This document shows positions 1 through 64,000 of a stretch of DNA of 64,000 bases, in pieces. The stretch covers positions 1-64,000 of IMG/VR virus record IMGVR_UViG_3300042691_016646; one strand, 5' to 3'. This stretch comes from a virus. Below the pieces are notes generated by a model. That model had not been told where the DNA came from, made no database searches, and saw only the letters and a list, made by a program, of their open reading frames with translations. The position numbers were made by a program, and so were the translations under genes. How positions within the stretch are numbered: position 1 is the first letter of the stretch; every line of letters starts with the position of its first letter.

Positions 1-176
1 TATATACTTACCCATTTATTCCATGTCCAAGATGTTCTAGTATGATAATACAATCTGGAATTACTAGGGTAGTATCATACAAAAACTCAATAGATAGATG
101 GGAAAAAGATTTTATATTGTCTCGCTGGCTTTTTGAACAAGCAAAGACAGAATTAATAGAATACGATCCAAAATGA
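1..176 (+). CDS. dCMP/cytidine deaminase family protein, C-terminal part (cut by window edge)
   Basis: The frame is open from base 3 and gives the last 57 residues of a gene that begins left of the window. It carries PCPRC (fragment residues 7-11) followed by an aliphatic stretch, SMIIQSGITRVV. This is the second zinc-binding half (PCxxC) of the cytidine/deoxycytidylate deaminase fold; the HxE half is outside the window. In phages this family usually makes dUMP from dCMP for dTMP synthesis, which would fit the RNR, dUTPase and dNMP kinase further along. The stop overlaps the next start in ATGA at 173-176. The family is fairly certain, the exact substrate is inferred. Confidence 0.75.
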   Translation, partial: YTYPFIPCPRCSSMIIQSGITRVVSYKNSIDRWEKDFILSRWLFEQAKTELIEYDPK

Positions 177-379
177 CAAATAAAAGAACAGTAAAAGAAA
201 CTTTGGATTTAATAGAAGAATGCATCTACTCAAATAAACTTGAATTTTTAGCAGAACTAATAGTTAAGTTAGAAATGGAATATATTGATATAGCTAGACT
301 TGCCACTGATGATAATTATCAGATCAGTTGGACTCATACACAAGTCTTAGATTATATAACATATGAACAAAAACCATAA
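173..379 (+). CDS. small hypothetical protein (68 aa)
   Basis: I do not recognise this protein. It is 68 residues, mostly predicted helix by composition (many E, K, L, I), with no cysteine pairs and no membrane segment. Its ATG overlaps the stop of the deaminase (ATGA), so it is probably translationally coupled to it. The next gene is preceded by a promoter-like sequence that begins just after this stop, so this is likely the last gene of its transcription unit. Confidence 0.6.
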   Translation: MTNKRTVKETLDLIEECIYSNKLEFLAELIVKLEMEYIDIARLATDDNYQISWTHTQVLDYITYEQKP

Positions 380-408
380 TTGTTTTTTAAAGCACGTTAA
401 GGTATAAC
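380..408 (+). promoter_or_regulatory. sigma70-like promoter
   Basis: TTGTTT at 380-385 and TATAAC at 403-408 are separated by exactly 17 bases. They lie in a short non-coding gap and would start transcription around 414-416, just ahead of the Shine-Dalgarno AAGGAG at 418-423. The predicted unit is 430-1265, which ends at the hairpin terminator at 1290. Confidence 0.6.
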
Positions 409-429
409 AGGATGAATAAGGAGAAAAGT

Positions 430-609
430 ATGACAGTAGTAGAGATGGCAAAAGCACATTTGCAAAATGTTGCCCAAAGAATTGAAGAACTAACAAAGCA
501 ACAAGTTTTAATTCAAAAAGAAATTGATCAATTAAAATCTTATGTGCAAAGTGGCGTTAAAGATGTTCAAGTTTTCGAAGAATCAAATAGCAAAGAAGGA
601 GAAAATTGA
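430..609 (+). CDS. small coiled-coil protein (59 aa)
   Basis: Unknown function. A start at 430 is preferred over the in-frame ATG at 412, because AAGGAG at 418-423 is 6 bases before it and the promoter at 380-408 would start the mRNA at or after 412. Residues 8-42 have a heptad-like pattern rich in Q, E, K and L, suggesting a short helical or coiled-coil protein. The tail is acidic (EESNSKEGE). It lies one base ahead of the next gene in the unit that ends with SSB. Confidence 0.6.
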   Translation: MTVVEMAKAHLQNVAQRIEELTKQQVLIQKEIDQLKSYVQSGVKDVQVFEESNSKEGEN

Positions 610-610
610 G

Positions 611-928
611 ATGAAGTACAGTGAACTTTTTGATAAGCTTTCAAACCTTGCTGGTGCATATCATTGGGATATTAACCACAATCGTGTAATTGCTACCATT
701 CAAAGCGGTTATTACAAGGGTTTTACTTTGAATCCAATTACAGCACTTGCTCATAAGTCTGGATTCGGTTTTTTTAATAACAATCGTGAAGATACAGAGT
801 TTGCCGCTAGGCTTCTAGGTATTCCGCGATCAATTGCTAGAAATGTATATAGTGCTACTCTAGGCACATATAATCGTGGCAATACACAGGTAGTAAGAGG
901 AAGAATTCGTTCAGCACTGGAGGTATGA
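611..928 (+). CDS. hypothetical protein (105 aa) upstream of SSB
   Basis: Function not recognised. The open frame extends upstream to a GTG at 542, but the ATG at 611 is preceded by AAGGAG (596-601, 9-base spacing) and avoids overlapping the previous gene, so 611 is the likely start. The product is basic, with R-rich segments towards the C terminus (residues 75-102) that could suit nucleic-acid binding. It lies 4 bases before the ssb gene in the same unit, so a replication or DNA-binding role is possible but only inferred. Confidence 0.6.
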   Translation: MKYSELFDKLSNLAGAYHWDINHNRVIATIQSGYYKGFTLNPITALAHKSGFGFFNNNREDTEFAARLLGIPRSIARNVYSATLGTYNRGNTQVVRGRIRSALEV

Positions 929-932
929 TAGC

Positions 933-1265
933 ATGAATATTAATACATGGCTTGGTTGTGGCAGATTAACAAAGGATGCCGAAATTAGTACCACTCAGAA
1001 AGGTACTGCTATGGCAAAGTTTCGCATGGCTGTCAATGATAGGCGTAATGAAGATACTCTATTTTTAAATATCCTTTGCTTTGGAAAGATGGCTGAAGCA
1101 CTAAAGGATCACTTAAAAAAGGGCAGATTGGTTGGCGTTCAAGGAAAGTTAAAGATTGATGATTATCAAGATAAGGACGGGAATCAAAAGAACTCTATCT
1201 GTGTAATGGCAGATGAAATTTCTTTAGGCCCATCTGGAATTGTAGGGCAAGACTCTAAAGAATGA
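933..1265 (+). CDS. ssb: single-stranded DNA-binding protein
   Basis: A 110-residue OB-fold protein of the bacterial SSB type. The N terminus MNINTWLGCGRLTKDAEI, the LFLNILCFGKMAEALKDHL core and the KGRLVGVQGKLKIDDYQDKDG strand-loop are characteristic of the family. It is shorter than E. coli SSB (about 178 aa) and lacks the long acidic tail, ending in a short GIVGQDSKE. It would coat ssDNA at the replication fork. GGAGG ahead of the ATG gives a good ribosome site. A second, divergent SSB-like protein is encoded at 34447. This gene ends its unit, with a strong terminator 25 bases downstream. Confidence 0.88.
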   Translation: MNINTWLGCGRLTKDAEISTTQKGTAMAKFRMAVNDRRNEDTLFLNILCFGKMAEALKDHLKKGRLVGVQGKLKIDDYQDKDGNQKNSICVMADEISLGPSGIVGQDSKE

Positions 1266-1289
1266 ATTGGATAGTCAATCTGTCTAGTG

Positions 1290-1326
1290 AATGGCCCGTT
1301 GCCTTGTGCTTCGGGCCATTTTTTTT
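1290..1326 (+). terminator. rho-independent terminator after ssb
   Basis: A perfect 9-bp stem, AATGGCCCG (1290-1298) with CGGGCCATT (1312-1320), has a 13-base loop and runs straight into a run of T to 1326. This is a textbook intrinsic terminator and closes the unit 430-1265. Confidence 0.9.
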
Positions 1327-1337
1327 AAATTCTCCAC

Positions 1338-1365
1338 TTGACTATGACGATACTTGTAGTATGAT
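1338..1365 (+). promoter_or_regulatory. sigma70-like promoter
   Basis: TTGACT (1338-1343) and TATGAT (1360-1365) with a 16-base spacer lie immediately downstream of the terminator, and transcription would begin near 1372, just ahead of the gene at 1384. Both hexamers are close to the bacterial consensus, so the host RNA polymerase with its housekeeping sigma factor could read it. Confidence 0.75.
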
Positions 1366-1383
1366 AGAATACTGAGAAACACT

Positions 1384-1824
1384 ATGAATCCACAACCTGA
1401 CCCGATCATTGGCCAGTTCTTTGCTTTTGTATTTATAATTGGTATTATAATATATACATACAAAGCTTATCTAGAAGGCAAATCTATAAACATAAATCAG
1501 TTAGACAATTTCGTAATTGGCTATATTGAAGAATCACCAGTACAAACACACATCATAGAAAAGCACTATAAAACAAGTAAAGAAGTTCAACCTGTAAGAA
1601 TCATTGAAAAGAAAACAGAAAGAGTAAGAACAGAAAGAGTAATTGAGACAAAACCGAGTTTTGAAAGTCAGCAATTGTACGTTGATTGCATAGATGCCCT
1701 CATTGCTCTTGGTATGAAAAAAGGAGAAGCTAAAAGAAAGGCCAAGTTCGTTTTTTCAAATATGGACCCACAACCTAGCACTATACAAGATTTCCTTAGA
1801 ATAGCACTTGGAATGCCATCATGA
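1384..1824 (+). CDS. membrane-anchored protein with RuvA C-terminal-like helical domain
   Basis: 146 residues. A hydrophobic segment at about 11-28 (FFAFVFIIGIIIYTY) should anchor the protein. A charged linker rich in K, R and E (about 55-95) follows. The C terminus (about 100-146, DALIALGMKKGEAKRKA) resembles the three-helix RuvA domain III / UBA-like fold that contacts protein partners. The first gene after the promoter at 1338, it overlaps the next gene by 4 bases (ATGA). The membrane segment is seen directly; the RuvA-like resemblance is from pattern and moderate. Confidence 0.55.
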   Translation: MNPQPDPIIGQFFAFVFIIGIIIYTYKAYLEGKSININQLDNFVIGYIEESPVQTHIIEKHYKTSKEVQPVRIIEKKTERVRTERVIETKPSFESQQLYVDCIDALIALGMKKGEAKRKAKFVFSNMDPQPSTIQDFLRIALGMPS

Positions 1825-2228
1825 ATATATTAGATCAATCATTGGATATAGCTATTAGTTTACTTCCAAAGGCAAAAGAAGAACGTAATACCAAGAACAA
1901 ATTTTTTCATTTTGCGTTTGGATATAAGAAGAATAAGCTTCTTGCTATTGGTCAAAATAATCCAGAGAAAACTCATACCCAAGCATTAATGTTAGCAAAA
2001 AGATTTAATACAGATCTTGAATACCCTTATTTTCATGCCGAAACAGATTTGATATCTAGACTGTGGGGAAAGCACTATATAGATAGCAGTTTAAAAATGG
2101 TGATTATTAGACTGAACAAGCGTGGAGAATTAAGGCGTAGTCAACCTTGCGAAAGATGTGAACGCATCATACAATCTCTTGGAATAAACAAAATTTGGTG
2201 GAGTATAGACAATGGATTCAACAAATAA
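1821..2228 (+). CDS. cytidine/deoxycytidylate deaminase-like protein
   Basis: 135 residues with both zinc motifs of the deaminase superfamily: HAE at about residues 71-73 (in YFHAETDL) and PCERC at about 113-117. The Glu after His is the proton shuttle and the two Cys plus His bind zinc, so the site looks intact. It is shorter and more divergent than a standard dCMP deaminase, and a separate dCMP deaminase-type gene ends at 176, so this one may act on another substrate. It overlaps the deoxyribosyltransferase-like gene by 17 bases, suggesting linked nucleotide metabolism. Confidence 0.65.
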   Translation: MNILDQSLDIAISLLPKAKEERNTKNKFFHFAFGYKKNKLLAIGQNNPEKTHTQALMLAKRFNTDLEYPYFHAETDLISRLWGKHYIDSSLKMVIIRLNKRGELRRSQPCERCERIIQSLGINKIWWSIDNGFNK

Positions 2229-2772
2229 TTTAACCGGAATGAGAACTTATCTTGTTGGTGCTATGGACAGAGTTCCCGATGGAGGTATAGGATGGAGACA
2301 GAGAATTACTGGGATTCTCCAAAAAATGGGAATAATCGTTATTGATCCATGTAATAAGCCAATCAATGGAGTTGTAGAAGATGAAGAAACAAGACATTGG
2401 ATAGAGCATTATAAAGAAACCGGACAATACGACAAGATAAAAGAAAAATTTAGCATTATAAGAAGTGCTGATTTGAGATGTGTTGACGTATCTGATTTTA
2501 TAATTGCACATATAGATTTAGAGGTACATGCATGTGGTACATACGAAGAAATAGTCACTGCTAATCGTCAAAAGAAACCCGTCTTAGTGTGGTGCCAGCA
2601 GGGTAAAAAGAATGCCCCTAATTGGTTATTTTTTATGTTACCGCATGAACATATCTTTGGATCCCTTGGCGAAATAATAAGCTACCTTGATGATGTTAAC
2701 GTAGAAGCAGACGTTAAGAGATTAAAGAGATGGTTCTTTTTCAAATATAACAATATAGGATATAATGTATGA
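2212..2772 (+). CDS. nucleoside 2-deoxyribosyltransferase-like protein
   Basis: 186 residues. The start MRTYLVGAMDRVPDGGIGWR, a later IDPCNKP and the HACGTYEEIVTA segment (about 104-115) match the Rossmann-like nucleoside 2-deoxyribosyltransferase family, in which the Glu after GT(x)x is the catalytic nucleophile. Such enzymes swap bases on deoxynucleosides or hydrolyse nucleotides. GGAG lies 8 bases before the ATG at 2212, supporting this start over the ATG at 2239. It sits between a deaminase-like gene and a glycosyltransferase, both overlapping it. Family assignment is probable; the reaction is uncertain. Confidence 0.6.
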   Translation: MDSTNNLTGMRTYLVGAMDRVPDGGIGWRQRITGILQKMGIIVIDPCNKPINGVVEDEETRHWIEHYKETGQYDKIKEKFSIIRSADLRCVDVSDFIIAHIDLEVHACGTYEEIVTANRQKKPVLVWCQQGKKNAPNWLFFMLPHEHIFGSLGEIISYLDDVNVEADVKRLKRWFFFKYNNIGYNV

Positions 2773-3836
2773 ATATTAACGTAGTTGCCCCAATAAATCA
2801 GCTAGGATATGGCATAACTGGATTAAATGTAGTCAAGACCCTTAATCAAGATAACAACATATCTTTATTTATGATAGGTCAACCACAAGTTACTAACCAA
2901 GAAGATGCGGACATAATATCTGAATGTATAAAAAATGCACATTTTTTCGACTCTAACGCCCCGTGCATCAAAATATGGCATCAGCACGATATGGCACAAT
3001 TTGCCGGTAGAGGTCAAAGAATTGGATTTCCAATATTTGAATTAGATAAATTTAATGATATAGAAAAACATCAGTTAGAATCTTTAGATATAATTTTTGT
3101 ATGTTCTGAATGGGCAAAAAATGTCGTACTTGATAATATAAAAGTCACTGATAGCAAAATCAAGATAATACCTCTTGGTGTTGATTCCTCTATATTCAAA
3201 CCATCTGAAATGCCAAAAGATTGTCCGACAAGATTTTTTAACTGCGGGAAATGGGAAATACGAAAAGGACATGATAAGTTAGTTGATATTTTCAATTCTG
3301 CCTTTAACGAAAATGACAATGTTGAACTTTTTATGATGTGTGAAAATCCTTTCTGCACAGAGCAAGAACAAAAAGAATGGATAAATCTATATAAAAACTC
3401 AAAATTAGGATCTAAAATACATATAATTCCGAGACAAAACACTCAAGAAGAAGTGTATAATATTATGCAACAAATGCATTGTGGCATCTTTCCGGCAAGA
3501 GCGGAGGGATGGAATTTAGAGCTATTAGAGATGATGTCTTGCGGAAAACACGTTATAACAACTGATTATTCTGCCCATACAGAGTTTTGCAATTCTAATA
3601 ATTCATTGTTAATTCCTATCAAGGAAACAGAAACAGCATATGATGGTAAATGGTTCCATGGTCAAGGCAATTGGGCAAGGCTAGATGATAACGCTATAGG
3701 ATATGCCATTAAACATATGAGTCATATACATCATCTTAATATGAACAATGATCTATCTCCTAATGAATTTGGCATCAAAACAGCCCAAGAATTCAGCTGG
3801 AAAAATACTGGAAGGAAAATATTAAATGTTCTTTAA
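2769..3836 (+). CDS. GT4-type glycosyltransferase
   Basis: 355 residues with the GT-B fold signature of GT4 enzymes: a mid-protein FNCGKWEIRKGHDKLVD (second Rossmann domain, about 157-173) and the donor-binding region RAEGWNLELLEMMSCGKHVI (about 243-262), where the second E of the EGx(n)E motif binds the nucleotide sugar. It would move a sugar from an NDP-sugar to an unknown acceptor. It overlaps the deoxyribosyltransferase-like gene in ATGA, so it belongs to the nucleotide-related group rather than the distant sugar island at 34759-43789, which may be meaningful. Confidence 0.8.
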   Translation: MNINVVAPINQLGYGITGLNVVKTLNQDNNISLFMIGQPQVTNQEDADIISECIKNAHFFDSNAPCIKIWHQHDMAQFAGRGQRIGFPIFELDKFNDIEKHQLESLDIIFVCSEWAKNVVLDNIKVTDSKIKIIPLGVDSSIFKPSEMPKDCPTRFFNCGKWEIRKGHDKLVDIFNSAFNENDNVELFMMCENPFCTEQEQKEWINLYKNSKLGSKIHIIPRQNTQEEVYNIMQQMHCGIFPARAEGWNLELLEMMSCGKHVITTDYSAHTEFCNSNNSLLIPIKETETAYDGKWFHGQGNWARLDDNAIGYAIKHMSHIHHLNMNNDLSPNEFGIKTAQEFSWKNTGRKILNVL

Positions 3837-4191
3837 TTTCTTCAAAAAAGATGATACTGATAAAGAAAAGACTAGCAACGTATTAGCAAGCGTAACATAT
3901 GTAGTAGTTGATGACTCTGACTCTCCACTGGTTGATGTAGAGATGAATGACTACAGCGATAAATCTATAAACGGCTTATGTCAAATATTAGATGTTTTAG
4001 CCTCAGATAGATCACTAATAGAGACTGTAGAAATTATCAAAAATGCTATGATCAGTGAGGGTCAGGAAGATAACTTAATTAAATTATTCAGTTATATTGA
4101 TAAGAAAACAAAATCTAAGATGATAGAAAGTTATAAACAAAAAGAAGAAAATTTGCCATGTATCAGACCTTCAGATGTTTTCATGAAATAA
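3826..4191 (+). CDS. hypothetical protein (121 aa)
   Basis: Not recognised. It starts with MFFNFFKKDDTDKEK, followed by a short beta-like stretch and a helical C-terminal half. There are no obvious catalytic motifs. It overlaps the end of the glycosyltransferase by 11 bases and is followed by an AGGAG ribosome site for the next gene, so it is part of the same operon leading to the sigma factor. Confidence 0.6.
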   Translation: MFFNFFKKDDTDKEKTSNVLASVTYVVVDDSDSPLVDVEMNDYSDKSINGLCQILDVLASDRSLIETVEIIKNAMISEGQEDNLIKLFSYIDKKTKSKMIESYKQKEENLPCIRPSDVFMK

Positions 4192-4206
4192 TAGGAGAAA
4201 TGTCAT

Positions 4207-4674
4207 ATGCCAGAAATAAATAAACAAATAGGATGGCAAAAGTATGAAGACTACATTGAAAAACAACTTTCATGTCCTATATTACAGCATATCATACAAA
4301 ACATGTTGTCTATAAATATAGATGACGATGAGCAACTAGAAATGGACGAGGACGAAGATGATGAAACATATGAAGATGAAGACGATGAAAAAAAGAATCT
4401 CTCAATGTTAGCACTTAACAAACTGATGCCACTTACGCCTCAAATAATCGAAGATGTATCTATGCTTTCTAATTTTGATTGCTGGATTGGACACACAAAC
4501 TTTGATATTACGCCTAAAATAAAGGATATATTAAACAGAACCCCCGGTATTGAAATATTGAAAATATTTAGTCGATATAGATTTTTTGTTGGTATAGGAC
4601 AGATGTTTGATTTCCAAAATATTAGATTTGATATTGAACAAGAATTGATAAAAGGAGAAAAAGATGATAAATAA
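4207..4674 (+). CDS. hypothetical protein with acidic linker (155 aa)
   Basis: Function unknown. A central run of Asp and Glu (about residues 38-62) separates a helical N-terminal part from a C-terminal domain. Acidic stretches of this kind occur in proteins that bind basic partners or mimic nucleic acid, but nothing here proves either. AGGAG lies 8 bases ahead of the ATG. The last codons overlap the start of the sigma factor, so expression of the two is probably coupled; a partner or regulator of that sigma factor is a guess. Confidence 0.6.
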   Translation: MPEINKQIGWQKYEDYIEKQLSCPILQHIIQNMLSINIDDDEQLEMDEDEDDETYEDEDDEKKNLSMLALNKLMPLTPQIIEDVSMLSNFDCWIGHTNFDITPKIKDILNRTPGIEILKIFSRYRFFVGIGQMFDFQNIRFDIEQELIKGEKDDK

Positions 4675-5140
4675 TGACATAAACTCTCAGATAGAACTGG
4701 CCATGAAAGATGACAATATATTAAAAATTATGAACAAAGCTTCTAAAAGATTTAGAAATCAGCTTAGTTCTGATGCTATAAAAACGTGCCAACTAAATGC
4801 TCTTTGGAAAACATTTCTAAATCATGATGAAAAGAAGGGTGCAAAATTTACTACTTATCTTTATAAGGGAGTATTCATTGAGTGTATGAAAGAAATAAAA
4901 TTCAATAGCAAAAACAAATGTTCTGCTAAGTTACATAACAATATTGCTTCTGAATCAAATCCATTTTTCATGATAGACTTGATGGATGAGTTTCAAGATG
5001 AAAAAGATAAACAGCTAATATGTCATAAGTTAGAAAATATGACGATCTCTGAAATAGCAGAAAAAGTGGGCAAAAATAGAGAAAGCGTTAGGCGAAAAAT
5101 TCATAAATTAGCAGATAGCATAAAAGACAAATTCTGCTAA
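4664..5140 (+). CDS. sigma70-family RNA polymerase sigma factor (phage, probably late)
   Basis: 158 residues. The middle (about 38-80) reads like sigma region 2: LNALWKTFLNHDEKKGAKFTTYLYKGV, matching the usual pattern in which a polar stretch precedes kFxTYxxxxI. The C terminus (about 127-155) is a helix-turn-helix like region 4: MTISEIAEKVGKNRESVRRK. The small size and missing regions 1 and 3 fit phage late sigma factors such as T4 gp55. AAAGGAG precedes the ATG. The first strongly expressed-looking structural gene follows 81 bases later, consistent with a switch to late transcription. Role in late genes is inferred. Confidence 0.75.
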   Translation: MINNDINSQIELAMKDDNILKIMNKASKRFRNQLSSDAIKTCQLNALWKTFLNHDEKKGAKFTTYLYKGVFIECMKEIKFNSKNKCSAKLHNNIASESNPFFMIDLMDEFQDEKDKQLICHKLENMTISEIAEKVGKNRESVRRKIHKLADSIKDKFC

Positions 5141-5221
5141 ATGTGTATATATTACTAGGAACTGGACTTTAAAGGATGCGGACATATTATTTTGCAAAAC
5201 TTAATTTAAAAGGAGAATATT

Positions 5222-5836
5222 ATGGCATCCACAACAGTTTCTGGTGCTGGTACAAGAAATGATGGCGGTATCGTTCTAAATGGTGGTGCTGTTAGTGAAA
5301 ATCTAACAGATCTATCACTTATCAATAATTTAGCCGATGTTCCCGGCTATGGTACAGTAGTAACACAAGATACTCCATCGGCCCCAAATAATTTCAATGA
5401 CCCTCATGGTGTCACCAAAGTAAAAAGTGCTGGCACTTTTGCTTATACACCACCTGCTGGTAGTGAATTTTTACTAATGGCGGCTGGCGATACAAATGCT
5501 GGTAAGATCAATGGAACATCATCTACTCTATTAACTATCCCCGGCGGTGTTACAGAGTCTGTTGTTAATAAAAACCTAAAAACAACACAGGTTGGTACAT
5601 ATGCTACAAAGACATTTAATGTTTTAGCAGTTCCATCCAGTGGCAATTTCCCCGGTTTGACAAGAGGAACAGGTGCTGGCACAGCTGTGACTTATCCTTC
5701 AACAAGTGGTAATTATCCATCCGTTGACGATGCTGCTACCTTAAGCAGAGCAGTTCCCGGTGAACTTACCTACAGATTTGGAGCGGCTTTACCAACACGT
5801 AATGTTGCCTACAAGGCTAAAGATAGTAACGAATAA
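5222..5836 (+). CDS. putative virion structural protein (204 aa)
   Basis: A Gly-, Ser-, Thr- and Asn-rich protein with no Cys and no membrane segment, of a composition common in head-decoration or tail proteins. It has a perfect AAAAGGAG ribosome site 7 bases before ATG, its own hairpin terminator downstream, and GC content higher than its neighbours, all suggesting high expression. It is the first gene after the sigma factor. I do not recognise the family, so a virion role is inferred from composition and position. Confidence 0.55.
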   Translation: MASTTVSGAGTRNDGGIVLNGGAVSENLTDLSLINNLADVPGYGTVVTQDTPSAPNNFNDPHGVTKVKSAGTFAYTPPAGSEFLLMAAGDTNAGKINGTSSTLLTIPGGVTESVVNKNLKTTQVGTYATKTFNVLAVPSSGNFPGLTRGTGAGTAVTYPSTSGNYPSVDDAATLSRAVPGELTYRFGAALPTRNVAYKAKDSNE

Positions 5837-5858
5837 ATCGTTATTTATGGATGAATAC

Positions 5859-5901
5859 TGGTGCCTTTTGAGAAATCTTAAGGCACCACATCCTTCTTTT
5901 T
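5859..5901 (+). terminator. hairpin terminator (imperfect T tract)
   Basis: TGGTGCCTT (5859-5867) pairs perfectly with AAGGCACCA (5880-5888) around a 12-base loop. The following bases CATCCTTCTTTTTCC are T-rich but interrupted, so it may be a leaky terminator or an mRNA-stabilising 3' hairpin after the structural gene. Confidence 0.6.
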
Positions 5902-5916
5902 CCTACGGAGGCACAT

Positions 5917-6510
5917 ATGCTAGACATAAAAAATCCAGAACATATCACCTTTATATTCAGTATTGTTGGTGGTTTAGGAACATTTTTTAGCATAATGTGG
6001 GTAAAAGCAATCAAGCCTACGCTAAACTTCGTAAAAGGACAGGAAGAGCTTGGTAAATCGCTAGAAACAATCAAAAAAGAATTAACAACTAATGGTGGAA
6101 ATAGCCTAAAAGATGCTATTGTAGACTTACGATCCACTATTAATAGAATGGAAAAACGACAAAAAGTAATAGAACAAAGAACAAAAGCCGCACTTCATTA
6201 CAATGATGTAGCTTTGTTTGAAACAGATGATCACGGTAGACTAACTTGGACCAATAACAACTTCTATGAATTAACACAAGATGTTATCAGTAGTGTAGAG
6301 GGTTTCGATTGGTTAAATTATGTAGTAGAAGACGATAGGATTGATCTTTTTGATGAACTGAAATCTTGCTTAAAGATGAATAGAAAGCTAGTCAAAACAG
6401 TTAAAACAATAGATGGTAAGACAGTCAAAATGACGGGATTTCCATATAGGATTAACGAAAAAGAGCATGGAGGATTTTTAGTAAGCATTTCTCAACTCAA
6501 GGAGATATAA
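5917..6510 (+). CDS. membrane-anchored PAS-domain protein
   Basis: 197 residues. A hydrophobic segment at about 9-31 (FIFSIVGGLGTFFSIMWV) should span the membrane. Residues 40-90 are charged and helical, probably a coiled coil. The C-terminal 100 residues look like a PAS sensor fold: YNDVALFETDDHGRLTWTN, a helical region with WLNYVVEDDR, and the final strands KMTGFPYRI and GGFLVSISQ. PAS domains bind small ligands or proteins. There is no kinase, cyclase or DNA-binding output domain. CGGAGG precedes the ATG. It lies two bases before a small holin-like gene, so a link to lysis timing is possible but speculative. Confidence 0.6.
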   Translation: MLDIKNPEHITFIFSIVGGLGTFFSIMWVKAIKPTLNFVKGQEELGKSLETIKKELTTNGGNSLKDAIVDLRSTINRMEKRQKVIEQRTKAALHYNDVALFETDDHGRLTWTNNNFYELTQDVISSVEGFDWLNYVVEDDRIDLFDELKSCLKMNRKLVKTVKTIDGKTVKMTGFPYRINEKEHGGFLVSISQLKEI

Positions 6511-6512
6511 AA

Positions 6513-6737
6513 ATGTTAGACGTAAAAGTAGGTTCAAAATCATTTTCATTAAACACAACTGATTTAATTTCAGTTGGCAAAAATGCAGCCTTAGTTGGTT
6601 TAGCAGCATTGTTAACATATGTCGGTGAAAATCTAACTAAATTAGATCTTGGCAGCATGACAGCGTTAATTGTCCCAGTTACCGTAGTGGTAATTAACAC
6701 CGTCGTTAAGTGGGCCAAAGATAACACAGTGAAGTAA
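6513..6737 (+). CDS. small membrane protein, holin-like
   Basis: 74 residues with two hydrophobic segments, about 23-39 (NAALVGLAALLTYVG) and 50-66 (MTALIVPVTVVVINTVV), a short turn between, and a charged C terminus KWAKDNTVK. This two-segment layout with a polar tail is typical of class II holins, which form lesions in the inner membrane. It also resembles other small phage membrane proteins, so the call stays tentative. AAGGAG precedes the start. A cysteine peptidase follows 5 bases later, but no cell-wall hydrolase is obvious nearby. Confidence 0.45.
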   Translation: MLDVKVGSKSFSLNTTDLISVGKNAALVGLAALLTYVGENLTKLDLGSMTALIVPVTVVVINTVVKWAKDNTVK

Positions 6738-6742
6738 TTACA

Positions 6743-7660
6743 ATGTTTAAAACACCTAAAGACTTATTAAAAGCTTATAAAGAGGGCTTTGTAGGATCAT
6801 ATTGTGATGCAAAAGAGTTAGATAAACTCTTAGGAGAACTGCCACATCCATTGTTTGGTGTGGCAGCTTATGATCTTTCTGGAAGTGGCAAAGGAAAATT
6901 AGCACTACCCTTCAAGTCCTTACTCAAGTTTGATCCCACATTTGGACCATCGGAAAGACAGGTTCAAGGTGACTGTGTTTCACACGCAACGCGAAATAGC
7001 GTAGATATTACACGCACTTGTGAAATCATAGGTGGAGAACGAGAAGAATTCGTAGCCCGTGGTGCCACGGAAGGCATCTATGGCTCACGCGGTCACGGTG
7101 GCGAGGGCATGACATGCGGCGGTGCTGCACGTTTCGTTCATGAAACTGGTGGTATTTTACTTCGTAAGAAGTATGGCGAATATGACCTCTCAGAATATAG
7201 TGCAATTGGCGGAAAATGGGGACGCTCTGGAGTACCAGCAGACCTAGTTAAATATGCACAAAAAAATCAAGTCAAGACTATAAGCTTAATCAATACAATT
7301 GATCAAGCTAGAGATGCATTATTTAATGGTTATTCTATTAGTGTTTGTAGCAATTCTGGATTTAGTTCTAGAAGAGACAAATATGGTATAGCAGCACGTT
7401 CTGGATCATGGGGACACGCTATGGCTTGGATAGCCATGGATGATACTCATGAAATATACGATGAAACACTATTCTTAGTCCAAAACTCTTGGGGAGTTTG
7501 GAACAATGGTGAAAAACGTTTAGATCAACCCGATGGCAGTTTTTGGATCAGAGAAAGAGATGCGGCAGAAATGCTTGCACAAAATGGCTCTTGGGTATAT
7601 AGTGATGTAGACGGATTTCCTCCAAGAAAAGTAACTTGGACACTAAAAGACATATTTTAA
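6743..7660 (+). CDS. papain-like (C1A-type) cysteine peptidase
   Basis: 305 residues with the three papain-family landmarks in order: QGDCVSHA (catalytic Cys near residue 77, preceded by Gln for the oxyanion hole), SWGHAMAWIA (His near 223) and LVQNSWG (Asn near 249). No signal peptide or prodomain is visible, although about 70 residues precede the Cys. Phage-borne C1 peptidases are uncommon; it could cleave virion or host proteins or act as an injected virulence-type enzyme. The operon position, beside a holin-like gene and before fibre-type genes, fits a virion or lysis role. Peptidase fold is confident, target unknown. Confidence 0.78.
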   Translation: MFKTPKDLLKAYKEGFVGSYCDAKELDKLLGELPHPLFGVAAYDLSGSGKGKLALPFKSLLKFDPTFGPSERQVQGDCVSHATRNSVDITRTCEIIGGEREEFVARGATEGIYGSRGHGGEGMTCGGAARFVHETGGILLRKKYGEYDLSEYSAIGGKWGRSGVPADLVKYAQKNQVKTISLINTIDQARDALFNGYSISVCSNSGFSSRRDKYGIAARSGSWGHAMAWIAMDDTHEIYDETLFLVQNSWGVWNNGEKRLDQPDGSFWIRERDAAEMLAQNGSWVYSDVDGFPPRKVTWTLKDIF

Positions 7661-7672
7661 TAAGGGGCTAAA

Positions 7673-7921
7673 ATGGCTATAACAACAACAGATGTAATTA
7701 CTAACGTAGTATCTAGCAGAGAAACAATTCAAAATGGTTCAGCAGTAGTTTATTGCTGGTTTGGTAAGCCTGTCAGCGGAAGTGGAAGTTATCAAGCATT
7801 AATTAGCCCATTTGAATATGAAAAATCTTACTCTTATACTGCTAATGAAACCAGATTAAAAGATAGATTTGATGATGTTACCTATTACACAACCGGAACT
7901 TCTGGTATATTAGGAGTTTAA
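7673..7921 (+). CDS. small hypothetical protein (82 aa), probably virion
   Basis: No recognised family. It is rich in Ser, Thr and Tyr and looks beta-rich, with no membrane segment. A GGGG sequence precedes the ATG and the fibre-type gene starts 2 bases after its stop. Its position suggests a small tail or fibre-associated protein, but the sequence itself does not show this. Confidence 0.5.
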   Translation: MAITTTDVITNVVSSRETIQNGSAVVYCWFGKPVSGSGSYQALISPFEYEKSYSYTANETRLKDRFDDVTYYTTGTSGILGV

Positions 7922-7922
7922 C

Positions 7923-9251
7923 ATGGGTATAGTAAGAATTAATCAATTACCGTCTGGATCATCTGTTACTGACGATGATTTATTGCTGATATTAGATGAC
8001 CCAAATGGCAATGCCATAACAAAAAGAATATCTGCAAGTTTACTAAGAAATTCTTTATTAAGCCAGCCAGCGGCATTACAGCTCAGACAGGGGCTTGAAT
8101 CTGAATTATTATCAGTCATTCCTTCTCTTGGTGAACCGGTATTTTCTACAAATAAATCTAATCTATACATAGGAGATGGATATACTCAAGGTGGATATCC
8201 AGTATACACTGGCCCAATATATCCAAGCCCATTATGTATTCCCAGTGGCATGATGAGAATAAAAAGCAATAGTAGTTCATCATCACACTCAGCAACATTT
8301 AATACATCAACTGGATATTTAGCTGTACAAACACCAAGTGGTGATGTTAGAGTTTTTGGAAATGGAAATCCAAACAGTTCTATAACAGCCTCAATTACCC
8401 TTAATGCTTCGAATACGGGAATATATGCTAAAAATTCAATAAAAGAATTGTACTATTGGAGTTGCTCATCTGGTAATGCTGCTCAGTCTGGTAACATAAT
8501 AAACTTTTCCAGTAGTGCTAGTTCTAAAAATTTTGAGATTAACTTTGAAGAAATGACATCCTTAACAGGCGTATCTATTAATAGTGATGATACTTTGAAG
8601 TATATTCACTTAAAAAATAACGTGAGCGGAGTAGATATTACTGCAAATTTATTACCAAATTTAGAATGGATTAAAAGTCCAACGGCAAAATACTGCAATG
8701 TAAACGCAAATAGTAATCTACAATGGGCAGACTTTTCTAATGCTTCTGGTTTAACAACAGCATATCTTAGTTCCAATTCATCATTATCAAAACTAAATCT
8801 TAAAAATTGCATTAACTTATCAAGTTTGTTCATTGGTGATAGTAATCTGTCTTCTATAGATTTATCTAGCAATATTAATTTAGCTTGGTTAGTATTTACG
8901 AATGCAAAAACAACATCTTTAAACTTTAGTAATAACAAGATAAATAACTTAGACTTGACAAATTCAACATCACTTCAATCAATTACTTTTTCTCCATCAA
9001 TCATATCATCTAATACATTTGTTTTAGATGGATGTACAAATCTTTCTCAAATAAATTTTAACAATTCATATGGAAATTTTTCATTCAAGAATTGTCAATT
9101 TTCAGCGGCACAGTTAAATAATATTTACAATCTTTTACCAACGGCGGCAACATCAAAAACTATTTATGTATATGGGAATCCGGGTATTAGCACACATAAT
9201 ACTAGTATAGCAACTGCCAAAAACTACATCGTTGATACAACAACTACATAA
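7923..9251 (+). CDS. fibre-type protein with N-terminal attachment domain and leucine-rich-like repeats
   Basis: 442 residues. Residues 1-95 form a domain shared with the protein at 10471 (both have RINQLPSG or KITQLPSG, then TDDDLLL and DDPNG/DDPSG), resembling the virion-attachment ends of phage tail fibres. From about 210 to 400 there are repeated units of about 20-24 residues with the pattern LxxLxLxxNxxL (SSIDLSSNINLAWL, NNLDLTNSTSLQSI), like bacterial surface leucine-rich (BspA-type) repeats that bind ligands. AGGAG lies 6 bases before ATG. It is followed directly by a serine protease. A receptor-binding fibre is a reasonable reading. Confidence 0.65.
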   Translation: MGIVRINQLPSGSSVTDDDLLLILDDPNGNAITKRISASLLRNSLLSQPAALQLRQGLESELLSVIPSLGEPVFSTNKSNLYIGDGYTQGGYPVYTGPIYPSPLCIPSGMMRIKSNSSSSSHSATFNTSTGYLAVQTPSGDVRVFGNGNPNSSITASITLNASNTGIYAKNSIKELYYWSCSSGNAAQSGNIINFSSSASSKNFEINFEEMTSLTGVSINSDDTLKYIHLKNNVSGVDITANLLPNLEWIKSPTAKYCNVNANSNLQWADFSNASGLTTAYLSSNSSLSKLNLKNCINLSSLFIGDSNLSSIDLSSNINLAWLVFTNAKTTSLNFSNNKINNLDLTNSTSLQSITFSPSIISSNTFVLDGCTNLSQINFNNSYGNFSFKNCQFSAAQLNNIYNLLPTAATSKTIYVYGNPGISTHNTSIATAKNYIVDTTTT

Positions 9252-9252
9252 T

Positions 9253-10461
9253 ATGTCTATTTTACAAGCAAAAGGCGTTCCGATAAACTGTGGATCTACT
9301 AATAATCCTCCATCTTGGACATTTAGTAAACCCAATTTATCTTCAAAGTTGGAATACAATAGTTATTTTAGGCCCATTTCGCCATCATCTTCGGGTTCTA
9401 TAGTTGACAAAGATACAAATATATATAGAGTATCTAGTTCATCTGGAATCAGAGATTTTATCTTTGAATCATCTAATAAAAAAATAATATCTATAAAAAG
9501 CTATTCAAATAATGTTCTTATTAATAATCTGCAATGTTCTGGAATATCAGTAGGGAATGATACACTAGAACTATCTTTTGATGATGGATCTAATCAATAT
9601 GTTAATATCAATATACAATATTCTCCAATTGGTAGTACATCAAATCAAGATACCTTTTTGTCTTTTGTGAATAATAGTTTATCAAGTCATATAACAGATC
9701 AAGTAGACTTAAAAATATCTGGAATATCACCAACCTCTTCACAGCAAGTATACTCTATTCAAAATCATGCAAATAATATTTACACTAGAAATTCTTCTTT
9801 TGTATTTAAAAATGTTGATTTTACATGCATCAGCCCATGGAATTCCTACGGAATAACAAATAGGGCAGGCGTTTTGATAAGCCCTAGGCATGTAATGTTT
9901 GCTGCCCACTATCCTATTGCAAGTGGATCAACTATAAGATTTGTAACAAATAATAATGTATCAATAACTAGAACTATCACAGGTGTTATTACTCACCCAA
10001 ATTATAATTCTACAAGTAAGTCAAATGACATACAAATTGCTTTGTTAGATTCAGATCTTCCAAATACTATTTCATTTACAAAAATTCTTCCAATTGACTT
10101 TGGAAAATATCTACCAAGTATTAAACGTGGAATAGAAATACCAGTTATAATAATAGATCAGTCAGAATATATTAGTATAACAAACTTATACCAATTATCT
10201 TCTATAGCAAAATGTATAGGTCAAGAATTAACTTCTATACGTAGACCATTTTTTAGAGAATTATATGCTGGCGATTCTGGTAGTCCAGCATTTCTATTGA
10301 TAAACAACGAACTAGTGCTTATATTTGTAACAACTTGGGGAATAGGAGGATCTGGAAGTTTTACGTCATTACAAAAAGATGCAATAAATCAAATGATGCA
10401 ACAGCTTGGTGGTGGATATCAATTAACAGAAATATCCTTATCCTCTTTTACTTCTTATTAG
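9253..10461 (+). CDS. trypsin-like (S1-type) serine protease, copy 1
   Basis: 402 residues. The ATG at 9253 is chosen over an upstream TTG because MSILQAKGVPINCG aligns with the paralogue's MTLLPAKNYPINCG. The catalytic triad is visible: His219 in FAAHYP, Asp259 in SNDIQIALL and Ser342 in AGDSGSPAF. The N-terminal 190 residues are a separate Ser- and Asn-rich beta-type domain. No signal peptide is seen. It follows the fibre-type gene with no spacer, and the pair is repeated immediately downstream. A virion-borne protease acting on host surface protein or on fibre maturation is inferred. Confidence 0.78.
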   Translation: MSILQAKGVPINCGSTNNPPSWTFSKPNLSSKLEYNSYFRPISPSSSGSIVDKDTNIYRVSSSSGIRDFIFESSNKKIISIKSYSNNVLINNLQCSGISVGNDTLELSFDDGSNQYVNINIQYSPIGSTSNQDTFLSFVNNSLSSHITDQVDLKISGISPTSSQQVYSIQNHANNIYTRNSSFVFKNVDFTCISPWNSYGITNRAGVLISPRHVMFAAHYPIASGSTIRFVTNNNVSITRTITGVITHPNYNSTSKSNDIQIALLDSDLPNTISFTKILPIDFGKYLPSIKRGIEIPVIIIDQSEYISITNLYQLSSIAKCIGQELTSIRRPFFRELYAGDSGSPAFLLINNELVLIFVTTWGIGGSGSFTSLQKDAINQMMQQLGGGYQLTEISLSSFTSY

Positions 10462-10470
10462 GAGATATAT

Positions 10471-11166
10471 ATGCCAGTAGTAAAAATAACTCAACTGCCA
10501 TCTGGCGTAGCCATTACAGATGATGATCTACTATTAATGGTAGATGATCCAAGCGGTGTTGCAATAACAAAAAAAATATCAGCCAATATATTGAGAAGTT
10601 CGTTATTGAATCAACCAGCTAATTTACAGTTTAATAGGGGAACAGAGTCTGAAGTAGCATCATATATTCCATTACAAGGTGAGCCTGTTTGGGATACTAC
10701 AAATAAAATCCTTTATGTTGGGGATGAATCTACTTATAGTGGCATCCCAATAGCTTATCCAACGAAAGCATACAAATTTACTGGCTTGTCTGGCGGAAAT
10801 AATACACCTTGGTTTTCTATTAGTCTTAGTCCTCAAAATTCAGTTTGGGAATTTGATATATATGCCAATTTTAGTTTGTACTCAGAAGGAAATAGTACAG
10901 CAACATTTTCATTTTCTTCATCTACAAACATACAAAATCTGTTAGGAACTTTAACATATATAGATAGTACGACTAACACTGCACAACATTTTTCTTTAAT
11001 AAATAGTGATATAACATGTAATGTTGCTAGTGATAGCGAGACATTAAAAGTGAATGGCATGTTTACTGTATCTTCTGGTACCGGGCTATTTGTGTTTAAA
11101 GAACAGAATGATAACCAAGAATCCGGTGCAACTATAGCATATATTAAGATAAGAAGAGTTATATGA
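10471..11166 (+). CDS. fibre-type protein sharing the N-terminal attachment domain
   Basis: 231 residues. The first 95 or so residues match the N terminus of the protein at 7923 (KITQLPSG, TDDDLLL, then GEPVWDTTNKILYVGD compared with GEPVFSTNKSNLYIGD). The rest is a different, shorter beta-rich domain (WFSISLSPQNSVWEFDIYANF to the end), perhaps a jelly-roll-like tip. So an identical base carries a different tip. AGGAG precedes the ATG and the stop overlaps the next protease start by 4 bases. Confidence 0.6.
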   Translation: MPVVKITQLPSGVAITDDDLLLMVDDPSGVAITKKISANILRSSLLNQPANLQFNRGTESEVASYIPLQGEPVWDTTNKILYVGDESTYSGIPIAYPTKAYKFTGLSGGNNTPWFSISLSPQNSVWEFDIYANFSLYSEGNSTATFSFSSSTNIQNLLGTLTYIDSTTNTAQHFSLINSDITCNVASDSETLKVNGMFTVSSGTGLFVFKEQNDNQESGATIAYIKIRRVI

Positions 11167-12455
11167 CTTTATTACCAGCAAAAAATTATCCAATTAATTG
11201 TGGATCACCAACTACGAATTTCAATTCTCGTAGATTTAACAAGACAAAAATATCAGAAATTCCATATAATATTGATATAACAAGTGATCTCGTAGAGTTA
11301 GCTGGAAATAGTTCGGGTTCGCAGACTTTTAAAGATAGGGTTTATTCCTATAAAGCATCTGCTTCATTTAAAAGTAAATATTTGTTGAATATTACAGAAA
11401 AAAACATAAATAACACCGCATCTACTATAAGCCTTACTACAGATTCCTCATCAATAAGTTTAGTAAAGACCTCTGATACCTTATGGGTTTGTAATTATGT
11501 ATCAGATGGTATGGCTAAAATAGTGGCAACGAATAGTTTAGGTGTCAAAAGAATACTAAACGTACAATCTTTTTCAACAAATAGTTCTTATGCTTATTCA
11601 TTTACTAATTATGCAACAGGATCTTTGGCTCAACATTTAGTTCAAATTCTTAGCAGATTAAATAACAATCCATCTCTTCCAATTTTTTCTACTCAAAATC
11701 CTGCTACTCAGGAATATATAAGAAATTCTAATTGCTGGGTAAATGATATTGATTTTACTAGCAAGGGAGTATGGAATACTAGCGGTGGATTTGGAATGGG
11801 AGGGTGCTTATTGACAAGAAAACATATGATATTCACATCACATTCAAATTATTTTCCATCTGTTGGATCTCAAATACATTTTGCTGAAAAATCTGCGGCT
11901 ACCAATCAAAAAGAACCAATCTACATAGGAACTGTAGTCAATGTTAGCAATAGTATCTCTGGAGATAAAAGATTGATAAGATTGTCATCAGATGTTCCTA
12001 GTGTGATATCTCCAGCCAAGATACTACCAAGTAATTTTTCTTCATACTTTCCAAATCAAAGAATTGGTGATAATTGCAATTGCGTTAGTGGAGATGGAGA
12101 TTTGAGTATACCAGCAGTATGGATAGATCAAAACAATGTAGCTAGATTGAGATTGATATCTATTAATAGAGATGATTCTTTTTATCAAAAAAGTTCAACT
12201 GCTTATGCGTCTTATTCTCAATATGCCCCATCAGCCGTAGCTGGAGACTCTGGTAGTCCAATTTATCTCATTATCAATGGCAGTGCTGTATTTTTATCAA
12301 ATCACACTGGTCCAGAATTCGGATACTGCCTAATAAGACATCAAGATGAATATCCATATTATTCAATCATACAACAAATCAAAAACCAAATTACGGCTTG
12401 GGGCGATTCACACACTATCTCTACAGTCGATCTTTCAAGCTTTAACTCATATTAA
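11163..12455 (+). CDS. trypsin-like (S1-type) serine protease, copy 2
   Basis: 430 residues, paralogous to the protease at 9253. The triad is present: His227 in FTSHSN, Asp268 in SGDKRLIRL and Ser363 in AGDSGSPIY. The N-terminal domain has the same start (MTLLPAKNYPINCG) and a similar YIRNS and VDFT/IDFTSKGVWN junction before the protease domain, but overall divergence is large, so the duplication is old or fast-evolving. ATGA overlap with the fibre-type gene suggests coupled, equimolar production. Both copies look active. Confidence 0.78.
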   Translation: MTLLPAKNYPINCGSPTTNFNSRRFNKTKISEIPYNIDITSDLVELAGNSSGSQTFKDRVYSYKASASFKSKYLLNITEKNINNTASTISLTTDSSSISLVKTSDTLWVCNYVSDGMAKIVATNSLGVKRILNVQSFSTNSSYAYSFTNYATGSLAQHLVQILSRLNNNPSLPIFSTQNPATQEYIRNSNCWVNDIDFTSKGVWNTSGGFGMGGCLLTRKHMIFTSHSNYFPSVGSQIHFAEKSAATNQKEPIYIGTVVNVSNSISGDKRLIRLSSDVPSVISPAKILPSNFSSYFPNQRIGDNCNCVSGDGDLSIPAVWIDQNNVARLRLISINRDDSFYQKSSTAYASYSQYAPSAVAGDSGSPIYLIINGSAVFLSNHTGPEFGYCLIRHQDEYPYYSIIQQIKNQITAWGDSHTISTVDLSSFNSY

Positions 12456-12467
12456 GGGTATATTAAA

Positions 12468-12773
12468 ATGAAAAAATACATACTATTAACATTATTATTA
12501 ACTGGATGTTCAAATAATATGTTTTCTGTCAATCCAGAAGATATAACAAATATGTACTCTTCTTACGTAACGGAGTGGCAAGAGAAGTGTAAGGTGTCTT
12601 TTGACAATGCAGAAAAAGAGGTTTTCAAAGTAGATCCAAAGCCACAGCCAGCTGTGGATACTGATCCAGATCCCGCAAAATGCGTTTGCAAAGGCACGGG
12701 AATAATTGTTCAAGGAGATGGTCATAAAACAGTATGCCCATTTCATGCAAAGACCACTAATTTAAAGAGGTAA
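12468..12773 (+). CDS. small lipoprotein with Cys/His cluster
   Basis: 101 residues. MKKYILLTLLLTGC is a short type II signal peptide with lipobox LTGC, so Cys14 would be lipid-modified and the protein placed in the envelope. The C terminus has CVCKGTGIIVQGDGHKTVC then PFH, with the CxCxGxG look of DnaJ-type zinc modules. A Pro-rich linker (KPQPAVDTDPDPAK) separates the two. Small phage lipoproteins include outer-membrane spanins and superinfection-exclusion proteins; the Cys cluster fits neither clearly. The lipobox is definite, the role unknown. Confidence 0.7.
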   Translation: MKKYILLTLLLTGCSNNMFSVNPEDITNMYSSYVTEWQEKCKVSFDNAEKEVFKVDPKPQPAVDTDPDPAKCVCKGTGIIVQGDGHKTVCPFHAKTTNLKR

Positions 12774-12777
12774 TAAG

Positions 12778-13053
12778 ATGGAATCGTGGAATGTTTGGTT
12801 AATTGTAATTGCTTTGCTTATATTAGCAACTAACTTCGTAGATATTCCATACTGGGTATCTAGACTATTTGCTAAGTCTAAAGTCAAAGTTTTAGAAAAT
12901 AAAGAAGAGGGATTCTTGGAAATAGTTAGTTTATGGTATCAGCTAAAAAACAAATGCGATGAATACCATTTAACCGTAGCGTCTGAGAAGTTAGACGAAG
13001 TATTTCCACTATTAAACAAAGTAATTGAGGATACAGATGGAAAAGTTTCTTAA
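12778..13053 (+). CDS. small membrane protein (91 aa)
   Basis: The N-terminal 27 residues (WNVWLIVIALLILATNFVDIPYWV) form one membrane segment, followed by a helical, charged domain. GAGG precedes the ATG. It lies 4 bases after the lipoprotein gene and overlaps the next gene. The arrangement of a small inner-membrane protein beside a lipoprotein recalls spanin pairs, but gene order and features are not typical, so I leave the function open. Confidence 0.55.
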   Translation: MESWNVWLIVIALLILATNFVDIPYWVSRLFAKSKVKVLENKEEGFLEIVSLWYQLKNKCDEYHLTVASEKLDEVFPLLNKVIEDTDGKVS

Positions 13054-13501
13054 AGTCAGAAATTTAATAGCACTTGTGCTGATCGGAATAGCTCTATATA
13101 AACCATTATTGAGTATTATTCCAATAACTCCAAAGCCAGACATCGCCATTCTAAATATTGATAAGCCAAATGAAGAAATAATTGAATTAGTCAAACCGGT
13201 ATCATCACTGATTACTGATCCAACAGATAGGGCTAAAGTGGCTATCTATAGTCAAGAATTTGCCAATCGCATTAAAAAATATGATACCGATTTACAGCAA
13301 TTAAATGATGTTTTAGTTTTAGCGGCAACAGATTTCTTCCAAGGTTCTATAAAAGACAAATATGAATCATTTGATGAAGGTTTATTAAGTCTTATCACCG
13401 GCATAACTGGTGATGACAACCATAAATTAACAGATGAAGAAAAAACTAAATTATCAGACAGATTCATGGGTTTAGCTTGGTCACTAATACAGAAAAATTA
13501 A
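13037..13501 (+). CDS. membrane-anchored protein (154 aa)
   Basis: Start taken at ATG 13037, with GAGG 6 bases upstream, rather than the TTG at 13025. Residues 6-28 (VRNLIALVLIGIALYKPLLSIIP) form a signal anchor, leaving a helical domain outside the cytoplasm. No catalytic motif is recognised. It overlaps the previous gene by 17 bases and abuts the next, another membrane protein, so these four genes (12468-14141) look like one envelope-directed set. Confidence 0.55.
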   Translation: MEKFLKVRNLIALVLIGIALYKPLLSIIPITPKPDIAILNIDKPNEEIIELVKPVSSLITDPTDRAKVAIYSQEFANRIKKYDTDLQQLNDVLVLAATDFFQGSIKDKYESFDEGLLSLITGITGDDNHKLTDEEKTKLSDRFMGLAWSLIQKN

Positions 13502-13502
13502 C

Positions 13503-14141
13503 ATGGCAATACCAATTTCACAAATTAAACAAATTGTTGATTTCATATTTTCAAAAAATGGCTATGATATCAAGAATCTAAATATCAGTTTTCCGCAGCC
13601 ATTAGATATAAAGATAATCAAAGATACCTCTGAAAATATAATTCTATCTTTTACAGAGTCTTTACCAAAAGTAACTTGGAAAAAATTGATTAAGTTGAGT
13701 GCCTATGTGCAGGGCTTGACTTTAGGCAAAGAGGGTGGTACACTAAAGCTAAAGTATCTACCAGACATAAAGTTTTCTTATGACGAGAACTCAGAAACTT
13801 TATTTGGTAATTCTTTCGATACTAGTGATATAGAAGCTCAAATTGATGCTGAATATCAAGATGAAGAAAGAAACTTTTTAGCCAAGAAATGTTTGCAGTA
13901 TGGCAACGAATGGGCTACAATAGCTAGCCAAGGCGGAACCAACTTTGCGGAGTGTGATTCATATAGTAAAAGGCAACTAAAAAGAGACTGCAAAGACTTT
14001 GTAATGTCTAACTTAAAACAAGATCCAGAGATAATGTATGGATCTGTTATATTAACATTCTTACTAATGTATGTTGTATTGCCCGTAATATTGAAATTCA
14101 TACTTGAGAGATTATTTAGAAAACTTTTTAACGAATATTGA
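13503..14141 (+). CDS. C-terminally membrane-anchored protein (212 aa)
   Basis: Unknown function. The last 35 residues contain a strong hydrophobic segment (SVILTFLLMYVVLPVILKFIL), followed by a basic end, RLFRKLFNEY, so the protein is a tail-anchored type. The preceding region has several Cys (KKCLQYGNEW, FAECDSY, KRDCKDF), which could form disulphides if outside the cytoplasm. It is last of the envelope-type group before the RNR genes. Confidence 0.55.
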   Translation: MAIPISQIKQIVDFIFSKNGYDIKNLNISFPQPLDIKIIKDTSENIILSFTESLPKVTWKKLIKLSAYVQGLTLGKEGGTLKLKYLPDIKFSYDENSETLFGNSFDTSDIEAQIDAEYQDEERNFLAKKCLQYGNEWATIASQGGTNFAECDSYSKRQLKRDCKDFVMSNLKQDPEIMYGSVILTFLLMYVVLPVILKFILERLFRKLFNEY

Positions 14142-14167
14142 TAGTTGATTAAAAGAAAGAGGGAATT

Positions 14168-16396
14168 ATGCGCGTTCAGAAGAGGAACGGTAGTTTCGAA
14201 GTCTATACAGTTGAGAAAATTCATAAGGTTGTAGAATGGGCGATTAAGGATATCGCCAATGTTTCTTGGTCAGATATAGAGATGAATGCCAAACTCTCTT
14301 TAAAGGATGGAATAACAACAGAAGAAATCCATCAAATCTTAATAAAGTCAGCCAATGATTTAACATCTCCAAGTAAGCCTAATTACCAGTATGTCGCATC
14401 TAGACTATTAAATATGTCCCTTAGAAAAGACTTATGGAAAAAACACGATTCTCCACCAAGTCTTTTATCTCATATATCAGATAATGTAGTGGCTGGCGTA
14501 TATGATGAAGCTATACTGTCTAAGTGGAGTGAAGATCAAATAAATAAGATCGAAAAGTTTATTGATCATGATAGAGATTACCTATTTACTTATGCTGGAT
14601 TACAGCAGATGATGGACAAGTATCTCATAAAGAATAGATTAACCGGCCAGATATACGAAACACCACAATTTGCTTATGTAGCTATTGCTATGTCTTTATT
14701 TGAAACGGTAGAAGACGTAGAAGAAGCATACGAATGTTTTTCCACATTCAAGATTAACCTCCCAACCCCAATTATGGCTGGAGTAAGAACTAAGATCAAA
14801 CAATTTGCTAGTTGTGTTCTAGTAGACGTTGAAGACAATCTTGATTCTATATTCTCAAGCATACATGCTGTTGGAAAATATACTGCTAGAAGGGCTGGAA
14901 TTGGCCTAAATATTGGTCGTATTCGTCCTATAAATTCTAGTATTAGAGGCGGTGAAGTAATCCATACCGGTCTTATCCCATACTTAAAGATATTTGAGTC
15001 TACTGTAAAGGCTACAAGTCAGAATGGTATTCGTGGAGGTTCCGCTACTGTTCACATTCCGTTTTGGCACTATGAAATTGAAGACGTAATGACTCTAAAG
15101 AATAACGCCGGAACTGACGATAATAGAGTAAGAAAGTTAGATTACTCTGTTCAGTTTAATAAGCTTTTCTATGAACGTTTGATCAAGAACGAGGACATCA
15201 CATTAATGAGTCCGCACGAAACCGGTGGTCTTTATAGCTCTATGAATAACAATGAGGACTTTAAGAAGCTATATGAGAAGTATGAGAACTCTCGTCATGT
15301 AAAGATGAAGAAGAAAATCAATGCCAGAAAACTAGCTGAAATATTTACTAAAGAAAGACTAGAAACTGGTCGTATTTATGTAATGAACATTGATAATGCT
15401 AACGAGCATGGGTCATGGGACGCTCCAGTTTACATGAGTAATTTGTGTCAAGAAATTCTTCACCCAACTGTTCCAATATCATCTATTGATGATGAAGAGG
15501 GTGAGATCGGTATTTGTATTCTCTCTGCACTAAACTTACTTGAATTGGAAAGCGAAAAAGATATAGAGAAAGCTTGTTCAATAGTTGTAAGATCATTGGA
15601 ATCAATAATTGATTATCAAGACTACCCAGTTAAGGCTGGAGAGAATTTCACTAAAAATCGTAGATCATTAGGTGTTGGTATAACTAACTTTGCAGCATTT
15701 TTGGCAAAACACAAACTAAAGTATGATGATCCAGAAGCTTTGAAGTTAGTTCATGAGATAATGGAGAAAATTCAGTGGCACTTGCTTAATGAGTCCTGCA
15801 AACTTGCTAGATTAAAGGGTCCATGTAATAAGTTCAACGAAACTAAATATTCTCGCGGATTGCTGCCTATCGATTGGTACAAAAAGACAGTTGACGAACT
15901 GGTTAAGCCAGAGTATACTATGGATTGGGAAGGTCTAAGAACCAGAATCAAAGAGTATGGTCTTAGACACTCAACAGTTACCGCTATAATGCCCTGCGAG
16001 TCCTCTAGCGTCATCCAGAACAGCACAAACGGTATTGAACCTGTCAGGAGTCTAATGTCCTACAAGAAGGCTAAAAACGGCATTCTAAAGCAGCTTGTGC
16101 CAAATTATGCTTCTCGTAAGAATTACTATACTCTAGCGTGGGAAATGGAGAATAATAAGGCTATTTTAAACATCTGTGCAGTTTTACAGAAATTCGTAGA
16201 CATGAGCATAAGCGTGAACTTGTATTACAATTATTCTCATTATCCTGACGGGAATATCCCCTTGAGTATTTTAATAAAAGATCAGATACAGGGGTATAAA
16301 TATGGTGTGAAGAACTTTTACTATTGCAACACACCGGATGGCGACGGTAATACTGAAAAATCATCTGGATGTGAATCGGGGTCTTGCTCAATATGA
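14168..16396 (+). CDS. nrdA: ribonucleoside-diphosphate reductase large subunit (class Ia)
   Basis: 742 residues, the usual length. It reduces NDPs to dNDPs with the NrdB radical partner. The N terminus (MRVQKRNGSFEVYTVEKIHKV) is the ATP-cone allosteric domain. Key elements are FASCVL (first active-site Cys, near 215), NLCQEIL (near 424-430, the N-x-C-x-E catalytic motif), MPCESSSV (near 605) and the C-terminal CESGSC that shuttles electrons to the active site. GAGGG precedes ATG. The stop overlaps nrdB in ATGA. No glutaredoxin or thioredoxin gene is seen in this window. Confidence 0.95.
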   Translation: MRVQKRNGSFEVYTVEKIHKVVEWAIKDIANVSWSDIEMNAKLSLKDGITTEEIHQILIKSANDLTSPSKPNYQYVASRLLNMSLRKDLWKKHDSPPSLLSHISDNVVAGVYDEAILSKWSEDQINKIEKFIDHDRDYLFTYAGLQQMMDKYLIKNRLTGQIYETPQFAYVAIAMSLFETVEDVEEAYECFSTFKINLPTPIMAGVRTKIKQFASCVLVDVEDNLDSIFSSIHAVGKYTARRAGIGLNIGRIRPINSSIRGGEVIHTGLIPYLKIFESTVKATSQNGIRGGSATVHIPFWHYEIEDVMTLKNNAGTDDNRVRKLDYSVQFNKLFYERLIKNEDITLMSPHETGGLYSSMNNNEDFKKLYEKYENSRHVKMKKKINARKLAEIFTKERLETGRIYVMNIDNANEHGSWDAPVYMSNLCQEILHPTVPISSIDDEEGEIGICILSALNLLELESEKDIEKACSIVVRSLESIIDYQDYPVKAGENFTKNRRSLGVGITNFAAFLAKHKLKYDDPEALKLVHEIMEKIQWHLLNESCKLARLKGPCNKFNETKYSRGLLPIDWYKKTVDELVKPEYTMDWEGLRTRIKEYGLRHSTVTAIMPCESSSVIQNSTNGIEPVRSLMSYKKAKNGILKQLVPNYASRKNYYTLAWEMENNKAILNICAVLQKFVDMSISVNLYYNYSHYPDGNIPLSILIKDQIQGYKYGVKNFYYCNTPDGDGNTEKSSGCESGSCSI

Positions 16397-17472
16397 AAAC
16401 AATATTAAACAAACACAACGTTGATTATCTTGCTCAACCGCTTTTTCTTGGTGAAGACCTTTCTCTACAGAGATACGATAAGTTTAAGTATCCTGTATTT
16501 TTTGATCTATACAAGAAACAGATTGAGTTTTTCTGGCGTCCAGAAGAAATAGAGCTAAAAAAAGATCGCAACGATTTCAAAAATGACGATATAATGTCAG
16601 AGAATGAGCGTTTCATCTTTACTTCTAATCTTAAGTATCAAACCATGATGGATAGTGTTATCTGTCGCGGTGTGCCAACTCTTACAGAGTATGTTTCTAA
16701 TCCAGAATTAGAAGCATGTATGAATGTTTGGCAATTTTTCGAACAAATTCATAGTTACAGCTATACATATATTATCAAGAATGTCTACAACAATCCTAGC
16801 GAAGTATTAGATAGCTGTTTAACTGATAAAGAAATTCTCAAACGAGCTAACGTAGCAATAAAAGAATATAACGCTTTACGAGAAATAGGTCATTCCGGCA
16901 AAGTTAAAGATATAAAAAAGCAGATTTACCTAACTCTCATTAGCGTTAACATCCTTGAAGCGGTTAGATTTTATGTATCATTTATTTGTGCCTTCGCATT
17001 TGCAGAAAACAAGAAAATGATTGGGAATGCGGATATCATCAAGCTCATCAAGCGTGACGAGGCATTACATCTTTATAATACTCAAGAAATTATCAAAATT
17101 CTTCATAATGTACCAGAAGAAGGGTTTGTAAAGATAGCAGAAGAGTGCCAAGAAGAAGCAATAGCTATGTTTGAATCAGCAGCAAATGAAGAAAAGGCAT
17201 GGTCAGAATATCTATTCAAAGATGGATCTATCATTGGCTTAAATGAAAAGGTCATGGCGGAATATATTGATTGGCTATGTATGACAAGAAGAAAAAACAT
17301 AGGATTGCCATATGATAAGGGATGTAGAAATCCAATATCTGGATGGACTGACCCTTGGATGAATAGTGAGTCTGTGCAAGTTGCCCCACAAGAGCATGAA
17401 ATTACTTCATATAAGATTGGTGCTAGCAAGAATGATTTAGAGGACGTTGACTTAGGAGGATTCGATCTATGA
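16393..17472 (+). CDS. nrdB: ribonucleoside-diphosphate reductase small subunit (class Ia)
   Basis: 359 residues, ferritin-like di-iron protein. The start at ATG 16393 gives an ATGA overlap with nrdA. Metal ligands are visible as in E. coli NrdB: Asp in TMMDS, ExxH in FFEQIH (Glu117, His120), Glu in NILEAVRFY and DEALH. The radical tyrosine is Tyr124 in HSYSYTY. The C-terminal VAPQEHEITSY and the Phe/Leu tail FDL, which docks to NrdA, are conserved. Followed in overlap by dUTPase, forming a dNTP supply operon. Confidence 0.95.
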   Translation: MKTILNKHNVDYLAQPLFLGEDLSLQRYDKFKYPVFFDLYKKQIEFFWRPEEIELKKDRNDFKNDDIMSENERFIFTSNLKYQTMMDSVICRGVPTLTEYVSNPELEACMNVWQFFEQIHSYSYTYIIKNVYNNPSEVLDSCLTDKEILKRANVAIKEYNALREIGHSGKVKDIKKQIYLTLISVNILEAVRFYVSFICAFAFAENKKMIGNADIIKLIKRDEALHLYNTQEIIKILHNVPEEGFVKIAEECQEEAIAMFESAANEEKAWSEYLFKDGSIIGLNEKVMAEYIDWLCMTRRKNIGLPYDKGCRNPISGWTDPWMNSESVQVAPQEHEITSYKIGASKNDLEDVDLGGFDL

Positions 17473-17888
17473 TTTCTGTTCAATTACTTGATAATAATGC
17501 CAAGGTTCCAACAAAAGCCAATGCTAATGACGCAGGATTTGATCTATACTCAATTATTGATACCGTCATACCACCAAAACAACGTAAGACTGTCAGAACG
17601 GGGATAGCAATACAAATGCCAGATCATCTAGCCGGTTTAATTTGGCCTAGATCGGGCCTATCAGTTAAACAGGGAATTGATGTTTTAGCAGGAGTAGTGG
17701 ATAGCGGATATAGAGGAGAAATAATGGTATGTTTATACAACACTTCTGATGAAGTTGTAGGCATAAATACCGGGGATAGAATCGCTCAGATTATATTCCA
17801 AGAGGTTCCTCGCGTAAGTATGGAGGTCCATGAAACGTTAGGTTCCTCGCAACGAGGAGACAACGGCTTTGGCAGCAGCGGCAAATAA
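17469..17888 (+). CDS. dut: dUTPase (trimeric)
   Basis: 139 residues with all five trimeric dUTPase motifs in order: DAGFDLYS (about 20-27), PRSGLS (55-60), GVVDSGYRGE (75-84), GDRIAQIIF (100-108) and RGDNGFGSSG at the C terminus. It hydrolyses dUTP to dUMP, keeping uracil out of DNA and feeding dTMP synthesis. TAGGAGG precedes the ATG, which overlaps the nrdB stop. The motif 5 codons double as the ribosome site and start of the phoH gene. Confidence 0.95.
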   Translation: MISVQLLDNNAKVPTKANANDAGFDLYSIIDTVIPPKQRKTVRTGIAIQMPDHLAGLIWPRSGLSVKQGIDVLAGVVDSGYRGEIMVCLYNTSDEVVGINTGDRIAQIIFQEVPRVSMEVHETLGSSQRGDNGFGSSGK

Positions 17889-18561
17889 CAATCCGAGAAA
17901 GAATAACAACAACAAAAAAAATAAAAAGCAAACTCCTAAAGAAAATGTTTTAATAGCTAAGACGGACAATCAAAAAGAATATATCTTATCTATTGTTGAG
18001 AATGATATTATTTTTTGCACTGGTCCATCTGGTACTGGCAAATCTTTTATTGCTGCCGGTATAGCTGCTGAACATCTTATGAAAGATAAGATAGAATCTA
18101 TTATAGTAACAAGACCTTTAGTTTGCACTGGCAAAGATATTGGTTCTTTGCCGGGAGAACTTGGGGACAAGATTAAACCATACCTACAACCAATGGAAGA
18201 AAATCTTAAATATTTTCTAGGCAGAGACAAGTTTGGTTTGTACTATAATACTAGAAGAATAAGATTTGAGCCGTTAGAAACAATGAGAGGATCAACATTC
18301 CATAATGCGTATATGATTTTAGACGAAGCTCAAAACTGCACACTAGAACAGATCAAAATGTTCATAACCAGAATGGGCGAAAATTCTAAAGTTATGATAA
18401 ACGGCGATACAAAACAAACAGATCTGTATCGTGGAAATGGATTATTAGAATGTATCGACAAATTAAGTAATATCAATGGTATTGGTATTTGCAGTTTAGG
18501 TTATCAAGACATACAAAGAAATGGAATATTAGGAGCAGTTTTACACGCTCTAGAATCTTGA
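17869..18561 (+). CDS. phoH: PhoH-like P-loop ATPase
   Basis: 230 residues. A basic, Asn/Lys-rich N-terminal tail (1-30) precedes the ATPase domain with Walker A GPSGTGKS (near 51-58), TRPLV and LPG motifs, Walker B MILDEAQN (near 148-155) and TRMGENSKVMINGDTKQ. PhoH proteins are common in phages and have RNA-helicase or RNase-linked activity, but the phage role is unclear. No ATG exists near the N terminus; TTG at 17869 is used, with GAGGAGA (17854-17860) 8 bases upstream, inside the end of dut. The TTG start is well supported. Confidence 0.88.
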   Translation: MAAAANNNPRKNNNNKKNKKQTPKENVLIAKTDNQKEYILSIVENDIIFCTGPSGTGKSFIAAGIAAEHLMKDKIESIIVTRPLVCTGKDIGSLPGELGDKIKPYLQPMEENLKYFLGRDKFGLYYNTRRIRFEPLETMRGSTFHNAYMILDEAQNCTLEQIKMFITRMGENSKVMINGDTKQTDLYRGNGLLECIDKLSNINGIGICSLGYQDIQRNGILGAVLHALES

Positions 18562-18568
18562 GGAAAAA

Positions 18569-18919
18569 ATGTTATATGACTATATTTGTGATGAATGTTC
18601 ACATGAAATGAACGATGTATACCAATCTATAAAAGACGATGCTTTGACACAGTGTCCAAGCTGTGGAAAAGATTGCCTGAGAAGGGTAATATATGGTGGT
18701 ATAGCATCATTCATGAAGGAACCAAAGACCATCGGAAGTCTTGCGGACAGTAATTGGTCTAAGAAGGGTCATTACGAAAAGTCAGAAATAGAAGCCAAAT
18801 CAAAGAAGAGTACGGAGGAACCTTCGTACTTTTCTTCTTTTGGTTCCGCATCCAAGAAAGATATTACTAAAATGACAGAGGCTCAAAAAACTAAATATAT
18901 AATGACAGGTGAAAAATGA
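18569..18919 (+). CDS. FmdB-type zinc ribbon protein
   Basis: 116 residues. The N terminus LYDYICDECSHEM, followed by CPSCGKDCLRRVIYGG, is the FmdB putative regulatory zinc ribbon, with two CxxC knuckles about 23 residues apart. The rest is polar and low-complexity (Ser, Lys, Glu) and ends with KYIMTGEK. Such proteins occur in phage replication regions, often with unknown roles in transcription or DNA binding. TGAGG precedes ATG. Confidence 0.7.
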   Translation: MLYDYICDECSHEMNDVYQSIKDDALTQCPSCGKDCLRRVIYGGIASFMKEPKTIGSLADSNWSKKGHYEKSEIEAKSKKSTEEPSYFSSFGSASKKDITKMTEAQKTKYIMTGEK

Positions 18920-19260
18920 AATTTATAAGCTCATCAGACAACATAGAAAATGTTGATTACAAAGAAACCTCAGAAATAAACCTAAATAAACTAGGTAGAC
19001 CAATTGGTAATGAGTCTGAACTAGTATTTGCCAAGATGGTTATTCAAAGCTCTAATAGCAAACAACAGACTAAGTATGCTATTTTAACACTTAATAGTCA
19101 ACCGTATGATCCATATGGAGTAGATAGTCATAGAGAGTCTAATTTAAATTTGAGTCTCAAGCAAGTAACTGACAAAACATACAACTATTATGTTTCTTAT
19201 TTAAAAACTAAAAATCAATTATACCTAACAAGGTGTCAAAGGAGTTTTATAAATGGCTAA
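18916..19260 (+). CDS. hypothetical protein (114 aa)
   Basis: No recognised domain. It overlaps the zinc-ribbon gene in ATGA and the following gene by 8 bases. The sequence is polar with a Tyr-rich end (TYNYYVSYLKTKNQLYLTRC). Its only clue is its place in a tight operon from nrdA through the replication genes. Confidence 0.55.
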   Translation: MKFISSSDNIENVDYKETSEINLNKLGRPIGNESELVFAKMVIQSSNSKQQTKYAILTLNSQPYDPYGVDSHRESNLNLSLKQVTDKTYNYYVSYLKTKNQLYLTRCQRSFING

Positions 19261-19537
19261 GACGGGACCGCTTGGAAAGGCAGAATCTTTCTATGTAGAA
19301 GAAAAATTTAAGATAGGAATATCTATTGAAGAAATTGCAAAAGATTTGGACAGAGCCGTGGGAGCAATAGAAAAACACATCAAAAAAAATAAAATAGAAA
19401 AGCCAAAGACTATCATGGAACAACAGTTTGCAAGGCAGGGCGGTGCTACAATTATGACTGAAAATGCATCGTCAATGATAGACAAAGCTAAAAAACCCTC
19501 TGTAAATAATTCACATTGCATAACGAAAATAAAATGA
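19253..19537 (+). CDS. small protein with helix-turn-helix-like N terminus (94 aa)
   Basis: Residues 12-45 (KFKIGISIEEIAKDLDRAVGAIEKHI) look like a helix-turn-helix of the type that recognises DNA, with the usual IEEIAKDL then turn then AIEKHI. The remainder is polar with no other motif. AAGGAG lies 7-8 bases before the ATG. It could be a small transcription regulator within the replication operon, but this rests only on the helix pattern. Confidence 0.5.
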   Translation: MAKTGPLGKAESFYVEEKFKIGISIEEIAKDLDRAVGAIEKHIKKNKIEKPKTIMEQQFARQGGATIMTENASSMIDKAKKPSVNNSHCITKIK

Positions 19538-19962
19538 ACAACTTTATAAATTCATACCAAGATTGGCTAGAAGAGTACAAAAAAGACAAGTATCAAACTT
19601 GGATAAGAGCTACATTAAGTAATCACACAGAAATATATTTACGTAATTATCAAGAATGGTTACAGTTAAAAATTTTCTGTGAGAATAATAAATTGGGTAT
19701 TGACAAAATTGGTCTGCAATATAGATCAAATTCTATAGAAATTGATACAACAAACACTGATGGTGTTTATTTGACACGATCTATTTTTGCTACATTTGGA
19801 CAAGAGGAAAAACAAACATACACTGTTGGAAAGATTTATGGATCCAAAGTCAAAAAGACTATATGGATGATACCAGAATTAATACAACAGCTAGAAGAAG
19901 AAGATCCTATTGAGCAGTGCTTTGCAGAGGCTATTATATACAACTATGTCAAGTCTAGATAA
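19534..19962 (+). CDS. hypothetical protein (142 aa)
   Basis: Start taken at ATG 19534 (overlapping the previous stop in ATGA) rather than the upstream TTG. Trp- and Tyr-rich helical N terminus (SYQDWLEEYKKDKYQTWI), then a mixed domain and an acidic C-terminal end with EDPIEQCFAE. No family recognised. Overlaps the next gene by 17 bases. Confidence 0.55.
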   Translation: MNNFINSYQDWLEEYKKDKYQTWIRATLSNHTEIYLRNYQEWLQLKIFCENNKLGIDKIGLQYRSNSIEIDTTNTDGVYLTRSIFATFGQEEKQTYTVGKIYGSKVKKTIWMIPELIQQLEEEDPIEQCFAEAIIYNYVKSR

Positions 19963-20461
19963 ACCAGAATTATTCAGTCAAAACTATCAAAAAAATTGGT
20001 CTGAAACTCACAAATATAAACATATTCATACTGGTGAGTATTGTACTTTTGAAGCATATATTGCTGAGTATATTGTTATTAGAAGATCAGAAAAATTGAA
20101 TCTGGGAAAACCAGCATATAAATTTTGGACTAAGGGAGATCCTCTACACTGGATGTGGAAAAAACAACATGGTGCTGCTGTTCAATTGAAAAAGAAATAT
20201 AGCGAAGAGGCTATATTACAAGCTATACAATCTAAAGACTTTGACAGATTACTTGTGCTTGGAATTCAAAATGGAAGAGGATATAAAATTAATCCAGAGG
20301 CAGAAAAGGTAATAGCCAAGTATCATAAGAAAATCGAAGAAGAAAAAAATAAACCTCAAGTTAATCTTGAGGCAAAAGAAGAAAATACACCACTTGAAAC
20401 CAGAGCCTCTGGCAGCTATAATACAAAAAGGACAACGTTGAACAAATTGAGGAATTTATGA
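19946..20461 (+). CDS. hypothetical protein (171 aa) upstream of the recombinase
   Basis: Start taken at ATG 19946, an internal choice over a TTG at 19910 that would deepen the overlap. It contains WTKGDPLHWMWKKQHGAAVQLKKKYSE and a Lys/Glu-rich tail. I do not recognise the fold; a DNA-binding accessory protein is possible given its basic character and its 4-base overlap with the RecA-like gene. Confidence 0.55.
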   Translation: MSSLDKPELFSQNYQKNWSETHKYKHIHTGEYCTFEAYIAEYIVIRRSEKLNLGKPAYKFWTKGDPLHWMWKKQHGAAVQLKKKYSEEAILQAIQSKDFDRLLVLGIQNGRGYKINPEAEKVIAKYHKKIEEEKNKPQVNLEAKEENTPLETRASGSYNTKRTTLNKLRNL

Positions 20462-21564
20462 GTAAGACCAAAAAGACAACAGGCAAGTTTTCAGAAGACG
20501 CGGTTAGCAATTCAATAGTAAGTAAGTATGGAGATGTTGTTAGAAGTGGAACAGAAGTTCTTCAAAATATCAACAATCTAGGTGTTATAGGAATTTCTCC
20601 CGCCCTAGATATCGCTCTAGGTGGTGGACTCAGAGAGGGTTCTGTTGTTGTAATGACAGGAGATCCCAAGAGCGGAAAGACCACAACAGCACTACACTTT
20701 GCCGCCAAATGCCAAAAGCTCAGTAAAAGAATAATTTACATCAACACAGAGGGTAGACTATCTAAGCAAAATTTTGATGGCATTAGAGGTCTGGAACCAG
20801 ATAACATAATAATTATAGAGTCCACCGACGAAAGAGTTCTATCAGCAGAAGATTTCCTAAACATTATTGAATTTTATATCAATAACGATCCCGGTTGTGT
20901 TATCATTACCGATTCTTTATCTAATATGGTTCCAGCATGTGAGCTAGAAGGAGAAGTTAGAACGGGAGTAAGAAATGCTTTGCCAAGATTACTCTCCATG
21001 TTTTTCAAACGCATAAGTGGTACTCTTATGAAAAACAAGACTATATTAATTTGTATCACTCATAATATTGCTAATACTGGTGGATCTCCATACGCACCAC
21101 AAAAGATGGCAGACTGTGGAAACATGTTACAGTATCAAGCTGGTACAAATATGGTCATTACACATCGTGGAAAATGGCAAGTTCCAAAGGATACCGGTGT
21201 GCATGTTGGTCAAATAGCAAACTGGGTAATAAAAACATCAACCGCTGGAGGTAGACCAAATAGTACAGCAGAAAGCTGGATTAAGTATGGGGTTGGAGTT
21301 GACGAGGTACAAGAGATAATTCAGATTGCTTGCGAGTTTAGACTTATCAAAGCCGCTGGTGCTTGGTATACTATACAGTGTGCTGTAGATGAACCAGATA
21401 ATCCAACGGTTGCCAAGGTGCTAGAAGAAAACCAGATAGGCAAGACTCCAGACGAAATAGAAAGATTCTTCAAATTTCAAGGAGTAAACAACGTAGCAGA
21501 ATTCTTAAATAATAATCTGACTATTTCATCATTTCTTTACGAGAAGATAAAGGAGCTTCATTGA
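20458..21564 (+). CDS. RecA/UvsX-like recombinase
   Basis: 368 residues. The RecA core is clear: ALGGGLREGSVVVMTGDPKSGKTT with Walker A near 69-76, IIYINTEGRL (the catalytic Glu region), Walker B CVIITDS near 146-152, and ICITHN in the position of the RecA LLTNQ strand. It would form filaments on ssDNA and drive strand exchange for recombination-dependent replication and repair. It is more divergent than cellular RecA and similar in length to phage UvsX. GAGG lies before ATG. Neighbouring genes encode helicase, primase and nucleases. Confidence 0.82.
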   Translation: MSKTKKTTGKFSEDAVSNSIVSKYGDVVRSGTEVLQNINNLGVIGISPALDIALGGGLREGSVVVMTGDPKSGKTTTALHFAAKCQKLSKRIIYINTEGRLSKQNFDGIRGLEPDNIIIIESTDERVLSAEDFLNIIEFYINNDPGCVIITDSLSNMVPACELEGEVRTGVRNALPRLLSMFFKRISGTLMKNKTILICITHNIANTGGSPYAPQKMADCGNMLQYQAGTNMVITHRGKWQVPKDTGVHVGQIANWVIKTSTAGGRPNSTAESWIKYGVGVDEVQEIIQIACEFRLIKAAGAWYTIQCAVDEPDNPTVAKVLEENQIGKTPDEIERFFKFQGVNNVAEFLNNNLTISSFLYEKIKELH

Positions 21565-21983
21565 AAGTTACTGGTATAAATGGTAAGGAATATGTATGGA
21601 ATCTAACTGGATATGATGTTTTTAATGATGACAAACGCAAACGATCTAAATATCATATTCGGGCCAGAAATCTGCTCAAAGAAATTTACAATAGCTATAG
21701 AATACTAGAAGAAGTAAAGTTACCGGGAAGCACGGCTTTGCATAGAAAATCTGTTCTGTACCTTGACTTTTATATTCCTTCTATTAAACTAGGAGTTGAG
21801 GTTCATGGAGAGCAGCATTATGAGTATAATCCATTCTTCCATAGGAGCAAAGCAGACTTCATAAAAGGCCAAGTGCGTGACGATGATAAGATAAACTGGT
21901 GTGAATTGAATGGAATTGAACTAATAACTCTAAAATATTCAGAAAGTGACGATGAGTGGCGACAAAGAATTAAAGGCATCTGA
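21561..21983 (+). CDS. Vsr/DUF559-like PD-(D/E)XK endonuclease
   Basis: 140 residues. The core LDFYIPSIKLGVEVHGEQH (about 72-90) is the PD-(D/E)XK-type active site seen in Vsr and DUF559 nucleases, with Asp, Glu and a following His. WCELNGIELITLKY is the typical last strand. A TTG start at 21561 has AAGGAG 5 bases upstream and overlaps the recombinase stop, so no ATG is needed. It may be a structure- or site-specific nuclease of recombination, or a free-standing homing nuclease. A related core is found in the gene at 43746. Confidence 0.65.
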   Translation: MKVTGINGKEYVWNLTGYDVFNDDKRKRSKYHIRARNLLKEIYNSYRILEEVKLPGSTALHRKSVLYLDFYIPSIKLGVEVHGEQHYEYNPFFHRSKADFIKGQVRDDDKINWCELNGIELITLKYSESDDEWRQRIKGI

Positions 21984-22428
21984 TAAGTTAGCAGAACATA
22001 TAGCATCAATTAATGACTATATTAACTTAAGTAATACAAAGTTCTCATCTTTTAGAGAAGAGTATTTATTCGTAGCGGACATGTCATCTGAGCAACTAGT
22101 AAAACTAACACAAGTTGAGCTTTTTGATGCCGCATATCTCTTATACGGTTATGCTACATATATTCAAGATGAAATAAATAAGAACAAAGTGGCATTAAAT
22201 TGGTGCAACGATCAAATGGAAAAACTCATTGTAAAAAATAGTAACGAGTTTGGTCAGTACACAAAACACGAATCTAAGAAACATATATTAGCAAATATGA
22301 ATTCTTATGCAGCTTCTTTAGAAAATATGCGTGAAATAGCAGAGGCTAGGCTGCAATCATTAGACGGCAAAGTATTTGAACTAAAGAGAAAAGCCGACAT
22401 ATTACTTGAGAAAGGTAAACGATCATGA
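21952..22428 (+). CDS. hypothetical helical protein (158 aa)
   Basis: The start at ATG 21952 lies inside the end of the nuclease gene (32-base overlap). The sequence is nearly all helical with probable coiled coils (about 60-158; MREIAEARLQSLDGKVFELKR-type periodicity). No catalytic motif. Its position between nuclease and zinc-finger genes ahead of the helicase suggests an accessory replication protein, without further evidence. Confidence 0.5.
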   Translation: MSGDKELKASDKLAEHIASINDYINLSNTKFSSFREEYLFVADMSSEQLVKLTQVELFDAAYLLYGYATYIQDEINKNKVALNWCNDQMEKLIVKNSNEFGQYTKHESKKHILANMNSYAASLENMREIAEARLQSLDGKVFELKRKADILLEKGKRS

Positions 22429-22844
22429 GTATGAACGATTTTATAAACATGCTTAACGATGAGCAAAAACAAGCTTTGTTAAAGGCACTGGTTGGCGATA
22501 GTCAAACATTGTCTAGCATTCCACAGGAAGTAAAAAAGGAAAGCATAAAACAAATACAATCTTCCACGCCCCCTGCAAGTGTGAATGAAGATTTTACAAT
22601 GTTTAAGCAGGAAAGTACTTCTAATACTAGGAGAAAAGAACAAGTGAGAGCCAGAAAGAATGAGTGGCAAGATACCGGTGAATTTAGGGATGTAGAAACT
22701 CCCCAGTTTGAAAAAACCCCTCGCCGTCGCCAGCCACATAAAAAGGTTGAGGTAGAATGCCACGTTTGTGGTAAAACATTTAAAGAAGACGCACGATTCG
22801 TTCACGGCGACTATTATCGCTGTAACCGATGCACTGGAAAGTGA
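22425..22844 (+). CDS. zinc-knuckle protein (139 aa)
   Basis: The C terminus has two CxxC pairs, CHVCGKTF and CNRC, separated by about 18 residues, forming a treble-clef or zinc-ribbon-like site. It is preceded by a basic stretch (FEKTPRRRQPHKKVEV) and a disordered Ser/Gln/Lys-rich middle. This suggests nucleic-acid binding. ATGA overlap with the previous gene; the helicase starts one base after its stop. Confidence 0.6.
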   Translation: MSMNDFINMLNDEQKQALLKALVGDSQTLSSIPQEVKKESIKQIQSSTPPASVNEDFTMFKQESTSNTRRKEQVRARKNEWQDTGEFRDVETPQFEKTPRRRQPHKKVEVECHVCGKTFKEDARFVHGDYYRCNRCTGK

Positions 22845-22845
22845 T

Positions 22846-24312
22846 ATGGAAACTAAGTTAACTGATATTGGTTCAGAAAGAGCGGTTTTAGCTGGACTGT
22901 TGCAGCATGGTATAGATGCATATGTATCTGTATCAGATGTGATAAGCCAAGATAGCTTTGGTCATTTTAATAATCAAGTATTATTCAAATGTATTGAAAA
23001 AGTTATATTGAATGATCAAAAGGTAGATATACCATCTATTTTATCTGCATCAGAACAGCTTAGTCTTTCTGAAAGTATAAACACAGATCAAGAGTTGAAG
23101 TACATAAAGTCTTTAATGGACTTCCCGATCAATAAAGATAATGTGTTTAGCTTTGCAATACAGATGAAGAAGTTTGAATTTGCACGTAAGATAAAAGGTC
23201 TTACAGCAAAAATCCATAAGGATATAGATGACGTTACGGGATCAGAATCTATAAATGAAATTATACAAATACTAGAAAACCCAGTTACAGATTTTTTACG
23301 AGAAGACGATAGTGGTGATCTTCCAGAGAAAATTGGCAAGGATGCCAAACAATATTTAGAATTTCTAGAAGAGAACAAATGTGATATCATAGGAATACCA
23401 ACGGGCTTCAACAAGTACGATGAAGCAATCGGTGGAGGATTAAGAAGGAAATGCGTTGACTTAATATCAGCACGACCAAAGGTTGGTAAAAGCGTATTTG
23501 CTGATAATGTAGCTTTAAATGTATCTTCTAAAGGAACACCGGTACTGATGTTAGATACTGAAATGAGTAAGGAAGATCATTTGAATAGATTATTAGCAAA
23601 CATAAGCGGAGTTCCAATCAATGAAATTGCTACCGGTAGATTCACAGAGGATGATGAAAAACGACAAAAAGTATTAGACGCTATTGAAAAGATTGAATCC
23701 ATACCGTATAGTTACGTTAGCGTTGCAGGAAAACCATTTGAACAAATACTCAACTTGATTAGACGATGGGTAATGCAAGACGTTAGAATGGATGACAATG
23801 GTAAAACAAATAACTGTCTAATCATATACGATTATCTTAAATTGATGTCTTCTAGCTCAATAACTAATAACATACAAGAATACCAAGCACTGGGCTTTCA
23901 AATTACTTCTCTTCATAATCTTTGCGTAAAGCTTGATATACCATGCCTTTCATTCGTTCAGCTGAACCGCGATGGTATAACTAAAGAAAGTACAGATGCT
24001 GTTAGCGGCTCAGATAGACTAATTTGGCTATGTACTTCGTTTAGTATCTTCAAAGCTAAGTCGCCAGAAGAGTTGGCGGAAGATGGTCCAAATGCTGGCA
24101 ATAGAAAATTAGTTCCTATTGTATCAAGACACGGCGGCGGATTAGACGATGGGGATTACATAAATATGGTTATGCAAGGATCACATGCCAAGCTAAGAGA
24201 ACTAAAGACCAGAAATGAATTTAAGAATCAACCAGTAGGAGATACTGGTATGGTAGATCAAGATACACTAGATAAACTAAAAATAAATGGACTTGCAGAA
24301 GATCAAGAGTGA
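22846..24312 (+). CDS. DnaB-like replicative helicase
   Basis: 488 residues from the ATG at 22846. The N-terminal domain (SERAVLAGLLQHG, about 8-20) matches DnaB-type helicases. The RecA-like motor has Walker A ARPKVGKS near 209-216, Walker B CLIIYDYLKLM near 325, and SFVQLNRDGI, the usual arginine/glutamine-finger region. This would unwind DNA at the fork as a hexamer. The open frame extends upstream, but the ATG right after the zinc-knuckle stop is the likely start. It overlaps the primase by 26 bases. Confidence 0.85.
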   Translation: METKLTDIGSERAVLAGLLQHGIDAYVSVSDVISQDSFGHFNNQVLFKCIEKVILNDQKVDIPSILSASEQLSLSESINTDQELKYIKSLMDFPINKDNVFSFAIQMKKFEFARKIKGLTAKIHKDIDDVTGSESINEIIQILENPVTDFLREDDSGDLPEKIGKDAKQYLEFLEENKCDIIGIPTGFNKYDEAIGGGLRRKCVDLISARPKVGKSVFADNVALNVSSKGTPVLMLDTEMSKEDHLNRLLANISGVPINEIATGRFTEDDEKRQKVLDAIEKIESIPYSYVSVAGKPFEQILNLIRRWVMQDVRMDDNGKTNNCLIIYDYLKLMSSSSITNNIQEYQALGFQITSLHNLCVKLDIPCLSFVQLNRDGITKESTDAVSGSDRLIWLCTSFSIFKAKSPEELAEDGPNAGNRKLVPIVSRHGGGLDDGDYINMVMQGSHAKLRELKTRNEFKNQPVGDTGMVDQDTLDKLKINGLAEDQE

Positions 24313-25321
24313 ACTAAATAATCGTGCGGAAGAAGTATTTTCAAGCCTTGGTATGAAGTACGAGGTTTTAGGAGATAATATATATTGTAATTGTCCTGTA
24401 CATGATGGCAGTGATAATCCAAGAGCTTTTTCTTTTTCAAAAGATAAAGGCATATGGAAGTGTTGGACTAGAGATTGTCAAGAGCAATATAGGAACGATA
24501 TCTTTGGAGTCATTAGAGGATCACTATCAAAAGAAACTGGAATTGATGCTGGTTTTTCAGAAGCCCTAAAGTGGTCTTGTAGTTTTCTAGGTATAAATAA
24601 ACAAGGCAAATCTAAAGTAGTTTCTAAGCCCAAGCTTGAAGAAGATGATTTCTCTAAGCTCGTAAATACCATAAACTCTAGTATTGCTCTAGATCAAGAT
24701 TATCCAGCAATTAAAGAAGACATTTGTTCAGAATTACCATCGAAATATTTTCTTTCTAGAGGTTTTAAACCAGAAACATTAATACATTTTGGTGTTGGAG
24801 ACTGTACTGATAAATCATCCAAGTTATATGATAGATCTATTATACCTATCCATAATGACACTGGGGAAAAGGTCATAGCATGTATAGCTAGATCGATTAA
24901 AGAATATAAGCACCCTAAATTTTTGCTAGACCCCAAAGGTTTTGACAAAAGATATTTTTTTTATAATTATCACAGAGCTATAATCAATGTACGCAAAACT
25001 TCTTCACTAGTTTTGGTAGAGGGTCAGGGCGATGTATGGAGACTTCATGAGGCTGGCATCACACAATCTATGAGTATTTTTGGAAGAACTCTTAGCAAAG
25101 AACAAGAAACAAAACTGTACAAAATGCCACTTACGCATATAGTAGTTCTAATGGATAACGACCAAGCTGGAAGAGAAGCGAAGGTACAGTTACAAAGACA
25201 GCTAGGCAGAATGTATAAGCTATCTTTTCCAAGAATACCAACTAAAGACGTTGGTGAAATGAGCGTAGAACAAATCAATAAAATAGTAATACCACAAATT
25301 CGGGGAATAGTTAATGGTTAA
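24287..25321 (+). CDS. DnaG-type DNA primase
   Basis: 344 residues. A zinc-binding CHC2 module is visible at about 34-65 (CNCPVH, then WKCWTRDC). The TOPRIM catalytic domain follows: LVLVEGQGDVWRL (Glu near 245) and VVLMDNDQAGREA (the DxD near 290). It would make RNA primers on ssDNA together with the overlapping DnaB-like helicase. It is shorter than cellular DnaG (about 580 aa), lacking the C-terminal helicase-binding domain, as in many phage primases. Confidence 0.88.
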   Translation: MDLQKIKSELNNRAEEVFSSLGMKYEVLGDNIYCNCPVHDGSDNPRAFSFSKDKGIWKCWTRDCQEQYRNDIFGVIRGSLSKETGIDAGFSEALKWSCSFLGINKQGKSKVVSKPKLEEDDFSKLVNTINSSIALDQDYPAIKEDICSELPSKYFLSRGFKPETLIHFGVGDCTDKSSKLYDRSIIPIHNDTGEKVIACIARSIKEYKHPKFLLDPKGFDKRYFFYNYHRAIINVRKTSSLVLVEGQGDVWRLHEAGITQSMSIFGRTLSKEQETKLYKMPLTHIVVLMDNDQAGREAKVQLQRQLGRMYKLSFPRIPTKDVGEMSVEQINKIVIPQIRGIVNG

Positions 25322-26057
25322 AATAATAGGTATATCTGGTAGAAAACAGTCTGGGAAAAATACCATTGCTAATTATATCAATGGTGATATTTTACAGGGT
25401 AAGTCAATGATTGAACAATTTTTTATTGAGGATGACGGTAATCTAGCAATACAGACTAAAGACTCTACAGGGACCAGTGGCTATGGAATATTCGATGTTA
25501 CTAGAAAAGACAATACATTTGTTGAATATGCACAAAGAGAATTGTGGCCTTATGTAAAGGTATACCATTTCGCAGATTACTTGAAAGACATGTGCGTAAA
25601 CTTGTTTGGATTCAAGCCAGATAATGTATATGGCACAGATGATCAAAAAAATGAATTAACAAGTATCAAATGGGAAGATATACCAAATAATAATGATAAT
25701 AAATCGGGATATATGACACATAGAGAATTTTTGGAGCATTTTGGAACAAAGATTATACGAAAAATAAAGTCAACCGCTTGGGTAGATGCTACAATAAATA
25801 AGGTATTGAGTGAAAAATCTCGGTTAGCAATTATACCAGATGTACGATTTCCTAATGAGGTAAAATCTATAAAAGACAATGGAGGTATTGTCATACGTCT
25901 TACAAGGAATATATTCAACAGTGATTCTGAGTCCGAATCATCACTAGATAGTGATAAATTTGATTGGCATAATTTTGATATGGTCATTGATAATCATAAT
26001 ATGACACTAGAAACTTTATGTTGTGAACTTAAAAATAATACTTTTTGGAGAATTTGA
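25314..26057 (+). CDS. deoxynucleoside monophosphate kinase-like protein
   Basis: 247 residues. The P-loop GRKQSGKNT (about 9-17) and the DVRFPNEVKSIKDNGGIVIRL segment (near 175) are the signature of phage dNMP kinases such as T4 gene 1 product. It phosphorylates deoxynucleoside monophosphates to diphosphates for dNTP pools. There is an insertion of roughly 25 residues after the P-loop. It overlaps the primase by 8 bases and sits next to the nuclease gene, completing the nucleotide/replication operon. Confidence 0.8.
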   Translation: MVKIIGISGRKQSGKNTIANYINGDILQGKSMIEQFFIEDDGNLAIQTKDSTGTSGYGIFDVTRKDNTFVEYAQRELWPYVKVYHFADYLKDMCVNLFGFKPDNVYGTDDQKNELTSIKWEDIPNNNDNKSGYMTHREFLEHFGTKIIRKIKSTAWVDATINKVLSEKSRLAIIPDVRFPNEVKSIKDNGGIVIRLTRNIFNSDSESESSLDSDKFDWHNFDMVIDNHNMTLETLCCELKNNTFWRI

Positions 26058-27077
26058 ATGCTAGTAACATACATAAGGTCATCTAGTTATAACAATTACG
26101 CCTATTGCCAAATGCAATACTTTATAACCTATGTTCTGGGTCATCAACCTGACAGTGGCAAGAAAGCAGAACTTGGAACAATAGTGCATAAAGTTTTAGA
26201 GGTATTAGCCAAATTAAAGTTATATCAGCAAACCAATGAGAAAAAACTAAAGTTATCAATCACAGATGATGCACTTGGAGACATATCTATCAAAAAGAAT
26301 GAGTTTCTTCAAAGCAGTCTAGTGGAGCAATTAATATCTAAAAGTTTTGAGTTTTATACATCTAGCTCCAAAAACTCTTTTACAAACTCGGATAAAAAGC
26401 AATGTGCTGAATTAGTCTGGAACACATTAAAATATAATGATGGACAATTTGATCCAAGACATAGGAAGATAGTGGCAGCAGAACCACATTTTGATATCCC
26501 AATCGATGAAGATTGGGCATTTTATGAATACGAAATAAATGGTGAGAAAGTAAAGGGACAGTTAGCCATAAAGGGAACTATTGATTTAGTCACTGAAACT
26601 GATGATGGAATAATAGAGGTAATAGATTGGAAAACCGGCAAAAGGTTAGATTGGGCTACTGGCGAAGAAAAAACATACGAAAAGCTATGTGCAGATCCAC
26701 AATTATTACTATATAATTATGCAATTTCTAAGCTGTTTCCAGACTATAAACAGTCTATAATGAGTATCTTTTTCATAAAAGATGGCGGTCCTTTTTCAAT
26801 GTGTTTTGATGAAAGTGATCAGAATAAGTTCAAAAAGATGCTAAAAAACAGATTTTTAGATATAAAACAAAACAATACACCGCAGCCAATATCACAGAAC
26901 AGAGATAATTGGAAATGCACTAAATTATGCCATTATTGCAAGCATAACTGGCCGGGGACAGATCAGAATATGTGTATATACATAGAGAATAACTTAAAAA
27001 CTAATGGTATGGATCACACTATTAAGGAATGCACAAGGGAAGGCTTTAACATAGGATTTTACTCCGCTCCGGGTTAA
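26058..27077 (+). CDS. Cas4/RecB-like PD-(D/E)XK exonuclease
   Basis: 339 residues. The active-site core is GTIDLVTE (Asp near 177) with IEVIDWKTGK (Glu/Asp...Lys near 188-196), then a Q-x-x-x-Y helix (DPQLLLYNYAI). A Cys cluster in the C terminus (CTKLCHYC near 288-295 and a Cys near 307) plus the N-terminal Cys near 18 could hold an Fe-S cluster, as in Cas4 and AddB. Such nucleases resect DNA ends in recombination. GGAG precedes the ATG. No CRISPR genes or repeats are present, so a replication/recombination role is preferred. Confidence 0.78.
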   Translation: MLVTYIRSSSYNNYAYCQMQYFITYVLGHQPDSGKKAELGTIVHKVLEVLAKLKLYQQTNEKKLKLSITDDALGDISIKKNEFLQSSLVEQLISKSFEFYTSSSKNSFTNSDKKQCAELVWNTLKYNDGQFDPRHRKIVAAEPHFDIPIDEDWAFYEYEINGEKVKGQLAIKGTIDLVTETDDGIIEVIDWKTGKRLDWATGEEKTYEKLCADPQLLLYNYAISKLFPDYKQSIMSIFFIKDGGPFSMCFDESDQNKFKKMLKNRFLDIKQNNTPQPISQNRDNWKCTKLCHYCKHNWPGTDQNMCIYIENNLKTNGMDHTIKECTREGFNIGFYSAPG

Positions 27078-27078
27078 T

Positions 27079-27954
27079 ATGGATAAATTACTAACAATAG
27101 GAATGGCAACACACGATGACTATGATGGAGTATTTTTCTCCATACAGTCATTACGCATGTATCATGATATATGTAATACAAACAATGTAGAATTTATTGT
27201 TTTAGACAATAACTCTGCTAGTGAACATGGAAAAGCTTGCAAATCATTTATTGAAAATCAAGTACACGGAAAGTACATCATTAATACTGATCAAAATAGT
27301 TCTTTCAACAAATACAAGATAGTAGACCACGCCACTGGGAAATATGTATTAATTATAGATTGCCATGTGTTAATAGAAAAAAATGGAATAGATAATTTAT
27401 TAAAATACTTCCAAGACAATCCAAACTGTAAAGACTTAATACAAGGACCGCTATGGTACGATGATTTAAAAAATATATCAACACACTTTGATCCCACATG
27501 GCGTGGCGATATGTTTGGGATATGGGCTACAAACAAGGAAAAATATGACACTGGCCTCCCGTTTGAAATACCAATGCAGGGTATGGGTATGCTTGCGTTC
27601 GAAAGATCAAACTGGGTTGGTATCAATCAACACTTTAAAGGTTTTGGTGCAGAAGAAGGATATATAGCAGAAAAGTTCAAAAGAAGAGGAGGCAAAAACA
27701 TATGCCTTCCATACTTAAAGTGGAACCATAGATTTGGTAGACCTAACGGTGTAAAATATCCACTAATTCTAGAAGATAGAATTTGGAATTATTTTATAGG
27801 ATGGCTAGAGATAACACAAAATCCAAATGACATAATGATATCAAGTATATACAACTATTTTAGAAATAGAATACCAAAAGACAAACTAGATAATATGCTT
27901 CAAGAAGCTATATCAACATTAGGAGACAAAAATGCCACTTCCAAAGAGAAATAA
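27079..27954 (+). CDS. GT2-type glycosyltransferase
   Basis: 291 residues with a GT-A fold: TIGMATHDDYDGVFFSIQSL at the start, a nucleotide-binding EFIVLDNNS strand near 36-44 and YVLIIDCHVLI in the DXD position near 91-101 (a DCH rather than a canonical DXD). A later WNHRFGRPNG segment is typical of GT2 relatives. It would transfer a sugar from an NDP-sugar. It lies alone among replication genes, far from the sugar island, and overlaps the next gene by 23 bases. Confidence 0.7.
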   Translation: MDKLLTIGMATHDDYDGVFFSIQSLRMYHDICNTNNVEFIVLDNNSASEHGKACKSFIENQVHGKYIINTDQNSSFNKYKIVDHATGKYVLIIDCHVLIEKNGIDNLLKYFQDNPNCKDLIQGPLWYDDLKNISTHFDPTWRGDMFGIWATNKEKYDTGLPFEIPMQGMGMLAFERSNWVGINQHFKGFGAEEGYIAEKFKRRGGKNICLPYLKWNHRFGRPNGVKYPLILEDRIWNYFIGWLEITQNPNDIMISSIYNYFRNRIPKDKLDNMLQEAISTLGDKNATSKEK

Positions 27955-28975
27955 AGATGAAAATAAAGATAAATTTGTTTCAAGATGCATGAGTAATGAA
28001 ACTATGAAAAGTGAATATCCAAATTCACAACAGAGAGTAGCAATTTGCATAGATCAAGCAACAGCCGATTGCGGCTGTATAGAAGCGGCAGATTTCAAAC
28101 TACAGGTTGAAGCATTTGGTTATGAAGAAGAAATTAACGAAAATAATCTTCATATACCATTAGCAGCAGAATATGAAGACTTTGGAGAGATAACAGAAGA
28201 ATACGATATAGCGGCAGAAAGACCCGGATTATGGGAAAACATTCGTAAGAAGAAAGAGCGAGAAGGTAAGAAGTATAAACCAGCAAAACCGGGAGATCCA
28301 GACCGTCCAGATCCAAAATCTTGGAAAAAGGCACAGTCTGAAGATGGCAGTGAAATGGCTATTGAACAAATACAAAAGATGCATGATCAACTTATGGAAA
28401 TCGTTATGAAATTAAAAACTATGTCTTTAGACGTAGAATTCCAAGATTGGACCAAGGATATGATTTCTAAGGCTGAGATTTATGTACAAAACGTATATGA
28501 CTTTGTTAAGTATTATGAACCCGGTAAGTATGAAGATGAATACACCGACAAAGAAAAAGACGATGAAGAAGAAGTAGAAGAGCCTTCAGAAGTTGAGACA
28601 GAAGAACCAGAAATGGAAATGGAAGAAGGTGCCTATGAATATCAAGATCCAAAGACCGGAGAAATCTATACTTATAGGCGAAAAGGTTATTATGAAAGAG
28701 ATGGAAGAACTTTAATGTATATGGGTGAAGCAAGCGAATACCAAGGAAGAAAGGTAACGCTCAACAAACCATTTAGAACTCCTAGTGGCCCCAAGAAATT
28801 TGCGGTTTATGTCAAAAATGAAAGTGGCAATGTTGTTATTGTAAGGTTTGGTGATCCAAACATGACCATCAAAAAGAACATTCCAGAAAGACGAAAAAGC
28901 TTTAGAGCTAGACATAACTGCGACAATCCGGGTCCAAAATGGAAAGCCAGATATTGGGCTTGTAAGAGTTGGTGA
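27932..28975 (+). CDS. acidic protein with phage head-type terminal motifs (347 aa)
   Basis: The N terminus DKFVSRCMSNETMKSEYPN followed by QRVAICIDQA resembles the FxSRCM...EFP...QRxAVC motif often found at the ends of phage head or prohead proteins. The C terminus RKSFRARHNCDNPGPKWKA followed by RYWACKSW is another motif found in phage proteins. Between them are an acidic Glu/Asp-rich tract (about 215-240) and a helical part. Both ends carry Cys/His patterns that could bind metal. AGGAG precedes ATG. A scaffold- or prohead-related role is inferred from the motifs, not proved. Confidence 0.5.
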   Translation: MPLPKRNKDENKDKFVSRCMSNETMKSEYPNSQQRVAICIDQATADCGCIEAADFKLQVEAFGYEEEINENNLHIPLAAEYEDFGEITEEYDIAAERPGLWENIRKKKEREGKKYKPAKPGDPDRPDPKSWKKAQSEDGSEMAIEQIQKMHDQLMEIVMKLKTMSLDVEFQDWTKDMISKAEIYVQNVYDFVKYYEPGKYEDEYTDKEKDDEEEVEEPSEVETEEPEMEMEEGAYEYQDPKTGEIYTYRRKGYYERDGRTLMYMGEASEYQGRKVTLNKPFRTPSGPKKFAVYVKNESGNVVIVRFGDPNMTIKKNIPERRKSFRARHNCDNPGPKWKARYWACKSW

Positions 28976-28997
28976 GCTTCATAACGGTGGGATTCTA

Positions 28998-29645
28998 GTG
29001 TCTAAAAGAATACAAGATATAGATGTGTTAATTCAGCAGAAGAAGATAAATACTCTCACATACACAGATAATCCAAAATTTCTTGAAGTTAAGTACAACT
29101 TAGATTGGAAAAATATACTAGATCCCCCACCGGCCAATGATAGTATAATAGTAGCAAATGAATTAAATTACTTATCTAGACTTACATCTAAGATTTCAGA
29201 TAATCAAAAAAAATTAATAAAATCAGTTGATAAAGATCCAAAATATTTATTCAATGATGTTTTGTTGAAAAAAGAACTTGACTTTCCAGATGAAATGTTT
29301 GACAGATATTACAGTATTTTAAAAAATTGCATTCTTAATGTCAAATATCATTTTAATAGAGTAAGACCAGAGTATTTGGGAGATTTATTAAGTAAAAAAA
29401 TCTATGTTATAGAATCAGATACAACAAAAACTCCATCGTATCCTTCTGGTCATACTTGTTATGCCATGCTAGCTTGCATATTATGTTCAGAATTATATCC
29501 CAGTTTGATATCAGAATTTAGAGAATGCGTAAAAATTACAGCTTTTTGCAGAGAAATGCAAGGAGTACATTACCCATCAGACAACAAAGCGTCTGTACTT
29601 TTTACAGAGTCGATAATTAGTCAGTTGCAAAAAGAACTTGCGTAA
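28998..29645 (+). CDS. PAP2-family phosphatase
   Basis: 215 residues with the three phosphatase signature motifs in order: KYHFNRVRP (K-x6-RP, about 115-123), PSGH (about 149-152) and REMQGVHYPSD (R-x5-H-x3-D, about 184-194). These are the phosphate-binding residues and catalytic His of class A acid phosphatases, phosphatidate phosphatases and haloperoxidases. No membrane segments are obvious, so it looks soluble, like non-specific acid phosphatases, and a signal peptide is lacking. GTG is the likely start. A PAP2 enzyme in a phage is unusual; a role in nucleotide or undecaprenyl-phosphate metabolism is possible. Confidence 0.8.
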   Translation: MSKRIQDIDVLIQQKKINTLTYTDNPKFLEVKYNLDWKNILDPPPANDSIIVANELNYLSRLTSKISDNQKKLIKSVDKDPKYLFNDVLLKKELDFPDEMFDRYYSILKNCILNVKYHFNRVRPEYLGDLLSKKIYVIESDTTKTPSYPSGHTCYAMLACILCSELYPSLISEFRECVKITAFCREMQGVHYPSDNKASVLFTESIISQLQKELA

Positions 29646-29653
29646 GCTACAAT
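29625..29653 (+). promoter_or_regulatory. sigma70-like promoter ahead of the polymerase operon
   Basis: TTGCAA (29625-29630) and TACAAT (29648-29653) are separated by exactly 17 bases, overlapping the end of the PAP2 gene. Transcription would begin around 29660, giving a short leader with AGGAG ahead of the polymerase start at 29689. Confidence 0.6.
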
Positions 29654-29688
29654 AAGCTGAACCACGTTAATTTGAACAGGAGAGTTGC

Positions 29689-31311
29689 ATGAAATGGTTT
29701 CCACTTAAAAATTATACCCATTATAGTCTATTGCGTGGTTTTTCTAAGCCAGAAGAATTGGCCCAAAAGTGTAAAAATAATGGATATACAGCATGTGGTA
29801 TCTGTGATTATAAAACACTATCCGGCGCAGTAGCCTTTTATAAGGCTTGCAAAAAGCAGGGGATAAAGCCCATTATTGGATGCTCCTTTGATTTTGCTAC
29901 ACTCTTTGCTAAGAACAAAGAGGGTTGGTATGAATTGATTGAAATGGTTTCGGCGTTGGACGAAAACGGTAAACTCCCAAGAGATTTTGATAGTCTAGAG
30001 GTCAGTAAAAATCTTATTAGTATTAGTGCTTTTAATAGCCAAAGCGACTCTATGCCTATTAGTTATTATACTAATCGTGAAGATGCCAAGCTTCATAGAA
30101 TATTATTATGTTCAGACATGAAGACTACTCTACCTAAAATAAAAAAGAGTATTAAACCAGACGGTAGTGTAGATTCGAAGTATCCACAAGAACATATGGA
30201 TAAACTAGTATATTTTATGCAAGACTCATTCTATGTAAAAAATAAGAGTGAATCTGAAGGTCTAGATACATCTAAGCTAAAAACGATTTACGATCAATGC
30301 GAAGACTATGATATTCTTAGTAAGCCAATGCTTCCAAAATTTGAATGTCCAAAGGGTGCATCAGAAGAAGATTATCTCAAAGAATTATGCCGTGTTGGCT
30401 GGAAGAAAATATTAATAGATCAAAACAAGGTATCAAAAGAAGAAGATAAGCAGAAGTATCTTAGTAGATTTAAAGAAGAGTTTGACGTTATTAAGGATGC
30501 TAATCTATTCGGATATTTCTTAATTGTGCATGATATTATACAGCACGTTAATGATATGGGGTGGCTTTCTGGTCCCGGTAGAGGGTCTGCCGCCGGATGT
30601 TTGATTTCATACTTAATTGGTATCACAAAGATTGACCCAATAGAGTTTGACCTTCTATTTGCACGATTTTATAACGCTGGACGAAATACGGCTGATCACA
30701 TATCTTTACCAGATATTGATATGGACGTTCCCGGCACTAAACGTGATGAAATTATATCATATATAAAAGACAAGTATGGTCATGAAAGAGTAAGCCAAAT
30801 GTTAACGTTTGGTAGATTACAGGGAAAGAGTGCAATAAAAGAAATATTGCGTGTTAATGAAGCCTGCTCTTTTGCGGAGATGAATGCTATCAGCAATTGC
30901 ATTCCAGACGAGGCTAAGATTTCAGATCAATTAGCAGAAATGGACGATGAAGATAGATCTATCATAAAGTGGGCATTGATAAATAATGCCGATGCACTAC
31001 GGGACTTTTGTAGATTATCAGAAGACGGTAAGTTAGAAGGAGAGTATGCTGAATATTTTGAGCAAGCTATTCAAATAGAGGGTACATTTAAAACTCAAGG
31101 TAAACATGCCGCTGGAGTGGTTATATCTGCTGAACCTTTACAGCAAGTATGTCCAATGGTAAAGCAAAAGGGATCATCTGAAAAGATTGCCGGATTAGAA
31201 ATGTCAGATTTAGAAGCGTTAGGCCATGTAAAGTTTGACGTTTTAGGTATTAATCTTCTTGATAAAATTATGAAAATAGAGGAGATCGTTGATGATAGAC
31301 AAAATAAATGA
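29689..31311 (+). CDS. dnaE: DNA polymerase III alpha subunit, N-terminal fragment (PHP, palm, thumb)
   Basis: 540 residues covering the first half of bacterial Pol III alpha. Residues 1-70 are the PHP domain (THYSLLRG, then GYTACGICDYKTLSGAV), but the metal-binding HxH is replaced (NYTHYS), so its exonuclease is probably dead. The catalytic palm follows: GPGRGSAAGCL (about 300-310), PDIDMD (two catalytic Asp near 342-346) and KFDVLG (third Asp near 516). The protein stops 24 residues after KFDVLG, exactly where the fingers should begin; these are encoded by the separate gene at 32826. AGGAG precedes the start. Confidence 0.92.
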   Translation: MKWFPLKNYTHYSLLRGFSKPEELAQKCKNNGYTACGICDYKTLSGAVAFYKACKKQGIKPIIGCSFDFATLFAKNKEGWYELIEMVSALDENGKLPRDFDSLEVSKNLISISAFNSQSDSMPISYYTNREDAKLHRILLCSDMKTTLPKIKKSIKPDGSVDSKYPQEHMDKLVYFMQDSFYVKNKSESEGLDTSKLKTIYDQCEDYDILSKPMLPKFECPKGASEEDYLKELCRVGWKKILIDQNKVSKEEDKQKYLSRFKEEFDVIKDANLFGYFLIVHDIIQHVNDMGWLSGPGRGSAAGCLISYLIGITKIDPIEFDLLFARFYNAGRNTADHISLPDIDMDVPGTKRDEIISYIKDKYGHERVSQMLTFGRLQGKSAIKEILRVNEACSFAEMNAISNCIPDEAKISDQLAEMDDEDRSIIKWALINNADALRDFCRLSEDGKLEGEYAEYFEQAIQIEGTFKTQGKHAAGVVISAEPLQQVCPMVKQKGSSEKIAGLEMSDLEALGHVKFDVLGINLLDKIMKIEEIVDDRQNK

Positions 31312-31816
31312 ATTGATAAACATATCTAGTTCTAGGGACGAAGTGTTCTTAAGTATTTTGAATACTTTTTCTAATAAGTCGGTTAATATTTTTCAAATTG
31401 GTGCCATAGAAACACTAGATAATTATTTATTTAGGATAGGTTCTGGTTGGTCAGATATAGTATTTGGTAACTATATAAAGAAAAATGGTGGAACATTTAC
31501 TATAGCAGATATATCTTTAGACCACTTAGCACACTCAAATTTAATTGCCAGCCAGTTAGGTTATAATGTCAATCTTTGTTATGGCAACGGATTAGATCAT
31601 ATTACTCCAGAATACAATATTTATTATCTAGATGGAAGTATAGATCCAGCCGAAACCAAAAATCAGTTTGATAAAATATTATCTTTTAACCTAAAAGATA
31701 TCTATATATGTGTTGATGATTTTTCCATTAAAGGAACAACAATAGATCTTTCCATATATCCATTTAAAATTCACAAGATAGAAAAGGGGCTAGGAGTATT
31801 ACATTATCATGGCTAA
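31292..31816 (+). CDS. class I SAM-dependent methyltransferase-like protein
   Basis: 174 residues. GGAG at 31281-31284 lies 7 bases before ATG 31292, and the gene overlaps the end of the polymerase fragment by 20 bases. The pattern FQIGAIE (motif I position), GGTFTIADIS (acidic end of strand 2) and IYYLDGSID fits a Methyltransf_24-type Rossmann fold, though the glycine-rich loop is weak, so cofactor binding is uncertain. It is the first of three genes lying between the two polymerase halves and has no obvious replication role. Confidence 0.5.
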   Translation: MIDKINELINISSSRDEVFLSILNTFSNKSVNIFQIGAIETLDNYLFRIGSGWSDIVFGNYIKKNGGTFTIADISLDHLAHSNLIASQLGYNVNLCYGNGLDHITPEYNIYYLDGSIDPAETKNQFDKILSFNLKDIYICVDDFSIKGTTIDLSIYPFKIHKIEKGLGVLHYHG

Positions 31817-32489
31817 TAGAGACTATATTATATTTGATTTTGAAACTGGAAGTAGAAATCCTCACAGAACCCAACCAACACAAATAGCTGCTATTGCTTT
31901 AGACGGCAGAAGCTTAACAGTAAAGGGGCAATTTAATAGTGAAATCAAGCCTATTTTTGACGAGGATAAGGCACGGGCAGCGGGATTCGATCCAGTAGAA
32001 GATGAAGCATTAAAGATCACTAAAAAGACTAGAGAGCAACTAGAACTAGCACCCTCTCTAAAAGCGGTATGGACTAAATTTACTAAGTTTGTTGATCAGT
32101 ATAATTGGAAAGGTGATGCATTTTTTAATCCTATCCCAGTTGGGTTCAATATCATTGGCTTCGATATGCATATAATTAACCGTTTATGCAGAGACTTCGG
32201 ACCTTGGGATAAAGAAAGAGAACAACAGAAACTATTTAGTAGAGTCTATAAGATAGATATAATGGATAATATATTCGCGTGGACAGAAAGCGATCCAAGT
32301 GTTAGATCTATTAGCATGGACTCACTACGAGAAAGAATGGGGCTATCATTTGACAATGCACACGACGCATTACAGGACGTTAAGGATGAAGCTAATATAT
32401 TCATAAAGCTCATGAAGACTCATCGTGCGGTGTATCAGAATATGAATTTTGATAAGGCATTTGCTGACGGAAATTTATATGTCAAATAA
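31809..32489 (+). CDS. DEDDh 3'-5' exonuclease (DnaQ-like proofreader)
   Basis: 226 residues with the DEDDh active site: IIFDFETGS (Exo I, D-x-E near 9-11), NIIGFDMHI (Exo II Asp near 117) and HDALQDVKDE (Exo III, His and Asp near 182-187). It would remove mismatched 3' ends, the job of epsilon subunit in bacteria, and would compensate for the degenerate PHP domain of the polymerase. It sits between the two polymerase genes and overlaps both neighbours slightly, so co-expression with the replisome is likely. Confidence 0.85.
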   Translation: MANRDYIIFDFETGSRNPHRTQPTQIAAIALDGRSLTVKGQFNSEIKPIFDEDKARAAGFDPVEDEALKITKKTREQLELAPSLKAVWTKFTKFVDQYNWKGDAFFNPIPVGFNIIGFDMHIINRLCRDFGPWDKEREQQKLFSRVYKIDIMDNIFAWTESDPSVRSISMDSLRERMGLSFDNAHDALQDVKDEANIFIKLMKTHRAVYQNMNFDKAFADGNLYVK

Positions 32490-32829
32490 GATTTGCCCAA
32501 AATGTGGACAATTTAAGGATGAATCTGAATTTCGATATAGACAAAGATCAGAAGATAATTCCTTATTAAGAACATATACAAATTGTAAATCTTGTGAGCA
32601 TAAAATAAATACATTACTAATCAAACTTAAAAAGGAAAACAATCATACTAAACCGATCAAATGCGAATGTTGTGGAAAAAGTGGAAAATTACACTTAGAT
32701 CATTGCCATAAAACAGATTTATTTCGCGGATGGCTATGCAATAATTGCAATGTAGGGATGAGTAGATTAGGAGATAACATAGAGGGCTTAATTCAAGCAT
32801 TGAATTACTTATTGTCGAGGAATAAATGA
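32479..32829 (+). CDS. endonuclease VII-like (HNH/His-Me finger) nuclease
   Basis: 116 residues from ATG 32479. The zinc knuckles CPKCGQFK and CKSC, then CECCGKSG, HLDHCHKT and RGWLCNNCN, form the recombination-endonuclease VII motif, with the His-Me finger DHCHKT as active site. Family members cut branched DNA (as T4 gp49) or act as free-standing homing endonucleases. It overlaps the exonuclease by 11 bases and the second polymerase fragment by 4. Its location exactly in the polymerase break suggests a homing origin for the split. Confidence 0.82.
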   Translation: MSNKICPKCGQFKDESEFRYRQRSEDNSLLRTYTNCKSCEHKINTLLIKLKKENNHTKPIKCECCGKSGKLHLDHCHKTDLFRGWLCNNCNVGMSRLGDNIEGLIQALNYLLSRNK

Positions 32830-34394
32830 TCGATATTGATTATAATGATAAAGCAACTTGGCAGTTATTCGCAGAAGGTAAAACTAAGGGTATCTTTCAA
32901 TTAGAAAGTAACCTTGGAAAGTCTTGGTCTAAAAAATTAGCACCAACCAATCTAGAAGAACTTTCTGCATTAATTGCTATTATTAGACCGGGAACTTTGA
33001 AAGCTTTCGTTGATGGCAAAAGCATGACCCAGCGATATGTAGACAGAAAGCATGGAAGGGAAGAAGTAACCTATTTACATCCGGCACTAGAAGACATATT
33101 AAAGCCAACATATGGAGTTCTTGTATATCAAGAACAATCCATGCGTATAGCTGAAAAAATTGCTGGATTTAATCTACAAGAAGCTGATGTTCTTCGTAAG
33201 GCTATCGGAAAGAAGAAAGCCGATCTTATGAATGAAGTCAAAAAATCATTTATAGCAGGAGCAGAGCGAGTAGGAACCGTTTCTAAGGAAGACGCTGAAC
33301 AAATCTTCGGATGGATTGAAAAGTCTGCACGATATGCTTTCAATAAGTCGCACAGCGTTTCATATGCAGTATGCTCCTATTGGAGTGCGTATTTTAAGGC
33401 CCACAATACCAAAGAGTTCTTCTTATCATATCTATACTATGCTAACGAAAAACAAGACCCTCATCAAGAAGTCTACGAATTAATATCAGAAGCAAAACTG
33501 TTCGATATTGAGACTAGAACACCAAGTTTGACCAATTTTGATCGTAAGTTCAATATCAAGGATGGAAAGATATACTTTGGTATTAAAGATATAAAGTCAT
33601 TAACTGGTGCTACTGGCGATAAGTTAATTGAGACTATTATAGTCGCAGAACAAGATTTAGGAAAAAGCGTCGATAAGTTTACTTGGCTAGAAATTCTATT
33701 ATTTATCGGGGCAAATATTAGCTCTACATCTTTTAAGGCTCTAGCTTCTATAGGATTCTTTAGAACCATCAAAGGCAGTGTAAGCCGAAACAAAGCTTTG
33801 TATGACTACGAGATATATAGGACTCTTACCAAATCAGAACAAACTTGGATATTAAACAACTATACCACTAAAAAATGGAATACATTTATGGATTGCTTAA
33901 AGGACTTAGCACCTACCAAAAAGGAGGGTGGAGGAACTAGCAAAGCCGATAGAAAACAAGCTATAGAAAATGAAATACAATTATTAGCTAATCCACCGTA
34001 TGACTTAGAAGATGATCCAAGTTGGATAATAGATCAAGAAATTAAATTCTTAGGTTGTCCAGTTACTATGACCAAGGTTGAGACTTCTGACACTTCTGCC
34101 GCCAATACAACTTGCAAAGAGATTGTGAATGGTAAAAAGGGCAAAGATATGTGCATAGTAGCAAATATACACAGACTGTCAGACTATACAATAACTAAGG
34201 GAGAATCAAAAGGGCAAGTTATGTCATTCCTAACAATAGAAGATGACACATGTATATTAGATAGCGTAATAGCATTTCCAAAAGTGAGAGAAAAATATAA
34301 GTATATTCTGTATGAAGGTAATAATTTAATATTTTGTGGGTCAGTCGGCGTCAATGATACATCTTTTATTGTTGAAAAAATTCATGAAGTATGA
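32826..34394 (+). CDS. dnaE: DNA polymerase III alpha subunit, C-terminal fragment (fingers, clamp-binding, OB)
   Basis: 522 residues continuing Pol III alpha where the first fragment stops. FQLES (near 23-28), IIRPGTLKAF, RKHGREEVTYLHP, YGVLVYQEQSM and FNKSHSVSYA are conserved fingers motifs. The C-terminal 90 residues carry an OB fold (GQVMSFLTIEDDTCILDSV). Its start IDIDYNDKATWQLFAEGKT aligns with the helix that follows KFDFLG in intact bacterial enzymes, so few or no residues are lost between the halves. The start ATG overlaps the endonuclease stop in ATGA. The fragments should assemble by non-covalent contacts. Confidence 0.9.
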   Translation: MIDIDYNDKATWQLFAEGKTKGIFQLESNLGKSWSKKLAPTNLEELSALIAIIRPGTLKAFVDGKSMTQRYVDRKHGREEVTYLHPALEDILKPTYGVLVYQEQSMRIAEKIAGFNLQEADVLRKAIGKKKADLMNEVKKSFIAGAERVGTVSKEDAEQIFGWIEKSARYAFNKSHSVSYAVCSYWSAYFKAHNTKEFFLSYLYYANEKQDPHQEVYELISEAKLFDIETRTPSLTNFDRKFNIKDGKIYFGIKDIKSLTGATGDKLIETIIVAEQDLGKSVDKFTWLEILLFIGANISSTSFKALASIGFFRTIKGSVSRNKALYDYEIYRTLTKSEQTWILNNYTTKKWNTFMDCLKDLAPTKKEGGGTSKADRKQAIENEIQLLANPPYDLEDDPSWIIDQEIKFLGCPVTMTKVETSDTSAANTTCKEIVNGKKGKDMCIVANIHRLSDYTITKGESKGQVMSFLTIEDDTCILDSVIAFPKVREKYKYILYEGNNLIFCGSVGVNDTSFIVEKIHEV

Positions 34395-34397
34395 TAG

Positions 34398-34429
34398 TTG
34401 TTTTTTTCTTGTGTCGCTGCTAATATAAT
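34398..34429 (+). promoter_or_regulatory. possible promoter ahead of the second SSB gene
   Basis: TATAAT (34424-34429) is a perfect -10. The -35 is weak: TTGTTT at 34398-34403 lies 20 bases away, or a T-rich stretch from 34401 is nearer 17. It sits in the only gap after the polymerase operon, with AAGGAG 34436-34441 just downstream. Confidence 0.4.
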
Positions 34430-34446
34430 AAGATAAGGAGAGATTG

Positions 34447-34758
34447 ATGAATATATGTTCTTTTACCGGATACCTTACAGAAAATCCAAGAGTATCTGTT
34501 GTCAATGATATTGTTTTGGCAGAATTTACCATGGTGGTCTATACATATCGCAAGACTAAGAGTGGCGAGAAGAATAGGATACCTACTTATATACAGTGTG
34601 AGGCATGGCATACTGGTGCCGAAACCTTAGAGAAGTATGCTACAAAGGGTACAAAACTTGTTGTTAATGCATCTGCCAAGCATCCATCAAAAGACAGTTA
34701 TGAAATAGTATTTAGGGTAAATGAGTTTGATTTCTGTCATGGTGATATTGAGGATTAA
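34447..34758 (+). CDS. ssb: second single-stranded DNA-binding protein (SSB-like)
   Basis: 103 residues from ATG 34447, with AAGGAG ending 5 bases before it. MNICSFTGYLTENPRV, EFTMVVYT, YIQCEAWHTGAETLEKYA and TKLVVNASAKHP outline the SSB OB fold. It is divergent from the SSB at 933 and lacks an acidic tail, ending CHGDIED. Two SSBs in one phage may serve replication and recombination separately, or one could bind RNA or special structures. It sits directly after the polymerase genes. Confidence 0.7.
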   Translation: MNICSFTGYLTENPRVSVVNDIVLAEFTMVVYTYRKTKSGEKNRIPTYIQCEAWHTGAETLEKYATKGTKLVVNASAKHPSKDSYEIVFRVNEFDFCHGDIED

Positions 34759-35400
34759 ATGATACCAAATAATATTATATTAACTTACAAAAATGATAAG
34801 ATTCCAAAGTATGTTTTTGATAATATAAAACTACTAAATCCAGAAAAGAATATACTGTTTTTTACAGATGAAGATGTGGTAAAATTTCTTCTAAAAGAAT
34901 ATGACTCATCGTATGTTGACTTTTTCCATGGCGTAAAACTTGGATGCACTAAAGGAGATTTTTTTAGATATTGTTACTTGTTAAAGTTTGGTGGATATTA
35001 CTGCGATGTTGATATTAAACATGTAGAACCTATTGATCATTATACAGCAGATAATCTTGAATTTTTTAGTGTTAATTCTGCAATAGGTCCAATGACATTT
35101 CAAGCTTTATTATATTGCGAAAGCGAACACCCAATTATATTAGATTGTATAAAAGATATAATGAATCCAGAAACAGCCAAAGATTTATTTTATCAAACAA
35201 CAGAACATATGTACAAAAATATAAAAAAATACTTAGACATCACATCTATGATTCAACCAACAGTATATATGATAAATAATAAAGCTATACAAATAGCTCA
35301 AGAATATCAATTAAATTCGACATATGTATGTATTTACGGAAATAAAATAATAGCATTGTCGAGATATCCAGAATATCAAAGGGAAGTAGGATTCATATGA
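34759..35400 (+). CDS. DXD-containing glycosyltransferase (GT32-like)
   Basis: 213 residues. The beginning MIPNNIILTYKNDKIPKYV followed by GVKLGCTKGDFFRYCYLLK and GGYYCDVDI (DVD near 76-78) is the sugar-binding DXD region of the GT32/OCH1 capsular-polysaccharide transferases, where the DXD motif binds a divalent metal and the nucleotide sugar. No membrane anchor is seen, so it acts in the cytoplasm. It opens the eleven-gene sugar island and overlaps the next gene in ATGA. Confidence 0.75.
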   Translation: MIPNNIILTYKNDKIPKYVFDNIKLLNPEKNILFFTDEDVVKFLLKEYDSSYVDFFHGVKLGCTKGDFFRYCYLLKFGGYYCDVDIKHVEPIDHYTADNLEFFSVNSAIGPMTFQALLYCESEHPIILDCIKDIMNPETAKDLFYQTTEHMYKNIKKYLDITSMIQPTVYMINNKAIQIAQEYQLNSTYVCIYGNKIIALSRYPEYQREVGFI

Positions 35401-37067
35401 GAAAACCAAGAATATTATTTTGCAGCGAAGCTACATTTTTGAACACCGGATATGCTACATATACTAGAGAGATTTTGAATTATCTCCACAGTACTGGTAA
35501 ATATGAACTTGCAGAAATGGCTTCTTATGGAGAAAGAAATGATCCACGGGCATCATCTATACCGTGGAAATTTTATGGCGTTGTCCCAGATGCTTCGTGT
35601 TCTGAGGAAGAAAAAAATCAGTATAATCAACAGCCAGTAGCACAATTTGGTGAGTTAATGTTCGAATCTGTTTGTCTTGACTTTCTTCCAGATATAGTGT
35701 GTGATATTCGTGATTTTTGGATGTTAGACTTTGCAGAAAGATCGCCATTTAGAAAATATTTTAAATGGTGCATTATGCCAACCGTAGATGCTAGACCACA
35801 AGCAAGACAATGGATAGCAACTTATGAATCTGCTGATGCATGTTTGACATATTCTGAATGGGCTGGAGAAGTATTGAAGCAACAATCGGGTGAAAAAATC
35901 AAGTATATAGGAATTTCACCGCCATCGGCCCATCATGCTTATCGCCCCATAGAAGACAAAGAAGGGTTAAGATCATCTATGGGTATTGATCCTAACGCAA
36001 AGATCATTGGCACCGTAATGAGAAACCAGCGTCGTAAATTATATCCAGATCTTTTTCAAGCATTTAGATTATTATTAGACAGAGTAGAAGACAATTCTAA
36101 TTATTATTTGTATTGCCATACCAGTTATCCCGATCTTGGATGGGATATACCAGAGCTATTACAACAATATCAATTGTCCTCTAAGGTATATTTTACATAT
36201 ATATGTGGCCAAACCGGCAAACCATTTCCATCCTTATTCAAAGGTGCCATAGCACAATCTCCATTTACTGGACAATTTGGTGCATCATTGTCTAATGTCA
36301 AAAATGGTGTAGAATATGAAGATTTGTCTAAGATAATTAACTTGTTCGATCTTTATGTTCAATATGCTAACTGTGAAGGTTTTGGATTACCGCAAGTTGA
36401 AGCAGCGGCATGTGGCATCCCAGTAATGGCTACAGATTATTCTGCTATGGAAAGTGTAGTAAGAAATCTTGGCGGTATACCATTGGCCCCAAAAGCTTTG
36501 TACAAAGAGTTAGAAACTGGATGTTTCAGAGCAGTACCAGATAACGAATTAGCCGCACAAAAGTTTAAAGAATTTTTTGAACAACCAATCGGTATAAGAA
36601 AGAGAATGGGCTTTGAAACAAGACAAGCATTTTTGAAACATTATCAATGGGATCAAAGCGGAAGGGCTTGGGAAAAATTCTTTGATTCTGTAGAAATCTC
36701 AGACAATTTCGAAAATTGGAAACAACCACCAAGAATAGTAACGGCTAAACCAAAACCCGATCCAATTCCGACTAATGTCAATTATAAGGATTTAGCCAAA
36801 TGGTTGATAGTTGAAGTTCTTGGAGAGCCAGAACGATTAAATTCATATTTTGAGTCTAGAATTGTAAGAGATTTAACATACAAAAATCACACAGCTACTA
36901 CTGGCGGTATGTACTTTAATGAAAGTTCTTCCATGTTTGATGGTAAACAAAATAGAAGTCCTTTCGATTTTAGTATAGCATATGATCAGTTAGCATATTT
37001 GTCGCAAAGACGAAATTATTGGGAAGAAAAGAGAATAGAAATGTTGAAAGCTAGAGGTATGATATGA
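35397..37067 (+). CDS. large GT4-type glycosyltransferase (556 aa)
   Basis: Two-domain GT-B enzyme. The N-terminal acceptor domain begins RILFCSEATFLNTGYATYTR; the donor domain has GTVMRNQRRKLYPDLFQAF (about 204-222) and the EGFGLPQVEAAACGIPV motif near 328-344. The C-terminal 100 residues after PKPDPIPTNV are an extra domain (KDLAKWLIVEVLGEPERLN) not found in standard GT4 enzymes, possibly for acceptor or partner binding. Overlaps both neighbours by 4 bases. Confidence 0.8.
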   Translation: MRKPRILFCSEATFLNTGYATYTREILNYLHSTGKYELAEMASYGERNDPRASSIPWKFYGVVPDASCSEEEKNQYNQQPVAQFGELMFESVCLDFLPDIVCDIRDFWMLDFAERSPFRKYFKWCIMPTVDARPQARQWIATYESADACLTYSEWAGEVLKQQSGEKIKYIGISPPSAHHAYRPIEDKEGLRSSMGIDPNAKIIGTVMRNQRRKLYPDLFQAFRLLLDRVEDNSNYYLYCHTSYPDLGWDIPELLQQYQLSSKVYFTYICGQTGKPFPSLFKGAIAQSPFTGQFGASLSNVKNGVEYEDLSKIINLFDLYVQYANCEGFGLPQVEAAACGIPVMATDYSAMESVVRNLGGIPLAPKALYKELETGCFRAVPDNELAAQKFKEFFEQPIGIRKRMGFETRQAFLKHYQWDQSGRAWEKFFDSVEISDNFENWKQPPRIVTAKPKPDPIPTNVNYKDLAKWLIVEVLGEPERLNSYFESRIVRDLTYKNHTATTGGMYFNESSSMFDGKQNRSPFDFSIAYDQLAYLSQRRNYWEEKRIEMLKARGMI

Positions 37068-38176
37068 AAGTACTATACATAGGTCATTACAAAGAAAATA
37101 GCGGGTGGTCACAAGCTGCCATGGATTTAATTCAAGCTATAGATTCCGCTGGTATAGATATTGTATGTAGAAACATAAAGTTAACATCAAAAACATTCAA
37201 TACGCCAAATAAAATAAAAGAGTTAGAAAATAAATCTCTTGATAACATTGATATATGTATTCAGCATTTATTACCTCATCATTTAGTGGGAACATCAAAG
37301 TTTAAGAAAAATATAGCATATTATGTCGGGGAATCCACAACATTAAAGTACAATAATTGGAAATCCAACCTGCATATTATGGACGAGATTTGGGTTCCGA
37401 ACCAAACTCAATTAAATAATATGAAAAAAGATGGTTTCAATAACTTGAAATGTGTACCACACGCATTTGATTTAGCTAAATATTCACAGAAACAAACTTC
37501 ACAAATAAATTTTGGTGATAAAAATAACACTTTTAAATTCTATTATATAGCAGACTTAAACCAGCGAAAAAATATAGAATCCGTAATAAAATGTTTTCAT
37601 AGTGAATTTTTTAGACACGAACCAGTTTCTTTAGTATTGAAGGTAAAAAAGTTTGGTGTTAATCCAATAGAGCTACAAAAACAGGTTCAAAACATGTGTC
37701 TTACTATTAAGAATACATTAAGAATCTATCCATCGATAGATGACTACCATAAGGAAATAATTATTACTGATGATATGTCATCTGAAGAAATTAATATTTT
37801 GCACCAATCGTGCGATTGCATGGTTAATACAACTCATGGCGAGGGATGGTCTATACCATCATTTGATGCCATGTGTTTTGGAAAGACTCCGATATGCAGT
37901 AATGAGGGTGGTCCAAAAGAATTTATTAAAGATAAAAACACCGGTACTCTAATAAGTGGTATATATTCTGTTTGCGAACACTCGGACTCCGCATTTCCAA
38001 ATATATTCACAGGAAGAGAGTCTTGGTTTGTTCCAGATGAGGAAGAAATAAAGTCAGCTATGAGATTTTACTATGAGAATAAAGATTCTATAGATAGAAA
38101 TAAGGGTCTTGAGAATGCAAAACAATTCTCATACGAAAATGTTGGTAACTTGATAAAGGAATTACTAAATGCTTAA
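37064..38176 (+). CDS. GT4-type glycosyltransferase
   Basis: 370 residues, GT-B fold. The start KVLYIGHYKENSGWSQAAMD gives the Gly-rich acceptor loop; the donor region has FYYIADLNQRKNIESVI (about 158-174) and THGEGWSIPSFDAMCFGKTP near 256-275. AGAGG precedes the ATG. It overlaps the next transferase by 8 bases. Substrate unknown; probable member of a multi-enzyme glycan pathway. Confidence 0.78.
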   Translation: MKVLYIGHYKENSGWSQAAMDLIQAIDSAGIDIVCRNIKLTSKTFNTPNKIKELENKSLDNIDICIQHLLPHHLVGTSKFKKNIAYYVGESTTLKYNNWKSNLHIMDEIWVPNQTQLNNMKKDGFNNLKCVPHAFDLAKYSQKQTSQINFGDKNNTFKFYYIADLNQRKNIESVIKCFHSEFFRHEPVSLVLKVKKFGVNPIELQKQVQNMCLTIKNTLRIYPSIDDYHKEIIITDDMSSEEINILHQSCDCMVNTTHGEGWSIPSFDAMCFGKTPICSNEGGPKEFIKDKNTGTLISGIYSVCEHSDSAFPNIFTGRESWFVPDEEEIKSAMRFYYENKDSIDRNKGLENAKQFSYENVGNLIKELLNA

Positions 38177-39161
38177 TAATATAACTAGTAGAATAATAGA
38201 TATAGCTAATAGTGAACAAAAGAAAAAATACAATATTTTAACCTTTCCTACTCACGAAAGGTATGAAACAGAGCTATGTAAAACAGAACATGAATTTTAC
38301 TCTATAAACATTTCTAATGCTAAAAAGTGGAATGTCAATCAGACAGAGGTTCCAACAAATTATCACATATTGCCAGAAAATCAATTATGTAATTATCTAA
38401 ATTTTGACTTGATCCTTGTACAAAGTAAATTTGGACAATTTCAAACAGCACAAGACATAAATAGACAATTGGGTTTACCAATAATATGCCTAGAGCATAC
38501 ATTGCCAACTCCACCATCTATGACTGAAAAACAAGTGGCTCAAATGAGAACTATGCGTGGAGATGTAAATGTATTTATTTCTGAATTTTCTAGACAAGCT
38601 TGGGGAATAGATGGTATTGTTATACACCACGGTTTAGATACTAATACTTTTAGACCCACTGGGCAAACACGCGACAGTACAGTCCTTACGGTAGCAAATG
38701 ATTTTGTAAATAGAGATTATTGCTTAAATTTTAGCGGATGGAAACGTGTTACCAACGGGTTAAACGTCAAACTTGTTGGGGATACTCCCGGCTTATCCAC
38801 GGCAGCACCTAATATAAATAGTTTAGTAGATTCGTATAATTCATGCTCAGTCTATTTTAATAGCTCAGTATTAAGTCCAATACCAATGTCTTTGCTAGAG
38901 GCGATGTCGTGTGGATGTGCTGTAGTATCAACAGCAACTTGCATGATACCAGAAATCATTACTAACGGAAAAAATGGTTTTATATCTAATAATGAAACAG
39001 AACTTAGATCCTATATTGAGCTATTACTAAAAGATGATGATCTTAGATCAGAAGTTGGAGAAAATGCACGTAAAACAATAGAATCCAAGTTTTCGGAAAG
39101 TCAATTCGTAAGTAATTGGAATGCATTATTTAACAAAGTTTATGAGGAATCAATAAGATGA
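38169..39161 (+). CDS. GT4-type glycosyltransferase
   Basis: 330 residues. Weaker N-terminal domain, but LSPIPMSLLEAMSCGCAVVST (about 236-256) and the terminal ENARKTIESKFSESQFVSNW are characteristic of GT4 donor domains. The short acceptor half suggests a divergent enzyme. AAGGA precedes the start and the stop overlaps the methyltransferase-like gene. Confidence 0.75.
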   Translation: MLNNITSRIIDIANSEQKKKYNILTFPTHERYETELCKTEHEFYSINISNAKKWNVNQTEVPTNYHILPENQLCNYLNFDLILVQSKFGQFQTAQDINRQLGLPIICLEHTLPTPPSMTEKQVAQMRTMRGDVNVFISEFSRQAWGIDGIVIHHGLDTNTFRPTGQTRDSTVLTVANDFVNRDYCLNFSGWKRVTNGLNVKLVGDTPGLSTAAPNINSLVDSYNSCSVYFNSSVLSPIPMSLLEAMSCGCAVVSTATCMIPEIITNGKNGFISNNETELRSYIELLLKDDDLRSEVGENARKTIESKFSESQFVSNWNALFNKVYEESIR

Positions 39162-39574
39162 AAATACAGATTATTAAAGATATATCAGATTGTATAGATG
39201 GTTATAATCCAGTACTTATAGAAGACGATAATCTAAATATAGACGTTCCAGATAATTCAATTTCTTCTATTTTAATGATCAATACTATAGAACTAATTTC
39301 ATATAAAAATATCGATGCTTTCTTGAATAAAATTAGACAATTGTTAAGGCTAAACGGTACGTTAGTAATAACAGGCGTAGACATAAATTGTTTGTCAGTA
39401 GATTGTGTCAATAGAGTTTTAGATTGTGCAGTAATGAATGAAGTTATATATAATCGCAAGGCCATCTATGATTGCAAAGAACTATCAGATAAACTAACCT
39501 CTCTAGGCATCAAAACGGATAAATTATTATTTAAGGGATCAACGTATGAACTACACGCCACAAGAAAAAATTAG
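39158..39574 (+). CDS. methyltransferase-like protein, partial fold (138 aa)
   Basis: The sequence VPDNSISSILMINTIELIS followed by FLNKIRQLLRLNGTLVITG matches the second half of class I methyltransferases (strand 4, helix, strand 5 with LKPGG-like turn), but the SAM-binding motif I half is missing. It may be a catalytically dead or partner-dependent relative. The same motif order occurs in glycan-modification clusters. It overlaps both neighbours. Confidence 0.45.
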   Translation: MKIQIIKDISDCIDGYNPVLIEDDNLNIDVPDNSISSILMINTIELISYKNIDAFLNKIRQLLRLNGTLVITGVDINCLSVDCVNRVLDCAVMNEVIYNRKAIYDCKELSDKLTSLGIKTDKLLFKGSTYELHATRKN

Positions 39575-40271
39575 TAATACTAGTTGTAAAGATTGTACGT
39601 TTGCAATTTATGATGGCATTACTCAAACTGGATGTAAAGATAATAGAATTATCAAATTTAAAGATGATATAATAGAAGCCTATGATAATGACAAAGAGTT
39701 TTTTGTAATAAAGAGACTATGTACTTTATATAGAACTAAAGAGTGGAATGAAGGAATTGCAGATATTGAAAAGGCTAAAAATGAATCACAAGTAACCTTT
39801 GACTTATTAATTAACTGCGATAACATTGACATAGAAATGTATGAATATATTAATGCCCTACTTTCAACATTACACTCTAAGATTCAAATTAAATTATTTT
39901 ATTCCTATAAATCATCTCTTGAAACAAAAAATCAATTAAAAAATCTTTTCTATAATCATCCATCTATTACAGTATCTATGTATTTTGATAAAAAAGAATA
40001 TATTTACTTGAATGTTATGAAAAGTTCTAGTATGTTTCATGTTTTACTTGATGAAAGCAATTATCTAGACATAGAAAAATTTCTATATAAAATCAATGAA
40101 TATATAACTGAAGATATGAGGAAAGCTATTATCTTTAAAAGAAACAACCAAACAGCTATTTTAAGTTTGATATGCAGAACACTATTTCCAAATTTATACT
40201 TAGATTATGATAATGAATATTTAAATATGGAAAAACAAACTAGAGAAGAGGGCTTATATATTGAGCTGTAA
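39546..40271 (+). CDS. Cys-cluster protein of the glycosyltransferase island (241 aa)
   Basis: The N-terminal 60 residues have CKDCTFAIYDGITQTGC then a further Cys near residue 57, suggesting a zinc or iron-sulphur site. A middle Rossmann-like part (VTFDLLINCDNIDIEMYEY) could be a GT-A-type fold. I recall similar N termini on phage or bacterial glycosyltransferase-like proteins, so an accessory or transferase role is inferred. AAGGGA precedes the ATG. Confidence 0.45.
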   Translation: MNYTPQEKISNTSCKDCTFAIYDGITQTGCKDNRIIKFKDDIIEAYDNDKEFFVIKRLCTLYRTKEWNEGIADIEKAKNESQVTFDLLINCDNIDIEMYEYINALLSTLHSKIQIKLFYSYKSSLETKNQLKNLFYNHPSITVSMYFDKKEYIYLNVMKSSSMFHVLLDESNYLDIEKFLYKINEYITEDMRKAIIFKRNNQTAILSLICRTLFPNLYLDYDNEYLNMEKQTREEGLYIEL

Positions 40272-40272
40272 A

Positions 40273-41037
40273 ATGGCAAGATTAAAACAACAAAAAAAGA
40301 AATCTACAAAAAAAATTATATCTTCACAAAATGAAGGTTCAAGTATCAGTGTAGTAATATTATGTGATTTGCCGGGATATAGAATGAAGTCTTATGGACC
40401 TTCATCTCTGATACAAATTAACAAAAAACTACTGATAGATACGCAAATAGAATGTATAATAAAATGCTTCAATAAATATGAAATAATTGTTTGTACCGGA
40501 TTTGACAGCGAAAAAATAGTTAAGCATATAAGATCAAAATATAAAAATATCAATATACGCATAGTTGAAAATCAAATTTTTTCATCATGTAACTCATGCG
40601 AAGGCGTAAGATTAGCTATCAACAATACTCTGAACAGCAAAGTTCTCATTTTTGATGGTAGCCTGCTCATAAACAAAAAAACTTTGTCTTTGATAGATAC
40701 TAATAAAAATTGTGTCATAGTAGAACAAAATCCATCAGAAAATTTAGAAATTGGAATAAATGTTAACAAAGAAAATATTGCAGAACATTTTTCTTTTGGT
40801 GCATATAAAACATGGTCTGAAGTATTATATTTAAATGGATATGATTCTATAGACACATTTAGAAAGTTTTTAAATCATCAAGACAGCAAAAAAAGATTTG
40901 TTTTTGAAGCTTTAAATGACTTAATAAAAAATAGCTATCAAATTTATTGTATAGATAACAAAATACCAGTATATAAAATTAACAATGTGAAAACTTATCA
41001 CAGCATAAAGGACAATCATGAAATTTTTAATATCTAA
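40273..41037 (+). CDS. sugar nucleotidyltransferase-like protein
   Basis: 254 residues from ATG 40273. The pattern SVVILCDLPGYRMKSYGPSS with LIQINKKLLIDTQIECI and later KVLIFDGSLLI (DG near 123) resembles NTP-transferase folds of GlmU or glucose-1-phosphate thymidylyltransferase type, though the GGxGxRL loop is degenerate. It could activate a sugar as NDP-sugar for the neighbouring transferases. A Lys-rich tail opens the protein. Overlaps the next gene by 20 bases. Confidence 0.5.
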   Translation: MARLKQQKKKSTKKIISSQNEGSSISVVILCDLPGYRMKSYGPSSLIQINKKLLIDTQIECIIKCFNKYEIIVCTGFDSEKIVKHIRSKYKNINIRIVENQIFSSCNSCEGVRLAINNTLNSKVLIFDGSLLINKKTLSLIDTNKNCVIVEQNPSENLEIGINVNKENIAEHFSFGAYKTWSEVLYLNGYDSIDTFRKFLNHQDSKKRFVFEALNDLIKNSYQIYCIDNKIPVYKINNVKTYHSIKDNHEIFNI

Positions 41038-41824
41038 TTATAGTTCTCCTTGGAATACCGAACCGTTTTATTTTAACGCCGCTTTTTCACTGATTGGTGT
41101 TCAGTCTAAAATTTTCAACCCACAGTCAAGTATATATGATGAATGTGATGCATTTTTACCAGATGTGATAATTACACATGTCAGCCACATATCAAAAGAT
41201 ATGCTACATTATATAGTTAACAACAAAAAGATCACATTAATGATCAACACTGATAATATTAAGCTGGAAGATTTGAATCAGTTGTCCTCTTCTCTTGAAA
41301 AAACAGGTATAACAGCCATATTTTTTGGAAAAGAAGATATACAACTAACCAATGGAAAATATGTAAAAATTCTTCAATCAGCAGATATCTTTCTCAATAA
41401 TGGGAGAGGCGACTACAAGATAAATAAACTCATTTTTGTAAACTCACAAGACGATATATCTGAGATAGATGGTAGTTATCATTATACTTCAAGTTTACCA
41501 GAGTTATCTAATTATGTAGATTTTATTTTTCCTATTAATATACTAACAACATTGTTTTCTAACTATGACGAAATAGTATTCAAAGATCCATCATATATTG
41601 GATCTCAAACAGCATTCAATGCGATATATAGTGGCACAAAAGTTATTTTTGATACAAAAGAATCCAATGACTTGGAACAAATCAATAGTATTTTTAAAGG
41701 TGGAAAACTATTGTCATCAGTAAAAAATAAACACACTTGTTTGCATAGAGTCAAATCTTTGTTGTCACAGCTGAATTGTAAAGATATAATAGAGAAACTA
41801 GAAAGTGAAATTTCAAAACTATGA
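41018..41824 (+). CDS. putative glycosyltransferase-like protein (268 aa)
   Basis: The start MKFLISNYSSPWNTEPFYFNA resembles GT-B N-terminal domains, and DEIVFKDPSYIGSQTAFNA to GTKVIFDTKE fits the donor half, but the usual EGxxxE motif is missing. It belongs to the overlapping sugar-gene series. Function is inferred from context more than from motifs. Confidence 0.45.
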   Translation: MKFLISNYSSPWNTEPFYFNAAFSLIGVQSKIFNPQSSIYDECDAFLPDVIITHVSHISKDMLHYIVNNKKITLMINTDNIKLEDLNQLSSSLEKTGITAIFFGKEDIQLTNGKYVKILQSADIFLNNGRGDYKINKLIFVNSQDDISEIDGSYHYTSSLPELSNYVDFIFPINILTTLFSNYDEIVFKDPSYIGSQTAFNAIYSGTKVIFDTKESNDLEQINSIFKGGKLLSSVKNKHTCLHRVKSLLSQLNCKDIIEKLESEISKL

Positions 41825-42570
41825 GTGTTACAGTAATATTGAGTGGTTTCAAAAGACCATACTCTGCACAGCAACAATATAATGCTATTATAAATCAAAC
41901 ATATAAACCATCAGAGATTATTTTTTGGCAAAATGATTCTGATAAAAAGATTGAATTTCCACCAAGTGTAACATCTAGATGCAAATATATTCGGTCAACA
42001 GAAAATTATGGAGTTTGGGGAAGATTTGCAATAGCCATGATGGCTAGAAGTGATTATGTGTGCATAATAGATGATGACACTATACCCGGATTAAGATGGT
42101 TAGAAAATTGCATATCAACCATTAAGGAAAATAATGGTATATTGACTACTAGGGGCGTAATTGCTAACCCTAATAAATTGAACCAATATCCGGGTCCAGA
42201 CAGCTATACAGCATTTGGCTGGTGTAATCCTAATGAAAAAACAGTTCAAGTAGACATAGGGTGCCACTGCTGGTTTTTTGACAGAGATGTATTAAGAGCT
42301 TTTTGGGCAGAAGCTCCTCATGCTTTACCTATGAATTATGGTGAAGACATGCATTTGTCATATGTTGCACAAAAACATTTTAATCTAAAAACATATGTCC
42401 CTCCACACCCACAAAACGATACTTCATTATGGGGATCTCAGCCAGATACTGGCAAGAAATATGGAGAAGATGCTGTAGCCATATCGTGGAATAGTGTTGC
42501 AAATCAAGGGATGAATGATTATTGGAATTTCATATTAAGTAATGGATTCAAACCATTGAGGACAGAATGA
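41821..42570 (+). CDS. GT2-type glycosyltransferase
   Basis: 249 residues. SVTVILSGFKRPYSAQQQYNA, then YVCIIDDDTIPGLRWLENC (DDD near 83-85, the metal-binding site) and DIGCHCWFFDRDVLRAFW are typical of the GT-A family-2 fold. A conserved EDMHLSY follows near 178, which usually carries the catalytic base Asp. ATGA overlap on both sides. This is one of the clearest transferases in the island. Confidence 0.8.
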   Translation: MSVTVILSGFKRPYSAQQQYNAIINQTYKPSEIIFWQNDSDKKIEFPPSVTSRCKYIRSTENYGVWGRFAIAMMARSDYVCIIDDDTIPGLRWLENCISTIKENNGILTTRGVIANPNKLNQYPGPDSYTAFGWCNPNEKTVQVDIGCHCWFFDRDVLRAFWAEAPHALPMNYGEDMHLSYVAQKHFNLKTYVPPHPQNDTSLWGSQPDTGKKYGEDAVAISWNSVANQGMNDYWNFILSNGFKPLRTE

Positions 42571-43307
42571 AGTTTACTACACCGCCAAATAAAGACTTTC
42601 TCTCAGATATTAAGATTTTGGAACATGCACTGAAAAATAAAGAAAATATTAGCTTTTCTAAATTTTGTGATGGCGAATGGTCTGTTATATGTAATCAGCA
42701 AATAGATAACAAAGAATTTTGGTTTGATCCAAGTAGTGAAAAGGATCAAATAAAAAGACAGGCTCTAATTAGTGCGTTTCAATATAAGAATCCAAGATAT
42801 TTTATTGGAATTACTTGTACCAAAGTTTTTGGATTACAAACTCATAGATTTATGAAACAGATATGTAAGCAAGATGAAGAACACTTAACATGGGCAGATA
42901 TATGGGTAAATTCAAACTATCAGTACTATATCAATAACATATTACCTTTGTATAAGAATAGAAATATAGTATTATTCTGTAATGAGGCTGGAAAAATAGA
43001 TAAGTTACCATTTGTACCTTATATGGTGGTTCCTCTTAAAAACAATGCTTGGGAATACAATTGGGATTGGGTAGATAATTCTAAGATGCTTCTATCTGCA
43101 ATGCCAGAAAAAAATATGCTCTTTTTGTTTTGCTGTGGACCATTTGGCAATATATTATGTCATAAATTTACTGAATTATGCGGCGATCACACTTATCTAG
43201 ACATAGGGTCTACTTTAAATCCATTTTTGGGATCGGCTGGATTTGATAGACATTATTATCTTGGCAATAACTTCTTTTCAAACATGATTGGAGAATGGGA
43301 CCAATGA
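42567..43307 (+). CDS. GT-D-type glycosyltransferase (DUF1792-like)
   Basis: 246 residues. SFSKFCDGEWSVI (about 29-41) matches the RFGDGE motif of the GT-D fold (DUF1792), where Asp-Gly-Glu binds metal and UDP-sugar. Downstream NIVLFCNEAG, FLFCCGPFGN and YLDIGSTLNP agree with this family's Rossmann strands. GT-D enzymes act late in glycopeptide or serine-rich repeat glycosylation in bacteria, so a protein acceptor is a possibility. Confidence 0.65.
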   Translation: MKFTTPPNKDFLSDIKILEHALKNKENISFSKFCDGEWSVICNQQIDNKEFWFDPSSEKDQIKRQALISAFQYKNPRYFIGITCTKVFGLQTHRFMKQICKQDEEHLTWADIWVNSNYQYYINNILPLYKNRNIVLFCNEAGKIDKLPFVPYMVVPLKNNAWEYNWDWVDNSKMLLSAMPEKNMLFLFCCGPFGNILCHKFTELCGDHTYLDIGSTLNPFLGSAGFDRHYYLGNNFFSNMIGEWDQ

Positions 43308-43789
43308 ATTTAGGAATATATCTATGTAACTTTTCAGACCAAGAGCAATTGATGCACGTTGGCTCTTTTGTAAATAAAAATTTAAACTCTAAGGATATCT
43401 ATGATATCAGCATTTTTTATGATAATATAGATTTTAACCCACATCATACCCCATGCGGTATGTTTAATTCTACAGACTTATGGAGCTTTAATGGAAATTT
43501 AATAGTAACTTCATTAGATGCTTTGGCTACTTCTCTAAGGGTTGTAAATAATATTAACATATTTTATTATCACGGATGGGAAAAAACAAAAAATACATTA
43601 CATTTAGTTATGTTAACAAAAAATGTCAAAATCATATGCAAGTCAGAAAAAGATGCTAAAGAAATTTATAGATTAACTGGCAAGAAGGCAATTGGAATAT
43701 CAGAAAATTTTAATAATATCACAGATCTACTATCAAGGTGTGAAGATGAATACAAATCAAATAATAACAATGTATACCAAACAACATAA
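43304..43789 (+). CDS. hypothetical protein ending the sugar island (161 aa)
   Basis: Start at ATG 43304, overlapping the previous stop in ATGA. MNLGIYLCNFSDQEQLMHVG and the Rossmann-like IFYYHGWEKT and NVKIICKSEKDAK strands suggest half of a GT-B fold, but no donor motif remains. Possibly a degenerate or partner-dependent glycosyltransferase. The last 44 bases overlap the nuclease gene in another frame. Confidence 0.45.
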   Translation: MNLGIYLCNFSDQEQLMHVGSFVNKNLNSKDIYDISIFYDNIDFNPHHTPCGMFNSTDLWSFNGNLIVTSLDALATSLRVVNNINIFYYHGWEKTKNTLHLVMLTKNVKIICKSEKDAKEIYRLTGKKAIGISENFNNITDLLSRCEDEYKSNNNNVYQTT

Positions 43790-44513
43790 GAGTACTTATG
43801 AAATTGCGGAAGAGTTGAATACTTACCCCAATCGCATAAGACGTATTCTTTTAAAAAGTGGTATTAATCTAAAAACCAAAAGCGAAGCTCAGAAGAATGC
43901 TATAGAAAGCGGAACTGCTGTTCATCCTACTAGTGGTAAGGTTAGAACTAAAGAGGAAAAGTTAAAGATTAGTTCTGGTCTTAAAAAGTATTGGGATGAT
44001 ATGTCGGATGAGATGTATAAGTCAAGAGTAGATCAGTCAAAAAAGAGATGGGAATCTCTATCAGATGTAGAGAAGGATAAGATGATGAGTGCTGCTATTA
44101 AGAGTATACAGGCGGCTGGTAAAGAAGGCTCTAAGCTAGAAAAATTTTTATATGAAGAAATTACCAAAGGTGGCTACGCTGTTCAATATCATAAGAAGCA
44201 ACTCATTCAAAACCAAGACATGGAACTGGATATGTACATCCCGTCCATCAAGACTATAATAGAGGTAGACGGACCTTCTCACTTCTTGCCCATTTGGGGA
44301 GAAGAAAAACTGCAAAAGCAAATCAAAGCTGACACACAAAAAAGTGGTTTAATATTGAGTAAGGGAATGGTCATAATCAGAATAAAAAACTTATCTGACT
44401 CAGTGTGTTTAGCCGATAAAGAAAAGTTGAGACTTGACATTTTGAAATGCTTGGATACAATAAAAGGGTCGTTCCCCCCAAAATCAGAAAGGTACATAGA
44501 GATTGAAATATGA
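43746..44513 (+). CDS. homing-type endonuclease: HTH, NUMOD-like module and Vsr/DUF559-like core
   Basis: 255 residues from ATG 43746. N terminus TYEIAEELNTYPNRIRRIL is a helix-turn-helix; TSGKVRTKEEKLKISSGLK resembles NUMOD3 DNA-binding modules of homing endonucleases; the C-terminal core ELDMYIPSIKTIIEVDGPSH (PD-(D/E)XK type) is related to the nuclease at 21561. This domain string is typical of mobile endonucleases that spread themselves. It sits where the sugar island meets the recombination genes. Confidence 0.7.
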   Translation: MNTNQIITMYTKQHKSTYEIAEELNTYPNRIRRILLKSGINLKTKSEAQKNAIESGTAVHPTSGKVRTKEEKLKISSGLKKYWDDMSDEMYKSRVDQSKKRWESLSDVEKDKMMSAAIKSIQAAGKEGSKLEKFLYEEITKGGYAVQYHKKQLIQNQDMELDMYIPSIKTIIEVDGPSHFLPIWGEEKLQKQIKADTQKSGLILSKGMVIIRIKNLSDSVCLADKEKLRLDILKCLDTIKGSFPPKSERYIEIEI

Positions 44514-45265
44514 GTGATATAGCAGCAATTTTTGAAGAAGTAGAACTCGCTACACCTAGTAATACAAATACCTCAGTAAAGGACATTGTTGTGACAGATG
44601 CACCATCGATGCTTTCACCAGAATGGCACGATTATGCGATGACACTGTTTCATCCATCGGAACTTGTAGACGGCCACCCTCTAGTAGCTGGTCTTAGGCG
44701 TGTAGCAGAGCTTATACTGGGGCAGATTGTTTATAGCGGACCAACGCAGGTCTTTCCAGTACAGCGTGATGATCATCACGGCAGAGCTACGGTTATATTT
44801 AGCGTAGAGTTTGCTAATGGTGTTAGATATGCAGAAGTTGCAGATTCATGGGAAGGTAATACAGACGATAACTTTTGTGCTTATGCCGTTGCTATTGCTA
44901 GCACAAGAGCAGAAGCCAGAGCATTGCGTAAGGCTCTTAAAATCAAGGGTGTTGCCGCAGAAGAATTAACCAAGAAGGATACTGCCAAGATTGTTAGAGA
45001 AATATCTAACAATAAAGCAGCAAGCGAAGGAGAGTATGACGATCAGAGTAGAATGAGTGATGCACAATACAACTTTATTGATGTAAAGTGTAAGCAACTC
45101 AATATCGATGGAGAGAAGCTATTCGCACGTTTTAATGTGGATAGCGGAAAAAAGGTTTCTAAAAAGATCGCTAGTGAGATCATTGATTCACTAAACGATT
45201 ATCAGCGTGATAAGAGTTCAATTCCACAAGATATTATAGGCTATAAACAGGAGTGGCGTAAATGA
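44510..45265 (+). CDS. putative single-strand annealing protein (Rad52/Sak-like)
   Basis: 251 residues. A central beta-rich part (TVIFSVEFANGVRYAEVADS) followed by the helix AIASTRAEARALRKALKI resembles the core of phage Rad52-like annealing proteins. The C-terminal domain SDAQYNFIDVKCKQLNI is a small helical module like those ending other recombination mediators. It would anneal ssDNA during recombination-dependent replication. The following gene is a zinc ribbon, an often-seen pairing. Support is from patterns only. Confidence 0.5.
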   Translation: MSDIAAIFEEVELATPSNTNTSVKDIVVTDAPSMLSPEWHDYAMTLFHPSELVDGHPLVAGLRRVAELILGQIVYSGPTQVFPVQRDDHHGRATVIFSVEFANGVRYAEVADSWEGNTDDNFCAYAVAIASTRAEARALRKALKIKGVAAEELTKKDTAKIVREISNNKAASEGEYDDQSRMSDAQYNFIDVKCKQLNIDGEKLFARFNVDSGKKVSKKIASEIIDSLNDYQRDKSSIPQDIIGYKQEWRK

Positions 45266-45597
45266 AGATTCTATATACAACAAAGAATGGCAGACTACAA
45301 GCAGAAATAGAGGGCGAATCACAGAAGGATCTATTTAATGAACTAAGTAGATTTCAAGAAGTATTTGAAGAAACCACATGCAGTAAGTGTGGATCTGATG
45401 ATATTCGATTTGTGGTGCGTACCGTTGATGATAACCAGTATTACGAACTTCGTTGTATGAAGTGCGGTGCTAGACTATCATTTGGTGTCCACAAGAAGGG
45501 TGGCGGGTTATTCCCAAAGCGTAAGGATAACGAAGGTAACTGGCTACCCGATAACGGTTGGGTCAAATGGAATCCAAAGACGGAGAAGCCCGAATGA
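45262..45597 (+). CDS. zinc-ribbon protein (111 aa)
   Basis: Two knuckles, CSKCGSDD near 39-42 and CMKCGARL near 66-69, with beta-strands between, form a zinc ribbon. A short N-terminal helical domain precedes it and a Gly/Lys/Trp-rich tail follows. Such proteins usually bind nucleic acid or RNA polymerase. AGGAG precedes the ATG. It partners with the annealing-type protein before it. Confidence 0.65.
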   Translation: MKILYTTKNGRLQAEIEGESQKDLFNELSRFQEVFEETTCSKCGSDDIRFVVRTVDDNQYYELRCMKCGARLSFGVHKKGGGLFPKRKDNEGNWLPDNGWVKWNPKTEKPE

Positions 45598-45878
45598 AAT
45601 ATTTAGCAGTACTATTTATGCTGATAGCATTATCCAAGGATGGATATGCTAATCAGATTTATTTAGTTCCTCAACCTCAACAGATTATTGTTCAACAGCC
45701 AGTAATAATTACACAAACTATGGTATATCAAGCACCACAAGTATTTGTAACTGTTCCTGTGCCAGTGGTAGTTTATCCTCAACCAATTATTGATCAAAGA
45801 ATTTATTGGGGCTATCCTTACTATACAACAACACCTATGCCGGTCATACAACATCGACATAGGTGCTGGAATTACTAA
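45594..45878 (+). CDS. small exported Gln/Pro/Val-rich protein
   Basis: 94 residues from ATG 45594 (ATGA overlap). MKYLAVLFMLIALSKDGYA is a type I signal peptide with likely cleavage after GYA. The mature part is low complexity, rich in Q, P, V and Y (QPQQIIVQQPVIITQ, FVTVPVPVVVYPQP), ending in a His/Arg/Cys-rich QHRHRCWNY. It should reach the periplasm. No family recognised; perhaps a superinfection or envelope factor. The strong terminator begins 10 bases after the stop. Confidence 0.6.
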   Translation: MKYLAVLFMLIALSKDGYANQIYLVPQPQQIIVQQPVIITQTMVYQAPQVFVTVPVPVVVYPQPIIDQRIYWGYPYYTTTPMPVIQHRHRCWNY

Positions 45879-45887
45879 GAATTTAAG

Positions 45888-45905
45888 GGGGCGGGAAACC
45901 GCCCC
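45888..45905 (+). terminator. strong bidirectional terminator between convergent operons
   Basis: GGGGCGG (45888-45894) pairs with CCGCCCC (45899-45905) around a GAAA loop, followed by TTTATTT on the plus strand. On the minus strand the hairpin follows the TAA of the microprotein gene and runs into CTTAAATT. It separates the plus-strand and minus-strand transcription units. Confidence 0.88.
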
Positions 45906-45906
45906 T

Positions 45907-46002
45907 TTATTTCATATATAAGAAAAACCAAGTTATAAAAGATCCCAATAGCATTCCTAATGAGCTTATAAAAAACAGGAATTTATTTATTGGATCTTTC
46001 AT
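45907..46002 (-). CDS. 31-residue single-pass membrane microprotein
   Basis: An ATG at 46002-46000 overlaps the TGA of the upstream structural gene in ATGA. The product is MKDPINKFLFFISSLGMLLG followed by SFITWFFLYMK: one 22-residue hydrophobic segment between Lys-bearing ends. The TAA lies just two bases from the terminator hairpin. Size, coupling and hydropathy argue for a real gene, possibly a small membrane regulator or lysis factor. The call is based on sequence only. Confidence 0.55.
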   Translation of the reverse strand: MKDPINKFLFFISSLGMLLGSFITWFFLYMK

Positions 46003-46730
46003 AGGTATTCTACGGTGTAGTATAGTCCATAATTAGTTTTGCTTCCAATTGCTTCTGGTTCCGAACTAAGAGCAATATACCAATCGTGTTGCATAGATTG
46101 ATGAGCAATACCACTTTGAGAAGTATACCCAAGGGCTGAATCGCTATCAGTAGTGCTAGTATTTAATCCGCTCATGCCGGGAGAAGGTGTAAGTGCCAAA
46201 TCAGTCTGAGCAGCTGGACTGCCAGCTGGACCCGGAGAAAATTCTTTCCATACAAAATCAGAAACACCCCTTAAAGCCAAGCTAGCCTTAGAAGGATCAG
46301 AAGAAGGCTTACGGGCTTCGTATACCCAAGTTGTAACTCCGCTTGCTGGCTTATCAATACCATGATCCCTTGCAAAGATTCTTAATTTACCATTTTGAAC
46401 ACGAACAGGTGTGCTATGAGTAAATCTTACATTGAGTGGGCAAAGGTAATTAGATAATTTATCTAGATCTATAGGGGTGGCACTATTTACGCTGACTGTA
46501 CCTTTGCTGGAATTATTGACTCCACTGGCGACTTTAGCGGTATTATTTAATCTTGGCCCCGAATTTGTACCATCAGCATTAGTAATCCATGTGGTACTCT
46601 GCTGGGAACCTACTGGAACTGAAACACCAAAATCCAACCCGTAGAATCCTATACCGGATCCTAAATCGTGCCTAATTAAATTATCTCCACCGGCAGACAA
46701 GAAATTACCATAAAATTTGATTTCAGCCAT
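45999..46730 (-). CDS. putative virion structural protein (243 aa)
   Basis: A Gly-, Ser- and Asn-rich protein with no membrane segment, starting MAEIKFYGNFLSAGGDNLIR and ending YGLYYTVEYL. Long loops with little helix suggest a beta-sandwich tail or fibre component. AGGGAG precedes the ATG. It is last of the large minus-strand virion genes, and its stop doubles as the microprotein start. Not similar to a family I can name. Confidence 0.55.
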   Translation of the reverse strand: MAEIKFYGNFLSAGGDNLIRHDLGSGIGFYGLDFGVSVPVGSQQSTTWITNADGTNSGPRLNNTAKVASGVNNSSKGTVSVNSATPIDLDKLSNYLCPLNVRFTHSTPVRVQNGKLRIFARDHGIDKPASGVTTWVYEARKPSSDPSKASLALRGVSDFVWKEFSPGPAGSPAAQTDLALTPSPGMSGLNTSTTDSDSALGYTSQSGIAHQSMQHDWYIALSSEPEAIGSKTNYGLYYTVEYL

Positions 46731-46776
46731 AGAATTCTCCCTATATTTGTGGGTTATATTGTAATATACACTTTTA

Positions 46777-49700
46777 TTAGATTGACGTTATTTCTAAGTT
46801 AACATATCTTGCTGGTGGCACAGAGTACCCTTCCCATGTAACTCCAGCCTCTGGATAATTCAATATATCATTGGCAAAAAATAGAAAAATATCATATTTT
46901 CCAGTATCATTTTTGCTTAATGAAAAAGTTGTTGTTTTAGTGCCAGTAACGAAACCACGATTATTTCCTTCTCCATTATTATCTTCTGGAGTAATTTTTT
47001 TGGCACCATAAAATCCTATTTTATCTGTAACCAATTTTTCTATTACTTTTCCGCTGTTTAATTTGATAATAGCAGGAATACCACCAGTAGATGGTAATGT
47101 AGCTGGAATTGGTCCACTAAAAAATGGATTACTAGTTCCATTATTTGAGGTTTCTCCGTAAGCCTCAATCCCCTCATTCTCCTCGTCAAGAGTCAACCCT
47201 GTTATTCCTCCATTGCCACTTATTTCAGAAATAATAAATTTTGCTGGTTTTGTACCTATTGAAAAAGTGACTGGATCATTTTCTTTATAACCAGTACCAC
47301 CACTTTCAATTACAATAGAAGTTGGACTAGCTCCAATAACTTTCTTAATATATGTAAAACCGCCATTAGTAAGTAACATATTTCTACGAATTTTGTTCTT
47401 ACGTGTTGGTATAGTTTTTTGAGTTTGAACCGGCGTTCCGGGTGACAAAGTAACCTCTTCAAAATCTACAGATGTACCAGAAGCATTAAACTGCATGGGC
47501 GTAAAATATCTACTATCATATATAGTGTCAGGACAATGATCATATACAGCGCACCATAGAGCAGTAGACCCTAACTCTTTAATTTGGTCTGTTCCTAAAC
47601 TACCACCCCACTGAACAATATCAAAAGTTCGATTTTGACCACCTAAATCTTGAATAAATAATGACAATCCAGTAAAAAAGCTAGAAAATCCTCCACCAGC
47701 TATATTAGTTTTACTATATGCTAACATGCCGAGCATATTAGAAGTTTTTAGCTCTATCGCTCCTCCATTTGGCAATGAGAATGTACCTTTAGTACCAATT
47801 ATTCCCATTACATTAGAGCTTTCATTAGTACTAGCATTTGGTAGTAACTCTGGACCACCGTCTGGAGTGTCGGCTCTAACTGGTGGACCAATAGTAGAAA
47901 AATCAACCCCATTTGACAACCTATTACAAAAAGATATTCTACCTTCTACTGATCCATCAGCCTCAAGCTGTGGCCTTGATGTTAATTCCATTCTAGTCCA
48001 TGCTTTACCAAAAAAACCAGCATCTGCACTAAATCCAGCTTTGTTAGCACCTATAACAGTCAAGTTTGCTGCTAAGTTGGAATATCCACCGTTTATGGCT
48101 CTTTGTGATCCAAGACCTTCATTCTTTATGTAGGTATCAGACAAAGCTAATTCTACTGAGAGTGGAGTAAACTGTAGATTAGTAGAATCAGTTGGAGATA
48201 AAGCGTATACATCTTTCCCTCCAGATGCTTTGATCCAATCTCCCTTTATTGGATCCATCATGTATTTAATTAAACTGTCACAATAAGTAGATTTGGGAAT
48301 CATAGCCAATACTAACTTTGACATTTGTAATGTTTGATTACGAGAAGAATTTAGTGCGATTTGTGCTGGCATATGATAAAAATATACATCTTTTAAATTA
48401 AACTTTCCTACTTGAACTGTATTTGTATATTGATTAAAATTGAGACTGCCGGGATCATATATCTTCATACTAGGATTAGCTGATGTTGCTGATTTGATAT
48501 CTCTGGTTCTTGTAACACCGGCAGATGCATATCCGTTAGGAAAATACATACCCCAGCTTACAGGAACACTATTTGCTGCTACTCCAGTATCTGCATCATA
48601 TATTTCAGTTCTTTTGATAACAGTATTTAATAATCTATTTGGACCAGCATTATTGCCTCCTAAGTCTTTAGTAATTATATCAGCATCATAAAATTGCATA
48701 TAATTTAAACTAGGAAAATTATTTAAAGAGTAGGAAGTGAAATTATTAATTGCTGAGTCATTTATTCCACCCATATTTATTGATCCATTGCTATTCAGAC
48801 TGTATTCAATTTTATCTGAATCGCCAGTGTAATATAAATTCAATAGTCTCAATCTACCTAAATCATTATTAGCTACATTATCAGTAAAAGATGTACTCGG
48901 TAGACTATCGTAAAATCGACTACGAACATGGTCTTGATAGTTAGATGGCTCAAGAAATCTAGTATCATTGTAGTTTCTAAAAAATCCCTTTGCATTTACT
49001 ATATATTTTTGTATTTGTGACCATTCTATAGTTAACTTTTTAGCAACAGATGATCCATTTGTAAGTGGAACTGGCACCCAATCTCCGTTTATCTGGCTGG
49101 CCAAGCAAATTTCACCTTTAACATAAGATCGTGGACTTCTATTAACAAGAATAATTTTTTCTTTTTCAGATGTATTGCACCCCATTGAACACGGAACACA
49201 TAAGTGTGGATTTCCTTTTTCTGTACTCATAACCATAGCAATGCCGCTATTAAATGGAGTTTTTAATGATTCGTTGTCAACATTGTCAACATTCAAAGGT
49301 AAATCGGCTAACGATACACCGGGAAGGTCATCTAAAAGTTTACAATATGTTTGAGTAGTTCCTGACTCCCACTCTCCAGTGCCTCTGTTAAAATGCATCC
49401 TTAATGGACCAGCAACAGTATTATTAGGATTTTTTATTCCACCAACATCTGGGGCAGAAAAAGCTCCCGGTCCAAGATTTTCACTTAAATTAAAAGCGTG
49501 TTGTCTTCCAGTTGCTGTCATCCCTACACCAGCAACAACTGGCGGCTGAAACGCTAAACTCCTGTTATTGCCATCACCCTTAGACTGTAAAAATAAACTT
49601 ACTACACCACTTGAAGCTGTCGTTAAAATAGAATACCCATTAACATCAAAATTTATACATCCAGATAAACTGTTATTAATTTTAGACCATATGTATTTTA

Positions 49701-50145
49701 TATTGTATGCTTCTAAACTGCCATCATCTTTTATCCAGCCCTTTTGAAATAAATCAAATTTTTCTTGAAATAATTGTAAAGTATTGTATACTGTTCCTCC
49801 ACCCGTTCCGTTTGATCCGCTAGGAGTCCAAAAAATATTGTCTTCATCTGAACCAGAATTAGTAGTATATAAATATCGCTTGGTATCTTTTTCAAATCTA
49901 TATATTATTAATGTGGCACTATCCCCAATGAGCTTTGGCTTGATGCTATCCAACCCGCCGCTCAAATACTCACTAATATCTGGATCATTTTCTTCTCTCC
50001 CGTTCTTGCGTCTTTTCCCAAATTTTTCTATACTATTTCTAGTGTATGAAGCTAATCCTATGTCATGCAATTTTTTATCAGATGTAACATAGTAATGATA
50101 ATTTCTTACGCTAGATCCAGAACGTGAGTTAAAAAATTCTGTCAT
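46777..50145 (-). CDS. very large putative tail or fibre protein (1122 aa)
   Basis: Mostly beta-strand/loop composition (G, S, N, T). IESGGTGYKENDPVTFS near residue 967 is a small repeat unit seen in other phage structural proteins. A Cys group CVPCSMGC lies near 318-325, perhaps a metal site. No enzymatic motif is recognised. It starts 13 bases downstream of the 1572-residue gene stop, with AAGGA upstream of the ATG. Tail tip, baseplate or side-fibre component is the likely role. Confidence 0.55.
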   Translation of the reverse strand: MTEFFNSRSGSSVRNYHYYVTSDKKLHDIGLASYTRNSIEKFGKRRKNGREENDPDISEYLSGGLDSIKPKLIGDSATLIIYRFEKDTKRYLYTTNSGSDEDNIFWTPSGSNGTGGGTVYNTLQLFQEKFDLFQKGWIKDDGSLEAYNIKYIWSKINNSLSGCINFDVNGYSILTTASSGVVSLFLQSKGDGNNRSLAFQPPVVAGVGMTATGRQHAFNLSENLGPGAFSAPDVGGIKNPNNTVAGPLRMHFNRGTGEWESGTTQTYCKLLDDLPGVSLADLPLNVDNVDNESLKTPFNSGIAMVMSTEKGNPHLCVPCSMGCNTSEKEKIILVNRSPRSYVKGEICLASQINGDWVPVPLTNGSSVAKKLTIEWSQIQKYIVNAKGFFRNYNDTRFLEPSNYQDHVRSRFYDSLPSTSFTDNVANNDLGRLRLLNLYYTGDSDKIEYSLNSNGSINMGGINDSAINNFTSYSLNNFPSLNYMQFYDADIITKDLGGNNAGPNRLLNTVIKRTEIYDADTGVAANSVPVSWGMYFPNGYASAGVTRTRDIKSATSANPSMKIYDPGSLNFNQYTNTVQVGKFNLKDVYFYHMPAQIALNSSRNQTLQMSKLVLAMIPKSTYCDSLIKYMMDPIKGDWIKASGGKDVYALSPTDSTNLQFTPLSVELALSDTYIKNEGLGSQRAINGGYSNLAANLTVIGANKAGFSADAGFFGKAWTRMELTSRPQLEADGSVEGRISFCNRLSNGVDFSTIGPPVRADTPDGGPELLPNASTNESSNVMGIIGTKGTFSLPNGGAIELKTSNMLGMLAYSKTNIAGGGFSSFFTGLSLFIQDLGGQNRTFDIVQWGGSLGTDQIKELGSTALWCAVYDHCPDTIYDSRYFTPMQFNASGTSVDFEEVTLSPGTPVQTQKTIPTRKNKIRRNMLLTNGGFTYIKKVIGASPTSIVIESGGTGYKENDPVTFSIGTKPAKFIISEISGNGGITGLTLDEENEGIEAYGETSNNGTSNPFFSGPIPATLPSTGGIPAIIKLNSGKVIEKLVTDKIGFYGAKKITPEDNNGEGNNRGFVTGTKTTTFSLSKNDTGKYDIFLFFANDILNYPEAGVTWEGYSVPPARYVNLEITSI

Positions 50146-50158
50146 TTGTTTTTCCTTA

Positions 50159-53100
50159 TCAAGTATTGTAGAATTCTTTTCTTGCTTCTTGATTGATGTT
50201 TAAAGTATTTGGCATATTAGGATTGAATTCTTGTGAATATGGACTAAATACTTCAGAGAATGATGCCCCGCCAGTTTTGTATGATCTGTTATTATAAAGA
50301 AGATTTCCCTTCTCGCCAGCAAAATGATTAATGGAGTCTAACAAAGCAGATTCAGACGTAGGTCCAACAGCTAGTGAGTGATCAACAACATTAACTGATT
50401 GACTATTTGGACTATCACCAAAATTACTTCCAAAATTTCCACCGCCAAGCACAGAAGAATATGACTGACTTTCATATTCATTAACAGAAGCCACTATGTA
50501 ATTATTCATTTCTGGCATTCTTACCGGTGTTCCATTATTACCAAATAGGTTAATTGCTCCAATAGTATTAACGCTAGACTGAGATTTACCAAGACCTTTT
50601 CTAATCAGTGAGTTTCTTTCATCTCTTAATCTTTGACGCTCTCTACTAATTTTAGAAATCATATCTTGTTTTTGTTTTTGTAATTTTCCAAAACTTGCAG
50701 TATATAGATCCAACTTATAAGTTGTTCTTAGTCCAGCCTCAGATACATCTACAGATATATTTGTAACAAGTGGGCCACCATCTTCTAATGCCTGACAAAG
50801 TGACCTATCTGGAATTCCTGGGAAAGTAAAACCACCTCGCTCAGAGAACAACAATAAACTATTTGAAAATTGAGCTTGCAGCACACCAGCACTATTCATC
50901 AATTCATATCCAGCATAATTCCAAGGAGCTAGATTTTCATCTTTAATAAATTCTACTCTACCTCCAACATTTACGTATGCATTTCCTTGAGGGTCTACTT
51001 GAGAAGATATCCATGGGCCATAACATCTTTCGTTAGACATTAATGGTAGTACTACTAAGTCTGGATATACAGGAGATGGTGATGCCATTTGTATTTGATA
51101 AGGAAAACCAAATTGCATAGCATATTTTGCTTTTTTTGCTGCTAACCATGCCCGACTACTAACCTCTGATGAAAAAACTGGTAAATTTAATGCGTTACTT
51201 TGACCAGCCTCACTTGCATATGCAAGACTAGAAAACTCTGGTAATCCCTTTACAACGTCGATAGTAAGATAATGCTTGATACTCTTAGTATCTCCCTCTT
51301 GATTAATAGCATCCCTGAACCTTGCATCTTTGGTAGCAGATACTTTACTTGGTAAAGTAATCAATGCATATACAAATCTAGTATCTAAATCTTGTAATCT
51401 AGTGTTTACTATATGACTTTCTAATTCTTGAGAAAAAGGTCTATCATAATCTAGCCTATTTGCAGTACCATCTTGACTTGTTGTGGGAGAATAATTATAT
51501 TCAATAAATCTAAAACTATCTACATAACATCCAGTACCGGGAATTAAATCAGATACACTAGTTCTAGAAGATCCAGCCTTCCATCCAGAACATGGAATGA
51601 AAATTTTTCGCGGTCTAGAAACCTTACTTCTTGATGTAGGAGCATTACCAAAAACTGCTATGTCCCTATTTATTAATTTTGGTGCCATGTATAATTTTTC
51701 TTCAACAGTACATTTTACAAATAAACATTGTTTGCTTGCTGAAGGATCGTTATCTCTTCGGTCTGCATCGGCAGTAGCGAATGACTCCCATCGATCTTCA
51801 CCTGTATTTTCTAAAAATTCACAAAGATCTGGAACCATACCTCTTGGTGTAATAAGTTGCTGAGTAAAATCTTCAGCATTCATAGAATTTACTGCTAAGT
51901 GTTGACTATGATCAAATCTAACATATGCCGATAATCTACCATTTTCATCCAAAAAATTAGTAGCATCTTGTGGAATTAACAATTGATATACAGCTTTTGG
52001 TACAACAGAGTCTGGTAAGGATTGTAATTGAGCAACACTCAAAGTATTTGTATAAAGATCAAATGGAAAGTAACCGCCTAAATTGGTTGGAGTATAATTA
52101 AATTCATATTTATCAGCAACGGGATTAAAATTTACTCTTAATGCTCCAACGTATTTGTTTTGATTGTCATCAATTCCACTGGTCAGAAAAGAATTCATGG
52201 ATCCTCGTCTATCTCCTCTGACAATTTCTTTAAATGCTTCAGAAAATTCTTCATTAATACCAGAAGTTACTGGTCTAGGTTTGAATCCAAATGGTCCAGT
52301 TGCATATTCTCCACCGGCTGCGTTACCATTCCATGCTATAGAGTCTTCATAATGTAAATTGACTTTGCTAGGAATTTTCACTAAGAATTTTTTACCTAAG
52401 TTATCATCCGCTACTTTTTTAATAAATTCATAAACTTTTAAAGCATTTTCTGTACCCTTTTTAGCTAAACGTGGCAAAACCGCTCCGATCCTATGTAGTC
52501 CATCTTCCACATTATTGAGTAAATCTAAGTTGGGAGGAGTTTGATTTAATGCATTTTTAATAGCATCATAATATGTTTTTTCTTGTTGAGATAGTTCGCC
52601 GTAATTTATTTGTTCTAGTTCTGCTAATTGTGTATTTCTAACATCATCCCAAGTATCAGCATCCGCACCTCTAATAGAAGCGGCACCTGTTATCATGCCT
52701 GTTATTCTAGATTGTAGCTTGGTTAACCCACCCTCTGGTATTCCAAGTTTTGTCATTCGTTTATAATATAATGGATATCCATATGGCGGATTGCAGGAGC
52801 TAGATGGTAAACCATCAGATCCAAATCGCAATCCACTTGGAGCATATGTATCAAAAACAGAACGAGGAACAGTAACTGCATAGTTACTGGCTATTGGTCG
52901 AGCGGGAACACCTCCAAAATTTGGAGTTTGACTAAGGGCAGCACCCTCAAATGTATCACCATCTTCTATAGATTCTAAATACGTATCATTATATTGTTGT
53001 AGAAAATTTTTCCAACACTCATAAGATACTGACGCGCATCGTAATTCCATCTCTGTAGCAACATAATATGCACCAACCCCTTTTACATTTAATCCAGTAG

Positions 53101-54877
53101 TATCTAATAGTATTTGTTGGTATGATCCCCAGCCCTTTGGTATACTAATTGCATTTTGTCCAAGCATACCATAATACGGCAAAACTTGTTGTTCGACCTG
53201 TTTTTCAAGTGTCCATTGTTTCCAATCGGCATCGTCGCCCTCACCGCCGCTACGTTTGCTTCTTGCATTTGCCATACCTCTATCTGTATTGGTAGAAAAA
53301 CAATACATATCAACTTCTTGCGCACCAACTACAAATTTGTCAGTTGTTACATTGGACAATTCATATCCAACATCTTGATTTTCAACTAAAATACCAACAC
53401 CAGACAGACTATCTATATAATTTTTAATAGCACCATATACAGGAGGAGATGATCGGTCTATGCTAGACAATCTGATGATACCAGCAATTAATTTGTTTGG
53501 ATCCGAACTTTGATTGTTATATATATATTGACAAGCTGGATGATTTATAACCGGAAGCAAAGAAACAAATAAATCTCTACTAGCTACATCGCATACTTCT
53601 AAGGCTAAATCTAATAAATTGATTTGATCAAAATCTAAATAGTACATTGTAGGCAATGTGGGAAGTCCGCTGAAATCAACAACATAGTTATATCCTCTAA
53701 AATTGATAAGACCGCCATATCCCTTATTGATATATTCTTGAGGCAAAGTATATTCTAATGACATTAAAGCATTCATTCCCTGTACTAATCTGTAGAAGGG
53801 CATACCTTGCGGTCCTCTTCTGGACATACCAGTTCCAGTATATGGAAAGGACGGCTTAGAAGATCCAAACGCCGGAAATAATCCTTCGCTTTGACCAATC
53901 CAAGAATCCATTGGATCACTTGCGCTAATCGATCCGCTATATGTGACATAACCATTAGTTGGATTTACATATTTTTTTAACAAATTAAACCCACCAAAAG
54001 CTGAGTTTAATTGTCCAGAAAGTTCTGTAGAAAAATTATGCTCTAAAAATCCATAAACATTAAATATGTTTTTAGTATTGAATGTACTTCCAGCATAATT
54101 ATTCAAGACTACCACGACATTAGATAAAATTTCTCTGGGGTCAGTAACTTGTACAGAATACAATGGATTTCCACCGGGACCACGGTTTTGAACATAAGAT
54201 TGTAATATACCACCAAAGACTATATGACCAGAACCTCTGCCGGGACTAGTTACTGCATTATTAAAATCATATATTGTATTATTTTCTAAATTAACATATT
54301 GATTTGCAGCCAAAGATCTAAAACTATCTTTGTTAAATGATCCATTTGCAGTAATAGTAACTGCCTCTAATGTATTAGTATTATATATAGTATCAAAAGT
54401 GTACACGTAAGCTTCTTCTACAGTTGCAAAGTTAGATCCAAATTTAAAAAATACGGGGCTTCCAGCCATTGGAGGAACAAACCCATCACCATTTCCACTA
54501 TGATAAACATCATCTCCTTGTCCTTGAGCGGTGTTGTCAGACTTGTTATATTCATCAACTACTAGGTCAACAGAAAGAGATGAGCTACTGTCTCCAAATC
54601 CACCATTCATGCTGAAATTTCTTATGGAAGCTCCTAAGAATGTTTGCTGCGGATAGCCTCTATCATAAGTCTTTGGTGTAGTTGCATCTAACGTCCAACC
54701 TCCACCACCTAAACCTTGCGGTATGACACTACCACTTTTACTAGGCCAAGATGTGCCATAAAATCCACTAGCTGGTATTATAGAAGAAATTTGACCATTA
54801 TTTACAATACCAGCGTATGGTATAGGAACTGGGTTAGGATTACCATAAATACCAGATGTTAGTTCTGTTCTAGTCAT
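50159..54877 (-). CDS. very large putative baseplate/tail protein (1572 aa)
   Basis: Start taken at 54877 (AGGG 6 bases upstream, just after the previous stop); an in-frame ATG at 54910 would add 11 residues. Beta-rich for most of its length, with a helical block near 760-830 and a C-terminal coiled coil, KLQKQKQDMISKISRERQRL. GGRVEFIKDENLAPWNYAGYE and TTYKLDLYTASFG near the C-terminal quarter resemble baseplate-type segments I cannot assign firmly. Its neighbours are all virion-type genes. Confidence 0.5.
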   Translation of the reverse strand: MTRTELTSGIYGNPNPVPIPYAGIVNNGQISSIIPASGFYGTSWPSKSGSVIPQGLGGGGWTLDATTPKTYDRGYPQQTFLGASIRNFSMNGGFGDSSSSLSVDLVVDEYNKSDNTAQGQGDDVYHSGNGDGFVPPMAGSPVFFKFGSNFATVEEAYVYTFDTIYNTNTLEAVTITANGSFNKDSFRSLAANQYVNLENNTIYDFNNAVTSPGRGSGHIVFGGILQSYVQNRGPGGNPLYSVQVTDPREILSNVVVVLNNYAGSTFNTKNIFNVYGFLEHNFSTELSGQLNSAFGGFNLLKKYVNPTNGYVTYSGSISASDPMDSWIGQSEGLFPAFGSSKPSFPYTGTGMSRRGPQGMPFYRLVQGMNALMSLEYTLPQEYINKGYGGLINFRGYNYVVDFSGLPTLPTMYYLDFDQINLLDLALEVCDVASRDLFVSLLPVINHPACQYIYNNQSSDPNKLIAGIIRLSSIDRSSPPVYGAIKNYIDSLSGVGILVENQDVGYELSNVTTDKFVVGAQEVDMYCFSTNTDRGMANARSKRSGGEGDDADWKQWTLEKQVEQQVLPYYGMLGQNAISIPKGWGSYQQILLDTTGLNVKGVGAYYVATEMELRCASVSYECWKNFLQQYNDTYLESIEDGDTFEGAALSQTPNFGGVPARPIASNYAVTVPRSVFDTYAPSGLRFGSDGLPSSSCNPPYGYPLYYKRMTKLGIPEGGLTKLQSRITGMITGAASIRGADADTWDDVRNTQLAELEQINYGELSQQEKTYYDAIKNALNQTPPNLDLLNNVEDGLHRIGAVLPRLAKKGTENALKVYEFIKKVADDNLGKKFLVKIPSKVNLHYEDSIAWNGNAAGGEYATGPFGFKPRPVTSGINEEFSEAFKEIVRGDRRGSMNSFLTSGIDDNQNKYVGALRVNFNPVADKYEFNYTPTNLGGYFPFDLYTNTLSVAQLQSLPDSVVPKAVYQLLIPQDATNFLDENGRLSAYVRFDHSQHLAVNSMNAEDFTQQLITPRGMVPDLCEFLENTGEDRWESFATADADRRDNDPSASKQCLFVKCTVEEKLYMAPKLINRDIAVFGNAPTSRSKVSRPRKIFIPCSGWKAGSSRTSVSDLIPGTGCYVDSFRFIEYNYSPTTSQDGTANRLDYDRPFSQELESHIVNTRLQDLDTRFVYALITLPSKVSATKDARFRDAINQEGDTKSIKHYLTIDVVKGLPEFSSLAYASEAGQSNALNLPVFSSEVSSRAWLAAKKAKYAMQFGFPYQIQMASPSPVYPDLVVLPLMSNERCYGPWISSQVDPQGNAYVNVGGRVEFIKDENLAPWNYAGYELMNSAGVLQAQFSNSLLLFSERGGFTFPGIPDRSLCQALEDGGPLVTNISVDVSEAGLRTTYKLDLYTASFGKLQKQKQDMISKISRERQRLRDERNSLIRKGLGKSQSSVNTIGAINLFGNNGTPVRMPEMNNYIVASVNEYESQSYSSVLGGGNFGSNFGDSPNSQSVNVVDHSLAVGPTSESALLDSINHFAGEKGNLLYNNRSYKTGGASFSEVFSPYSQEFNPNMPNTLNINQEARKEFYNT

Positions 54878-54878
54878 G

Positions 54879-55295
54879 TTAAACCCTATACTGTCTACTA
54901 TACATTTCAAATCTAAAAGAGGCTGTTATCAAAGAATTATATACATTAAATCTTGGGCTACTGCCCATAGAAACATTAGTTATACCAGCACCTCCTAATG
55001 CTGAACCAACAGCACCAGCACTTCCAATCGGTGCGTAATGTATATAGTCATTATACTCTTTAAAATCAGTAATCCCATTTACTCTAGATGCATACCCATT
55101 AGAAATTCCAACAGTCTCAAATGTCAAGCCATTAGGTGCTATTGGGCTAGGAGGTCGCGCAACAGACACCGCATCATAAGTAAGTCCATAGGTTACTCCT
55201 CGCATATCATTTGTTAATTGAGGAGATATACGACTATCGTTAGCATCTAATCCTTCTGATGGATTATTATTAATATTTTCTGAATCTGTTGGCAT
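54879..55295 (-). CDS. small virion-type protein (138 aa)
   Basis: The ATG at 55295-55293 overlaps the previous stop in TAATG and has an AGGTAGGAAG-type ribosome site, so a longer upstream start is rejected. Polar, Gly/Ser/Asn-rich with a C terminus FRFEMYSRQYRV. No motif recognised; probably a tail-associated protein co-expressed with the flanking large genes. Confidence 0.5.
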   Translation of the reverse strand: MPTDSENINNNPSEGLDANDSRISPQLTNDMRGVTYGLTYDAVSVARPPSPIAPNGLTFETVGISNGYASRVNGITDFKEYNDYIHYAPIGSAGAVGSALGGAGITNVSMGSSPRFNVYNSLITASFRFEMYSRQYRV

Positions 55296-57145
55296 TATCT
55301 TCCTACCTCGTATGTCCAGTTGATTTGTAATGAATATCTTCCAGTACTTGGATCCCAACTTTCTGATGGCGGGCTAACAAAATATTTTCTTATTCCTGCT
55401 TCTTGTATAGGACTATAAGCATGTATAATAGAATTAATTTGAGTTTTAAATGGTTCATTTAAACTTGGTTTTGATAAAACTGATTGTTGCCTAATTCTAT
55501 TAACAAGAGTTCCAGCACCAGATGTATAATATTTATCCATAACTAATTCAATACTTAAGTTTCGTTGATATTCTGTTCTTCCGCCTATATATTGTAAAAC
55601 TGGACCGTGCTGTCTGCCAATGACCGGTATAACTGCAAATACATCGCCGGGGTAAGTATCGTTGCAAGTGATATTTTCCGACAAAGCCCCGCTAACAATA
55701 TTTTGTAATCTAGTATCATATTCAATATCGTAAGTGATCTCTCCAGTAAATTGATTACTAGATAGTGATACGGATAATGGTATAAAGTTAAGAGGTAAAT
55801 GTAAGACGGACTGTGCGCGACGGTACAAATAACAATTGGGGCCATAAGTACCACTGTTACTTATTTGATTCCATTTATAACGAGCATTTTCATGGGCAGT
55901 GTTTAGAGGGGCAACTCCAAATTGCGTCTGTGTGCTAGCATTGGATCCGCCATATTGAGTTGATCCAGCATGTACGCTAGATAATCCTTTGATGCTTCCA
56001 TTGACAGTAACTTTATGTAAAGCACTATCATAACTTTTAGATACTCCCATATTAAAATTTTCATAAGCATTTCCACTAGACATTAACCAAGTATCATTGA
56101 CAGTAATGGTTCCGGCAGTGGTATCTATTGATTCTGTTCGTAAATGATTATAACCTCCCCATATAGTTTTAGCAATATTTAAAAATCCGCTACCAAAATA
56201 TGGACCTAAATTATATTCTGGAAATTGCTCATAACCAGTTGAATTATTTGTTGAAACATTATCATTATCTTTAAGTACAGTATTATAAATGTACTGTTTG
56301 GCTTGCTCCCAAGCTTCTCGCCGTTTGATTGGACCTGTACCGTTTTCAGTGTAATACATAGTACGACCAGTGGCCGTAATATTTCTTGTAACACGATAAG
56401 TTCTAAGAGATCCTATATGATTAGGTGGCAAAATTGTTGGATTAGCAACGTTAGTATTAGTAGTTCCATTTCCCTCTTCTACTTCCAAAGACCAGCTTTC
56501 ACTATAATCTTCAATAAACCCGCTAGCATCTAAAGCATTTAGTAATGTCAAATTTCTGTCATTTGATCTTATTGGTATTCTACTTGAACCAGTTGGACTT
56601 ATAGTAGAATTAGTAATACCATCTGATATAATTTTATTGCTATTATCTAACAAAACCTCTGCGCGTAAATTAATAGTATATTTGCAATTTGTGATATAAG
56701 CACCCTCTTCAAAAGATATAGACTGAACTGTTGGGTGAAATTTCAAAATTGGGGTATCTGTCATTGCGCTATCTGATTCCGGCCTATTACTAACAGGTAA
56801 TAATTCGCAAAGTTGTCCATCTCTTTTAAATAATTCTCTAAGCATATTTTGCTTATGAATTATAGAACTCATAGCATTATCAAAATGAACTGCTTCAGTT
56901 GCCGGTCTAGCATAAGTTTGTTGGAATGCAGACTGTACCGTCGCTGGTGAATTGTGAGAAGTTGATCCACCGCCAATTATATAAAATGGGCTACCTTCAT
57001 CTGGTAGAATAGTACCATTAAGAGTTATATCATAATAACTACCAAGCATACCGGCTTTATTTCTAATAACATTTTGAGTTATAGAAATAAGTGGAGTGGG
57101 TCTAATGAGACAGGGGGTAGATTCATCATAATAAACAGCTAGCAT
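55295..57145 (-). CDS. large putative tail protein (616 aa)
   Basis: The N-terminal half carries YDITLNGTILPDEGSP and VQSISFEEGAYITNC; the middle SWSLEVEEGNG to TYRVTRNITATGRTMYY followed by RREAWEQAKQYI recalls conserved segments I associate with phage tail proteins. Mostly beta-rich with one helical stretch. TAATG overlap with the giant gene before it gives coupled translation. Role in the tail is inferred from setting and resemblance, not proved. Confidence 0.5.
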   Translation of the reverse strand: MLAVYYDESTPCLIRPTPLISITQNVIRNKAGMLGSYYDITLNGTILPDEGSPFYIIGGGSTSHNSPATVQSAFQQTYARPATEAVHFDNAMSSIIHKQNMLRELFKRDGQLCELLPVSNRPESDSAMTDTPILKFHPTVQSISFEEGAYITNCKYTINLRAEVLLDNSNKIISDGITNSTISPTGSSRIPIRSNDRNLTLLNALDASGFIEDYSESWSLEVEEGNGTTNTNVANPTILPPNHIGSLRTYRVTRNITATGRTMYYTENGTGPIKRREAWEQAKQYIYNTVLKDNDNVSTNNSTGYEQFPEYNLGPYFGSGFLNIAKTIWGGYNHLRTESIDTTAGTITVNDTWLMSSGNAYENFNMGVSKSYDSALHKVTVNGSIKGLSSVHAGSTQYGGSNASTQTQFGVAPLNTAHENARYKWNQISNSGTYGPNCYLYRRAQSVLHLPLNFIPLSVSLSSNQFTGEITYDIEYDTRLQNIVSGALSENITCNDTYPGDVFAVIPVIGRQHGPVLQYIGGRTEYQRNLSIELVMDKYYTSGAGTLVNRIRQQSVLSKPSLNEPFKTQINSIIHAYSPIQEAGIRKYFVSPPSESWDPSTGRYSLQINWTYEVGR

Positions 57146-60100
57146 TATTTACCTCTTACACTTAAGTTAAGATTGTCGCTTGGACTTCCTATCCCGCTAG
57201 TATATAAGCCTAAAGATTCAAGTGCGGTTCCAGAAGAAACCTGTGCAAATAATGGCATACCGGATAGGCTAGAATCAGCATCCCCGGTTTTTACATCGCT
57301 ATACAATCCTAATGTATTATACACATATGCTGAATTTTCGACACTTATAAGAAGGGGTAATTGAGAGCTTGGCGGTATGTGACCGCCGCTAATATGTAAG
57401 TTTAATGTATCATTTATTAGCTTACCATATTGATAATATCCATAAATTGATTCAATATATGGTCTATGAGAAATAAAGCCTTTTGTGGACGGGTCTTGCC
57501 CAGATACCTCTAGGAATATTTCACCTTTGCTATTTGTGATTACACTACCACTAGCATGATATCGTGTATTGTCACCAATATTAGTAAAGTATAATGATGC
57601 GAATGGATTACCATACTGATCTCTGTCACCAAAGACTTTTGCAGATATCCAAGCCCCACTATTTGGTATAGAAGGTCTTTGAGATTTAAGCATAATGTCC
57701 TTAGCATAAGTAGCACCAACATTTAGCATAGATCCAGATGCAAAATTGCATCCAGCTATTATGCAATAGTCGGCATCGCTTCTATATGGACGAGACAAGT
57801 ATATGTCTCTTCCAAACCTTTCTCCGCTTCCCTTTGCGTAATTGTCTCCATCTGGATTATATGGATATGAAACCAATTTTTCTACTAACTTCCAAGATTG
57901 AGTTTTGTTTTCCCAATCTGTAATTTTATTTTCATATACATATATAGCACCAATGTTATTGATGTATGCATTATCTATGTTAAGCTGATCTCTTATTCCA
58001 GAATCTCCTAGATCATAAATAGATAATTGTGGTATATCAAACTGAGGGTTAAAATTTTTCCTAGCAAAAGCTCCATCGTCATAATAAAAATCGTAGTAAT
58101 TACCATAACTATGATTTGGCGATCCTATTATAATAACGTCATTCTGCATATCAACTGAATGACCGAAATGGTCTGAATAAATTCCCACTCCACTAAGTTG
58201 TCCCATCAATGAATTAGGTCTAATCTTTTTAGTATTTTCCCATTTGTTTTCTGAAGATTTTTCAAACATGTATACTGCACCGGCACCACCATCTTGACCC
58301 AAACGCAGAGGGGTATTATCTCCCCAAGCATTTAATGATTCTGAATCAAAGGCAGAAAATGGAGATCCAATTAGTATTTTATTGCCACGGGCAGAAACAG
58401 AATATCCAAATAAATCTCCAACATAACCAGATGGGAACTTATCAAAATCTAGATAATCATAACCTTTGTCTTTTACTATAGCGGGAACTCCACCGCCAAT
58501 AGTTGCATCAGCGTAAGAAACGCCATCAATAACTCCACTAATTCGTGAAGTAGTAGAATGATTAATTTGTTTAGGTAAAAATCCACTTATTGCATATAAT
58601 TTTATCTCTTCTATCTTTTTTGGATCAGTTTCTCCATCCCATGGTAATGCTGCCCCAACAATATACTTAGGAATGTATTGAGATTCATAAGAATTTATTG
58701 GTGCTGATGGCAGATTTGGATAGTTACCAAAATTTTTATTAATGCCAAGATAAGGTGCTTTAGAATGATATTTATTTGGACTTCCACGTTCTGATGAAGT
58801 TAACTTGGTATATACATTAAATTGTCTACCAGCATTTTCTGAAAAGAATTCTGTTTCTGGATACAAGCTTCTAATAAATGAATATGTGTCTTGTGGAATA
58901 ACATTATTTTCAGTAACATATCTGCCTTGTAAAATACTAGAGTCAGTTATGACTGTTATTCTAGATCTAGCAAATCCAGCATCAAAATCAGAAAAAATTT
59001 CTAATTCTTGTGCTACTACAACTGGACCATCTTCTATTAATTGATTTCCCAAAAACTCACATCCAGATTTACAATATTTTGTATTATCTGTACTAATTGT
59101 TCTAACAACTTCAACAATTTCACGACTTTCTTCTACTGGATCAGAAATTCTATAAAATGAAATTCCTACAGGCACATCAATGGTAGATACAACTGCTTTT
59201 TCATAAATAGGTATTAATACTCCCGAAATGCCGATTAATCTTACACTTTTTGGAGATTTATCATTTTTTAATCTAGGCATGACACATGAAACATAAATGT
59301 TTACATTATCAGTATTAGAGACTTGAAAATCTTGAAAGCATGTTCCGCCGCCACAATTTATTGTATTGAATGATGTATTAATAGTTTGAGATTCAAATAA
59401 ACTTCTATTTTCATCCAGCTCATATATTCCAATTGTACCTAAATCTGGATATGTTCCGGTTGGAGTTACTGATGATTTATCTACATTAACAGTTAGAGCA
59501 TGTGATTCGGCGGGATCTTGAGAGTCTGTAGTAACAAATAATCTATATCCAGATCCCGGCAGTACTGGTACATTTATTTTTACAATACCGGCATTAATAT
59601 CCCAGTTATCATTGTTGTATTCTTTTGGAATTTCATCATAAACAGGATAATCTATATATGCTAGCGGAACAGCACCATCATTTAATTTGAATGGATAAAA
59701 TGATCCATTACCAGAAAAATAATTTATTTTCTTGTTTTTAACATTACTAAAGTATTGACCACCTATTTGATGATTTTGATTTATTGAAAAAGAACCAAAG
59801 CCAGATAGTGGATATTCTCCATTATACTTTTGCAATAATTCCAAATTTATACCTAACTTCTCTAGGAATGTCTTTGTTTGAATAATACTAGATATTGTAT
59901 TATCGCAAGTAATTATCAATCTTCTATTTCCCAATAATAACCAAAGAGATAGATTATCAATTTGCGAGTTAGAAGGTTGAGAAATTAAGTTTGGTAACCA
60001 TGCGACGTTATAAGTGCTATCTAAAACATTAACATTATATGTAATATTATTATCTGCACCTAAAGCATCTTTTAACAAAGAATTGCTATATGCATCATAA

Positions 60101-63100
60101 AAAGACTCCCATCCATTCCAATTCAACTGCGCTATATATGATCGTCCAAATACAGTTTTAGAAAAAGAAATTAAATTTTGATAGAATAAGATGTTTTCAT
60201 CATTTGATCCCTGTTTTAATTGAGACTCTATAACAAGACTAGGTATGATATCAATTTTAGAAGTTGGTTGATTTTTGTAAGAGTATTCTAAAGCAAAATA
60301 TGATTTATCTGAAATTTCTTCTCTAGACAAATATGGTGTAATATCAATTTTCGGAGAACCTTTAGCTTGTAAAACACCGCCAAGTTCGTCTGTTGGAATA
60401 TAAAATAAAGGAGTATTGGTTCTGTTATTAATATTGTATAAAATGCTGTTATAGTCATGACCAACCCTGCTGCCAGAACTAAAAGCGAAGTTAAGCTCTT
60501 CACTCATAGGAGAACCAAATTCATAATAGTTATTAGAACCTGCTGTAATTGTATCGTAGACAATACGTGTTCCAGAAACCGCAGGTATGGCTGGATATAT
60601 AATTTCTTGTTTTACTTTTTCAGCTGCTACTAGTATTGGTATCGGTTCAAAATTTTTAGTTGGTTTTGGTTCAAAGGCTACATCCCCACAGGCTGGAGTA
60701 TATGATCCAAATATTAAAGGCCAATTATAACCATATATTAATAATCCACCATTTGTACAACAAGAAGCATTCCATTCTGCCCTTAAGTCTCCGTAATTTT
60801 TTAATGGCATCTGACATTTGGTTTGTATTTGTATTTTTGTTTGATCAATTGAACAATCATCAACTTCTTTGCAGGGCATTTCTTCAAAGTATGGATAATA
60901 TATTTTGATGTCAGCAACACCACTACCTCTAACTGGAGATCTTGTTACATAAGTACTTGTTAATCCTTGTGGAGTAAAAGATGGAACAATATTGTTAAAT
61001 GAAGAGTATCCACTTGGAAGTGATTCATATTCATTTCTAGCTGGAACAATTCTCATTCTAGATTGTAATTTAGATAACAAATCATTTAAGATGTTGTTTG
61101 ATTGAGAATATATTCCATTGGCTTCCCACCTTGGATCATTTCCAACCAATACTAAATTTCTGTCTCCAAGTGCTAACCAATTTTTAATCTTATCCAAGAT
61201 TTCTTCACTAAGAGCGGAAACCGCTGGCGTTATTATAAAGATCAATCCAGCATCCTGCGGAATTTCAGAATCATCGAATTGAGTTTTTACATAATTTTTG
61301 TCAGAAAAAATTTGAGCTAAATAATTAAAGTGTCCAGAATCTGCCGTGTTTGAACTAATATTCTCATGTAAATTTCCAAACTTACCATACTCAATAGCTT
61401 TGTTATGAGGATAATATTTTCTAGATTCAAATACGTGTACTGACCCTGTATACAAACTTGCTGACCAAGATGGATGAATTCTACCAGCGGGAATTCCTTC
61501 GGATCCTAGATATCTAGCTTGTAAAGTCTTTCCATTTGGTGCATGTCCATCTGTATTATAATAAACATCTGCATTGTTATGAAAATTAAGACTATCCGTT
61601 GGTGCGCCAGCTACTACTACTGTGCCATTTTCATTGGTGTCTACACTATAACCTAGTCTAGAAGTTGGTGCGTGTTCTTGTGCGACAAATGACCAGCCAC
61701 CAGCCGGTTGCATATTGCTATAATCAAATGTATATATATTTTGATATTCTTCTACATTATTATCTAATCTAGCTTGAAATTTGTCTTCTGGATCTAATGA
61801 TAGATATAGAGCTTTTTTGTCTTCTAATAATTGAGGCTTACTGTAATATGCCGCAAGCTGTTTAGAATACTTGTCTGACCTTTTAGATGCAACCCAATCA
61901 GCAATTTGATAGTTGTAAAAGTAATTACGCGCTTCGTAATTCCTTTCATACATCATGACTGCTTGATTGATATATGGAGAACCAATTACTACAAGTTCGC
62001 CGTCATCACTTATACTAACTGCGTGTCCAAATCTATCATTGTAATCTCTTGTTACATTGGGAGAAGAAATTGCTTGAATTAAATTCCATGATCCACTTTC
62101 TTTTTCAAAAATATATACTTTTCCACCACTGTCTGGTGGGATGTTAAAATTTTTGTCATACTTGTTAAATGTTCCGACATTATTAGAGAAAAATCTTACT
62201 TGATTACTTTCAACTAATCGTCCAGTATCTAGAACTTCACCTAAAATCAATTTGGACATGTCTATCCAATCAGTATCGCCTTCTGTCAAATATTCATATA
62301 CTATTCCAGATGATTGAACGCCATAAAAGTCTTTTAACCCACTAGCAAAACTATATTTCTGATAAAAGTCAATGAATCTATCTAATGCTGGCTCTAAGGC
62401 TTCTCTACCACCCATTGAAAAACTTCCATCGATACAAATACCTAGCATCGGTGGAATCCCACTATTTATACTATTGTTGTAAGGAAAAGCTTCCAAAAAT
62501 GAAGAAGTAATTCCACTCAATGTTCCATTAATAGAGGACTCTGATAATGGGTATCCAAAGTTTTTACTTATACGTTTTAATGTAATAAAATCCGGTTTTT
62601 CTGGAAAGACGGGATCAGATTCGTCAGAGTTAGCGGTTGGTACGCAAACAATAATTTTGACATCAAACTCTACTCTAGGATCAGAAAAATAGTTGAATAC
62701 CAAATCTTTATTAGCTATGCTAGACAAAATATTTTCATATGTTTTTACTTTCCAAGGCGCACCGGGTGATGGGTCCGGTAAAATATAACTAAACTCGTCA
62801 GTAAAAATCATCAAACCAATAGATACTTTAGATGGTGGATCATCTTCAAAAGTTCTTGTCCATCTTGCACCAACTCCACCAACTACCAATATTTCTTGTT
62901 TATCTTCTCCTAAAGATTTTATATTTTCATTTACAGAGAGATCTACAGAATGTCCAAACTGTCTTCCGTCCTGACCCACAAACCATGATGTTTGTACACC
63001 AGTGAAATCAGACGGCAACCCATTGATAAAAATATTTGACTCTATCGCATAATCACCTAGCAATCCAGATGGTAAAGTTAATTCTGTCTCAAGACTCCAT

Positions 63101-63741
63101 TCTGACTTATAATTATCAAGCGGCCAATCAACAGTAGATGGTCTGGCATCTCTTCTATACAAGAATACTTTGCCAGCTTCTTCATATGTGGTAGATCCAG
63201 ATGTAACTGGCATCTTTGGACATCCAATAGCTAACAAATCATTTTTAGACGCGACAGATTTACCATATTCTCCACCGGCAAAAACGTTATCAACTAATCT
63301 AAATCCACTATAATCATTGCTGATTTCGTCAGTTTCGTTTTTATTGTACTCTACTTCTAGAATTTCTGTTGGAATCTTTATAGCGTTTGAAGATCCAGAT
63401 TTACCTGTTATATTAACGACGTAGGGCAAGTTGGGAGCCAAGCCAGTATATTTTCTTATACCGTAAAAATGACCACTATATGGCATAGGATCAAAAACAA
63501 CTGAGTCATATGTGCTTTCAGTTACAAAAGAAATATTATTTTCCGTAGTAATTATATTTTGATTTTCCGCCGCTATGTACTGCAATGAGTTACTATCTAT
63601 AGTATGCTTAAATGATCCACTAGGAAATGTAAGATTGGTATAAGTATTTTTAGCTCTAAATACGCCACCGTCTACACATATCTCTGGATAATACCACTTA
63701 ATTCCATGAATATCTACTATGGCTTCTGTGCAATAACTCAT
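57145..63741 (-). CDS. giant FG-GAP repeat protein with vWA-type MIDAS motif (2198 aa)
   Basis: Seven FG-GAP-type repeats have the pattern FGxSV then IGxP: near residues 160, 262, 571, 696 (LGYSV), 1778, 1859 and 1976. A DGSFS MIDAS motif (Asp438-Ser442, in GICIDGSFSMGG) lies between repeats 2 and 3 as in integrin alpha I domains. Between repeats 4 and 5 about 1,080 residues are inserted, including two similar Rossmann-like stretches (near 837 and 1270: WLALGDRNLVLVG, WLLLGNRRLIIT). It is probably a tail adhesin. The start overlaps the previous stop in ATGA; no signal peptide is seen. Confidence 0.65.
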   Translation of the reverse strand: MSYCTEAIVDIHGIKWYYPEICVDGGVFRAKNTYTNLTFPSGSFKHTIDSNSLQYIAAENQNIITTENNISFVTESTYDSVVFDPMPYSGHFYGIRKYTGLAPNLPYVVNITGKSGSSNAIKIPTEILEVEYNKNETDEISNDYSGFRLVDNVFAGGEYGKSVASKNDLLAIGCPKMPVTSGSTTYEEAGKVFLYRRDARPSTVDWPLDNYKSEWSLETELTLPSGLLGDYAIESNIFINGLPSDFTGVQTSWFVGQDGRQFGHSVDLSVNENIKSLGEDKQEILVVGGVGARWTRTFEDDPPSKVSIGLMIFTDEFSYILPDPSPGAPWKVKTYENILSSIANKDLVFNYFSDPRVEFDVKIIVCVPTANSDESDPVFPEKPDFITLKRISKNFGYPLSESSINGTLSGITSSFLEAFPYNNSINSGIPPMLGICIDGSFSMGGREALEPALDRFIDFYQKYSFASGLKDFYGVQSSGIVYEYLTEGDTDWIDMSKLILGEVLDTGRLVESNQVRFFSNNVGTFNKYDKNFNIPPDSGGKVYIFEKESGSWNLIQAISSPNVTRDYNDRFGHAVSISDDGELVVIGSPYINQAVMMYERNYEARNYFYNYQIADWVASKRSDKYSKQLAAYYSKPQLLEDKKALYLSLDPEDKFQARLDNNVEEYQNIYTFDYSNMQPAGGWSFVAQEHAPTSRLGYSVDTNENGTVVVAGAPTDSLNFHNNADVYYNTDGHAPNGKTLQARYLGSEGIPAGRIHPSWSASLYTGSVHVFESRKYYPHNKAIEYGKFGNLHENISSNTADSGHFNYLAQIFSDKNYVKTQFDDSEIPQDAGLIFIITPAVSALSEEILDKIKNWLALGDRNLVLVGNDPRWEANGIYSQSNNILNDLLSKLQSRMRIVPARNEYESLPSGYSSFNNIVPSFTPQGLTSTYVTRSPVRGSGVADIKIYYPYFEEMPCKEVDDCSIDQTKIQIQTKCQMPLKNYGDLRAEWNASCCTNGGLLIYGYNWPLIFGSYTPACGDVAFEPKPTKNFEPIPILVAAEKVKQEIIYPAIPAVSGTRIVYDTITAGSNNYYEFGSPMSEELNFAFSSGSRVGHDYNSILYNINNRTNTPLFYIPTDELGGVLQAKGSPKIDITPYLSREEISDKSYFALEYSYKNQPTSKIDIIPSLVIESQLKQGSNDENILFYQNLISFSKTVFGRSYIAQLNWNGWESFYDAYSNSLLKDALGADNNITYNVNVLDSTYNVAWLPNLISQPSNSQIDNLSLWLLLGNRRLIITCDNTISSIIQTKTFLEKLGINLELLQKYNGEYPLSGFGSFSINQNHQIGGQYFSNVKNKKINYFSGNGSFYPFKLNDGAVPLAYIDYPVYDEIPKEYNNDNWDINAGIVKINVPVLPGSGYRLFVTTDSQDPAESHALTVNVDKSSVTPTGTYPDLGTIGIYELDENRSLFESQTINTSFNTINCGGGTCFQDFQVSNTDNVNIYVSCVMPRLKNDKSPKSVRLIGISGVLIPIYEKAVVSTIDVPVGISFYRISDPVEESREIVEVVRTISTDNTKYCKSGCEFLGNQLIEDGPVVVAQELEIFSDFDAGFARSRITVITDSSILQGRYVTENNVIPQDTYSFIRSLYPETEFFSENAGRQFNVYTKLTSSERGSPNKYHSKAPYLGINKNFGNYPNLPSAPINSYESQYIPKYIVGAALPWDGETDPKKIEEIKLYAISGFLPKQINHSTTSRISGVIDGVSYADATIGGGVPAIVKDKGYDYLDFDKFPSGYVGDLFGYSVSARGNKILIGSPFSAFDSESLNAWGDNTPLRLGQDGGAGAVYMFEKSSENKWENTKKIRPNSLMGQLSGVGIYSDHFGHSVDMQNDVIIIGSPNHSYGNYYDFYYDDGAFARKNFNPQFDIPQLSIYDLGDSGIRDQLNIDNAYINNIGAIYVYENKITDWENKTQSWKLVEKLVSYPYNPDGDNYAKGSGERFGRDIYLSRPYRSDADYCIIAGCNFASGSMLNVGATYAKDIMLKSQRPSIPNSGAWISAKVFGDRDQYGNPFASLYFTNIGDNTRYHASGSVITNSKGEIFLEVSGQDPSTKGFISHRPYIESIYGYYQYGKLINDTLNLHISGGHIPPSSQLPLLISVENSAYVYNTLGLYSDVKTGDADSSLSGMPLFAQVSSGTALESLGLYTSGIGSPSDNLNLSVRGK

Positions 63742-64000
63742 TTTTTACAGTCTCCGTAACATGCTAAATTAACTCCTCTTATATTATCATCAGCATCGAC
63801 ATATGCATAGACATTATCTACAGATGTTATACCCTGACCAATGTTATCACTATCCCATTTTATTGTAGCACTTTTAGAGGCTAAATTGTCGGAGATAGGA
63901 TAATTTAATGTCACCAGCGGCAAATTTCCAGAAATGTTAGTTTTAACCGGATCGAAACTAGATAAGAATAAATTAAATGAGTTAGATGTATTCCCAATAA
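63738..64000 (-). CDS. virion-type protein, C-terminal part (runs off right edge)
   Basis: The frame stays open to the window end (87 residues here, start outside). It reads FDPVKTNISGNLPLVTLNYP and later DNVYAYVDADDNIRG, ending ACYGDCKK. A closed reading using an internal TTG would give 61 residues, but the open upstream frame makes that unlikely. Beta-rich, no recognised motif; its stop overlaps the start of the giant gene. Confidence 0.5.
   Translation of the reverse strand, partial: IGNTSNSFNLFLSSFDPVKTNISGNLPLVTLNYPISDNLASKSATIKWDSDNIGQGITSVDNVYAYVDADDNIRGVNLACYGDCKK

Follow-up and report, generated by a model that had tools for sequence, protein, structure and literature searches.

A putative exchange cassette of fibre tip and trypsin-like protease, present as two tandem modules in an uncultured virus

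The DNA analysed here, called the window, is the first 64,000 bases of a linear 89,579-base record from an uncultured virus, which carries T4-like replication genes for a UvsX-like recombinase, a DnaB-like helicase, a primase and a split DNA polymerase. The polymerase is divided over two genes within 29689-34394, matching phrog_405 positions 246-618 and 625-1055, and the ORFs between them include one for an RNase_T-type exonuclease. An adjoining pair of glycosyltransferase-like genes (phrog_2170) occupies 35397-38176, and the minus strand of 45999-63741 holds very large ORFs of 1122, 1583 and 2198 aa, the first with no PHROG match and the second with no Pfam match. At 7923-12455, four co-directional, tightly packed genes make up two modules in tandem, in each of which a gene for an S1-type serine protease comes directly after a fibre gene; they belong to a co-directional gene run that, by inspection, lies upstream of apparent ribonucleotide reductase genes. 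An earlier note on this DNA had described two back-to-back copies of such a pair, and all four genes are indeed present. The genes, and the blocks in which relatives differ, are the following.

7923..9251, plus strand: fibre 1 (442 aa), with an anchor (aa 1-50), an Mtd_N domain (aa 53-88) and a leucine-rich-repeat-like tip
9253..10461, plus strand: protease A (402 aa), with an N-terminal domain and an S1 trypsin-like domain that matches PF00089
10471..11166, plus strand: fibre 2 (231 aa), with an anchor of the fibre 1 type, an Mtd_N domain (aa 53-85) and an unrelated short tip
11163..12455, plus strand: protease B (430 aa), with an N-terminal beta domain and a diverged S1 trypsin-like domain
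10635..12462, no strand: slot 2 exchange block, covering the Mtd_N domain and tip of fibre 2 and the entire protease B; replaced in L005 (blastn)
8093..12461, no strand: two-slot exchange block, replaced in L022 and L025 by a single fibre and protease module plus a sulfotransferase gene

Within the modules, one base separates fibre 1 from protease A, which starts at the ATG at 9253 (the mechanical ORF begins earlier, at a TTG at 9232), and fibre 2 overlaps protease B in an ATGA. Just upstream, 6743-7660 encodes a papain-like protein with the motifs VQGDCVSH, GHAMAW and VQNSWG, for which Pfam, PHROGs, NCBIfam, PDB sequences and named phages hold no meaningful match. Its gene is kept beside the module in close relatives, a similar-looking papain-like gene lies on the other side of the module in L019, L024 and L031, and the protein is possibly a second peptidase of the system.

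The two fibres share a base and differ in their tips, as the earlier note had claimed: 55 of their first 94 residues are identical (59%, E 4e-26 by BLASTP), and past residue ~94 BLASTP finds no similarity. The Mtd_N domain (PF18454) scores above Pfam's cut-off of 26.3 bits in both fibre 1 (34.2 bits, E 2.3e-8) and fibre 2 (35.3 bits, E 1.1e-8), and both therefore appear to have a receptor-binding protein base of the type found in Mtd of Bordetella phage BPP-1. The proposed folds of the tips fared unequally. In tip 1, leucine-rich repeats are readily seen in the translation and find weak matches in an unnamed PHROG (phrog_7816, E 8e-8) and an LRR protein in the PDB (6mky, E 0.05). The jelly roll suggested for tip 2 was not confirmed and is set aside: the AlphaFold model of fibre 2 is unusable (pLDDT 38.7), the tip has no PDB match, and its only relatives in viral contigs are near-identical records. 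Neither fibre has a C-type-lectin match in Pfam, a result to be read for fibre 2 with the pLDDT of its model in mind.

The proteases are related to one another at 28% identity from end to end (E 1e-26), a similarity that, like that of the fibre bases, is far above chance. Protease A matches the Pfam Trypsin family (PF00089; 25.4 bits against a cut-off of 20.6, E 1.5e-5). Protease B matches no Pfam family; its AlphaFold model, built on 30 relatives (pLDDT 78.6), finds trypsins in Foldseek with E values of ~1e-5 to 1e-6 and probability 1.00. Among viral proteins, the best match is to an uncharacterised one of 452 residues from an uncultured Caudovirales phage, and the alignment spans most of its length. 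Across an alignment of 30 diverse relatives, columns average 21% identity and no more than nine are invariant; these include H227, D268 and S363 of protease B, the GDSG motif and a second His six residues ahead of the catalytic one. The His-Asp-Ser triad, which both window proteases had been said to keep, is thus retained in 30/30. Because the triad is invariant and pairwise dN/dS of the whole proteases is 0.09-0.37, these proteins most likely work as enzymes and are subject to purifying selection. Neither A nor B has a signal peptide-like stretch or hydrophobic N-terminus, as judged by N-terminal hydrophobicity, and they are therefore not obviously secreted. Big_2 Ig-like domains occur in 5/30 proteases, and simple amino-acid repeats (GIGSTSV, SAETSAEYTS, PQGKTG) precede or follow the protease domain in L034-L037, L039, L042 and L047.

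The same pairs recur in related viruses and in other phages, where the earlier note had advised looking for them. Mtd_N fibres and proteases occur in equal numbers in five records (2/2 in the window record, then 2/2, 2/2, 1/1 and 1/1). In a sixth, the single protease follows a fibre that has two Mtd_N domains, and two more Mtd_N matches lie elsewhere; all of these counts come from records of uncultured viruses, which may be fragments. In the loci nearest the window, the fibre lies directly upstream of the protease, and its stop codon often overlaps the protease start codon; fibre-bearing modules have gaps of roughly -4 to +10 bases. Mtd_N fibres hold this position in L014, L021 and L031, and the upstream gene matches a tail-fibre PHROG in L014 and in L045 (E 1e-33). 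Farther afield, the protease gene of a Puniceicoccaceae assembly (L070) has a tail-fibre gene on one side and a tape-measure gene on the other, a single protein in L051 combines the protease with a C-terminal fibre-like region (phrog_2647, a virion family; E 1e-15), and a collagen-type repeat, below Pfam's cut-off, precedes the protease in L042. The only match among 50,697 named phage records is podovirus MW202510.1, in which the gene directly upstream of the protease is annotated as a ‘rhamnogalacturonan lyase’. Relatives are also present in assemblies of PVC bacteria; some, from Kiritimatiellae, Lentisphaerae, Verrucomicrobia and Bacteroidales assemblies, are apparently secreted or very large proteins. 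No recognisable fibre adjoins the protease in L034, L037 and L039-L042, and in L052 it follows another gene.

Comparison of close relatives points to the fibre tip and the protease as an exchange cassette that is replaced jointly. Four loci (L005, L015, L022 and L025) share the flanks of the window at 80-87% DNA identity and differ in their tip and protease pairs. Between the window and L005, blastn identity of 86.6% runs from 5507 to 10634, at about residue 55 of fibre 2, breaks off, and resumes at 12463, seven bases past the stop codon of protease B; L005 carries a different tip and a different protease between the breaks. With L015, the break begins already in fibre 1 (8031), and the two modules are both different. 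With L022 and L025, the alignment stops at 8092 and restarts at 12462. In L022, the sulfotransferase gene (6278-7078 of that locus; PF13469, E 1.2e-15) comes after the single module and before the conserved genes farther downstream, and a very similar gene follows the single module of L025. The slot 2 tip and protease block of L005 recurs in L015 (92% protein identity in the fibre, 97% in the protease) and in L031, where a 2,465-base stretch that starts at fibre residue ~32 and stops close to the protease end is 86% identical on a backbone otherwise largely unalignable with L005 as DNA; L031 and L019 in turn have flanks that are 73-90% identical and different modules. Exchange of a tip alone or of a protease alone was not observed among the compared relatives, which represent a small number of independent events, about five. 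This joint replacement, the equal counts in 5/6 records and the frequency of tail fibres as neighbours together strongly support the view, already put forward in the earlier note, that a protease is paired with each receptor-binding protein.

At greater depth the association fades. Tip and protease similarity are not significantly correlated across 14 diverse modules (Mantel rho 0.16, p 0.08), nor after removal of two close relatives (rho 0.03, p 0.44), so that strict deep co-evolution of protease and tip is rejected, and we claim only a recent, block-wise joint exchange. Such exchange may mark a functional unit or, given the weak link at depth, may reflect plain adjacency between conserved flanks. 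Finer divergence is also seen within slots: in the comparison with L005, fibre 1 of the window diverges most in its repeat region (8500-9000; 74-93% identity per 100 bases), and the end of fibre 1 with the start of protease A (9100-9900) is 95-100% identical; slot 2 of L005 and L015 follows a similar pattern, with a diverged fibre middle and a conserved fibre/protease junction. A diversity-generating retroelement was considered as a source of tip variation and rejected, since no RVT_1 reverse transcriptase matched in the window record and four relatives, five records that may be incomplete.

The computations document the pairing, the active-site conservation and purifying selection, the joint tip/protease exchange, the adjoining tail genes elsewhere and the fusions to fibre-type or Ig-like domains. 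We posit that each module encodes a two-part adsorption device, a fibre and its partner S1 serine endopeptidase. The fibre would be held on the particle by its conserved anchor/Mtd_N base and would present an exchangeable receptor-binding tip at its far end, and the protease would be carried on the particle, at or close to its fibre. Once the fibre has attached to a surface structure of the host, the protease would cleave protein there (S-layer, outer-membrane or receptor proteins), and cleavage could (i) open a path to the membrane or (ii) free particles from unproductive binding. From gene order and sequence, we give this reading, a virion-borne endopeptidase that works with each receptor-binding fibre on a host-surface protein, about an even chance; the virion location, catalysis and host-surface substrate of the proteases are what we infer. 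Display on the particle is favoured by the tail context, the fusions and the absence of a hydrophobic N-terminus. As deep correlation between tip and protease is lacking, one protease family would serve unrelated tips, and this tilts the balance slightly from tip-specific processing towards a substrate common to all, such as a host surface protein.

The device would be a protein-cutting counterpart of depolymerase tailspikes, divided over two genes. Depolymerase tailspikes cut polysaccharides and combine both roles in one protein; the proposed logic, receptor binding coupled to a barrier-removing enzyme, is the same, whereas the enzyme here is a predicted protease from a separate gene. Mtd of BPP-1 offers a likeness in the Mtd_N base, but the window fibres have no detected C-type-lectin tip, their records hold no detected retroelement reverse transcriptase, their diversity appears to arise through cassette exchange, and each has a protease partner. 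As members of peptidase family S1, the proteases are recognisable from the Trypsin match of A, the trypsin fold of the predicted model of B and the invariant triad and GDSG motif; they differ in their extra N-terminal domains (Ig-like in some members), in the invariant second His of the aligned relatives, in the lack of a signal peptide in the window copies, and in being phage-encoded next to fibres. Fibres that work as a pair with an accessory gene are known from T4 (gp37/gp38), Mu (tail fibre/Tfa) and Alteromonas phage V22 (gp26/gp27), and the accessory genes directly downstream (T4 gp38, Mu Tfa, V22 gp27) encode chaperones or adhesins (PMC7289586). The protease gene likewise lies directly downstream of the fibre and is exchanged with it; in contrast to the ~20 kDa chaperone/adhesin, however, the window proteins are S1 proteases of 402 and 430 aa, and neither matches a chaperone/adhesin accessory model in Pfam, PHROG or NCBIfam.

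Because known downstream accessory genes encode chaperones or adhesins, gene position alone fits a surface protease or an enzyme of fibre maturation. In the latter case, the main rival, the protease would act during assembly within the infected cell, trimming the fibre it is paired with or some other protein of the virion; it might, for instance, cut off a folding segment so that the fibre can become active, and it would not have to stay on the particle. T4, Mu and R-type pyocins have their tail-fibre chaperone genes in the slot directly downstream of the fibre, and tailspikes and fibres are known that shed a C-terminal chaperone domain by autoproteolysis (PMC7289586). The replacement of tip and protease as one block would suit a matched enzyme and substrate, as would a fibre/protease junction that stays 95-100% identical in two comparisons while the fibre middle diverges. 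Yet the unrelated tip folds have no evident common cleavage segment, although the proteases form one family; the protease does not track tip sequence at depth, which speaks somewhat against a tip-specific fibre-activating enzyme; and certain relatives carry a fused fibre-like or collagen region or have no adjoining fibre. We regard an assembly or maturation enzyme as possible but doubtful.

Hitch-hiking appears less probable still. Here joint exchange would follow from neighbourhood between conserved flanks, with the protease acting elsewhere, for instance intracellularly or, at lysis, on proteins of the host or of competitors, and both the non-significant deep correlation and the relatives that adjoin genes not recognisable as fibres (L052, L034, L037) fit this reading. 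The equal counts and immediate adjacency in several distinct phages, the tail-module location in L070 and the fusion to a fibre-like region in L051 argue against it. We consider it very unlikely that the trypsin-like protein caps the fibre tip in the manner of gp38, as a structural or adhesive component whose peptidase activity matters little. Several family members do carry Big_2 Ig-like domains, and position and joint exchange recall fibre-tip adhesins such as S16 gp38 (PMC7289586); however, a scaffold would be expected to lose the triad and GDSG sometimes, and both are invariant in 30/30 relatives at 21% mean column identity. A degenerate protease that serves as a pure adhesin is rejected on account of the invariant triad.

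Fibre exchange, fibre-accessory pairs, the Mtd_N base and the S1 fold are already known. Our analysis suggests, from sequence comparison, what would be new: a trypsin-like protease as a regular partner of exchangeable fibres, moved with them as a cassette. We found no description of a fibre-paired trypsin-like protease in the open-access literature, which offered only chaperone and depolymerase precedents. Joint swapping of tip and enzyme suggests that the cutting enzyme is part of host recognition or entry, and the cell-surface enzymes known from phages mainly cut sugars or peptidoglycan. More tentatively than for the window modules themselves, we propose a widespread, apparently undescribed class of phage adsorption devices in which modular receptor-binding fibres and a dedicated, particle-borne trypsin-like protease that cuts proteinaceous envelopes are swapped as a cassette. 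Relatives occur in assemblies from the Planctomycetota-Verrucomicrobiota-Kiritimatiellae-Lentisphaerae group, whose members may have surfaces rich in protein. If the preferred reading of a surface-acting, particle-borne protease is true, protein would be a barrier or receptor for these viruses, and the modules would mark, at the genetic level, uncultured phages whose host recognition depends on protein; they would also provide paired, naturally exchanged enzyme-binder units whose roles are directly testable.
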